32,569 nucleotides of DNA. It comes from a virus. Position 1 is the first letter of the stretch; the number at the start of each line of letters is the position of its first letter. This document shows positions 1 to 32,569 of this stretch, piece by piece. The notes beneath the pieces were generated by a model, which saw only the letters and a program-made list of their open reading frames with translations, did no database searches and was not told where the DNA came from. Location of the stretch: positions 1 through 32,569 of IMG/VR virus record IMGVR_UViG_3300046665_000077; one strand, 5' to 3'. A program made the position numbers and the translations under genes.

Positions 1-196
1 CCACGTAAAGCGGAATGTCCGCAGTATCGAGTCCGGTGTACGTGCTTCGCATAATGCCCGCATCAAACGTTACTTTCTTAAAGTTTGCGACTGTCTCCCA
101 CCCTTGAGTAGCAAGCAGGTCGCCCAACCGAGGTTGAATATCCTGTTCCGTTACCTTTGGGGTAAAAGATGCAGGAGTTGTGTCGATAAATGGCAT
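1..196 (-). CDS. N-terminus of a tail fibre/baseplate-like protein, cut by the window edge
   Basis: An open frame starts at the ATG at 196 and runs leftward off the window. The start is supported by an AAGGGGTG ribosome binding site just upstream. The visible 65 residues begin MPFIDTTPASFTPKVTEQDI. They resemble the N-terminus of the neighbouring 886-residue protein: both have a 'GW-x-x-V-x-x-F-x-KV' stretch after a short acidic leader, at nearly the same distance from the start. I infer that the two are paralogous distal tail proteins sharing an N-terminal virion-attachment module. The C-terminal part lies outside the window, so specific function is unknown. Confidence 0.7.
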   Translation of the reverse strand, partial: MPFIDTTPASFTPKVTEQDIQPRLGDLLATQGWETVANFKKVTFDAGIMRSTYTGLDTADIPLYV

Positions 197-242
197 TTAT
201 ATAACACCCCTTCACTTATTTGCTTGTATGGAAGCCCTGTTG

Positions 243-2903
243 TTACACAGGGCAGTTTACCAAGTATTCCCACGATGAACCTGAGCCTGAACTAGAACTC
301 AGCACTACTTTAATCTGCGTCACACCGCCCACAGGACTGTACTGGAACTGAAGCGAACCGCTATTGGATACCTCAGCGTTCGTGCTTGCAAGCAACTGAT
401 TCTGATAGTAAACATCCATCCGGTCAGCTACCCCGTACATGTTGTAGGTGATTACCGCTCGTCCAGCCGTGTTGCCCATCTCATGGAGTTTTTCGGTGTA
501 AGCACCGCCGCCAGAGTCGTTCAGCTTACCGCACTGCAATGTGTTTGCAGGTGGTGGTGGAGCAGGTGGAGGTGGAACGTACTTGGCAGTTACCGATACG
601 GTCGCCGTAGCCGTTGCCTTCTGACCTAATTCATTCCACACCGTAAGCTTGACCGAATACGTGCCGACATTGTTGAACGTGAATGTTGCAGTATCGACCG
701 TATAACTTCCCTTGTTCACATCGCTTGCTACTTCCCATTTGAAGTTCGTAATAGGAGAGTGCTTACTGTAGATAGAAGTAAACCTGATTGGTGTTTCCTC
801 TTCTATGCTTGAGTAAGCAGGGTCGATGGTTAGAATCAAGGCTGGTGGCTCAGGCGGTGCAGGAGGAATCTCAGGGAGAGTGTAGCCCGCCTTCAGGATG
901 CCTAGTGCGGCAGGTCTGTATGGCGTTGCAGGTCTCTTTGTCAGTGGCGAGATACCTTCGACCAAGTAATAGGAATAAACCTCATACTTATTCTCGTCAT
1001 CGCAGTAATCCCTCACAGCCTTTAACTCGTCACCATTCATTATAGTTAAGGGAGACGTTAAAATAACGTTTCGCAGTGTTCCGAACGTGCCATCTTCAGG
1101 GTGAACCAAGAGCGCACGGGATGAATGGGCTTTGCCGCTGTATCTTGATGGAGTAAATTGGTACTTGTACTGCTCGTTCATGTAGTTCTTCCATGCTCTT
1201 GGGTGCTTGTGTTCGTCAGCGTCTTCCCTGAGTGGCGGCATAAGATTCGATGGTACATTCCAAGATAGGTAATGTGCCTGATACCTTGCCCCGAACTTAT
1301 TACGCTTTACCATGATTGAGTCAATACCGTTACTTGGGTAGTGCGGGTACTCCTTCATAACAGGAAGTAAAATCTCTTGCTTGATTTCCACATCGTCATA
1401 GTCGAACTCTGCCGACTGTTTTAGTGCGGCTTCAACGTTAGCCCCGTCCTTGCTGTAGGCTGTTCCTGAGAACAAGGCAGACGGCGCTCCCTCAGCATTC
1501 CTATTGGTCTCGATATGTACCTCTAGGAACATTCGACCGGATACCGGAGTGTAACCACTTACCCCATCCCCACTTACTGCTTCAATGGTTACGGAGGACA
1601 TGCCCTCAACGCCAGTAATATCAAACTGACCCATCAACTGAGCATCGTTCTTATTGTTTGTCGGCTCTGTCGCCCCCACGGTGTTGAACCGCCCAATCTC
1701 CTGACCTGCGATGGTTAACGTGACTGCTTCGTCGGACATGTCGCCGTCCGTGTCACCCATAAGCCATACCTTTACATAAGAACCTGCGTTGACCATCGGC
1801 TTTCCTGAGATGATTGTCGAGGTCTTCGTTGTCTTCCGGTAGAAGTCGAACGTGATATCCCGATTAATAACTTCCTCAGTCAGACCATTTACGTCGAAGT
1901 CTCCCATGTAAAGAGGAATCGCAGGTACGGCATTGCTGTCCCAAATTGGGGCAGTGTCGGCTAAGATGATTAACATAATACTTTTTCCGTCAACGAATCC
2001 TTTGACGAACACTTTGCTGTCGTCCCACCAGTTCGTATACTTCACGTCCACGAAAGCAATCTTCTCCGTATGCTCAAGCTGAGGGATACGAGTCCTTGCT
2101 GTAACGATTGGTGATTGATACATCTGAGGGAATGAGTCAGTTATTTTAGACTGAAGGGCATTCGTGTTGTCATCCAGCCCCCACATACTTGTCTGCACCT
2201 CTACATCCAGAGAAACCCGTTTCAGTTCATCGGTCTTCTCCCACCCGACCAGCATCTTCCCGTTTCCAATCCACTTCTCAAGCTGGTAGAAGTAAAGTGT
2301 GTGCCGCTCAAAGAGTGCATCTTCGTTCGCCTTCTGGATTGCCCATGAGAATATACCGCTGTCCTGTGGTGTCAACTGCGTACCGTAATCTGCATTTTTA
2401 TCATAGATTGCAAATGGTACTTTACACCCCGTCCGTCCAATCTGCTCATTGATGTGAGCCATCATCGCCATACCGAACAAGTTACCTGATATATTCTTGA
2501 CGATAATGTGCTTGGTCACGTAGAAGTCGAAGGCATCCGTTGACCCGACTGTGCTGTAGTAAATAGCTACCTGACCGGACACACCTGCTTCAAACGTGAG
2601 CGTGGTTGTCTCGTCTGGATTCTTGACCGCCGTATAATAGGATGTTGGGGCAATCTCCCCATCAATGAAAATGTAGTAATCGTCATTGAGCACCTTCGGC
2701 AAATCAATTTCAGGATTAGCCAGCGGAAGATAGAACCGCTTGATTGTCGGCTTGGTTAACTTATTGGAATAGGCTACCTTGGTAAACTCAGTGACCTTTG
2801 TCCACCCGTTGGCTGTCATTATTCCAGCAAGCCCTTCCAGCAGGAACTCTTCATTAATGGTCGTGTCGAGCCACGGCGTTGGTTGATATGAAGTATCTGC
2901 CAT
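243..2903 (-). CDS. Distal tail protein / fibre with PKD domain and Cys-bounded C-terminal domain
   Basis: This 886-residue protein has a perfect ribosome binding site (AGAAGGTGATTAA before ATG). The N-terminal ~670 residues are beta-rich and of no family I can name. A proline-rich hinge (about 672-690) leads to a PKD-like Ig fold (about 690-776; note 'FTFNNVGTYSVKLTV'). A second hinge, PPPPAPPPP, leads to a ~95-residue terminal domain bounded by two cysteines (CGKLND near its start, NCPV at the end). Such modular beta domains on proline hinges are typical of receptor-binding or adhesive phage tail proteins; carbohydrate binding is my inference. It lies downstream of the tail hub, where receptor-binding proteins are usually encoded. 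Confidence 0.75.
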   Translation of the reverse strand: MADTSYQPTPWLDTTINEEFLLEGLAGIMTANGWTKVTEFTKVAYSNKLTKPTIKRFYLPLANPEIDLPKVLNDDYYIFIDGEIAPTSYYTAVKNPDETTTLTFEAGVSGQVAIYYSTVGSTDAFDFYVTKHIIVKNISGNLFGMAMMAHINEQIGRTGCKVPFAIYDKNADYGTQLTPQDSGIFSWAIQKANEDALFERHTLYFYQLEKWIGNGKMLVGWEKTDELKRVSLDVEVQTSMWGLDDNTNALQSKITDSFPQMYQSPIVTARTRIPQLEHTEKIAFVDVKYTNWWDDSKVFVKGFVDGKSIMLIILADTAPIWDSNAVPAIPLYMGDFDVNGLTEEVINRDITFDFYRKTTKTSTIISGKPMVNAGSYVKVWLMGDTDGDMSDEAVTLTIAGQEIGRFNTVGATEPTNNKNDAQLMGQFDITGVEGMSSVTIEAVSGDGVSGYTPVSGRMFLEVHIETNRNAEGAPSALFSGTAYSKDGANVEAALKQSAEFDYDDVEIKQEILLPVMKEYPHYPSNGIDSIMVKRNKFGARYQAHYLSWNVPSNLMPPLREDADEHKHPRAWKNYMNEQYKYQFTPSRYSGKAHSSRALLVHPEDGTFGTLRNVILTSPLTIMNGDELKAVRDYCDDENKYEVYSYYLVEGISPLTKRPATPYRPAALGILKAGYTLPEIPPAPPEPPALILTIDPAYSSIEEETPIRFTSIYSKHSPITNFKWEVASDVNKGSYTVDTATFTFNNVGTYSVKLTVWNELGQKATATATVSVTAKYVPPPPAPPPPANTLQCGKLNDSGGGAYTEKLHEMGNTAGRAVITYNMYGVADRMDVYYQNQLLASTNAEVSNSGSLQFQYSPVGGVTQIKVVLSSSSGSGSSWEYLVNCPV

Positions 2904-2918
2904 TTAATCACCTTCTTT

Positions 2919-3305
2919 CTACTTGAGAGTTTGGTAGTTTGCCCATACAACCTTGGGCTTGCCGCCCTCATTAAAGAACTCAAAATGAATCTGCGTCCCT
3001 TGCTTACACGGGATGATTGCCGTCAGGTACATGCCCTCCGGTAAGTCCTTCGTGTAAATGTTCTTACAGACGAGCCGTTCCCCTACATACAAGTTCCAGT
3101 AGTCCCTTGCTTCGTAGTTGGATACGCCTACTGCAATAGACAGCAGTTCGCAATCCTCTTCAATGGTCAGCTTGTGTTCGACCTTACCCGCCATTTGGGA
3201 CTCTACCATAATCCCTTCAATGTACGGGTCTGTTTTCGTAGGCATAAAAGGAGGGTCGAGTCTACCGCCTACCAAGTAACTTGCAAAATTAGCACCGCTA
3301 GACAT
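2919..3305 (-). CDS. Small tail-region protein, function unknown
   Basis: This is a 128-residue, predicted all-beta protein with no signal peptide or membrane segment. Its start ATG lies just after the stop codon of the upstream gene, and the binding site AAAGGCGGTG lies inside that gene's end, so the two are probably translationally coupled. It is encoded between the hub/lysin gene and the large fibre-like protein. A structural or fibre-attachment role is the likeliest guess from context, but I recognise no family. Confidence 0.6.
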   Translation of the reverse strand: MSSGANFASYLVGGRLDPPFMPTKTDPYIEGIMVESQMAGKVEHKLTIEEDCELLSIAVGVSNYEARDYWNLYVGERLVCKNIYTKDLPEGMYLTAIIPCKQGTQIHFEFFNEGGKPKVVWANYQTLK

Positions 3306-3308
3306 TCA

Positions 3309-3728
3309 CTACACCGCCTTTATATATTCGAGTACCAGATTACTGAACAACCCGTTCTCCCTGATAATAGTCCCTCTAACGGTACTAAAAGATGCGATAT
3401 CCGTTTCCTCTTCCATTTCCTCATTGATTCTGGAAGGATATGTTATCTCTATCAGGAAGCCGCTAACGATTAGATTCTCGTCCCTCTCAAGCGTCAGCAC
3501 TTCAATAGTCCCATTGTCATAGGTGTAAACCACTGAAGTTACAAGAGCAGAGTACCCTGCCATCTCTCTACGGGCTTCCACGTTAATTACATTTGGTTCT
3601 ACCGGAGCACTGTTTATGATTGTCAGGTCATTGCCGCCCGTGTATAAACCGGACTTCTGCATCTCCCTACGAATCAAGTCGAGTATGGGATAAATCTCAT
3701 TTGAGTTTACAAAGTTTCTATTCTCCAC
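3309..3728 (-). CDS. Small tail-region protein, function unknown
   Basis: First gene after the late promoter at 3752-3780. The frame is open from a GTG at 3737. The strong GAGGTGG site is best placed for a second GTG at 3728, giving 139 residues beginning with VENRNFVNSNEIYPILDLI. The protein starts with a short helical segment and then looks beta-rich, with an acidic patch (NEEMEEETD). No family is recognised. It is the first of a short operon with the 128-residue protein and the fibre-like protein, so a distal tail role is inferred. Confidence 0.6.
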   Translation of the reverse strand: MENRNFVNSNEIYPILDLIRREMQKSGLYTGGNDLTIINSAPVEPNVINVEARREMAGYSALVTSVVYTYDNGTIEVLTLERDENLIVSGFLIEITYPSRINEEMEEETDIASFSTVRGTIIRENGLFSNLVLEYIKAV

Positions 3729-3751
3729 AGAATCCACCTCACTTCTATAGC

Positions 3752-3780
3752 ATTATAAGAAAAAGCAGGGAACAATTAGC
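3752..3780 (-). promoter_or_regulatory. Late-type promoter P1 (weak -35)
   Basis: On the minus strand: GCTAAT, 17 nt, then TATAAT followed by G. The -35 deviates from GTTAGT, but the spacer length, the C-Y before the -10 and the trailing G match five other sites. It overlaps the terminator of the hub gene and precedes the gene starting at 3728. Confidence 0.55.
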
Positions 3781-3804
3781 GTCATAGACGTAAGTGCTCC
3801 CTGC
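3759..3804 (-). terminator. Intrinsic terminator after tail hub gene
   Basis: GCAGGGA and TCCCTGC form the outer stem, with further pairing inside (GTC/GAC). On the minus strand a TTTTTC tract follows. It lies 11 bases beyond the stop of the hub gene at 3815. Confidence 0.75.
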
Positions 3805-3814
3805 CCGTATGTGC

Positions 3815-6800
3815 TTATCCTGCTTCAGATAAGGTCTGCCAAGTTAACTCAAGGTAGTTGAGAATACCATCAGTGCTCCCGACCATTCTATTACCCTTGA
3901 CCAAGTAGTAGCTGGCTGTGAAAGTATTGGAGTCGTAGACATAAACGGAGTCCAGCAAGTCAATTAAAGGATTGCCTTTGACCACCACGTTCTTGGTTCT
4001 TGCCTGACGCTTGTAGTCAAAGAAAATCTTGTTGGCTACTTCCTCCTTCAGCCCACGCATCGAAGAACCGTCCTTCTCTTCAATCCAGTCTAATTGAGCA
4101 CCTGCGGTACGTATGTTACCTTTGGTAGCGATTATCAGAGACCTATCGAAGAAGTGCTCTACGATGCCCGCCGTTCCTGAAATCATCAAGTGATTTCTAA
4201 CACGGGAGTAGTCCGTCGAAGAAGTAACTTCCAGCAGGTTCTCCCCGTCAATGAACTCCCACTTCATTCCAGCAACCATTGCCCAATCCGGTGCATCCAA
4301 GAAGTCCATGCGCTCCATCCTGAACGTCCCGTACCTATCGCAGTAGATTCGGTATGGTAAATCCTGAATAAGAGACTGCAAGGCATCGGAAGCGTTCGTA
4401 CCTAATGGGAAGGTCACATTCGCCACGAATGGGTTCTGCCAGCCGCCCACTTTCATGATGTTCTCTTGGCTAACGGCTTCTAGTTCTCCGCTCTCCTTGT
4501 TGAACTTCATAAATGTGTTCTGTCCTTTATTTACATCAGTGTATATGGTGTCCTCAATCACGTAGTCAGGGTTAGCCATATCCTCCGCATGAACTTTCCA
4601 TGTGGTGAATCCAGAAGCGACAACGATATCTTCCACGATGCTTGATTTAATCCAAGCGAACGCCCCACCGTCTCCCGCATAGGCTTCTTCTGGCGGGTAC
4701 TGCATCGGCTTGTAGAAGACAAATTCTTCAAGCATATCGAACCTATCCACACAGCTAAAGGAGATGGTCTTCTCCGCAGAGTTTTCTGTAATCTCACCTT
4801 TAATCATTCCCGTGAATACTCGAACAACTTCTTCGCCATATCCAGCGTAAATCCTGATTGGGGTGTACTCGCTAATAACGTGACGCAGTTCCCCTTCTTC
4901 GTAGTAACTCAGGGGAGACTTGTCCAATCGGAATGCGTCTGGAAACTCCGGTTTGCGCTCCCACGATGGAGAGTAAATACCGGAAGCGTTATTCAGCGTG
5001 AGTCTCGCTGTGCTAATAGTTGTATCAAGATGGGTATTGATTTCCCAATTCATTACGTCTGCGTCAATGGTGTACATCTCTTCAAAGACAAACTCACCTA
5101 CTTCATACCACTTCTCCTTGTAGGTGTCACCGATAGCTGTAGCCAACTGCTCAACGGCGTAGTCGTTAGAAGCATAATTGATGCTATCGAGATACATTGT
5201 CCCGTCCGTTACAGCGAACAGGATTCTGCTTTGGTATGGGTAGTCGAATGCCGCCCCACGGATTCCGGTGTTGACCCAAACATCGTTAAGCTTCACGTAT
5301 ACGTCAATGTCCGTTTGGTCATGACAGACTACGGTGTACTCAATGAAATCAGCAGTCGTATCGAGTTGGTATGTTCCACCACCGCTGGTGTAAATTTGGT
5401 CATCCTTTATGTTCAGGAGGAATCCTTTTGTACCATCACCGATAACCAGCTTGCCGCTTGTACCTGCCGCAGTCTTCAGGCTGAAGTTAATAGTAAAGGG
5501 GAACTTCTTGATTTTACCTAGCCGCTCAATACCTGCTTCACCGCCGCTGGTCGAGATTGCCTGATAGTCGCCTTTGTCTTTCTGTACAACTGTGCCGTGT
5601 GGTGTCCACTTGTTGGCGCTACTCATGCTATCCTCAAAATCCCATAAGGCTTTTGTCTCGACCGTCTTTACATCAAATTCCTTAGCCCGCAACCAAAGGA
5701 TACCGAACTTACCTCTCGATGCTTTGGAAGAGTTGGCAAACGTAATCTCGACCACGTTGTGTCCTTTTGGCATCGGGATTGACGGTGGATAAGCCACGCC
5801 GTTCTTGGCATTAATGCCGTTGATTCGCACGACCTCATAGTCATTCACCTTAACGATAATTACATCGTCTTTTTCAAGGTCTGAGAAGTATGCCCAACCA
5901 AGGTTTCCTGCCTTAAACCAGTCATGCTCGAACACTAGCGTCTTGGTCTGACCAGCCCCGCCCGTACCCTTGAATCCGAGTACGTTCATTTGGGTGTCGT
6001 CGTCAGTAACCACCATCTGCACCGCACCGTCAGTCTTGGTGTACTTCTTAACATCCAGCGTGGTCTTCTTGGTTGTAAAATCCTTGAAGTAAGTCTGCTT
6101 GGAAGTTGTCTTGTTGTATTGGTATGTGACGATTTCTTTGTCGATGCTTGCGTCTCCGGTGGAGTCCGCTGAACGAGCCTTACCGTCTCCCCAAGAATTG
6201 ACTTTGACCACAACAGGTCTCCTACCAAACTTAAGTGCGTTAGCCTTCGTATCAAAAAGAATGTCTATCCGGTTTCCTTTAATGTCGCCGCCAGTATCGT
6301 CAGCAAGGTATTCTCCCCAACTTACTCCATCGACAACAAGTTCCACCTTACTCTTCAAGGGGATAACGGAAGGGTCAACGGCAATAATTTTCCAGTTCTT
6401 CCACGTGCGAACGTCTGTGCCGCCCCTTGTAATACCAATACAGCCGGGGCAATCAGCGACATATGCCGTGGCTTCCATGTTGTACGTTACAGTGGAAGTC
6501 GATGAATCAGCCATAACCGAAGCGTCCATTAGAACAGAAGCGTCCTGAATGTTCCTTGGGTCAATTTTCTTGCTTGGTGTCTGGACGGTCTTCTTACCGC
6601 GAAGGAACTGCTCAGGGTTCAGCGCTTTACCGTTAGACCTTACTTCAAAGTGTAAGTGTGAACCGTCTCCCCCATTAGAACGAGAAGTACCGGAGTTGCC
6701 CCCTAGACCAACAAGGTCTCCCGCCTTAACCTTATCCCCCACACTGACACTTATCTTGTTTAAGTGGGCATAGCGAGTCTCCCATCCGTTGCCGTGGCTA

Positions 6801-7333
6801 ACATAAACAACTCTACCGTACCCTCTTAAGGTGCTGGCGACTGTGACCGTACCTGACCAGACAGCGTAAACAGGGTCGTTCATTGCAAGGTCGAGGTCAA
6901 TCCCTTTATGCTTACCTCCACGACCAACATACCGTGTGCTTCTTGGGTCGGTCTCAAAGAAGTCCGTGATATACATACCATTGATTGTGCGCTCCCCGTT
7001 CTCATGACCGTGCATTGTTGAACTGCTCTTGATTGGCATGGACATGTCGGAGTTACGGAGTTCCGTAGTAGTAGGAGTGGTAGGAGTAGTCTCTACCACC
7101 GTACCGTCAACGTAGTTCGTAAGTTTCTCAGCCTTGTCAATGGACAAAAGGTCACTTACAGCACTATCCATCACATACTGAACTGCATCGTACTTTCTAC
7201 GGAAGCCCCGCACGTAGGATGTTTTGTCCAACTCCACAATAACTTTAGGCTCATTACCAAGCGCATTCACACGCTCTGTAATTCCTTGTAGCAACTGTTT
7301 TGAAGGGTATTTCACATTAGAAACATAAGCCAT
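3815..7333 (-). CDS. Tail hub / tail-associated lysin with M23 peptidase and 3D domains
   Basis: A 1172-residue tail-tip protein. Residues ~1-80 look like the start of the hub fold. A Thr-rich linker leads to an M23 zinc endopeptidase (about 130-245; H142 and D146 in KHKGIDLD, YAH190, and HLH 226-228). A 3D domain of the lytic transglycosylase type follows (about 283-378; ADDTGGDIKGNRID at 344-357). Two beta-sandwich regions, the second LamG-like, lead to a C-terminal tail-hub (gp27-like) region. Family knowledge: M23 enzymes cut cross-link peptides and 3D/MltA-type domains cut glycan strands, so both bonds of the wall could be opened during DNA entry. It follows the SLH proteins and is closed by a terminator. 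Confidence 0.9.
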   Translation of the reverse strand: MAYVSNVKYPSKQLLQGITERVNALGNEPKVIVELDKTSYVRGFRRKYDAVQYVMDSAVSDLLSIDKAEKLTNYVDGTVVETTPTTPTTTELRNSDMSMPIKSSSTMHGHENGERTINGMYITDFFETDPRSTRYVGRGGKHKGIDLDLAMNDPVYAVWSGTVTVASTLRGYGRVVYVSHGNGWETRYAHLNKISVSVGDKVKAGDLVGLGGNSGTSRSNGGDGSHLHFEVRSNGKALNPEQFLRGKKTVQTPSKKIDPRNIQDASVLMDASVMADSSTSTVTYNMEATAYVADCPGCIGITRGGTDVRTWKNWKIIAVDPSVIPLKSKVELVVDGVSWGEYLADDTGGDIKGNRIDILFDTKANALKFGRRPVVVKVNSWGDGKARSADSTGDASIDKEIVTYQYNKTTSKQTYFKDFTTKKTTLDVKKYTKTDGAVQMVVTDDDTQMNVLGFKGTGGAGQTKTLVFEHDWFKAGNLGWAYFSDLEKDDVIIVKVNDYEVVRINGINAKNGVAYPPSIPMPKGHNVVEITFANSSKASRGKFGILWLRAKEFDVKTVETKALWDFEDSMSSANKWTPHGTVVQKDKGDYQAISTSGGEAGIERLGKIKKFPFTINFSLKTAAGTSGKLVIGDGTKGFLLNIKDDQIYTSGGGTYQLDTTADFIEYTVVCHDQTDIDVYVKLNDVWVNTGIRGAAFDYPYQSRILFAVTDGTMYLDSINYASNDYAVEQLATAIGDTYKEKWYEVGEFVFEEMYTIDADVMNWEINTHLDTTISTARLTLNNASGIYSPSWERKPEFPDAFRLDKSPLSYYEEGELRHVISEYTPIRIYAGYGEEVVRVFTGMIKGEITENSAEKTISFSCVDRFDMLEEFVFYKPMQYPPEEAYAGDGGAFAWIKSSIVEDIVVASGFTTWKVHAEDMANPDYVIEDTIYTDVNKGQNTFMKFNKESGELEAVSQENIMKVGGWQNPFVANVTFPLGTNASDALQSLIQDLPYRIYCDRYGTFRMERMDFLDAPDWAMVAGMKWEFIDGENLLEVTSSTDYSRVRNHLMISGTAGIVEHFFDRSLIIATKGNIRTAGAQLDWIEEKDGSSMRGLKEEVANKIFFDYKRQARTKNVVVKGNPLIDLLDSVYVYDSNTFTASYYLVKGNRMVGSTDGILNYLELTWQTLSEAG

Positions 7334-7347
7334 TCAGTTCACCTACC

Positions 7348-8391
7348 TTATCTATATTTCTCTGTAATCCACTCAATGAATCTGTTCAGGTAGGTTACAG
7401 CTTCCGCTCTTGTAATACATGCTTCTGGTTCGAACTTGTCATCGGCGTAAAGAGGGAACACGTAGCAACCGTCATGGTATTTTTCATCCAGTAGGGTTAG
7501 CACATCGTTCCTGTACCAATTGGCTAGGATATCAGCCTTGTCTGCGATAACCCTCGTTGGCGTGGCGTTGTATGCAAACGCACGGTCAGTATATCGGTTA
7601 TGAAGATTCTCATAAATACGACTCATAAGTGCGAAGAAGTCTCCACGACGAATGCGAACGTCTCCGAAGAACCTGTCGTTATAAGTCACCCGCCCTGATT
7701 CGACAATTACTGTCTCGCTTGTACGTCTATTAACCCCATTAATCTTAGCGTTATACCCGATGGTTGCAGGGAATCCGTTGTACATATAGGGGAGGTAAAC
7801 TTCACCTTTATGTATTACGAATACGTCCCGTTGGAATCCAATAGCGTTCCTGATTACAACTCCTGCATCGCTTCCAGCCCCCACAGTAACAAGCAACCTC
7901 TTCAGCTTTACACCAAGCACCGTACAAGACTCCGGTTCGTTGCTCAGACTAAAGTTGTAAGTGGACGCATACTTTAGTGTCCCGTGCGGCATACGGTAGT
8001 CGGACGTACCATTGTAAGGCGTGTAGAGACAACCTATATCCTTCCGGTCAGGGATACCATAAGCCACGCATACTACCTCAATGCCCGCCGACAATGGGTT
8101 GGACATGGTGACTTTTCCAGTCTCAATCTTTTCTGGAAGAACCTCCACCCCGTTAATCATGACGAAGATAGGGTTGTCGGCATGGTATTTGTAGTCAGGT
8201 ACAAGGAACTCCTGCTGTCCATTCACGGTTACAAAGCGCTTAACCATGCGTTCGTAACCTTCCTTGAATACGTTATAAGTCATACCGCTCAGTACCTCCA
8301 TGTCACCTGTACCGTCTGTCTTCAGTCGGGAAATCTCAAGGGTGTCACGGTAGAACCAATCCAGTGGGTCAACGTCAATCCAGCGTTTCAT
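7348..8391 (-). CDS. Tail-tip protein with two SLH motifs, the first interrupted by an insertion
   Basis: 347 residues, start ATG behind GAGGGGG. Residues 281-338 form an SLH motif: IAD, then NWYRNDVLTLL, then DDKFEPEACITRAEAV with the diagnostic TRAE. The first residues (WIDVDPLDWFYRDTLEISRL, 4-23) look like the first half of another SLH motif. Residues 245-260 (VRIRRGDFFALMSRIY) look like its second half, with ~220 residues of beta-rich sequence between. Family knowledge: SLH domains bind pyruvylated secondary wall polymers of Gram-positive hosts. I infer a cell-wall receptor or docking role at the tail tip. It overlaps no gene and starts 1 nt after the stop of the other SLH protein. Confidence 0.75.
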   Translation of the reverse strand: MKRWIDVDPLDWFYRDTLEISRLKTDGTGDMEVLSGMTYNVFKEGYERMVKRFVTVNGQQEFLVPDYKYHADNPIFVMINGVEVLPEKIETGKVTMSNPLSAGIEVVCVAYGIPDRKDIGCLYTPYNGTSDYRMPHGTLKYASTYNFSLSNEPESCTVLGVKLKRLLVTVGAGSDAGVVIRNAIGFQRDVFVIHKGEVYLPYMYNGFPATIGYNAKINGVNRRTSETVIVESGRVTYNDRFFGDVRIRRGDFFALMSRIYENLHNRYTDRAFAYNATPTRVIADKADILANWYRNDVLTLLDEKYHDGCYVFPLYADDKFEPEACITRAEAVTYLNRFIEWITEKYR

Positions 8392-8392
8392 C

Positions 8393-9013
8393 TTAGAACC
8401 CCCTCAGTAATTTATCCACGTATCTATAAGTCCGCATGAGCAACGTTACTGACTCTGCCCGTGTAGCGGCTTCATCCGGTCGGAAGTAAACAACTGACTC
8501 TCCGTCTGCGTCCCAATTCGTTGCGACCAACCCAAGCTGTTGCATGTTGTCGATGTACTGCCGTGCCCAATGAGTATCAATGTCGATAAACTCTGTCATG
8601 TACTTGTACTCGAACTCCTGCTTGCGTACAAGGGACATGCCGATGGTTACGATATACTTCGTTTCCATTTCTGCTGTCTTAATGTCAGGTTCGCCTGTTA
8701 CAATCCCGACATAGACTGTGCCTTTTTCATCGTAGTATTTATGCTGTGAGCCGATGTACTGAAGCCAGTCTGCGTACTCCTTCTTAGAGTAGAACAGCAA
8801 GGTCAGCGTAGCGTTGTAGTGGGACGTACCGCTCTGTACCAGACCCGCCGAGGATGCAAGAGTCTGATTGACGTGAGTCTTCAGTGCGGGTGTTGGCGGT
8901 TTGTACTCAGTGATAAGTTTTGCCTTGACTGCTGTAAACTGTCTCCCGTTGTCGAAGAACAGCTTCTTCTTGTATACAGAATCCTCAGATAAGAGGGTGT
9001 TTTGTTGTGTCAT
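8393..9013 (-). CDS. Tail-tip protein with C-terminal SLH domain
   Basis: 206 residues with an ideal AAGGAGG site 7 nt before the ATG. Residues 1-138 are a beta-rich structural domain of unknown family, possibly a distal tail or baseplate ring protein because it directly follows the tape measure gene. Residues 142-200 form a clear SLH motif: FIDIDTHWARQYIDNMQQLGL, then FRPDEAATRAESVTLLMR. SLH motifs are normally found in bacterial S-layer and surface enzymes. Here the motif sits in a tail operon led by promoter P2, so host-wall binding during adsorption is inferred. Confidence 0.75.
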   Translation of the reverse strand: MTQQNTLLSEDSVYKKKLFFDNGRQFTAVKAKLITEYKPPTPALKTHVNQTLASSAGLVQSGTSHYNATLTLLFYSKKEYADWLQYIGSQHKYYDEKGTVYVGIVTGEPDIKTAEMETKYIVTIGMSLVRKQEFEYKYMTEFIDIDTHWARQYIDNMQQLGLVATNWDADGESVVYFRPDEAATRAESVTLLMRTYRYVDKLLRGF

Positions 9014-9037
9014 GACCGTACCTCCTTATAAAAATAA

Positions 9038-9064
9038 CTCCCCATCTCATTATAAGACGGGGAG
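9038..9064 (-). terminator. Terminator after the tape measure gene
   Basis: A 10-bp stem, CTCCCCGTCT with AGATGGGGAG (one G-T pair), a 7-nt loop TATAATG, then TTATTTTTAT on the minus strand. The loop is also the -10 of promoter P2. Confidence 0.8.
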
Positions 9065-9077
9065 CGTGATTACTAAC
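9049..9077 (-). promoter_or_regulatory. Late-type promoter P2, embedded in a terminator loop
   Basis: GTTAGT, 17 nt, TATAAT, then G on the minus strand. The -35 overlaps the stop codon of the tape measure gene and the -10 is exactly the loop of the terminator. It would drive the two SLH proteins and the hub/lysin. Confidence 0.7.
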
Positions 9078-12000
9078 TTCGGTAGTTGCTTGGGTTCATA
9101 GCCTGTTGGCTACGGAGACCGCCCACACGCCCTACCGACAAGCCCTGTCCGATAGACTGACCGACTTGTTCCAACTGGCTGGAAGTCATGCCATTGGTCA
9201 CGTTAGGTAATGTGATGTTGACCACCACATCCCCTGCACCGATGGTTGTTGTGTTATGAGTATTACCACGGGTCAGGTACTCGTAGCGACTCATAGCCTT
9301 TACACCATCAGGCATGTTGAACGTGCCCGCCGTAGCCTTCAGTTCATCCAAGATTCCCAACTGTGCCTGTAAGGACTGCTTCTGCAAGTCACGGATTTCT
9401 GCGTTAATCTTAGTTGTTTCGTCCGCTCCCGCCGAAGGCAGTTTAGCCTTAAGGCTGTCAATTACTTGGTTGATTTCAGATACCTCAGTCTTAGCGTTGG
9501 CAATACGCTTGTTCCTCAGAATGGAAGAAGAATCATCAGGGTTTCCAGCCTGTAGTTTGAGAGCCAATAACTCGTTCTCACGCACAGAGTTGTTTTGCTG
9601 AATCTTCGTAGCGCCGATACCGATAGAAGCAAGGTCGTAACCCTTCACCTTAGCCTGTTCATTGGCGATGCTGTTCTGAAGCTGTAAAACCTGCAATGCT
9701 TGGTCTTCGGAAAGGTCTCCGATTGCCGAGATTGCTTTCAGATTTTCCAGTTCAGTCTTCATCGAAGCCATCTTGTTGACTGCAATCTGTTTCATTGCAT
9801 CCAGATAAGCTTGAGACTCATTGTCCATGCTATAAGCCGCCGCCAACTCCTTAGCCTGAGCCATAAGGTCAATCTTAGAAAGGCTGTTGGTTACTCCCTT
9901 CACTTGGCTTTGGTAAGCTTCCTGTTGGTTGTTCCACTCTTCCTGTAGAATGTCGGCTTCTCCCTCAGTCTCAACCTTGTCACGGGCAGAGTTGAGGCTG
10001 TCGTAGGCGTTCTTGGCATCCGTATACTCTTGCGAGTTGGGGTCAGCGCTCTCCATGATGGTCTTGGCATTAGAGATGTACTGGTCAATGATAGCCAGTT
10101 CATCATTCATAACCTGACGCAAGGAAGCTGTCTGAGTCTTACGCAACGCAATGTATTCAGCAGAGTCCGTCTTCATGCCGCCCATCAAAGCCCGAAGTGT
10201 GTCAATTTGGTTATTGTCCTTCACTTCCTTAACCTTGTCAGAGATACGAGTCATTACAGAGTCAGCATCAATCGAAGGGAACTTAACTGCACCTTCCTTG
10301 TACTTCTTCTCGTAGTTCTCCTTAGCGATTCTCTGAAGTCGCTCTTCCTCTTCCTTAGCGAGTTGGGCTTGCTCGTACTGCTTGGTAGCCGCCATTTCAC
10401 GCAACCTGTCAGTGTCGGCTTGTCTGCCTGTGTCCTCGAAGTATTTGCGCGCCAGTTCTTCAGGGTCTAGTCCGTTGTCTTTAATGTACCTAGACGTCAT
10501 TTCGTGAGTTTTACGACCTGTCGTAATACCTGCCCCTTGCTTATTCAGCATGTCGCGGATACCCTCAATTATTTGGTCTTGTTGACCCGCGCCCGCAGAT
10601 TGGGGGTCGATTCCCGAAACGTTCTTATCAATCCAGTTCTTGGTTGAATTGTATAAGTTGTTAAGTCTGTTAAACGCACCTGCGGCAGTCTTCCCATCAC
10701 CGTTAATACGGAGAGTGTTTGCCGTGGCTTTAATGAGACCATCCCTAGCGTCTGCTTTGGCTAGTTGGCGTTGGTCTTCCGTAGAAGTGGCGTTAAACGC
10801 GATTCCTTTTGCGGCTTGAGCCAACCCAATCGCACCAGCTATCTCCAATGCCATCTTAGCAATGCCGCCCGCAAGGTTCTTTATCGAAGACAGCGCCCCT
10901 CTGCCCAAGTCTGGAATGTCCTTCAGGAATTGCTTGAAGCCATTCTTCATCCGGTCAGTCCTTGACATTTCGCTGTTCATGCCACGTACTGCATTGGACA
11001 GGCTTCCGAAGGCAGGGGAAGCTTGACGTGCCGCATCACCTGCTTGACGCTGAGTGCTTTCGTAATCATCCATCGCACGGGTCAGCTTATCTACATCATC
11101 AATAGGAGGTAAACCGTTACGTTGACGGTCTACGAGATGGTCTTCAAACCCTTGGAACTCTCCTTGCGACATGCGGGACATTCTATCGGAAAGACTAGAG
11201 TACCCTGCAACATTCTGCCTGTGGTTGTCGAACGCCCCACGGTTGGCTGTGCTGTTGTTCATAGTGTTAAGGAAGTTAGGGTCGATTACGTTAGCCAAGT
11301 CAGGTCGGGTACTTAAGCGATTATGGTACTGTTTAGTCCGGTCGAATTTTTCGTCGTCCGTCAAGTCCTTACGCTTCTCCCAATTCTTAGATTCGTCCAT
11401 CGCCGCAAACATAGTCGGTAGGTCTTTAGCGTCAATCTTGTTACTTGACAGGTATTCCTTAAAGTGATTGCGCTGGTCGTCACTCATGCCGTTTAGGTCA
11501 CGAATGTACCTCTCAAGTAGTGGGTCTTTTTGCATCGCCCCGACTTGCTTCCGACTCATGTTCTTAATGTCATCACCCACGCCCAAAGCCGACACGTTTC
11601 TCAGGAATGCGCTACGTGTTGTCTCACGTTCAAAGTTAGGTCTAACGTTAGCCCCCACCTTGTCTGCTCCCCACTTGATTCCCTTAAACATCAGCATACC
11701 GAGTAATACGTTGGAGATGATATCGCCCATGGATACAAACAACTGAGCGTTCTTAGTCACGTTCTCTGCCATATTAAGCAGTGCATAGGAAACCTTGTTA
11801 ATTGCGGGTGTCATTTCCTGAACCATCGCATCAAACGCAATGGTGACGCTTTGTTTGGCACGGTTAGCGTTTACCAGCGGGTTGTCCAAAGAAGTCATAA
11901 TCATTTGGTTATATTGGTCTTTACCAAACTTGTCTGTGGACTGCGCTACCTTGACGAACGTGTTCATGATTTCGTGCATGGTCGCCGCACCTTTTGAGGA

Positions 12001-14298
12001 TTGGTAAGTACCGAACAACGCATCGTAAGTATTACGGGTTGTTGGGCTATCCGCACTCGACAGCTTCTTAGCAATTTCTTGGAAGAGTTTGTCGGCTGGA
12101 ACGAGAATCTTAGCCCCCGTATCCGTAACATTAGCCAGTCCAAGTTCTTGCAATTTCTGCATTGCTTCAGGAGACTGTAAACGGTTTGCCAACTCTGCGT
12201 CATCAGAGCCGTAGTATGGGTCAACCCCTAGTTCTGCCATCTTTCCTAGTGCCTTATCGGACTGCAATCTGTTCAGGATGGAGTTGTAGAAGTTACCGAT
12301 GTTAGCCCCTTCGAGTGCTGTTGCTTGGATGGATGTACCCGCCAAGACGATGGCTGTTTCAGGGTCAACGTTGGCGTTGTTCATAGTCGAACCGGAACGT
12401 TTCATGGCATCAATCAACTGCTCAACGCTGGCGTTGGTCAAGTTGGATACAGCCGCAAGAGGTTGAGCGACTTTCTCTTCCATGTCTGCCATCTCAAGCC
12501 CGAACTGCGCCTTCATGGTCTCAAGACCGTTGGCAATATTTAGTACATTACTGCCGGGGTCTACCGTCTGCAATTGAGCACTCAACTGCACGAACTTCTT
12601 GATTTCCAGTGGGTCTTCGAGCAAACGAGAGCCGATGCCGCCCACTTGGTAAAGTTCGTTATAATCAGTGCCATAGAACGTCGATTGCTGACGAATGAAA
12701 TCCTGAACTTCATTTACGATAGACCCTACTTTAGCCATATCTGAATTTCCGCTTCCATCGTCTTTTGTGTACTTCAGCATCAAGTTCTGAGTCATTTTAA
12801 TCTGCTCAGTCTGGACATTCTTGAACGTCTCTACGGCTTGATACATCATCATCATAGGTGCGCCCACGATACTGCCCGCCATGATGTGTCGGAAGGTGTT
12901 GGTTATTGCACTCATTAATCCGAAGCCGCCGTCATGACTGGAACTAGAAGAAGACGTTCCGTTGGATACGGTTGCCCTGCGTCTAGTGTCGTCGCTGAAC
13001 CTATCATCCACGGGGGAGGTACGTGTGCGTCTTGGTAGGTCAAGGTCTCCTGCATTCCGAATCTGAGCATCGCGGTTCAATCCTCTAGGTCTGGACTGTA
13101 CTTCGTTAATCTCTTGGATGATGGACTGAACTTGAACGTCCACCTGCTCACGGATTTTGTTAATCAGAGCATTGTTAATCCGGTTAATTTGGTTGACTAG
13201 GTGACGCTTCAGCTTAGGTTCAGGAGTGATTTCCACATCATTGATTGCCTTCACAACACTGTCGATTTCTTCCTGAATACTCTTACTCAATTTCTTGTCG
13301 ATAGTCTTCGCTACACGTTCAAGTTGAGCCTTGAGTTCAGCCCCACGAACAGAACCTAAGTCCACAGAACCGAGTTTGTCCAACTGGTCTACCGTAGTAT
13401 TAAGTTCACGTGCAAGGATTCTCTTAACCTTCTTGCTGAGGTCGCTAATAGGGATTTCAGCCTTACCTGCCATTGTCCCGTTGATGCCCGCCACAGTCTT
13501 GTTAATGTACTCCGTGAGATTCTGTTCAATCTCTTTTGGAATCTTCTTAACGTCAGCCGTGATGTTTACCCCACTGAGTTCAGGAAGGTCTACGTCAAGG
13601 GCTTTCAGGATTTTAGTTTTAGCTTCCTTGACTACCTTGCCCATGTCAGCTTTAGTAATTTTCAGGTCACTTGCGTCAGCAATGGTAGGGTTGGCAAGCT
13701 TATGCAGGACTTCATTCTTGATTTTGTTGACAAAAGCCATGATGGTCTCTTTGCCGACAGTAATCTGTAAACCTTCCAGTGCGTCCGGTTTAATTAGATT
13801 AGACTTGTGCTTTTGGATGGCATTCACAAGGTTGCGAATTTGCAGTTTAATGACCTTGGCTACTTCCTTGTTAATCTCATTAAAGTCTTCATTGCTGATA
13901 GGAAGCTTCTGCCCGCTGGCATAACTAGGGTCGATTTCAATATTCAAATTGCGAACATACTTACGCAACTCTTCATTGATTTCGTTCTCTACTTTACCGA
14001 ACACGCCTTGAAGGGTCTCACGTTTGATAGTCAGCCCCGCCGAACCCAACTGCTGAAGGACAATACCGTTACCGGAAATGAGATTATTGAGTTCATTGGT
14101 CAGGGATTGTCGTAAGTTTCCACCTGCGCCACGTGATGTTTGCGCCTGTAGCCCAGAAAGAGACGACCTCATTGCGTCGATACGTTGGTCTAGCCGCCCG
14201 AACCTAGCATCGAGAGTTTCCATCTCCTGCCCAAATCGAGCCATATTATCTATGGACTTCTGAAACTCTAAAATCACATCTGATTGGATATTGTTCAC
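9073..14298 (-). CDS. Tail tape measure protein
   Basis: The true start is a GTG at 14298 behind AAGGTGGTGAGATC; the open frame extends upstream into a terminator. The protein has 1741 residues. The first ~430 are helical and coiled-coil rich with alternating Lys/Glu/Ile. A TP901-type tape measure core follows, and hydrophobic stretches (near 'IAKMALEIAGAIGLAQ' and 'NVLLGMLMF') could insert into the host membrane. The C-terminal third is again coiled coil. Family knowledge: it sets tail length and exits with the DNA. At roughly 1.5 angstrom per residue, a tail of about 260 nm is predicted (inference). It lies between the chaperones and the tail tip, as usual. Confidence 0.93.
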   Translation of the reverse strand: MNNIQSDVILEFQKSIDNMARFGQEMETLDARFGRLDQRIDAMRSSLSGLQAQTSRGAGGNLRQSLTNELNNLISGNGIVLQQLGSAGLTIKRETLQGVFGKVENEINEELRKYVRNLNIEIDPSYASGQKLPISNEDFNEINKEVAKVIKLQIRNLVNAIQKHKSNLIKPDALEGLQITVGKETIMAFVNKIKNEVLHKLANPTIADASDLKITKADMGKVVKEAKTKILKALDVDLPELSGVNITADVKKIPKEIEQNLTEYINKTVAGINGTMAGKAEIPISDLSKKVKRILARELNTTVDQLDKLGSVDLGSVRGAELKAQLERVAKTIDKKLSKSIQEEIDSVVKAINDVEITPEPKLKRHLVNQINRINNALINKIREQVDVQVQSIIQEINEVQSRPRGLNRDAQIRNAGDLDLPRRTRTSPVDDRFSDDTRRRATVSNGTSSSSSSHDGGFGLMSAITNTFRHIMAGSIVGAPMMMMYQAVETFKNVQTEQIKMTQNLMLKYTKDDGSGNSDMAKVGSIVNEVQDFIRQQSTFYGTDYNELYQVGGIGSRLLEDPLEIKKFVQLSAQLQTVDPGSNVLNIANGLETMKAQFGLEMADMEEKVAQPLAAVSNLTNASVEQLIDAMKRSGSTMNNANVDPETAIVLAGTSIQATALEGANIGNFYNSILNRLQSDKALGKMAELGVDPYYGSDDAELANRLQSPEAMQKLQELGLANVTDTGAKILVPADKLFQEIAKKLSSADSPTTRNTYDALFGTYQSSKGAATMHEIMNTFVKVAQSTDKFGKDQYNQMIMTSLDNPLVNANRAKQSVTIAFDAMVQEMTPAINKVSYALLNMAENVTKNAQLFVSMGDIISNVLLGMLMFKGIKWGADKVGANVRPNFERETTRSAFLRNVSALGVGDDIKNMSRKQVGAMQKDPLLERYIRDLNGMSDDQRNHFKEYLSSNKIDAKDLPTMFAAMDESKNWEKRKDLTDDEKFDRTKQYHNRLSTRPDLANVIDPNFLNTMNNSTANRGAFDNHRQNVAGYSSLSDRMSRMSQGEFQGFEDHLVDRQRNGLPPIDDVDKLTRAMDDYESTQRQAGDAARQASPAFGSLSNAVRGMNSEMSRTDRMKNGFKQFLKDIPDLGRGALSSIKNLAGGIAKMALEIAGAIGLAQAAKGIAFNATSTEDQRQLAKADARDGLIKATANTLRINGDGKTAAGAFNRLNNLYNSTKNWIDKNVSGIDPQSAGAGQQDQIIEGIRDMLNKQGAGITTGRKTHEMTSRYIKDNGLDPEELARKYFEDTGRQADTDRLREMAATKQYEQAQLAKEEEERLQRIAKENYEKKYKEGAVKFPSIDADSVMTRISDKVKEVKDNNQIDTLRALMGGMKTDSAEYIALRKTQTASLRQVMNDELAIIDQYISNAKTIMESADPNSQEYTDAKNAYDSLNSARDKVETEGEADILQEEWNNQQEAYQSQVKGVTNSLSKIDLMAQAKELAAAYSMDNESQAYLDAMKQIAVNKMASMKTELENLKAISAIGDLSEDQALQVLQLQNSIANEQAKVKGYDLASIGIGATKIQQNNSVRENELLALKLQAGNPDDSSSILRNKRIANAKTEVSEINQVIDSLKAKLPSAGADETTKINAEIRDLQKQSLQAQLGILDELKATAGTFNMPDGVKAMSRYEYLTRGNTHNTTTIGAGDVVVNITLPNVTNGMTSSQLEQVGQSIGQGLSVGRVGGLRSQQAMNPSNYRS

Positions 14299-14320
14299 GA
14301 TCTCACCACCTTTATAAAAT

Positions 14321-14359
14321 AAAACTCCTGCCCCTCCCAAGAAGGAAGCAGAGCAGGAG
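14321..14359 (-). terminator. Terminator between tail chaperones and tape measure
   Basis: CTCCTGC pairs with GCAGGAG across a 21-nt loop region, followed on the minus strand by TTTTATTTTA. It lies just upstream of the tape measure ribosome binding site, so it probably reduces tape measure expression relative to the tube and chaperones. Confidence 0.65.
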
Positions 14360-14362
14360 GGT

Positions 14363-14698
14363 TTATAATAGCTGTGCGAGGAAATTCATATCTTCAGCGT
14401 CAGCTACCTTGTATCCATCCACATAGCTACTGTCAGTTCCTTCTTCTTCGCTTGCCGACTCGCCTGAAGGGACACCTCCACCGAACAGCCCGCCGAGCGA
14501 CATAGTAGAAACTTTAATAGTAAACTGAATGTGTTCGTTGCATTGTTCCAGATAGTAACCCAACTGAGGTAAGGTTAACTGCCATACGTCCTGCTTTTTC
14601 AAGTGACAGTAGTGGGCTAATTTGAAGAAGACGTTTGCCCAATCGACAGGCGGCTTGCTGTCGTAATCTTCTTCCTCTTCCTTAGTGGTTACATGGAC
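14363..14698 (-). CDS. Tail assembly chaperone, frameshifted C-terminal extension (gpT-like)
   Basis: This segment has no convincing start of its own (a TTG at 14602 lacks a good ribosome site). Read in the -1 frame from the slippery heptamer A-AAA-AAG at 14704-14698, it continues without a stop: VHVTTKEEEEDYDSKPP, then VDWANVFFKLAHYCHLKKQD, to 14363. It would add 111 residues to the upstream chaperone, giving a 262-residue fusion (15150 to 14363). This is the arrangement of lambda gpG/gpGT, in which the fusion loads the tape measure and recruits tube subunits. The slippery sequence and open frame are seen directly; frameshifting itself is inferred. Confidence 0.8.
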   Translation of the reverse strand, partial: VHVTTKEEEEDYDSKPPVDWANVFFKLAHYCHLKKQDVWQLTLPQLGYYLEQCNEHIQFTIKVSTMSLGGLFGGGVPSGESASEEEGTDSSYVDGYKVADAEDMNFLAQLL

Positions 14699-15150
14699 TT
14701 TTTTAGCCCGTTAAGCCCAATCATGCTGTCGATAATCTTCTTCGCCGTCTCTAAATCAACGTAGTTTCCGAGATGTTCGACCGTCATGTGTTTGTAGTAA
14801 GGCTTGAAAGCCATAAGTAAAACTTCAAGTAGTTCATCGAATCTATCTTCGCCATCTTCTGGAATCAGGTTGGCGATAATTACACCGGAATCAATGGTGT
14901 TAAGTTTCTTCATTAGTCGTCTTGCATCCAGCAATCCCAATGGTGGGATGTAGTAAGTCTTGCCGTCACGCAAGCGAACCTGCTCGTCTTCTTCAAAGAA
15001 GACTTTCTCACGTATATCAGATTCCTCTTGAGTCAGTGGCTTCTTCTCTTCCTCAGCCGCCGCCTTCGGAGTCTGTTCTTCAACTTGACTAGCAACCTCT
15101 GCGGTCACAGTGCCGTCTGCTCTTGGAATCACCAAATCTCTTTCACTCAT
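14689..15150 (-). CDS. Tail assembly chaperone (gpG-like)
   Basis: 153 residues starting MSERDLVIPRADG behind AAAGGGGG; the frame is open 18 codons further up but without a ribosome site. It has an acidic, Ala/Glu-rich N-terminal tail and a helical C-terminal half, between the tube gene and the tape measure, as in other siphoviruses. It ends GLKKSM shortly after an A-AAA-AAG slippery site at 14704-14698. Some ribosomes probably shift -1 there to make the longer form. Promoter P5 lies just upstream. Confidence 0.8.
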   Translation of the reverse strand: MSERDLVIPRADGTVTAEVASQVEEQTPKAAAEEEKKPLTQEESDIREKVFFEEDEQVRLRDGKTYYIPPLGLLDARRLMKKLNTIDSGVIIANLIPEDGEDRFDELLEVLLMAFKPYYKHMTVEHLGNYVDLETAKKIIDSMIGLNGLKKSM

Positions 15151-15240
15151 GTTAATAGCCCCCTTTAATTTCTCCCCCAAAGAAAAGTAAATCGAAGTGA
15201 CCACAGAGCGGGGGAAGTCCCTGCAACCACCTCACAGAAC

Positions 15241-15269
15241 ATTCTAAGTAAGTAAGCCGAGACTCTAAC
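15241..15269 (-). promoter_or_regulatory. Late-type promoter P5
   Basis: GTTAGA, 17 nt, TAGAAT, then G on the minus strand, between the tail tube terminator and the chaperone gene. The -35 is identical to the core of the published SPO1 late -35. Confidence 0.6.
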
Positions 15270-15280
15270 ATTTGGTATGT

Positions 15281-15303
15281 AAAAAGACTCCCCGAAGGGA
15301 GTC
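15281..15303 (-). terminator. Terminator after the major tail protein
   Basis: A perfect 7-bp stem, GACTCCC with GGGAGTC, a TTCG tetraloop and a TTTTT tract on the minus strand, 7 bases past the stop codon. Confidence 0.92.
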
Positions 15304-15309
15304 TAGTTA

Positions 15310-16365
15310 TTAGCAATCTACGCCTTGTACTGCTCCTGCTTCGTAACGCTTGATAGAACCAAGCTTACCGTCAGGGCGTTCAGGGTCAATTACAGTCAGC
15401 GTCACGCTGTGCGTGGAAGCTTGTTGACGTTGTGCGTCGAGAGTGAAGTTAGACTTCACACGGCATTGGTACAACTCAGTTTGGTAACCCTGAATCGTTC
15501 CATCCTTCTGCTCGAACTGACCATCGTGAACAACGTGAACAGTCAACGGCATGTCCTTAGTTGTGATATCGAGGATATCGACAACTTCGTTACGCTTGTA
15601 GTTGACGAAAATGTCTACGTCTTTCAGAGCCGAGTTGAATTTCAGAGTGCCGCCGCTGATTACGTACTGGTCTTCCGTAGGGGAAGGATTAACTGTCTTC
15701 TTCAGCAGAACGTTACCTGCCAAGGTACGGACAGAAATCTGAGGGTCTACGTTAAGCGAAGCACCGTAAACAAGGTCAACCGTAAAGTCAGAACCGTTTT
15801 GCTTAACAGTGTGCTTCTCTTCCAGCACCCATACGAATCCGTCAGGGTCTTGTGTGATACCTGTCAGTGCTACAGCGTAAACGATGACAACAGTTTTACC
15901 TGCCAGTGCCATGTCGAATACTACGTCTTTACCAGATACCGTAACATCTGTGCTCAGGTCTGTGCCGCCCACTGCGCCTTCAAAAGCTTTAGGTGCAGGA
16001 CTAGCGATGGATGTTTGAGTCAGTTGTGCTTGGTACGGGGATGCGGAAGGAACTACGATAGTCTCAGTGACCATGCTGTAAGCCGCACCGGAGACACCCT
16101 CACGCAGTTTTGAGCCGAGTACCAACCGAACAAGGTTCAGGTCGAACTTAGCCGCTTCTGCTGTGATATCAATTGTCTTCTTACGAAGCAAAGTATCCAG
16201 CGGTACGGACGAGTCGCCGCCCTCAATGTCCTGCATGTCCAACTGAATGTCCAGACGCATGTTGTTCAGCGTACCGATAGTAACGAGGTCGTCACAGTTC
16301 GGGATTTTCGCCATGAACTTACCTGCACCCTTAATCAGCATTTTTTTGTTCTTGGTAACTTTCAT
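15310..16365 (-). CDS. Major tail (tube) protein
   Basis: 351 residues. Lys-rich N-terminus, then a beta-rich tube-like part ('NNMRLDIQLDMQDIEGGDSSVP', shown here split as NNMRLDIQLD and MQDIEGG), an inserted beta domain around 110-250, and a return to a conserved-looking end (VHVVHDGQFEQKDGTIQGY, then QRQQASTHSVTLTVID). It lies directly before the chaperones, has a strong terminator and no sheath gene beside it, all as expected for a siphovirus tube subunit. The Ig-like insert is probably displayed on the tail surface. Assignment rests on position and fold-like features rather than a signature motif. Confidence 0.75.
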   Translation of the reverse strand: MKVTKNKKMLIKGAGKFMAKIPNCDDLVTIGTLNNMRLDIQLDMQDIEGGDSSVPLDTLLRKKTIDITAEAAKFDLNLVRLVLGSKLREGVSGAAYSMVTETIVVPSASPYQAQLTQTSIASPAPKAFEGAVGGTDLSTDVTVSGKDVVFDMALAGKTVVIVYAVALTGITQDPDGFVWVLEEKHTVKQNGSDFTVDLVYGASLNVDPQISVRTLAGNVLLKKTVNPSPTEDQYVISGGTLKFNSALKDVDIFVNYKRNEVVDILDITTKDMPLTVHVVHDGQFEQKDGTIQGYQTELYQCRVKSNFTLDAQRQQASTHSVTLTVIDPERPDGKLGSIKRYEAGAVQGVDC

Positions 16366-16379
16366 TCAGGAAACCTCCT

Positions 16380-16826
16380 TTATTCATCTATCCCAATAGT
16401 GAATCCTATTTGGGTGAAATACTTGTAGGTGTTCTCTAGGTCTGTGTCGTCTTCAGCACTTGTGACGTACTCTCCCTTGAACACGCTACCCTTCGGCATA
16501 CCAAGGTACTGGTCGTCGAAAATTTGGCAAATACGGTCAGCGATGTTCACAGCCAATTCCACATCGTCCTGCGTATAGATATCGAAGTCTACGATGAATC
16601 TATACTCAAGGTAATTCTCGCCCCTTGCGCCGGGATTTTTGTAGAACGTTATCAAGGGCAAGTTGTGCTGAACCAAGTCTTGCGGCTTCTTCCTCTTCTG
16701 AATCTTCGTTGCCAAATCTTCGAGGGAAGCGTCAGCCGCCAGCCCTAGCATTGCAAGAATCTCAGGGTCTTGCCGAAGCGTGGTGTGGATATAGGCGTAA
16801 ACATCAGAGACGTTGATTTTTCCCAT
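16380..16826 (-). CDS. Probable tail terminator / tail completion protein
   Basis: The likely start is the ATG at 16826 (MGKINVSDVYAYIHTTLRQD) behind AGAGGA, giving 148 residues; the open frame extends 19 codons further into the upstream gene without a better site. An alpha/beta protein of the size of gpU/gp17-like tail terminators ('YRFIVDFDIYTQDDVELAVNIA', reported here in two parts YRFIVDFDIY and TQDDVELAVN). It lies between a minor neck protein and the tube gene, where this protein is encoded in siphoviruses. Role by position and size. Confidence 0.65.
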   Translation of the reverse strand: MGKINVSDVYAYIHTTLRQDPEILAMLGLAADASLEDLATKIQKRKKPQDLVQHNLPLITFYKNPGARGENYLEYRFIVDFDIYTQDDVELAVNIADRICQIFDDQYLGMPKGSVFKGEYVTSAEDDTDLENTYKYFTQIGFTIGIDE

Positions 16827-16830
16827 AACA

Positions 16831-17445
16831 TCACATCCTCTTATGAATGCTTCGTATACCAATATAAGCAGAAATGGGTACACTCTTAACCGCCCTACGT
16901 ACTGCGCTATCTAGCATTGATAGAGAAGCGTTCAAGCTGTATGCAAACCAGTGTTCTGGCGCAATCTCTCTACCTAATCCTTTGTTTGCCATCTTCTTAG
17001 GAGCACCCCTGACTTTGGATTTATGGACGTTACCGCCCAAGTCAATCCATTGCCCATAAGGACGCTGGTAGATATCTCTGCCTTTACGAGCCATGTTCCA
17101 TCCACCCCAACCATCCGAGCCTTGTTGCCAATCTGCGGGAGGTTGCATGAGGTTTCCTGTACCATACTCGTAGTAAACAGCACGGAATGCTTGGTTTTGT
17201 TCGCCTTTGCCGCCACCTGCGCCCATACTCATGACAAAACTGTTAGCTTTTTGCAAGACTGTTGCTTTGATAGAGTTGAGCGATTCGGACTTGTACTTGG
17301 CATCCACCGAACGCCACTGGACTGCGCCTAAGCGAGTCCTCATGATGTTCTCGATGTAAGGTTCAAGATACTGAAGTTCGTCCATGATTGCGGACTTTAC
17401 CGCCCTCAGATAGCCAGCTTGGTCGAAGTTTGCGTAGTTGCCCAC
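16831..17445 (-). CDS. Neck / head-tail joining protein (HK97 gp10-like position)
   Basis: 204 residues from a GTG at 17445 with AAGGAAG seven bases before it. A helical N-terminus with Arg-rich stretches (ENIMRTRLGAVQWRS) is followed by a Gly/Trp-rich middle (WQQGSDGWGGWNM). Located between the head-closure candidate and the tail terminator candidate, matching the HK97 gp10-type minor tail/neck gene. I see no diagnostic motif, so the call is positional. The stop codon lies 5 nt before the next start, suggesting coupling. Confidence 0.6.
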   Translation of the reverse strand: MGNYANFDQAGYLRAVKSAIMDELQYLEPYIENIMRTRLGAVQWRSVDAKYKSESLNSIKATVLQKANSFVMSMGAGGGKGEQNQAFRAVYYEYGTGNLMQPPADWQQGSDGWGGWNMARKGRDIYQRPYGQWIDLGGNVHKSKVRGAPKKMANKGLGREIAPEHWFAYSLNASLSMLDSAVRRAVKSVPISAYIGIRSIHKRM

Positions 17446-17449
17446 ACCA

Positions 17450-18070
17450 TCACTTCCTTATATCCCGTCTGACCTGTAACACTACCATGTTAGGGAATGT
17501 AACATATTCCTTCGATAGTATCTTGAAATTATCAGACTTGGTATTTACTGCAAGCGTGAGTTGGTCTGTTTCAGTCACTTCAAGTGACGTGGAGTAAACC
17601 ATGTACTCCGTTTCTGCAAGGACACCTGCATCTGCTTGCCTGAGTTCGTTACTAACTTCCATCAAGTGGCAAGGCAAGTCTGCCGCAGAGACCACAAATT
17701 CAGTCTTCAAGTTACCTCTTGCGTCTGCTACTTTCTTCTGACCTTTTAGTGTCAGCTTGCTGTTGCACAGCAGTAGGTTTGCTACGATGGCTTGAGTCTC
17801 GTTCACTCCGTATTCCGGTACTGTCCCGCCTACAATGTAAATTTCATTCTGCGTCAGGTTCTCTACGAAGTAACCACTGTCTATGTCATCGTCAGCAGGG
17901 AAAATCCCTTCCCTTAGCGTCTGTAGTAACCGCATGGTCGAGTTGGACTTGCTTCCCCGCCCAATCATGGCAGTGGTAGGAACAGGCTCAGTAAATGCAC
18001 CGTCAACAAACCTCATGATGCCTACCTTCATCCCGTACCGCTTAAGGAACTTTGTTTTAGCGGATTTCAT
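17450..18070 (-). CDS. Probable head closure / neck protein
   Basis: 206 residues, beta-rich, basic N-terminus (MKSAKTKFLKRYGMKVGIM). Its start overlaps the end of the head-tail adaptor gene by 14 nt, and its stop lies just before the next GTG start, so the neck genes form a tightly coupled block. The SPP1 gp16-type head closure protein occupies this position, but this one is longer than usual (~110 residues) and no motif is decisive. Confidence 0.5.
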   Translation of the reverse strand: MKSAKTKFLKRYGMKVGIMRFVDGAFTEPVPTTAMIGRGSKSNSTMRLLQTLREGIFPADDDIDSGYFVENLTQNEIYIVGGTVPEYGVNETQAIVANLLLCNSKLTLKGQKKVADARGNLKTEFVVSAADLPCHLMEVSNELRQADAGVLAETEYMVYSTSLEVTETDQLTLAVNTKSDNFKILSKEYVTFPNMVVLQVRRDIRK

Positions 18071-18494
18071 ACCTACTGTTCACCGCCCTCTTGGATGGGG
18101 CTACCCTGAATAGGTCAGAGTCGCCAAGACCTTCCTCTTCTCTTAAATTCTCAATGACCGTGTTTGCCTGACCAAGCAACTTCTCAGCCAGTTCACTGTA
18201 ATCGACAGCCTTGCGTTTCCAGCCTGTATCAATACCCTTAACTTCAATGTCCACTCTAGCGGGCATTGTCGGGCACAGGAGAGCCGCCATCGTATAGATA
18301 ACAGCTAACCTAACCTTTGGACTAGTAGGGTCTACAGTCGAAGGTAGATAGCTTAGAACGTCCATCTCAGCACTGTCGATGACGGTCATGTCATTAATGT
18401 CTTCGTCGGACAGGGTAGTTGAATCGTCCCTGTCTACACCTAGAAGTGTACGAACCGAGCCTAAGTAACTGGTGTCCGTTCTATCAATGACCAT
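18057..18494 (-). CDS. Head-tail connector / adaptor (gp6/gp15-like)
   Basis: 145 residues, start behind GGGGAG. The helical pattern 'LLGVDRDDSTTLSDEDIND' then 'DVLSYLP', a hydrophobic helix (VRLAVIYTMAALLCPTMPAR) and 'YSELAEKLLGQANTVIENLR' is typical of the DNA packaging/adaptor ring proteins that sit under the portal. It is two genes after the capsid gene, the usual location. Confidence is good for the family, not for the stoichiometry. Confidence 0.75.
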   Translation of the reverse strand: MVIDRTDTSYLGSVRTLLGVDRDDSTTLSDEDINDMTVIDSAEMDVLSYLPSTVDPTSPKVRLAVIYTMAALLCPTMPARVDIEVKGIDTGWKRKAVDYSELAEKLLGQANTVIENLREEEGLGDSDLFRVAPSKRAVNSRYEIR

Positions 18495-18511
18495 CTATCT
18501 CCCCGCCCTTC

Positions 18512-18955
18512 TTACTTGATTTCAATAATGGATGCCACAGGCTGGCTTCCCGAAGTCATAAATAGCTTCCGAGCCTTGAATGCCTTTTGTTCCTTGAACA
18601 GCAATCGTTGATTTTCGTCGCCTACTCGAAGATTGGGCTTGTCGCTCACGTAAATGTCACCGTATCCCAAGTTCTCAACAATCAGGGTTGTACCTTCTTC
18701 CTGAGCGTTATAAATGAACTGACCAAAGATAGTAAGCTGTTGAGTAAACTCTGCAACTACATCGCCGTCCAATTCATCCACGCTCACCGTCTCAGTCTCC
18801 TTCTCAGGGACTTTAGGAGTCTCTGCTACTACTTCTGGCTTGACCTCTTCCTTCGTCTCTACGGGTGCTTCAGGGGCTTCTACCGCCGCCACCTTAACTT
18901 CAGCTTCAGCCGCTTTCTCTGCCGCCGTCTTCCGTTTGTTTGTTGTTCCTGCCAT
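18512..18955 (-). CDS. Probable head decoration or accessory protein with Ala/Glu/Pro-rich arm
   Basis: 147 residues. Residues 1-65 are low-complexity, rich in Ala, Glu, Val, Pro and Lys (EAPEAPVETKEEVKPEVVAE), likely an extended arm. The C-terminal ~80 residues look like a compact beta domain. It follows the capsid gene after a strong terminator. A head fibre, decoration or neck accessory role is possible; no family recognised. Binding site GAGGGGAG lies 10 nt before the ATG. Confidence 0.55.
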   Translation of the reverse strand: MAGTTNKRKTAAEKAAEAEVKVAAVEAPEAPVETKEEVKPEVVAETPKVPEKETETVSVDELDGDVVAEFTQQLTIFGQFIYNAQEEGTTLIVENLGYGDIYVSDKPNLRVGDENQRLLFKEQKAFKARKLFMTSGSQPVASIIEIK

Positions 18956-18996
18956 GTTGCAAATCTCCCCTCAAAATGGTATTATTGTGATAATAA

Positions 18997-19029
18997 AAAA
19001 GGTGGGCGGGATTAGCCCCTACCCACCTT
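18997..19029 (-). terminator. Terminator after the major capsid gene
   Basis: AAGGTGGG and CCCACCTT form an 8-bp stem with further inner GGGG/CCCG pairing, followed on the minus strand by TTTTTATTAT. It lies immediately after the capsid stop codon. Confidence 0.85.
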
Positions 19030-19039
19030 ATGGTCAGTC

Positions 19040-20047
19040 TTAAGTCAACGGAGTAACTACGTCAGGCAGAACAGCCGCACAGACTTGAGAAACAATCTTC
19101 TGTCCGAACCATTCTTCTGTCTCGATGAAGTGAGTCTTGGACTCTTCATTGTAGTATTCACGTGTCTTCTGGTTACCTACAACGTTTGCATCAGCATTTT
19201 CCCACTGGAATGTGTAAGCCGCCGCCGCTTCGTCCATAGAAGGACTAGATGGCACGTACAACAGAACAGCGTTGTTGCCCCAAATGTAGTTGGTCAGACC
19301 GTCACCGACACGTTTTTGACCGGAGTTCGCTTTACGAGCATCACCGATGATGATTTTGTCAACATCGAACAATTGACGCATTGCTTCATCCGAAACCATT
19401 TCAGGAGAAATGAAACCTGCAAGGGTCGCTTTGAGTTTCGGGTGGAACTTCAAGATGTTGTAAACGGACTTGGAAAGTACCAAAGTGTTGAAGTTTGGTG
19501 CGCCAAGGCGTTCCGCTTTCTCACGAAGCTTGAAGATATCCTTCTGCGGGTCAGAGTTAGTGTAATCAGACCACTTAGCCGCATCGCCCGCACCGCCAAA
19601 TGTCTGACGAAGGTCAGCATGGAAGTTGTTCGGGTTAGTCATCAGAGCGGCAGTTTTCAACTCTTTGGACAGCAATAGCTGGTCTTTGACTGCCTGTGCC
19701 GCACGTTCTTTGAGACGGAAGATACGCTCTTCGTCGGCATTGGCGATTTCTTCAGGGTACAGTGCGTAACGTTTCGCATAGCCTTCAGCGAAGTACGCAT
19801 CGTCACTCCATCCGAGTCTCATTTCACTCGCCACAGTGCCCGGAGCACGGCGAAGGTCGTCATCAGACTTCATGTGTTCCATGTAATCGAATACCATGTA
19901 ACGGTCAGCCTGTTTGCTAACAGAGACTACAGGAACTACTTCCTCACCAATAAACTTGTTCGTGTTGCCTTTATAGGCTACCGAGATGTTCGTCAAGTAT
20001 TGGTCGTAGTGTGTATTCTTGATATTGTGTTTAGCGAATGTAGACAT
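19040..20047 (-). CDS. Major capsid protein
   Basis: 335 residues, strong AAGGGAGGG site. The sequence has the composition and layout of an HK97-fold major capsid protein lacking a cleavable scaffold domain: 'FIGEEVVPVVSVSKQADRYMV' (as FIGEEVVPVV and SVSKQADRYM), a long helical spine around 'ERIFRLKERAAQAVKDQLLL', and 'HPKLKATLAGFISPEM' followed by a beta-rich C-terminus. It follows protease/scaffold and decoration genes and is followed by a strong terminator, as for the most abundant virion protein. Confidence 0.9.
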   Translation of the reverse strand: MSTFAKHNIKNTHYDQYLTNISVAYKGNTNKFIGEEVVPVVSVSKQADRYMVFDYMEHMKSDDDLRRAPGTVASEMRLGWSDDAYFAEGYAKRYALYPEEIANADEERIFRLKERAAQAVKDQLLLSKELKTAALMTNPNNFHADLRQTFGGAGDAAKWSDYTNSDPQKDIFKLREKAERLGAPNFNTLVLSKSVYNILKFHPKLKATLAGFISPEMVSDEAMRQLFDVDKIIIGDARKANSGQKRVGDGLTNYIWGNNAVLLYVPSSPSMDEAAAAYTFQWENADANVVGNQKTREYYNEESKTHFIETEEWFGQKIVSQVCAAVLPDVVTPLT

Positions 20048-20063
20048 TAGTAGTTACCCTCCC

Positions 20064-20468
20064 TTATACTTCGTAACGTTTCTTAGCGATAAGCACTTGA
20101 ACGAGTTGACCTGCAACTACGTCATTGTGCGCTTCCCCAAGAACGTTCGCTTTAGTTCCAGCCGCCAAACCTGCGGCACGTTTTGCCTTACCACCTGCGG
20201 CAACAATTACGTCTTCGCCAAAGGCGATATCCTCAGCCGCTTCAATCTCAACAATACGGTCAAGTTGAACCGACACAGTTGCGCCGTCACGGTCTTCCAT
20301 TTGGTAGGTAACAACACCCACCGGAACTTGGTTGTCCGTCTGAGGGACTTCTACTTCACGTGGATTGCCCACGATATAAGTAACTGCTTGTTCCATACCT
20401 ACGGTCTTGTAAGTCGCATTTTCACGGTATGTGAATGGACGTTGGAAACCTGTTACTGTACCTGCCAT
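20064..20468 (-). CDS. Capsid decoration protein (DUF2190/gpD-like)
   Basis: 134 residues, all-beta, with repeating 'G-x-V' turns: VGVVTYQMEDRDGATVSV, then GEDVIVAAGGKAKRAAG, then GQLVQVLI. Small barrel-like proteins of this pattern placed between scaffold and capsid genes act as head-stabilising or decoration proteins. The ribosome site GGGAGG is strong and spacing to the capsid gene is short (16 nt), indicating co-expression. Confidence 0.7.
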   Translation of the reverse strand: MAGTVTGFQRPFTYRENATYKTVGMEQAVTYIVGNPREVEVPQTDNQVPVGVVTYQMEDRDGATVSVQLDRIVEIEAAEDIAFGEDVIVAAGGKAKRAAGLAAGTKANVLGEAHNDVVAGQLVQVLIAKKRYEV

Positions 20469-20488
20469 TGGTTAAATACCTCCCTTAA

Positions 20489-21085
20489 TTACTTGCCGTG
20501 CTTCTGACGAAGTTCAGCAGTATGTTTTTCAGTTAGTGCTACAAGGTCGCCACCATGACGGTTAAACTCTTGCATCGCCAGTCGAGCACCTTCTTGGCGA
20601 ATATCGTTCAAGGAAAGTTCAACAGCAGGAGCATCGGCTTGACGTTCTACCTCAGCTTCTTGTGCAGTTACCCGTGCGGCTTCAACCGTTGCAGGGAACT
20701 CGCCTTTGAATGCGGACAATTCTTCCTTGATTTCAGCAACACTCAGGGTTGCAACGTATTTGCTATAGCGTTCAGTGTTGAACTGATTACCACGTGCGGC
20801 TACGCCCGCCTTAACTGTTTCATCAATCAGGCTGTTACGATACTCGTCTGCCAGTTCTGCCTTTGCGGACAGTTCCTCAATTTGAGCATCCTTAGCCGCC
20901 AATTCGTCTTTGAGTTCGCTAACCTTGGACAATGTTTCCGTCAGCGTAGCTTCACTCTTTCCAAGCTTCTCAGCAAAGCCGTCATGGGCAAGTTTAAGTT
21001 GGTCATACAAGTCTTGAGACACGACTGGTTTCAGCGGTTCAGCAGAAAGCAATCCAGTCTCAGGGGCTTTATTTGCTTCAGACAT
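20489..21085 (-). CDS. Nested scaffold protein from an internal start
   Basis: Inside the protease gene, an in-frame ATG at 21085 is preceded by AAAAGGAG with 9-nt spacing, as good as any start in the window. Initiation here gives a 198-residue protein (MSEANKAPETGLLSAEPLKP onward) made almost wholly of coiled coil (ELKDELAAKDAQIEELSAKA) with an acidic, Ala-rich end. That is the form of a scaffolding protein, and the arrangement equals lambda C/Nu3. The site is seen; separate translation is inferred. Confidence 0.7.
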   Translation of the reverse strand: MSEANKAPETGLLSAEPLKPVVSQDLYDQLKLAHDGFAEKLGKSEATLTETLSKVSELKDELAAKDAQIEELSAKAELADEYRNSLIDETVKAGVAARGNQFNTERYSKYVATLSVAEIKEELSAFKGEFPATVEAARVTAQEAEVERQADAPAVELSLNDIRQEGARLAMQEFNRHGGDLVALTEKHTAELRQKHGK

Positions 21086-21955
21086 TTCTTCACACTCCTT
21101 TTGATATTTGCTAAAGTCTCTACGCTCGTTGGTGTTCGTAAAGAGTTGCATATTACCTTTTGATAGAGTACACAAAATTTGTGCGTCTCTAGGTAGGTTT
21201 TTCAGTTCGTCTACATTATAGAGCGATGACTCACCCAACTTAACACTAGAGTCGTAATCAGTAGAATTTGTACTCAAGTTTTGGTGGGAAGTATCATTTC
21301 TGCCGTTCTGAATGATTGCTCGATTTACTGCACCTGCGTAAACAAGGGAGTTCTCGATACCTTCACCGCCGTCAGCGATGATGTTACAGCGTTGCTTTTC
21401 AACGTCCTCGCCCACCTGAACATCGTAGGTCATGCCGGGAATATGAGAGCACTTGTCGTAGTCTCGAAGGTCATGCTTACAAATGGAGCACTTGACTTCA
21501 TTCATAGAGAATCCGATAGATGTATCGAATGTATGACCGACTTCGATGTGGTTTGCCAAGTCCTGTGTGGTCATGCCGTTAATCTCAGTACGTAGTGGGT
21601 TCTTCGTTCCGTCTTCGTCCTCCATGTATTTGACCATGTAATGGTCGATGTACAAGGTTTTGACCTCTTCCCCATCTATAGCATCTACTTTCACTTCAGC
21701 ATCAAATGTGCGCCCGAATGGAAGCCTGTTGCTATTATGGGAAGCCAGAAGACCTACGCCAGTCCGGTAATCTTTCTTCAGCTTGTCCAGCATCTTGTCG
21801 GACATGTTGATACTGTATTCCCCGAACCACCCGTGTCGCTTGATTGGCAGAGTGTCGGCTGAAAGACTATTAAATACATAAACTTGTTCTTCTTTCAGGT
21901 CTACCTGAGAGAACTTGTTAATCTTGTTCAACTGCGCCCGTGTAGGGGTTGGCAT
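20489..21955 (-). CDS. Prohead protease fused to scaffold domain
   Basis: 488 residues behind AAGGAGGTG. Residues 1-230 form a capsid maturation protease: LLASHNSNRLPFGRTF holds the likely catalytic His73, and FDTSIGFSM holds the likely Ser146. A zinc-ribbon-like cluster follows (C156, C159, C169, H171: CSICKHD then KCSHIPG). Residues ~230-290 are a linker and the rest is coiled-coil scaffold, also made from an internal start. Family knowledge: the protease removes the scaffold from the prohead. It lies between portal and decoration genes and is led by promoter P3. Confidence 0.85.
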   Translation of the reverse strand: MPTPTRAQLNKINKFSQVDLKEEQVYVFNSLSADTLPIKRHGWFGEYSINMSDKMLDKLKKDYRTGVGLLASHNSNRLPFGRTFDAEVKVDAIDGEEVKTLYIDHYMVKYMEDEDGTKNPLRTEINGMTTQDLANHIEVGHTFDTSIGFSMNEVKCSICKHDLRDYDKCSHIPGMTYDVQVGEDVEKQRCNIIADGGEGIENSLVYAGAVNRAIIQNGRNDTSHQNLSTNSTDYDSSVKLGESSLYNVDELKNLPRDAQILCTLSKGNMQLFTNTNERRDFSKYQKECEEMSEANKAPETGLLSAEPLKPVVSQDLYDQLKLAHDGFAEKLGKSEATLTETLSKVSELKDELAAKDAQIEELSAKAELADEYRNSLIDETVKAGVAARGNQFNTERYSKYVATLSVAEIKEELSAFKGEFPATVEAARVTAQEAEVERQADAPAVELSLNDIRQEGARLAMQEFNRHGGDLVALTEKHTAELRQKHGK

Positions 21956-21987
21956 ATTACACCTCCTTACTCGAATTACTCATAAAC

Positions 21988-22016
21988 AATATAGGGTCGT
22001 GCCTGACAGCACTAAC
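21988..22016 (-). promoter_or_regulatory. Late-type promoter P3
   Basis: GTTAGT, 17 nt, TATATT, then G on the minus strand, in the 77-nt gap between portal and protease genes. A GTACGT motif lies just upstream of the -35. Confidence 0.7.
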
Positions 22017-22032
22017 AACTGTGACGTACAAA

Positions 22033-23469
22033 TTAGTTGCCAGCGCTATCGGTACTTGATGGGTTGGACGGGGAGCGCTCGTCAGTAGCCCCTTTTGCTT
22101 CCGGTTTAACTACGCCAAGCATCTCCTTGTCCGGTTCTCCCACCGCTTTGTGCCCTGTAATTTCCTCAGAAGCCATGTCATTGTCAATAAATCCGTTGTT
22201 ACGTTTGGCAACAGCATTCTGAATAGCAATCTGCTCGAATTGGCTCTTCTCAAGGTCAGTACGGATTTCAGTGTCCTCAAATTGAAAGAATACATAGCCT
22301 TGCATACCATTGATATTGAGGTACTTCGTCAACGCACGTGAAATCATGCTCTCGATAAGGTCACGGATTCTCTTTACCGATTTCATGAAAATCTTGATTT
22401 CCAGTTTCGCATACTGCTCCGTTTGCCCTTGGGAACGCCGCCCCATGAGCGTAGGGTACTGTTTCAAGGCATTGTTAATCTGAGTGTCGATAACAGCCAT
22501 GAGTTTCTGAACATCAATCGTAGACTTAGCCGTATCGACCATATCAACCTCAACGCTGTCAAAATGCACGAATGCGGCATCAGGGTCAAGCTTCGAGTAC
22601 ATGTCGATAATCATGCTGAGTTGGTTGTTGAGCCATTCCTGCTTCTTGGCTTCGTTGTTACGGATGTTGATAGGCATACGCTTCAGCAAGACTTCTTCGA
22701 CAATCTTAATGTCATACTTACCGTAACCTTGGTTATGGACGACCATCTTAATGTCCTCTAAGACCTGCGTATGGAACGCCAATGCCTGTAGAACAGACAG
22801 GAACGGCGATGTGCCGTAAGGGTCTGTCTCAGTCTCGTCCACGCCTTCGTAGAAGAAGGTTGGAATATCAAGCTTCACGGAACTTTGATAGGGTACGAGA
22901 CGGTTATCTTCAACCTTGAAATCAATCGTGTCAGGGTCTACCGAAGCAAAGTAAAGGACATTCTTGTAATCCCTGTCCATCACCATCTCCATCGAGACAG
23001 CCCCACGCATAAGAGCAGAGTCAAACAGCATGTCTACAAGTCTTTCAATCGAGCGTGACTTTTCAAATCCGTTGCTATTGTAGTAGTCCAATCCAAGTAA
23101 AAAGTCATCAATCAATTTCTGACCGGACTTGTGCTCTGTCGTCCCGTCCATGAGGGTTACTTTGGCTTTATAGCCGCTGTTCCCGATAATCTTAAAGTTC
23201 CAAATAGCCTGTGAAACGTCAGGATGGTTATGCTTTACCATCTTGAGCAACGTCTTAGGACTAAACCTCTTAAAAGTGTCTTCCGTCAGCTTCATGTGCT
23301 TGTTGACACGTCCTACAGAACCGTCTGTAAGCCCGCTAGTCGTCTTTCTTGACCCACCGAACGATTCCACCGGAATACGTTCTGCGTACTCAGCAGAGCG
23401 GTCTACAGGCTTCTCCTGACGTGTAAAGACACTAGCCACACGGCTAAACATTGTTTTCCAAAAACCCAA
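22033..23469 (-). CDS. Portal protein
   Basis: About 478 residues. The frame opens at an ATG at 23505, but that ATG is part of the -10 of promoter P4b (TATAATG), so it cannot be used from that promoter. The AAGGTGG site points to a TTG at 23469 (LGFWKTMFSRVASVF). Portal features: DPDTIDFKVEDNRLVPY in the clip/wing region, a 'FYEGVDETETDPYGTSPFLS' segment with the DPYG-S motif of phage portals, and long crown helices. The C-terminus is acidic and disordered. It follows terminase, as in most tailed phages. Confidence 0.88.
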   Translation of the reverse strand: MGFWKTMFSRVASVFTRQEKPVDRSAEYAERIPVESFGGSRKTTSGLTDGSVGRVNKHMKLTEDTFKRFSPKTLLKMVKHNHPDVSQAIWNFKIIGNSGYKAKVTLMDGTTEHKSGQKLIDDFLLGLDYYNSNGFEKSRSIERLVDMLFDSALMRGAVSMEMVMDRDYKNVLYFASVDPDTIDFKVEDNRLVPYQSSVKLDIPTFFYEGVDETETDPYGTSPFLSVLQALAFHTQVLEDIKMVVHNQGYGKYDIKIVEEVLLKRMPINIRNNEAKKQEWLNNQLSMIIDMYSKLDPDAAFVHFDSVEVDMVDTAKSTIDVQKLMAVIDTQINNALKQYPTLMGRRSQGQTEQYAKLEIKIFMKSVKRIRDLIESMISRALTKYLNINGMQGYVFFQFEDTEIRTDLEKSQFEQIAIQNAVAKRNNGFIDNDMASEEITGHKAVGEPDKEMLGVVKPEAKGATDERSPSNPSSTDSAGN

Positions 23470-23503
23470 TCTACTCACCACCTTCTCTGTTTCATCAAAA
23501 ATC

Positions 23504-23532
23504 ATTATAGGGTGAAGACCACCTTGACTAAC
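23504..23532 (-). promoter_or_regulatory. Late-type promoter P4b
   Basis: GTTAGT, 17 nt, TATAAT, then G on the minus strand, directly before the portal gene. The short inverted repeat AAGTA-N5-TACTT lies just upstream. Confidence 0.75.
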
Positions 23533-23567
23533 TTAAAGTAGGTCGTACTTATACCTTCTGTACGTAC

Positions 23568-23596
23568 ATTATAGGTTGGTGAAGTCTCTCACTAAC
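23568..23596 (-). promoter_or_regulatory. Late-type promoter P4a
   Basis: GTTAGT, 17 nt, TATAAT, then G on the minus strand, 64 bp upstream of P4b and in tandem with it. The perfect palindrome TGTACGTACA (23559-23568) covers the expected transcription start. Confidence 0.75.
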
Positions 23597-23618
23597 AAAG
23601 TCTTGTAAAACAAATAAA

Positions 23619-23639
23619 GCGTGACCCGAAGGGGAACGC
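23619..23639 (-). terminator. Weak terminator upstream of the portal promoters
   Basis: GCGT/ACGC and CCC/GGG pair around a small loop, followed on the minus strand by TTTATTTGTTTT. It would insulate P4a from transcripts coming from the repeat region. Confidence 0.5.
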
Positions 23640-23685
23640 ATGGTCTGCCTTATTTTACTCAAGGGAGTATTGTCATTACCCCTCG

Positions 23686-23745
23686 CCTATCTTTATTATT
23701 TTATATATCTTTTATGTTTTAATCTTTTAATCTTTTATATATCTT
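23686..23745. other. AT-rich tract beside the 18-bp repeats
   Basis: About 60 bp of nearly pure A+T with reiterated ATCTTTTA/ATATATCTT units. Next to iteron-like repeats it could be a duplex-unwinding element, or simply a flexible regulatory spacer. The 23506-23961 gap holds no convincing gene. Confidence 0.4.
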
Positions 23746-23753
23746 CTTTGGGT

Positions 23754-23863
23754 GTAAACCGTACACTTCAGGAATTGCTAACGAGCGCACATTTTACACA
23801 CGTGGCGGTCTGTATTGTAAACCGTACACTTCAGAATCCTGTATGGTAAACCGTACACTTCAG
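23754..23863 (+). repeat. Three exact 18-bp direct repeats (iteron-like)
   Basis: GTAAACCGTACACTTCAG occurs at 23754-23771, 23817-23834 and 23846-23863, in the same orientation and with unrelated flanks. Start-to-start distances are 63 and 29 bp. It lies in a noncoding gap between large terminase and portal. A protein-binding cluster (replication initiator, regulator or packaging signal) is inferred. Confidence 0.85.
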
Positions 23864-23927
23864 GTACAATATGCAGACGTAATCAGCTAACCGCATACTA
23901 CATGTTGACTACTCAGCGAAAAGAAAT

Positions 23928-23956
23928 AGAGCCACGGCGTAATTGCCTGTGGCTCT
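23928..23956 (-). terminator. Terminator after large terminase
   Basis: AGAGCCAC pairs with GTGGCTCT, with inner GGC/GCC, then ATTTCTTTT on the minus strand, six bases past the terminase stop. It may also act on the plus strand. Confidence 0.85.
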
Positions 23957-23961
23957 TCTTG

Positions 23962-25638
23962 TCAGTGTCGGGATGCTCCCATAATGCTTGGCATCGACCA
24001 GTGCTCAACTTCTTCGGGGTCATCGTTGGAACAAAGGAAGACGGCGGCTGTCCGAGCATCGCACGTATCTTTACCTCTTCCCTTCTCATGGTCGATTTTA
24101 TTGCCGTTGATAATCAGGATGTGTTTCATATCGCTGTTGGCAGTTTCGTCGTCCAAGAGTTCAAGCTGGCTTGTGTATGCAAGGTTCTTGAAGTTCGTGT
24201 AGATTGCCACTTGGAACGGGTTAGAGAACACTTTATCTTCAGCTTCTACACCCAACTCAGCAAGCTTCTGAACCATTGCACCGGAGTTGAATTTATCCAT
24301 GAGTGCCTTCTTAACGTATACGTTCTGGCAAATCCACTCTACCACGTCGATAACGTTTTGCACGTTGACCGGAATCTTGTACGCTGTGTCAGGCTTCCAC
24401 TCAATCAGCAAGTCCTCTACGGGCTTGTTACGGGCTTTCTCGACAGACTCGCCACCCTCAACAACTTCCTCATAGTAAGTCTCCCCATGGAACAGACTCA
24501 GCGTGTAGGAGTCACTTGAAATACCTCCATCAAGCCCAAGGTAGTAAGTCCTCGATTGGTCAAGTGCAAGGGTCTCCCTGAAGATATTGAGGTCAAAGCC
24601 CACGAAGTGACGCTCGTCTCCGTTATCCAACGCACTGGTAATCGTAATCTCTTCCAGCACAGCAGGGTTAAACTTGCCTTCTTTAACGCAATCGTCGATA
24701 CGCTCAGGGAATTTGAAGAAGCCCCCACGGTTGGCGGGTGGAATGCACTGGTAACGCATAGCCGCACCTTCAGGGTCTTTTGCAAAGTCCATGTTCAAGT
24801 CTTCCCGTTTGATATTCGGGTTGATTTCCCACGATGCTCCTATAGACGACATTACCTCTGGAAACTCAGGGTCTTGTCCCTGCTTGTACTTGTACATCAT
24901 AAAATCTTCCGCAGAACGTGGGAATGAGATAAACATCAGCAATGCCTTTTTACCGTAACGGGACATTGCGGACGACCGGATGGTGTCATATGCAAACTCA
25001 GCCAGTTCCCACTCGAAGTCTCCAACTTCATCGAAAATCCCAACAAGTGGGTTAAATCCCTCAAAGCTTCCGGCTTCAGAGTGACCCGAAAAGGCACGAA
25101 TCTCATTGTAGAAAACAATTGTATCTTTCTTTTCTTGGTACTCATTATACGCCAGCGGCTTCCGGTCAACCTTCCTAAACCAAGTACAGGAGTTAAGCCG
25201 TGCCTTGAGTTTCGTAAAGAATACGTTCTCTGCTTGCTTGGCATTCTTCGCCAAGTTGATAATATCAATAGGCTCACCCTGACCGAACCCAAAATACTCC
25301 TGTGGGTTATTCATACAGTTGAGTCGGTACGGGATGTATGCTACAATACCTGAGATGATAAAGTCTTTGCCTGAACCTTTGCCCCACATGGCGGCGAACT
25401 CCGTGACGAGTTTCAAAGGGTCTTCATCATCGAGTGTATCTTTAGCTAGAATACGTTCTACATACTCAAGCAGTTCTGTTTGCTTGCCTTCAAACGGGCT
25501 TTCACCAAGGTACTCATTGAAGAACTGGACAAGTCCTACAGGCTCTTCCCGCCAAACCCCACGTGTGGAGTTGACGGACTCAGCCATGTTAATTACGTCC
25601 TCAAAGAGCGATGAAAGCAAGTCTCTTTCTTCTGCCAT
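23962..25638 (-). CDS. Terminase large subunit
   Basis: 558 residues. ATPase domain with a Walker A-like WGKGSGKD (85-92) and Walker B with catalytic acid in VGIFDEVGDF (199-208; D203, E204). An RNase H-like nuclease domain begins near YYLGLDGGISSDSYTLSLF, whose first Asp is a likely metal ligand, with further acids in NVIDVVEW and ALMDKFNSG. Family knowledge: it docks on the portal, pumps DNA and cuts the concatemer. It follows the thymidine kinase gene by 4 nt and is closed by a strong terminator. Confidence 0.93.
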   Translation of the reverse strand: MAEERDLLSSLFEDVINMAESVNSTRGVWREEPVGLVQFFNEYLGESPFEGKQTELLEYVERILAKDTLDDEDPLKLVTEFAAMWGKGSGKDFIISGIVAYIPYRLNCMNNPQEYFGFGQGEPIDIINLAKNAKQAENVFFTKLKARLNSCTWFRKVDRKPLAYNEYQEKKDTIVFYNEIRAFSGHSEAGSFEGFNPLVGIFDEVGDFEWELAEFAYDTIRSSAMSRYGKKALLMFISFPRSAEDFMMYKYKQGQDPEFPEVMSSIGASWEINPNIKREDLNMDFAKDPEGAAMRYQCIPPANRGGFFKFPERIDDCVKEGKFNPAVLEEITITSALDNGDERHFVGFDLNIFRETLALDQSRTYYLGLDGGISSDSYTLSLFHGETYYEEVVEGGESVEKARNKPVEDLLIEWKPDTAYKIPVNVQNVIDVVEWICQNVYVKKALMDKFNSGAMVQKLAELGVEAEDKVFSNPFQVAIYTNFKNLAYTSQLELLDDETANSDMKHILIINGNKIDHEKGRGKDTCDARTAAVFLCSNDDPEEVEHWSMPSIMGASRH

Positions 25639-25642
25639 GTAA

Positions 25643-26392
25643 TCACTCCGCTTTCTTCAGCTTTGAAATGAACTCCAATATCTCGTCAACCGTCTGCAAC
25701 TTATCGCCAAGCGTTTCAATGTCGTAACCCATTTCCACGATTCGCTCAATCTCGATATCGCAAGTAAACAGGAAGTCGTTTCGACCGACAGTGATTCGAG
25801 CAGTCTTGCGAAGCTGTTCCAGACGCTCTTTCCATCCGTGATAGCAGGAACGGCAGTGCGGGGCGTAGTCATCGAGGTCACCTACTTGAACGACACCTGA
25901 CTTTGTTTCGCCCACAAACTTACTAATCCGTGCTTCCTCCCCACACTTTACACATGGAGTACGAAGCTTATGGATTTCATCTGCATGGGCTAGAATATCC
26001 CCGATATACCCGAACGTGTTGTTTTCCGAGTCAACATCGAGACCGAACACGTAAACTTCAAGTCCTCCCATTGCCAACCCTTCGAGTATCCTGAACCCAT
26101 CCTCTTCTTCATCAAAGAACTGTGTCTCGTCTACTAGAATGGCTTCTAAGCGCTCCGAATCTGCTATGGCTGGTATTTCATCCAGATAGTCAACAGCGAT
26201 GGCAGGGGCTTTCCTACCGTCCCTAGCGTGGACAAACTCGTCATCCTCTCCTTCGCGGGCGATGAATGGTTTGAACACGGCGACTTTGATGCCATCGCTC
26301 ACCATTTCTTCGTAGAGGTCAATTAGTTTCTTTGTCTTACCGCTACCCATCGCACCGACATACACAATCAATCTCCCGATATTTGTCTCCAT
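25643..26392 (-). CDS. tdk: Thymidine kinase (type II)
   Basis: 249 residues. P-loop GAMGSGKT (13-20), ILVDETQFF (86-93) with the catalytic Glu89, a YVFGLDVD segment replacing the usual GLDxDF loop, and a zinc site of two CxxC pairs (C147/C150 and C180/C183). The lasso tyrosine is probably in DLDDYAPHC. A ~50-residue C-terminal extension beyond the usual end (~195-200) is of unknown use. Family knowledge: it phosphorylates thymidine for dTTP supply. Its start overlaps the stop of the upstream gene (TAATG), so it is co-translated with packaging genes, an unusual setting. Confidence 0.9.
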   Translation of the reverse strand: METNIGRLIVYVGAMGSGKTKKLIDLYEEMVSDGIKVAVFKPFIAREGEDDEFVHARDGRKAPAIAVDYLDEIPAIADSERLEAILVDETQFFDEEEDGFRILEGLAMGGLEVYVFGLDVDSENNTFGYIGDILAHADEIHKLRTPCVKCGEEARISKFVGETKSGVVQVGDLDDYAPHCRSCYHGWKERLEQLRKTARITVGRNDFLFTCDIEIERIVEMGYDIETLGDKLQTVDEILEFISKLKKAE

Positions 26393-26994
26393 TACTTCAT
26401 GCCCCCTGAAAGCAGTTCGTTTACGATATGACCGTTCTCACGTTTGCCTTTCATTTTCGAGATGAACAACGGCAGTGCTTCCGGTGCAACATCTTTAAGT
26501 GTTTTGACCACTTCGACCAAGAACTCACGAACGACTTCCATGTCGTAAATCTCTTTGTGGATTCCTTCAATCTGCTTCAGCGTCTCACGCAATTCGGACG
26601 ATAGTGCCTTATAGTCGCCCGCCTTCGGCAACTGACCGTTCTCAAGAGCCATCTCTTCCATGGATTCGAGCATAAAGCTTGTCCGAGCCGCCATCTCCTT
26701 GAGTTGACCAAGCATATCGAACTCTGCCCCTTCAAGAACCAGCTTCCGCATGTGCTGTTTATTAGCCAACAGGATTTCTCTGCGTACCTCTGGATAAGAA
26801 CGGGCAAACTCTGCCACGTTGCCATCGGTAATCAGTTCTTCGGGCGGCACGTTCCCAATCGTATTTAATTCCTCTGCGATAGCCACATAGGACATTTTAG
26901 GAATAACCTTCAGCAAGCTGATTGCATGTTCCATTACTCCGTACTTTTCGATTTTGCTCTGTGTTCCCTTCTTCCGAATCGGCAACTCAGCCAT
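26392..26994 (-). CDS. Probable terminase small subunit
   Basis: 200 residues. Residues ~15-75 look like a helix-turn-helix DNA-binding region (MSYVAIAEELNTIGNVPPEE), followed by long amphipathic helices (residues ~90-185) able to form an oligomer ring. Small terminases have this layout, but sequence similarity is always weak. It lies upstream of large terminase with thymidine kinase between them. The alternative is a generic DNA-binding regulator. Confidence 0.65.
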   Translation of the reverse strand: MAELPIRKKGTQSKIEKYGVMEHAISLLKVIPKMSYVAIAEELNTIGNVPPEELITDGNVAEFARSYPEVRREILLANKQHMRKLVLEGAEFDMLGQLKEMAARTSFMLESMEEMALENGQLPKAGDYKALSSELRETLKQIEGIHKEIYDMEVVREFLVEVVKTLKDVAPEALPLFISKMKGKRENGHIVNELLSGGMK

Positions 26995-26996
26995 AA

Positions 26997-27146
26997 TTAA
27001 TCAACTCCTTCTAAGTGCATATCAAGACGTTCAATCATAAACTCGAAAACCGCTGACAGGTTTCCCTCGAAATATTGGTCAGCTACCTCCTGAAGATAGT
27101 CTTTATTTTCAGGGGTAGTTCTCAAGTAAATTCGCTCTGTCTTCAT
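26997..27146 (-). CDS. 49-residue ribbon-helix-helix-like protein
   Basis: A short gene, start ATG at 27146 overlapping the upstream stop (TGATG). The protein reads MKTERIYLRTTPENKDYLQE and then VADQYFEGNLSAVFEFMIER. A beta strand with alternating Arg/Tyr/Arg, a helix, a turn at EGNLSA and a second helix match the Arc/CopG ribbon-helix-helix plan, so a small DNA-binding repressor is inferred. It ends 3 nt before the small terminase gene. It is too short for most gene finders, but the coupling and codon pattern support it. Confidence 0.65.
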   Translation of the reverse strand: MKTERIYLRTTPENKDYLQEVADQYFEGNLSAVFEFMIERLDMHLEGVD

Positions 27147-27406
27147 CACGATAACCCTCTCTTCTTCATACACGGTCTACAACCTGTGAGTGTTTTTGGT
27201 AGAACTTGCATCCGTTGATTAGAATCTTCTAACTCTTCGGGCAAGACCAAGTATCCGTATTGGTTCATAACTTTCCCCGTAATTTCCCCAATACAGTGCA
27301 GACAAAGCAAGGGTTCTCCTTTCAGCCCCTCAGCCGCAAAGTTCTCCCTTGCCTTGTCGGTCACGTACCTGAACTCGCACTTTATGCACTTGATTAGCGA
27401 ATCCAT
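27146..27406 (-). CDS. Small Cys-rich (zinc-ribbon-like) protein A
   Basis: 86 residues with three CxxC pairs: CIKC near the start, CLHC in the middle and CRPC near the end. The start lies inside the end of the metallophosphoesterase gene. It shares the C-x-HC and CRPC pairs and their spacing with the 73-residue protein at 28161-28382, so the two appear to be paralogues. Zinc binding is inferred; function unknown (host takeover or nucleic-acid binding are plausible). Confidence 0.7.
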   Translation of the reverse strand: MDSLIKCIKCEFRYVTDKARENFAAEGLKGEPLLCLHCIGEITGKVMNQYGYLVLPEELEDSNQRMQVLPKTLTGCRPCMKKRGLS

Positions 27407-28158
27407 TTCACGTCAATCCCTTTGTTCTGTTTCTTACCGGAAAGCGTTAGGAATGCTTGGGAAGGGAACGACTCTTCAAAACCGCCACGTTTAGCGTACT
27501 CAGCAGTATTGAGGATTGTATTTCCGCATACCAACCAACGCTTCTCTTCACGAACCAATCCATTGTACGGGTCAATAGCGAATCGCTTAATCGGCTTGCT
27601 GAACTCTTTGTGCCAGTGCCCTGTGTACATTACATGTGAGTCCGATTTCCATAAACGCTTCATTGCATTCTCGACGGCGGCTACCGTACCACCGCCACCC
27701 GTGCCGTGGTGCATATCGACACTATAGAAGCATTTGTTCCAAGAGAAGCCGACAATACCCCTAGAACCGAAGTATTTGTCACGGATTCCCAAGTAACGTG
27801 CAATCATCTCGACTACATCAATACTGGTCTCGTTCTCGATACGCCAGTCGTGGTTTCCGATAGTCATACCATCAATCAGGTGTTTTACAGGCTCAAGCTT
27901 GTCCACTACGAAGTCAATCTGTTCCTTCGGAGACATGCGTTGCGTGTAGATTTCACCTTTACTGAGTTTCGTGACTCCTTCAATATAGTCACCGTTCAGG
28001 AGAATTCGAGTGTTCCCTTCATTCTTCAAGGCGAAATTGATACATCTATCGAGAAGACCAATGTCGGCGGCTTCAGACCCGATGTGTAAATCGTTGAGCA
28101 ATAGAACATTCAATTCCTTTACCGATGGGTCGTTAAAATCAGATTTCAAATATTTCAT
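27394..28158 (-). CDS. Calcineurin-like metallophosphoesterase
   Basis: 254 residues with every metal-binding motif in order: LNDLHIG (D23, H25), LLNGDYIEG (D57), TIGNHDW (101-104), VDMHHGTGG (H150/H151) and YTGHWH (180-183). Such enzymes use two metal ions to hydrolyse phosphomono- or diesters; phage members may act on DNA ends, cyclic nucleotides or 2',3'-phosphates on RNA. AGGGGG ribosome site. It is flanked by the two Cys-rich proteins and overlaps the next by 13 nt, which suggests a functional set. Confidence 0.9.
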   Translation of the reverse strand: MKYLKSDFNDPSVKELNVLLLNDLHIGSEAADIGLLDRCINFALKNEGNTRILLNGDYIEGVTKLSKGEIYTQRMSPKEQIDFVVDKLEPVKHLIDGMTIGNHDWRIENETSIDVVEMIARYLGIRDKYFGSRGIVGFSWNKCFYSVDMHHGTGGGGTVAAVENAMKRLWKSDSHVMYTGHWHKEFSKPIKRFAIDPYNGLVREEKRWLVCGNTILNTAEYAKRGGFEESFPSQAFLTLSGKKQNKGIDVKWIR

Positions 28159-28160
28159 TG

Positions 28161-28382
28161 TTATCCCCCTAGTCCAAGTAGTTTCCTTCTTATTTCCTCT
28201 TTCTTCTTATCTTGAGCGCAAGGACGGCACTCGTAGATTCCCATGTACCTATCTACTAACTCTTGATAAGGAACATTCAGGGTTTCCGACAAACAGTGAA
28301 TACACTTGCCGCCCTCCGTCTCATAAATAGTGGCTAAAGCCTTGGCATTCTGCGTAATGAAGCGTCCGCAACCGCATTTCAT
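28161..28382 (-). CDS. Small Cys-rich (zinc-ribbon-like) protein B
   Basis: 73 residues with CGC at the start, CIHC in the middle and CRPC near the end, then a Lys-rich tail (DKKKEEIRRKL). It is paralogous to the 86-residue protein two genes downstream. First gene of the minus-strand operon with a strong GAGGTGG site. Zinc binding inferred; no function known. Confidence 0.7.
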   Translation of the reverse strand: MKCGCGRFITQNAKALATIYETEGGKCIHCLSETLNVPYQELVDRYMGIYECRPCAQDKKKEEIRRKLLGLGG

Positions 28383-28610
28383 ATGACCACCTCATGTACC
28401 AATATAGGTAAGCATGTGCGTACTTGAACTTTTTGTACGTACTAGACGCACCTTTTTATAGGGGTACTGCGACTACTTGGAGTGTAAGGCGAAAGAGACT
28501 ATATAGAAGACTTGAAAAAGTTTTTTGACTAGATGGTATAAAGCTAGACGTACATGTCAATCATGTACAAGCCAACTGGTGATTCTCGAAAAAGTCGAGT
28601 GAAACTTCGT
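28383..28610. promoter_or_regulatory. Divergent control region between minus-strand packaging operon and plus-strand tRNA operon
   Basis: Plus strand: an extended -10 (TGGTATAAA at 28534-28542) with a TTGAAA-like -35 at a long 19-nt spacing. Minus strand: TATATT at 28401-28406 and CCCCTATAAAAAGG near 28453-28466, candidate -10 elements of uncertain class. A GTACGTAC palindrome lies at 28435-28442. No gene seen here. Confidence 0.5.
28550..28568. promoter_or_regulatory. Operator-like inverted repeat at the tRNA operon start
   Basis: GTACATG, TCAAT, CATGTAC: a perfect 7-bp inverted repeat directly downstream of the extended -10, covering about +1 to +20. Either a repressor site or a 5' RNA hairpin. 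Confidence 0.55.
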
Positions 28611-28699
28611 GGTGTTCGTGGCGAAATAGTATACGCACAAGACTGTGAATCTTGTGGGGCGAAAGCCCCGTGCAGGTGCAAGTCCTGTCGAGCACCCCA
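28611..28699 (+). tRNA. tRNA-His (GTG) with a long variable arm
   Basis: Acceptor GTGTTCG/CGAGCAC pairs fully, with G-1 opposite C73 as in bacterial tRNA-His and an encoded CCA. Anticodon GTG at 28645-28647 in loop CTGTGAA. The variable region is 17 nt and holds a GGGGC-GAAA-GCCCC hairpin instead of the usual 5 nt. The D loop has A-G instead of G-G, and the T loop is TGCAAGT. Confidence 0.75.
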
Positions 28700-28703
28700 A
28701 TAT

Positions 28704-28789
28704 GGGCGGGTATGCAAGTGGCTAAAGCTGGCAGGTTGTAACCCTGTCGCCTTCGGGCTTCGTAGGTTCGACTCCTACCCCTCCCACCA
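28704..28789 (+). tRNA. tRNA-Tyr (GTA)
   Basis: Class II tRNA with anticodon GTA at 28738-28740, variable arm GCC-TTCG-GGC, T arm GTAGG-TTCGACT-CCTAC, encoded CCA. The acceptor GGGCGGG/CCCTCCC carries a C4-T69 mismatch. Confidence 0.88.
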
Positions 28790-28824
28790 TAACAACACAC
28801 ACACGACAAGGGAGATGTTGGTAA

Positions 28825-29151
28825 ATGTTTGGAAACACGTTCGGTATTGGTACAGGTATGAAAGCGGCACGTACAGGAGACCAGATTGATGCTCAGGTAA
28901 CGGCGGCACGGGGTTTGTTGACACAAGCGAGTATGGCGGCAGGGCAGTTCGATTCTATCGAGGTGCAGATGCAACAAATCGCAACAATGCTTCAGCAATC
29001 TCAAGACCCTTCTCTTGGAATGTTGGGAATGCAATTTAACATGTTGCAGACTCAAGTGGATAATACTCAGAAGCAAATTCAGAGTTCGTTGAATCAGCTT
29101 GCTCCAATCTTGCAAGAGATTGACAATCTGACAAACAAAATCCAGAACTAA
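28825..29151 (+). CDS. Coiled-coil protein of unknown function, Gln-rich
   Basis: 108 residues, start ATG behind AAGGGAG. A Gly-rich lead (MFGNTFGIGTGMKAA) is followed by one long Gln/Met/Leu-rich helix, probably coiled coil (QMQQIATMLQQSQD; QTQVDNTQKQIQSSLNQL). No membrane segment. It sits between tRNA-Tyr and a second coiled-coil gene and is closed by a hairpin, so it has its own transcription end. Function unknown; an abundant small structural or host-acting protein are both possible. Confidence 0.7.
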   Translation: MFGNTFGIGTGMKAARTGDQIDAQVTAARGLLTQASMAAGQFDSIEVQMQQIATMLQQSQDPSLGMLGMQFNMLQTQVDNTQKQIQSSLNQLAPILQEIDNLTNKIQN

Positions 29152-29158
29152 TAGCATT

Positions 29159-29180
29159 GGGGAGCAGACCTCCCCTTCCT
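29159..29180 (+). terminator. Hairpin terminator
   Basis: GGGGAG-CAGAC-CTCCCC stem-loop followed by TTCCTATAATT, eight bases past the stop codon. The U tract is imperfect, so efficiency may be partial. Confidence 0.6.
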
Positions 29181-29221
29181 ATAATTCATTAAAACATCCA
29201 AAATTAGGGGGAAATTACACA

Positions 29222-29839
29222 ATGGCAGTCAAAAAGGTAACGGCAGAAACGAAAGTAACACTCTTGGACGCATATCAAGCGGTCATCGACGAAGCAAAAG
29301 CGGACTTTGAAGCTGAAAAAGCAGAGGGTTTGGCGGCTTGGAAGAAAGACCTTGCACGTCAGAAAGAGGAAGACCTTTACAACTTCGGTATTGAAAAGCG
29401 TAATCGTGAAGACGAACTGAAGGATGAACTGGCTCGACGTGTTTCTACCGTAGCTGAACGAGAAGGTAAGGTTGAAGCCCGTGAGGTTTCCGTAGGCGAT
29501 GCTGAGAAAACTATCGCTGACCTGACTTCTAAGGTCGATAGCATCCCTGCTATTGCCGCAAAAGCTGAAGCACAAGGCTTCTCCAAAGGCTCTGTTGAAG
29601 CTAAGAAGGACTTTGATAACGAAGTTCGCCTGATTCGTGCAGAAAATGAAGCTGAAAAGCGCATCTCTGACAACGAAATTGCTACTCTGAGAGCATCCAA
29701 CGCTTCTCATGAGGAAACAATCAAGAATCTGCGTGAAGAACTGGCTAATGCAAACGCACGTGTGCAAGAAATTGCTACAAATGCTGTCACTGCGGCTGGT
29801 AACTCTCAGGTTACTGTTCACACAGCGAATACTAAGTAA
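29222..29839 (+). CDS. Long coiled-coil protein, Ala/Glu/Lys-rich
   Basis: 205 residues, AGGGGG ribosome site. Almost entirely helical with heptads (EAKADFEAEKAEGLAAWKKD; LRASNASHEETIKNLREELA), strongly charged. No catalytic motif. Composition resembles phage scaffolding or internal proteins, but it is transcribed on the opposite strand to the structural genes and lies in the tRNA cluster, so an early or middle role is as likely. Followed by a hairpin terminator. Confidence 0.7.
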   Translation: MAVKKVTAETKVTLLDAYQAVIDEAKADFEAEKAEGLAAWKKDLARQKEEDLYNFGIEKRNREDELKDELARRVSTVAEREGKVEAREVSVGDAEKTIADLTSKVDSIPAIAAKAEAQGFSKGSVEAKKDFDNEVRLIRAENEAEKRISDNEIATLRASNASHEETIKNLREELANANARVQEIATNAVTAAGNSQVTVHTANTK

Positions 29840-29846
29840 TTCCATT

Positions 29847-29870
29847 GAGGGGATTAACCTCCCCTCTCTT
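29847..29870 (+). terminator. Hairpin terminator
   Basis: GAGGGG-N8-CCCCTC stem-loop followed by TCTT, just past the stop codon and just before tRNA-Trp. Confidence 0.6.
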
Positions 29871-29872
29871 AT

Positions 29873-29957
29873 GTAGGTGCTATGGTTAAATAGTGCGGGG
29901 AGCACAGGCGGTCTCCAAAGCCGTTCCAAAGGGGTTCGATTCCTCAGACCTATGCCA
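29873..29957 (+). tRNA. tRNA-Trp (CCA) with an extra hairpin
   Basis: Anticodon CCA at 29915-29917 in loop CTCCAAA; T loop TTCGATT; G73 and encoded CCA. Acceptor TAGGT/ACCTA pairs well with imperfect ends. About 10 extra nt between D arm (CTAT/ATAG) and anticodon stem form a GTGC-GGGGA-GCAC hairpin at 29893-29905. Confidence 0.7.
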
Positions 29958-29958
29958 A

Positions 29959-30030
29959 TGCAGAGCGAGTGTTGGTACTCAGAGCCGTCTCATAAGCGGC
30001 TTATCAGGGGTTCGATTCCCTTCTCTGCAA
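29959..30030 (+). tRNA. tRNA with CAT anticodon (Met, or Ile2 if modified)
   Basis: Perfect acceptor TGCAGAG/CTCTGCA, A73, no encoded CCA. Anticodon CAT at 29991-29993 in loop CTCATAA; T arm AGGGG-TTCGATT-CCCTT. Whether it is Met or lysidine-modified Ile cannot be told by eye. Confidence 0.85.
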
Positions 30031-30039
30031 TTCTATTAA

Positions 30040-30110
30040 GGCGTGTTGGTCAAGCGGTAAGACACCTGACTTTCTATCAGGTATCACGGGTTCGATTCCC
30101 GTACACGTCA
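30040..30110 (+). tRNA. tRNA-Glu (TTC)
   Basis: Acceptor GGCGTGT/ACACGTC, A73, no encoded CCA. Anticodon TTC at 30072-30074 in loop CTTTCTA; canonical D and T arms. Confidence 0.9.
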
Positions 30111-30116
30111 TTCTAT

Positions 30117-30191
30117 CGGGGATTAGTGAAGTGGTTATCACACCTGCCTTTGAAGCAGGTAGCGTTGGTTCAATTCCAACATCCTCTGCCA
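30117..30191 (+). tRNA. tRNA-Gln (TTG)
   Basis: Anticodon TTG at 30150-30152 in loop CTTTGAA; G73 and encoded CCA. Positions 2-7 of the acceptor pair; position 1 (C) opposite T72 does not, fitting the weak first pair preferred by glutaminyl-tRNA synthetase. Confidence 0.87.
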
Positions 30192-30192
30192 T

Positions 30193-30266
30193 GCGGAAGT
30201 AGCCAAGTTGGTTAAGGCGTTCGGTTGCAAACCGGAATATCGGTGGTTCAAGTCCATCCTTCCGCT
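30193..30266 (+). tRNA. tRNA-Cys (GCA)
   Basis: Acceptor GCGGAAG/CTTCCGC, T73 as required for Cys, no encoded CCA. Anticodon GCA at 30227-30229 in loop TTGCAAA. Starts one base after tRNA-Gln. Confidence 0.9.
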
Positions 30267-30293
30267 TAAATTCTTTGTAAAGGTGGGGCTATC

Positions 30294-30551
30294 ATGATCG
30301 AGGAAGTCATCAGCGATAAGGCAACAAGAGTAGTCTTTCACTTCAATAAGGCAAGTATCGGTCGTGAAGGTATCGCACCTTGGACTGTGAAGTGTAAAGG
30401 CTCAACCTATTACGTGATGAACCTCACGTCTGAAGTCCCATTTACAACAAAGAATACGCCTGACAATCCGCACACCCAAGGTTCTCTTCAATTCAAGGGG
30501 CGGCTAAAGCTGGTTACGACCAGTGAGGGCATTGAAGCAATTGTTTACTAA
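30294..30551 (+). CDS. 85-residue protein inside the tRNA cluster, function unknown
   Basis: Start ATG behind AAGGTGG. Predicted beta-rich fold: ATRVVFHFNKASIGREGIAP, WTVKCKGSTYYVMNL, LQFKGRLKLVTTSEGIEAIV. One Cys, no membrane segment or known motif. It is surrounded by tRNA genes on the same strand, so it is probably on a processed polycistronic transcript. Confidence 0.7.
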   Translation: MIEEVISDKATRVVFHFNKASIGREGIAPWTVKCKGSTYYVMNLTSEVPFTTKNTPDNPHTQGSLQFKGRLKLVTTSEGIEAIVY

Positions 30552-30556
30552 GTAAT

Positions 30557-30631
30557 GGTTTCGTCGTCTATCGGTTAGGACACTCCCCTGTCACGGGAGA
30601 AAGACGGGTTCGATTCCCGTCGAGACCGCCA
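30557..30631 (+). tRNA. tRNA-Asp (GTC)
   Basis: Perfect acceptor GGTTTCG/CGAGACC (one G-T pair), G73, encoded CCA. Anticodon GTC at 30590-30592 in loop CTGTCAC. Confidence 0.92.
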
Positions 30632-30636
30632 TATTT

Positions 30637-30715
30637 AGGGATGTAGCTCAGTTTGGTTTAGAGCGCTTGCCTTGGAAGCAAGAGGTCGCAGGTTCAAGTC
30701 CTGTCATTCCTACCA
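30637..30715 (+). tRNA. tRNA-Pro (TGG)
   Basis: Acceptor AGGGATG/CATTCCT, A73, encoded CCA. Anticodon TGG at 30673-30675 in loop CTTGGAA; T loop TTCAAGT. Slightly enlarged D loop. Confidence 0.9.
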
Positions 30716-30716
30716 T

Positions 30717-30791
30717 CGGGAAGTAGCTGAAATAGATTAGCGGCGGTGTGAAATACCGCAGATGTTGGTGCGTTACCAACCTTCCCGACCA
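30717..30791 (+). tRNA. tRNA-Phe (GAA), non-canonical T loop
   Basis: Perfect acceptor CGGGAAG/CTTCCCG, A73, encoded CCA. Anticodon GAA at 30750-30752 in loop GTGAAAT. T arm GTTGG-TGCGTTA-CCAAC: G at position 55. D loop AAATAGATT: A-G in place of G18-G19. Confidence 0.82.
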
Positions 30792-30890
30792 TATGATCGT
30801 TATGGGGTATATACACGCAGGTTCGATTCCTGCTCGGAGACAAGAATGGGTGCGTATATCGGTGGTTCAAATCCACCTACGGTCTCCTAT
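30792..30890 (+). ncRNA. Unassignable tRNA-like element with two T-arm-like hairpins
   Basis: Between tRNA-Phe and tRNA-Asn. Two T-arm-like hairpins, GCAGG-TTCGATT-CCTGC (30817-30833) and GGTGG-TTCAAAT-CCACC, lie in tandem. GGAGAC (30836-30841) pairs with GTCTCC (30882-30887) around the second. No full cloverleaf can be drawn; it may be a decayed or fused tRNA, or a new small RNA. Confidence 0.45.
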
Positions 30891-30965
30891 AGGGTTGTAG
30901 CACAATGGTAGTGCGGCACACTGTTAATGTGAAGGTTGCAGGTTCGAGTCCTGCCTTCCCTGCCA
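30891..30965 (+). tRNA. tRNA-Asn (GTT)
   Basis: Anticodon GTT at 30923-30925 in loop CTGTTAA; G73, encoded CCA; T arm GCAGG-TTCGAGT-CCTGC. The acceptor AGGGTTG/CTTCCCT has two adjacent T-T mismatches at positions 5 and 6. Confidence 0.82.
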
Positions 30966-30966
30966 T

Positions 30967-31037
30967 GCAGAGTTAGCCAAGCGGTAAGGCTATGGGTCGC
31001 AAGCCCATGACCGGAGGTTCGATTCCTTCACTCTGCT
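30967..31037 (+). tRNA. Second tRNA-Cys-like (GCA) with C33
   Basis: Perfect acceptor GCAGAGT/ACTCTGC, T73, no CCA. Anticodon stem ATGGG/CCCAT with loop TCGCAAG: anticodon GCA at 30999-31001, but position 33 is C instead of the invariant T. D arm is nearly that of bacterial tRNA-Cys. Confidence 0.75.
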
Positions 31038-31042
31038 TTTAT

Positions 31043-31185
31043 GACTGTAATTAGAGAAAAGTAAGCAACGGAACTCTCCGAACAACAGCTACATTTAGCC
31101 CTGTGGCACATTTTTGATGGGAGACATGGATTAGTGGTTGGCGACCACACGATGCTTTCTTTTCTGTGATTACAGTCTTTTATTC
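31043..31185 (+). ncRNA. Candidate structured RNA closed by a 19-nt stem
   Basis: GACTGTAAT-TAG-AGAAAAG (31043-31061) pairs with CTTTTCT-GTG-ATTACAGTC (31159-31177), 16 Watson-Crick pairs plus a 3x3 internal loop, followed by TTTTATTC. Inside are the hairpins CGGA-ACTC-TCCG and GTGGT-TGGCG-ACCAC. It lies directly after the last tRNA and matches no RNA family I know. Confidence 0.6.
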
Positions 31186-31217
31186 TCAAAATCCATATAC
31201 TCAGGGGGAATTTATTA

Positions 31218-31844
31218 ATGACTACAATGTCCATCCATCAAGCACTTGCAGAACTGAAGCTACTGGATAAACGCATTACATCGGCAACGAGCGGTGCGAA
31301 TTATATCAGCCATGCGGTGGGTCACAAGCCCGTTAGCGGATTCAACTCTGTTAAGGACTATGAGGACTATGCAACAGCGGCTTACCAGTCGGTCACGTCA
31401 TTGATTTCCCGCCGTAATCGTATCAAAGCGGCAATTGTCCTCTCTAACGCTCTCACGAAGGTTAAGGTCGGAGAAGTAGAACTGACGGTGGCTGAAGCAA
31501 TCGAACGCAAGACTACGATTGTTTACGACCAACGCTTGCTTGCCAAGATGACTCAGGACTACAACAATGCCGTTCGTGCGGTAGATACTGAAAACCGTAA
31601 TGTACAAGCACGGTTGGAGGACTTGCTGAAGATTTCCCTTGGCACTGACCGCAAAGGCAAGGATACGGAAGCCGAAGCAATCAGCAAGACGTTTAAGGAA
31701 GACAACGATGCCCGCCTGATTGACCCTATCGGTCTTCGCAAGAAGATTGACAAGCTGTCAGAGGAAATCGAGACGTTCCTGACGCAGATTGACTACCGCC
31801 TGTCAGAGAGCAACACGCTGACTACGGTTGAGATTGCTGACTAA
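31218..31844 (+). CDS. Helical protein of unknown function
   Basis: 208 residues, AGGGGG ribosome site. Predicted mostly alpha-helical with long amphipathic stretches (IHQALAELKLLDKRITSATS; LRKKIDKLSEEIETFLTQID) and several 'SRRNRIKAA'-type basic patches. Similar all-helical proteins of about this size are common in large Bacillus-type phages but without assigned function. The final protein gene before the long noncoding region. Confidence 0.7.
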   Translation: MTTMSIHQALAELKLLDKRITSATSGANYISHAVGHKPVSGFNSVKDYEDYATAAYQSVTSLISRRNRIKAAIVLSNALTKVKVGEVELTVAEAIERKTTIVYDQRLLAKMTQDYNNAVRAVDTENRNVQARLEDLLKISLGTDRKGKDTEAEAISKTFKEDNDARLIDPIGLRKKIDKLSEEIETFLTQIDYRLSESNTLTTVEIAD

Positions 31845-31849
31845 ATTCT

Positions 31850-32240
31850 TTACTTGCTAATCACTCGAAACTGTCACTCTTAACACCCTTTTGGCGGTGG
31901 GGTTCGCCGCCTACAACTATACTTCGCTAAAGTATGAGTAAATAACTCAACCTAAAATGGGAACGATATTGCCCGTTACTGTACGGGCAGATATTGTACA
32001 AACATGGTTAAAGTTCAAAACTCAAACTTCACAAGTTATAAAGTTGTAACGCTCAAAGTTCTTCATACGATGCAAAGCTGAGGACTTAAAGCACGGGCAA
32101 GAGCCGCTATTGGTGCGGTAGCCCAAAGGTCGATGAAACCTTGGATAACGGTATATAGGGGTTTGTTAATTGCCCTGACAGAGCCGCCAAGCTGAGTGGT
32201 TAGCACAAATCGGGCATTCCTTCGGGAGTGCTCTTTTTGT
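31850..32240 (+). ncRNA. Candidate large structured noncoding RNA
   Basis: The ~390 nt after the 208-residue gene hold no open frame but a dense run of hairpins. These include GGCGG/CCGCC (31893-31911), ATACTT/AAGTAT (31919-31935), GATATTGCCCGT with ACGGGCA-(G)-ATATT (31965-31995), CCGC/GCGG inside GGGC/GCCC (32095-32124), AAGGT/ACCTT (32126-32142) and a D-arm-like AGCTGAGTGGTTAGC. It ends in an intrinsic terminator. A phage ornate RNA of the GOLLD/ROOL kind is a possible comparison; I do not recognise the sequence. Confidence 0.6.
32214..32238 (+). terminator. Intrinsic terminator of the noncoding RNA
   Basis: GCATTCC-TTCG-GGAGTGC stem-loop followed by TCTTTTTG. An upstream TGCCC (32171-32175) could pair with GGGCA (32212-32216) and compete with the stem. 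Confidence 0.9.
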
Positions 32241-32273
32241 TTACTTGTAAAGGCGATTACCGAAAAATTTTTA

Positions 32274-32301
32274 CTAGGTATTTTATTAAGGTAGTACCTA
32301 G
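32274..32301. promoter_or_regulatory. Inverted repeat between convergent transcripts
   Basis: CTAGGTA and TACCTAG, 7 bp, 14-nt AT-rich loop, between the noncoding RNA terminator and the terminator of the right-edge gene. Operator or extra hairpin terminator. Confidence 0.45.
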
Positions 32302-32305
32302 ACAA

Positions 32306-32332
32306 AAAGAAAAACGCCCTCATTAGAAGGCG
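32306..32332 (-). terminator. Terminator of the right-edge gene
   Basis: CGCC/GGCG stem then TTTTTCTTTTT on the minus strand, overlapping the stop codon of the 78-residue gene. Confidence 0.75.
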
Positions 32333-32559
32333 CATTCTCCGATTGCTGTTTTCAATTCGATGATATCCTTGCAGATAACGGACACTGGTTTCTCGATATC
32401 AATGAAGCTGACCCACTCAAGGATAAAGCCATCGTCAATGTCGTCTGCGAAATACTTATCAATGATTGCGATTCCCGTCTCGAACTTGAATGCGAGACCC
32501 ATAAAGAAGGTATTATCTCCGTAGTTGTTGTCAATCAATTCATATAGGTTGTCCAGCAT
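32323..32559 (-). CDS. Small acidic protein of unknown function
   Basis: 78 residues, acidic (FADDIDDGF; ELIDNNYGDN), alpha/beta, no membrane segment. Start ATG at 32559 lies only 10 bases from the window end, so its ribosome site cannot be judged and the start could be further upstream. It is convergent with the plus-strand tRNA/RNA operon and has its own terminator. No family recognised. Confidence 0.6.
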   Translation of the reverse strand: MLDNLYELIDNNYGDNTFFMGLAFKFETGIAIIDKYFADDIDDGFILEWVSFIDIEKPVSVICKDIIELKTAIGECAF

Positions 32560-32569
32560 TATTCAACAT

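Follow-up and report, generated by a model that had tools for sequence, protein, structure and literature searches.

Two adjacent genes in the tail operon of a Paenibacillus-type phage encode proteins, here called A and B, that both end in an S-layer homology (SLH) domain. Together they may supply three SLH domains: two are certain, in A and at the C-terminus of B, and a third is supported for its second half. Relatives of these tail genes occur in Paenibacillaceae genomes, mostly as modules lacking head genes. The window, by which we mean the whole stretch of DNA analysed, is a 32.6-kb IMG/VR virus record (32,569 nucleotides) carrying head genes, tail genes and tRNAs.

The tail operon and its relatives

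The original prediction described A as a phage tail-tip protein with a C-terminal SLH domain. Its reading frame at 8393-9013 exists and lies on the minus strand, and residues 142-200 match the letters quoted at that time. The gene was also correctly assigned to a tail operon, where it lies between the tape measure and, past gene B, an M23/3D lysin. Placement of A at the tail tip itself is suggested by this gene order and by the siphovirus relatives Jenst and SecTim467 (PMC4909266). The features of the window are as follows.

3815-7333, minus strand: tail-associated lysin, 1172 aa, after B in the tail operon (Pfam M23 8e-30, 3D 2e-11)
7348-8391, minus strand: protein B, 347 aa tail protein adjoining A, with a fibre-anchor-like beta domain and SLH elements
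7351-7539, minus strand: C-terminal SLH domain of B, residues 285-347, with W292 and R328 (hhalign, fold match)
7582-7680, minus strand: second half of an additional SLH domain in B (its core helix), residues 238-270, with R249 (hhalign, fold match)
8041-8265, minus strand: beta domain of B, residues 43-117, like the virion-anchoring domains of tail fibres and tailspikes (fold matches)
8257-8382, minus strand: possible first half of a split SLH domain in B, residues 4-45, with W12 and G36 (conservation, suggestive only)
8393-9013, minus strand: protein A, 206 aa tail protein with an ATG start, an N-terminal domain (1-138) and a C-terminal SLH domain
8414-8590, minus strand: SLH domain of A, residues 142-200, with W149 as SLH-Trp13, R185 as the TRAE Arg and T165 at the SLH-Gly29 position
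9073-14340, minus strand: tape measure protein, upstream of A (position, length, synteny with Jenst)
15310-16365, minus strand: major tail protein candidate, retained by headless cassettes
19040-25638, minus strand: head genes, absent from most genomes with the same tail
19040-20047, minus strand: capsid
22033-23505, minus strand: portal
23962-25638, minus strand: terminase

The named relatives closest in protein A are the Brevibacillus phages Jenst and SecTim467, at 79% identity, followed by Bacillus phage EZ-2018a at 54%. Electron microscopy showed the two members of the genus Jenstvirus, Jenst and SecTim467, to be siphoviruses (PMC4909266). They carry the same gene (gp155, YP_009199097.1) in the same place after the tape measure, and the tail genes of the window are homologous to and syntenic with the Jenstvirus tail module. 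The GenBank label of the Jenst and SecTim467 homolog, "glycoside hydrolase family 18" (KT151955.1/KT151957.1), receives no support from Pfam for the window protein and appears to be an error.

Elsewhere in the window, 11 tRNA genes are clustered with small open reading frames at 28612-31037 on the plus strand, opposite to the structural genes. The gene at 243-2903 encodes a virion structural protein of 886 aa that has a PKD-like domain; this protein is 95% conserved in the headless cassette of P. amylolyticus described below.

Protein A carries a genuine SLH domain

Against the Pfam SLH family (PF00395), the window's A scored E 6.8e-4 and 20.0 bits over residues 144-187, which taken alone falls just under the curated gathering cut-off of 20.8 bits. 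The family was matched in 18 of 19 close homologs of A, with a best E of 6.6e-7, and a divergent homolog reached 29.6 bits, well over the cut-off. With a profile built from 86 SLH domains encoded in host genomes, A was found at 36 bits (E 9e-10) among all open reading frames of the window and 54 loci, and besides A and B no further SLH protein was found in this set. Profile-profile comparison (hhalign) of A with SLH gave a probability of 99.2-99.3%. In the reverse direction, the phage A profile retrieved the hosts' own SLH proteins, aligned over about residues 136-201. The domain is present in all 50 unique homologs of A, down to 32-39% identity, and W149 and R185 are each kept in 50/50. On these comparisons, the SLH identity of residues 142-200 is real and chance is excluded; the profile search that had been proposed as a check of the prediction bears it out.

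The position of SLH-Gly29 is a different matter: it is T165 in A, and Gly is found there in only 1 of the 50 homologs, with Thr or another residue in the other 49. The N-terminal domain of A matched only PHROGs of unknown function in the Pfam and PHROG searches, and a PDB sequence search with the A profile gave no match at E<=1. The AlphaFold model of A, made from an alignment of 19 close sequences, has a pLDDT of 37 and is too poor to use.

A homolog of A in another Bacilli genome (L117/L124, G446), located beside a prophage terminase, has a fully canonical SLH domain (AWYY, GVIAG, TRAE). If any A protein binds the polymer directly, this homolog is the strongest candidate. In Bacillus phage EZ-2018a, recorded from Bacillus pumilus (L022, 9412-9612 and 10493-10696), the TRAE motif is altered to SRAQ in A and TKAE in B.

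Protein B ends in a second SLH domain and may contain a split one

Protein B also ends in an SLH domain, which was missed in the original prediction. Profile-profile comparison identified the C-terminus of B as SLH at 98.1%, compared to less than 1% for the listed background windows of its beta domain. Further upstream, the 21 residues at 238-258 matched SLH positions 27-47 at about 93-95% (hhalign), with TRAE in register. The AlphaFold model of B has a mean pLDDT of 73, and from residue 251 on the values are 71-90 per ten-residue block. Residues 238-344 of this model matched the SLH domains of Bacillus anthracis Sap (3pyw: Z 7.8, 88 residues, rmsd 2.9, 20% identity; 6bt4: Z 6.5), and residues 43-117 resembled the LME-1 tail (Z 8.0), TSP4 (Z 7.8) and the N-terminus of the T7 tail-fibre protein gp17 (Z 4.8); a Z below 8 can reflect a common fold, and these modest values for B only back up the sequence result.

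The N-terminus of B has a nearly invariant pattern, W4-x-D6-V7...W12-x-Y14...G36-x-x-Y39-x-x-F42, and reads suggestively like the first half of a split SLH domain. Among 51 homologs of B, W12 and G36 are each conserved in 50, R249 in 49 and R328 in 48. A second SLH domain of B is probably split by the inserted, fibre-anchor-like beta domain, with its first half lacking statistical support: joining the N-terminal and core-helix segments gave a score of 35.2, and controls in which other segments of the beta domain were joined reached up to 36.3. For the C-terminal SLH domain of B, a Gly29 motif (LIEG, LIAG or LVVG) is found only in a divergent clade and appears to be lost in the clade of the window. 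G308, which has the right spacing from W292, was considered as this Gly29 and dropped, as the glycine of LIEG/LIAG in the divergent members lines up with L314 of the window.

Residues for polymer binding

In S-layer proteins, three SLH domains make up one binding unit, and elsewhere SLH domains also act purely as trimer-forming pieces. Each polymer pocket of SpaA combines the Gly29 of one SLH domain with Trp13 from the following domain and the TRAE Arg43 from the remaining one, and Gly29 is required (PMC6081394). Of the features for binding secondary cell wall polymer, Trp13 and the TRAE Arg43 are present in both A and B, and the Gly29 of GIIxG is missing from A. Since Gly29 is absent in 49 of its 50 homologs, A by itself is an unlikely binder and would not be expected to bind canonically. 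The G36 of B (50/51) is a Gly29 candidate located within the unproven split domain. If A and B act as a three-SLH unit, one pocket would be possible in the clade of the window and two in the divergent clade. Because Gly29 is missing in A and apparently also in the C-terminal SLH domain of B, the clade of the window could have at most one canonical pocket, the one that would use G36.

A and B have the Trp13 and Arg43 positions, and probably the SLH fold, in common with the triplets of SpaA and Sap (PMC6081394), and Sap is the fold match of B 238-344. In SpaA and Sap, three SLH domains stand in tandem in each chain, whereas in A and B they are spread over two proteins, one is probably split, and Gly29 is mostly absent in A. 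The prophage endolysin LysBT1 has a single SLH domain that trimerises and binds the wall via the TRAE Arg (PMC12285257). Like A, it is a phage-encoded protein with a single C-terminal SLH domain in which the TRAE Arg and the Trp are kept. In contrast to A, LysBT1 is a lysis amidase with GIIxG; A has no catalytic domain and no GIIxG and is encoded in a tail operon.

The other SLH-like phage proteins found here are an endolysin and cyanophage porins, none of which is annotated as a tail protein. A protective role was proposed for the SLH-like protein of S-PM2 (PMC2984593), likewise not annotated as a tail protein. The original prediction also stated that a tail built in this way is not known to have been described. 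In the literature searched, with most subscription journals outside the search, no paper was found that describes an SLH-bearing phage tail or links SLH with tailocins, and the paper on Jenst makes no mention of SLH or the S-layer (PMC4909266). As an annotation, however, the finding has a precedent, since RefSeq already labels the Jenst homolog YP_009199097.1 "S-layer homology domain-containing".

Hosts

Among 399 sampled Bacilli genomes, all 21 that carry A have other SLH hits, compared to 146 of the 378 other genomes, counts that are uncorrected for kinship. Host genomes have 62-102 SLH matches each. A gene of the pyruvyl-transferase family was found in 10/10 carriers tested; this family is unspecific and is also present in E. 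coli and B. subtilis. The proposal that a host module for surface anchoring is put to use by the phage is therefore plausible. Binding of pyruvylated polymer by the single domain of A is doubtful, however, with T165 at the Gly29 position.

Possible roles of the tail SLH domains

The role that we favor for A and B has several parts: as distal tail parts of a Jenstvirus-like siphovirus, they would combine their SLH domains in a joint assembly, and this assembly would grip the wall polymer beside the lysin. For the combination as a whole, our confidence and our doubt are about equal. The SLH homology of A and of the C-terminus of B, the gene order, the conservation of Trp and Arg and the missing Gly29 of A are observed; from them we infer the tip location, the joint assembly, the polymer binding and the step that it serves. 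One SLH domain from A, one complete domain from B and probably one split in B would assemble at the tail end. On SLH-using hosts, namely Paenibacillus and Brevibacillus, they would bind pyruvylated secondary cell wall polymer and hold the tail on the wall while the neighboring M23/3D lysin cuts peptidoglycan. Polymer binding is suggested by the near invariance of the ligand Trp and Arg in both proteins. Docking on the wall is consistent with the other SLH hits in all carriers and with the adjacent M23 lysin, and the LysBT1 trimers and the cross-SLH pocket of SpaA are precedents for a joint assembly. The loss of Gly29, the control scores for the split domain and the existence of SLH domains that purely form trimers argue against polymer binding by such an assembly.

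The main rival explanation is that the SLH domains serve as a joint for assembly, in which three-fold bundles link A, B and the lysin and polymer binding has been lost. This is quite possible, although our confidence in it is limited. It could account for an SLH fold that is presumably retained in A with Gly29 gone in 49/50 homologs and for the presence of SLH domains at the termini of two proteins encoded side by side in the operon; the trimerisation of single SLH domains in LysBT1 and the likeness of the B beta domain to a virion-anchoring domain also fit. Packing alone, however, need not demand that the ligand Arg and Trp be nearly invariant in A and B, and the sampled carriers are all SLH-using hosts. 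Another explanation, the second option of the original prediction, is that the tail SLH domains compete with or hook into the host's layer of SLH proteins and displace S-layer subunits for tail passage. The few copies per tail would face an entire S-layer, and the loss of Gly29 speaks against tight competition, so we consider this improbable even though the abundance of SLH matches in each host genome implies that host proteins occupy the ligand. The least probable explanation is a chance or residual likeness, i.e., a decayed domain of host origin with no SLH function. The score of the window's A just below the Pfam cut-off could be read in this way, but it is already contradicted by the conservation in all 50 homologs, including those with identities of 32-39%; the second SLH domain in the neighboring B and the low dN/dS given below also speak against it.

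Receptor use by siphoviruses of Gram-positive bacteria with SLH layers is poorly known. In the favored role of polymer docking, a tail that copies the host's anchoring module would target a polymer whose loss would cost the host its surface proteins.

Headless tail cassettes in Paenibacillaceae

Of 396 Paenibacillaceae genomes, 38 encode protein A. Just one of these carriers, G114, has a homolog of the window terminase that is intact, and it lies beside the tail genes along with portal and capsid. The other 37 gave no intact homologous terminase in a search with one sequence, that of the window, so that diverged terminases are possible. Tail genes are intact in the remaining carriers that were examined; gene-by-gene reading of the flanks covered a handful of genomes. 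The headless modules were observed among loci L043-L054, L085-L097 and L121-L133 (G001, G002, G085, G135, G139, G149, G141, G273 and others). Three Bacilli genomes outside the set of 38 carriers (G501, G446 and G516) carry terminase.

In P. amylolyticus (G002), A, B, the lysin and the major tail protein share 89-95% identity with their window counterparts. Terminase, portal and capsid are missing there, and all that is left is a scrap of one head-tail gene. Remnants of about 20-30 codons each, of terminase in G001 and G149 and of portal in G001, G149 and G141, sit just upstream of the intact tail. Portal relatives (36-38%) were found at distant sites in G085, G135 and G002. The host genes flanking the cassette of G135, including scpB and riboflavin genes, are common to four other genomes, giving a site shared by five. 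Holin and amidase genes for release are present in G135, and a holin gene in G273.

Between copies in headless carriers, dN/dS is 0.02-0.09 where not saturated, indicating strong purifying selection. With intact tail genes under such selection and head genes missing, these modules look like non-contractile tailocins, and this prediction, made from genes alone, is the best reading of them. Members with and without head genes are intermixed in the tree of A, so loss of the head, or capture of the tail, has probably occurred repeatedly.

Listeria monocins are F-type tailocins. Like F-type tailocins such as rhizoviticin (PMC10811719), the headless cassettes have non-contractile tail genes and no head genes, and some have holin and amidase; they differ in their SLH-bearing tail proteins and in being known only as genes. 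A broader reading joins both parts of this work: a heteromeric SLH triplet would dock on pyruvylated polymer, and the tails would have been kept headless repeatedly, as SLH-tipped non-contractile tailocins against SLH-using neighbors. This reading is tentative, and we consider it rather unlikely to hold in full. Conserved headless cassettes would give Paenibacillus, a genus with agricultural uses, an additional type of tailocin and would allow simple tests of tail binding without a phage.

Upstream of the headless cassette of G135 (L045, 16320-18670), a 363 aa protein with a weak glycosyl-transferase match (Pfam E 3e-6) is encoded together with two other open reading frames.

Follow-up and report, generated by a model that had tools for sequence, protein, structure and literature searches.

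A predicted family of pseudoknotted non-coding RNAs encoded beside phrog_1491 genes in phages and bacterial chromosomes

Positions 31850 to 32240 of this viral DNA lie at the end of a tRNA cluster. A preliminary description proposed that they encode a new large structured RNA. Is there an RNA gene at this locus and, if so, what does it act with? We use "window" for the whole stretch of 32,569 nucleotides analysed. As far as comparative sequence allows, a structured non-coding RNA gene is established on the plus strand, with a predicted core of 351 nt (31855-32205). The phrog_1491 gene (31218-31844) precedes it and a terminator follows. The comparisons below show the predicted RNA to be a member of a widespread pseudoknotted non-coding RNA family, found beside phrog_1491 genes. 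The RNA and protein together seem to be an undescribed RNA-protein partnership.

The region folds strongly. The MFE of 31845-32245 is -133.6 kcal/mol (z -6.19) and none of 100 dinucleotide shuffles folded equally well. The terminator, described previously as perfect, is a nine-pair stem (32212-32233) plus a U run; the stretch containing it (32205-32245) has a folding z of -5.76. At gathering thresholds, Rfam identified tRNAs alone in the window and gave no match in the RNA region. Relaxing the threshold to E <= 10 for 31030-32330 produced chance matches only. Neither ARAGORN nor Rfam called a tRNA or tmRNA between 31038 and 32569. A search of the open-access literature found no published description of this RNA.

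A blastn search matched the region, with 76% identity, to Brevibacillus phages Jenst and SecTim467. In both, the RNA again comes after phrog_1491, where a tRNA array ends; the regions fetched from the two phages are mutually identical. In IMG/VR contig L003 the RNA was first spotted as two weak matches just downstream of a phrog_1491 homologue, a position that indicated the protein gene as the constant neighbour. Exact DNA patterns built from the window and Jenst consensus found only Jenst in viral_contigs, because distant relatives keep structure rather than sequence; the protein neighbour is the productive route to them. The profile used was alignment A3 of 11 phrog_1491 homologues. The best 80 of 162 relatives in viral_contigs were taken as loci, together with 53 loci from genome_contigs. 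In tblastn searches, 695 of 50,697 phage records contained phrog_1491 homologues. Two sets of phage loci, eight and five in number, mostly had a gap of ~370-550 nt downstream of phrog_1491, unannotated or spuriously annotated, and the sequences share motifs.

The arrangement of a phrog_1491 homologue followed by the RNA is shared by T5-like, Vequinta-, Otago-, Bastille-, Lactococcus- and Clostridioides phages. Chromosomal copies occur in Bacillus, Lysinibacillus, Brevibacillus, Exiguobacterium and others. The RNA is in the same sense as the phrog_1491 gene and nearly always comes straight after the stop codon, with a median of 13 nt from stop to the first helix, P1. Bacillus phage KLEB27-3 is an exception; its RNA is ~1.3 kb downstream of phrog_1491, with other ORFs between. 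Here (locus L033) P1 pairs TGCTGTTTGTCT with GGGCAGACAGCA, and helix P3 pairs CCAAG with CTTGG at 5285 and 5335. Genes further downstream of the RNA vary among phages. Chromosomal neighbours, judged by eye from ORF translations, presumably encode permeases, proteases and metabolic enzymes, and do not resemble prophage. The RNA does lie at the end of a tRNA cluster in the window and in several phages, but this does not define its context: phrog_1491 is the neighbour that stays constant, and on chromosomes the surroundings are ordinary genes. One phrog_1491 copy was present in each of 10 genomes searched. In the genus of B. safensis, 14 of 44 genomes encode the protein. No match was obtained in a blastn search of plasmids.

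The T5-like form of the RNA is strongly conserved. By blastn, 447 of 50,697 phage records match it, 434 of them over at least 80% of the RNA and 422 with at least 90% DNA identity. Among 60 matches listed, most have no annotated feature under the match. In BF23, a predicted promoter alone overlaps the 3' end of the RNA.

Other RNA elements were seen near some copies. In Jenst, a skipping-rope RNA (L001:5925-6002; 67.6 bits) is just upstream of the RNA and a BsrG-like match (L001:6460-6734; 119.1 bits) is just downstream. In Dulem virus 39 (L038:3643-4201), two tRNA genes come after the RNA, with an rtcB gene ~2 kb further. A PreQ1 riboswitch (41.3 bits; L165:3228-3274) is downstream of the Psychrobacillus chromosomal copy.

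Comparison of the homologues yielded a common architecture. From the 5' end, the RNA consists of the P1 5' strand, (C)GAAA, the P2 5' strand, a pseudoknot strand and an H-type pseudoknot, often CCC...GGGTTAA. Variable hairpins follow, then a track of heptad repeats, AAAY, the P3 5' strand and hairpin P4, the loop of which pairs back with the pseudoknot strand. The 3' end comprises the P2 and P3 3' strands, C(T/A)G and the P1 3' strand. Since P3 crosses both P2 and the loop pairing, the core is pseudoknotted. The features of the window, with the basis of each assignment, are as follows.

31218-31844, plus strand: partner protein gene, phrog_1491, 208 aa (profile match, E 3.3e-69)
31855-32205, plus strand: predicted structured RNA gene, P1 to P1 (descriptor solution, homologues, controls)
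31855-31866, plus strand: P1 5' strand TGCTAATCACTC, then conserved GAAA (descriptor solution)
31871-31876, plus strand: P2 5' strand CTGTCA (partner TGACAG, 32176-32181)
31880-31885, plus strand: pseudoknot strand TTAACA (partner TGTTAA, 32164-32169, in the P4 loop)
31885-31911, plus strand: H-type pseudoknot, ACCC/GGGT crossed with GGCGGTG/CGCCGCC (score against shuffles)
31963-31997, plus strand: 14-bp hairpin with one bulge (MFE structure; a lineage-variable arm, not conserved in Jenst)
32010-32131, plus strand: heptad track of AAAGYUY-type units (repeat autocorrelation, motif fit), for example AAAGTTC at 32010, AAAACTC at 32017 and AAACTTC at 32024; also 32048, 32055, 32074, 32081 and 32125
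32140-32144, plus strand: P3 5' strand CTTGG, after conserved AAAC (partner CCAAG, 32187-32191)
32156-32177, plus strand: P4 hairpin, its loop holding the pseudoknot strand TGTTAA
32194-32205, plus strand: P1 3' strand GAGTGGTTAGCA, the "D-arm-like" element (descriptor solution)
32212-32238, plus strand: intrinsic terminator, nine-pair stem 32212-32233 plus U run

P3 is extended by GG (32150-32151) pairing with CC (32184-32185). P2, P4 and the pseudoknot strand are assigned from the descriptor solution, and P3 from that solution together with covariation. Helix boundaries are approximate because adjoining helix ends overlap by 1-2 bases (e.g. P2 and P4 at 32176-32177). Several elements of the preliminary description take on a different meaning in this fold. 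It listed simple hairpins; strong folding was correctly noted, but the pseudoknotted architecture was missed. The hairpin given as 12 bp with a single bulge at 31965-31995 does have one bulge, but contains 14 bp and spans 31963-31997. The "D-arm-like" element AGCTGAGTGGTTAGCA is present, but is the 3' strand of the closing helix P1 (31855-31866 with 32194-32205).

The assignment depends on controls. A descriptor search of 78 sequences (the window, 67 representatives sharing less than 85% protein identity and 10 loci from named phages) returned solutions in 68. A strict scan with fixed spacing detected the RNA in 66 of the 78, and in 121 of 147 loci overall. The same scan was positive for 1/78 reverse complements, 6/390 shuffles and 1/65 upstream regions. 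Hence, the descriptor missed ten sequences and the strict scan twelve; by eye, the motifs are present in several of them, but L158 looks incomplete. As helices were chosen by pairing, the percentages of pairing in descriptor solutions are inflated and the weight rests on controls. In anchored swaps, which begin from solutions preselected by pairing, P1 had a median score of 26 with its own partner and 12 with a swapped one; scores of at least 22 occurred in 48 of 68 and 22 of 816 cases, respectively. Similarly, P3 scored at least 11 in 96% of 68 solutions and 15% of 4556 swaps. We also ran the whole procedure on new inputs. A combined P1 and P3 score of at least 35 was reached by 50/78 natural sequences, 11/468 chimeras and 0/312 shuffles. 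The H-type pseudoknot score was at least 26 in 45 of 63 homologues compared with 16 of 189 shuffles. T runs follow P1 in 20/63 sequences and in 2/63 for an internal control.

Covariation was consistent with these results. Each of the eight inner P1 positions shows all four Watson-Crick pair types. For the 3' core we used MAFFT alignment A6, whose 54 rows were preselected on P1 and P3 scores. Here P3 covaries strongly: 98 cells were changed on both sides, against 29.5 when shuffled, and covariation was 0.689 against 0.176. None of 500 shuffles attained either value, and slid versions of the alignment gave 0.07-0.19. P3 was recovered independently by RNAalifold. CTG or CAG comes directly after P3 in 59/63 sequences. 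The spacing between the P3 strands (P3a and P3b) was 45-52 in 59/63, although 45-150 was permitted. Thus, the earlier proposal of a new structured RNA is borne out by strongly covarying homologues and the lack of an Rfam match in the window. The predicted family is larger than first thought.

Could the conserved region instead encode a protein? It had been described as free of open frames. This holds for the plus strand, where no ORF of at least 60 aa was found, but a 90 aa ORF on the minus strand (32063-32335) overlaps the RNA. At the equivalent place inside the Jenst RNA gene is JENST_11 (L001:6173-6349), a 58 aa minus-strand ORF annotated as a hypothetical protein and 57% identical to the window ORF over 47 aa. 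Among homologues, the P3a-P3b spacing changes without keeping to multiples of three and these frames are therefore probably spurious. We rejected the coding interpretation on this basis, and because the ORFs overlap the conserved RNA core.

The heptads form a regular array. We measured self-identity in the 111 nt preceding the AAAY motif of 63 sequences. The peak at lag 7 was 0.44, compared with 0.29 (z 29.8), with further peaks at lag 14 (z 18.8) and lag 21 (z 13.7) and weaker ones at 8, 15 and 22. The fitted unit is A(.94) A(.90) A(.74) G(.69) Y T(.96) Y; these frequencies are somewhat circular, since the motif was seeded by eye, but the autocorrelation is not. This fit from a by-eye seed places 544 sites in the 63 sequences, with a median of nine per RNA and 263 spacings of exactly 7. 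Folding of the track was not weaker than that of shuffles (mean z -0.58). Judging from our Rfam searches, we know of no described bacterial RNA with a 7-nt repeat track inside a pseudoknotted frame.

What is the partner protein? The phrog_1491 profile matches all 68 members of alignment A4. An AF2 model, built with 68 homologues, has a mean pLDDT of 94.1 and a pTM of 0.71. The predicted fold consists of long coiled-coil helices and a small beta sheet, with short strands at 2-5, 81-84, 87-90 and 203-206. Conserved polar residues (K14, R66, K70, S76, N77, T80, T90, E96, K98, D192, S196, N199) are, in sequence terms, near the strand-bearing parts. The protein is mildly acidic, with a median pI of 5.86 among 67 homologues. 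This is unlike most RNA binders and argues against simple electrostatic RNA binding. Searches of Pfam, NCBIfam and PADLOC gave no convincing family, with NCBIfam and PADLOC matches at chance level only. Domain searches found no known RNA-binding domain, and no convincing match to a nuclease, recombinase or reverse transcriptase domain. In the PVP-SE1 record the homologue is described as resembling T5.085, for which the open-access literature returned no paper. The public label of phrog_1491, "tail fiber protein", is probably wrong. A tail-fibre role is unlikely given the small helical predicted fold and the chromosomal genes, which stand alone as single copies outside prophage. The RNA family was overlooked because the RNA gene is usually unannotated and its neighbour carries this label.

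Large phage and bacterial RNAs offer points of comparison. GOLLD and ROOL form RNA-only homo-oligomeric cages. In our scans, no Rfam match to GOLLD, ROOL or OLE was found at E <= 10 in the window region, or at gathering thresholds in the homologous loci. GOLLD and ROOL are described as large pseudoknotted phage RNAs, often near tRNA islands and of unknown function, with no protein partner known for ROOL (PMC12286853). The same source describes OLE as a large bacterial RNA working with dedicated proteins, and profiles of all three as deriving from Rfam (PMC12286853). Compared with GOLLD and ROOL, the window RNA is shorter, has a heptad track and has a constant protein-coding neighbour; OLE differs in sequence and context. 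A similar gene arrangement is that of the TnpB omega-RNA/RAGATH-18, which is encoded immediately 3' of its own protein gene (PMC11061315). However, the phrog_1491 protein is without a nuclease domain and, as far as seen, the RNA is not a guide. RAGATH-27 (RF03100) matches L038:3653-3736 of Dulem virus 39 with 77.2 bits, just above the gathering threshold of 76.1. The match covers the 5' part of the Dulem virus 39 RNA, from the P1 5' strand to the H-type pseudoknot. Hence, Rfam holds no match to the window RNA, but one of its models recognises part of a divergent relative. That model is 86 nt with a single helix and is without P1, P2, P3, the second pseudoknot helix and the heptads. RAGATH-27 gave no match reaching 76.1 bits in the window or in any of 27 other loci scanned, and we found no paper on it in the open-access literature.

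The best explanation of these data, and one that we consider probable, is that the RNA gene and the phrog_1491 protein form a single RNP, in which the RNA is closed by P1 and the heptads serve as a binding array. We infer this from the constant adjacency of RNA and phrog_1491 across phages and chromosomes. In the window, one transcript would cover gene and RNA and stop at the terminator at 32212. Strict cotranscription is not a general rule, since other ORFs separate the KLEB27-3 RNA from the gene. The RNA would then be retained as a separate molecule closed by P1, with P1, P2 and P3 clamping its ends as a pseudoknot. The single-stranded track of around nine AAAGYUY heptads would be a repeated binding array. 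Most simply, the array would bind several copies of the phrog_1491/DUF6847-fold protein via conserved Lys, Arg, Asn and Thr residues. Alternatively, the heptads may bind a host factor brought by the phrog_1491 protein. We expect the RNP to have a general role in RNA biology rather than a structural role in the tail; it might be a chaperone, a storage particle or a decoy, with tRNA, mRNA or ribosomes as its targets. We favour a general role because virulent phages retain the pair, often within tRNA arrays, and chromosomes carry it as a stable cassette. GOLLD, ROOL and OLE have been hard to study because their partners were unknown. Here the adjacent gene supplies a candidate partner, and the family occurs in well-known hosts, namely T5-like phages such as BF23 in laboratory E. 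coli, and Bacillus pumilus-group chromosomes.

Other explanations were weighed against the RNP. A host RNA-binding factor (e.g. Hfq, Rho or a ribosomal protein) could read the heptads, making the RNA its decoy or sponge, with the phrog_1491 protein as a stabiliser or acting independently. Regular A-rich 7-nt repeats are typical of multi-site sponges and occur here in phages of very different hosts. However, constant pairing with one protein family, in chromosomes too, favours a dedicated partner, and to our knowledge the heptad is not an obvious site for Hfq, Rho or a ribosomal protein. We consider a sponge unlikely. A lower probability attaches to action in cis, with the RNA serving as a leader or attenuator, or stabilising the phrog_1491 mRNA from its 3' UTR. 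In favour of this, P1 begins a median of 13 nt beyond the stop codon, and in the window the RNA ends in a terminator. Attenuation had been suggested from TGCCC/GGGCA complementarity with the terminator stem. We rejected this because Jenst, inspected by eye, lacks the alternative pairing, and ORFs intervene between phrog_1491 and the RNA in KLEB27-3. Furthermore, downstream genes differ among phages, and the size and pseudoknots exceed those of a simple attenuator.

Slighter still is the chance that the locus acts as DNA, the heptads being protein-binding iterons of a replication origin or centromere and the inverted repeats a DNA structure. Contiguous 7-bp repeats are binding sites of some plasmid partition proteins, and Jenst carries genes for ParM and a replication initiator no more than 6 kb away. 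On the other hand, the signal is strand-specific relative to the gene (1/78 on the reverse strand), and the helices include G-U pairs and cross one another to form pseudoknots. The window has an intrinsic terminator after the RNA, T runs follow P1 in 20/63 sequences, and copies exist in chromosomes. We give least credence to a selfish or mobile cassette of gene and RNA that persists by spreading, without benefit to phage or host. Its patchy occurrence (14/44 Bacillus genomes) and the differing chromosomal neighbours of each genus would fit. However, no convincing nuclease, recombinase or reverse transcriptase domain was found, and, of the 447 phage records with a match to the T5-like RNA, 422 retain at least 90% DNA identity.

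The RNP that we favour may have distant relatives. The closest fold to the predicted phrog_1491 structure is DIP1984/DUF6847 (PF20935). The best PDB match, 3kdq, comes from C. diphtheriae and has no known function (Foldseek E 7.3e-3; VIA-align Z 10.6, rmsd 6.7, 152 residues aligned; next best Z 7.6), although a structural Z below ~13 is not decisive for helical proteins. We take 3kdq to be DIP1984; proteins of this type are labelled "septicolysin" in some annotations. PF20935 matched one of 68 phrog_1491 homologues, at an E of 0.0034 that falls short of the cut-off, and did not match the window protein. Of 299 genomes sampled in the phylum, 20 contained DUF6847 (18 over the cut-off), as did 5 of 39 from the Brevibacillus family. 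Literature matches listed for DUF6847 or DIP1984, in open-access sources, included no relevant paper.

Downstream of DUF6847 genes, 18 of 21 sampled loci contain GAGGGYGGG, most with a closing helix. P1-type pairing in 19 loci, several of them near-identical relatives, had a mean of 19.7 with the own partner and 12.1 when swapped. Signals for the other helices were weak. The H-type pseudoknot score was at least 26 in 12/21 stretches compared with 25/105 shuffles, and P2 had an own mean of 10.3 against 6.9 for swaps, the 95th percentile of which is 14. Unlike the phrog_1491 RNA, these stretches show no heptads when inspected by eye, and their 3' motif differs; Rfam gave no match in the five downstream loci searched. 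We regard a link between the two RNAs as a lead. There is an even chance that DUF6847/DIP1984-fold proteins, each with its own downstream pseudoknotted RNA, constitute an unrecognised RNP superfamily in which the heptads of the phrog_1491 branch align protein copies. If true, its members occur in many bacterial chromosomes and in virulent phages that range from T5-like coliphages to the large phages of Gram-positive hosts. The DUF6847 stretches (L189, L192, L195-L211) also contain GGTAG...CTACC and GAGGGYGGGNANGGGGA motifs, several with a T-arm-like GGTTCRANNCC hairpin by eye.

Two further segments of the window were noted upstream of the RNA. Positions 30792-30892 are tRNA-like, with two T-arm-like segments; neither ARAGORN nor Rfam calls a tRNA there, and folding is shuffle-like (z -0.98). 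Between the last tRNA and phrog_1491, 31040-31185 is a second strong fold (z -6.58) with a nested stem of 11+7+5 bp. Its homologue in Jenst (L001, ~5110-5255) shares the conserved core GAACAACAGCNRCATNTAGCCCTGTGGC. Among 218 loci, this core pattern occurs only in the window and the Jenst/SecTim copies, and in viral_contigs only in Jenst. By eye, the outer stem covaries between the window and Jenst.
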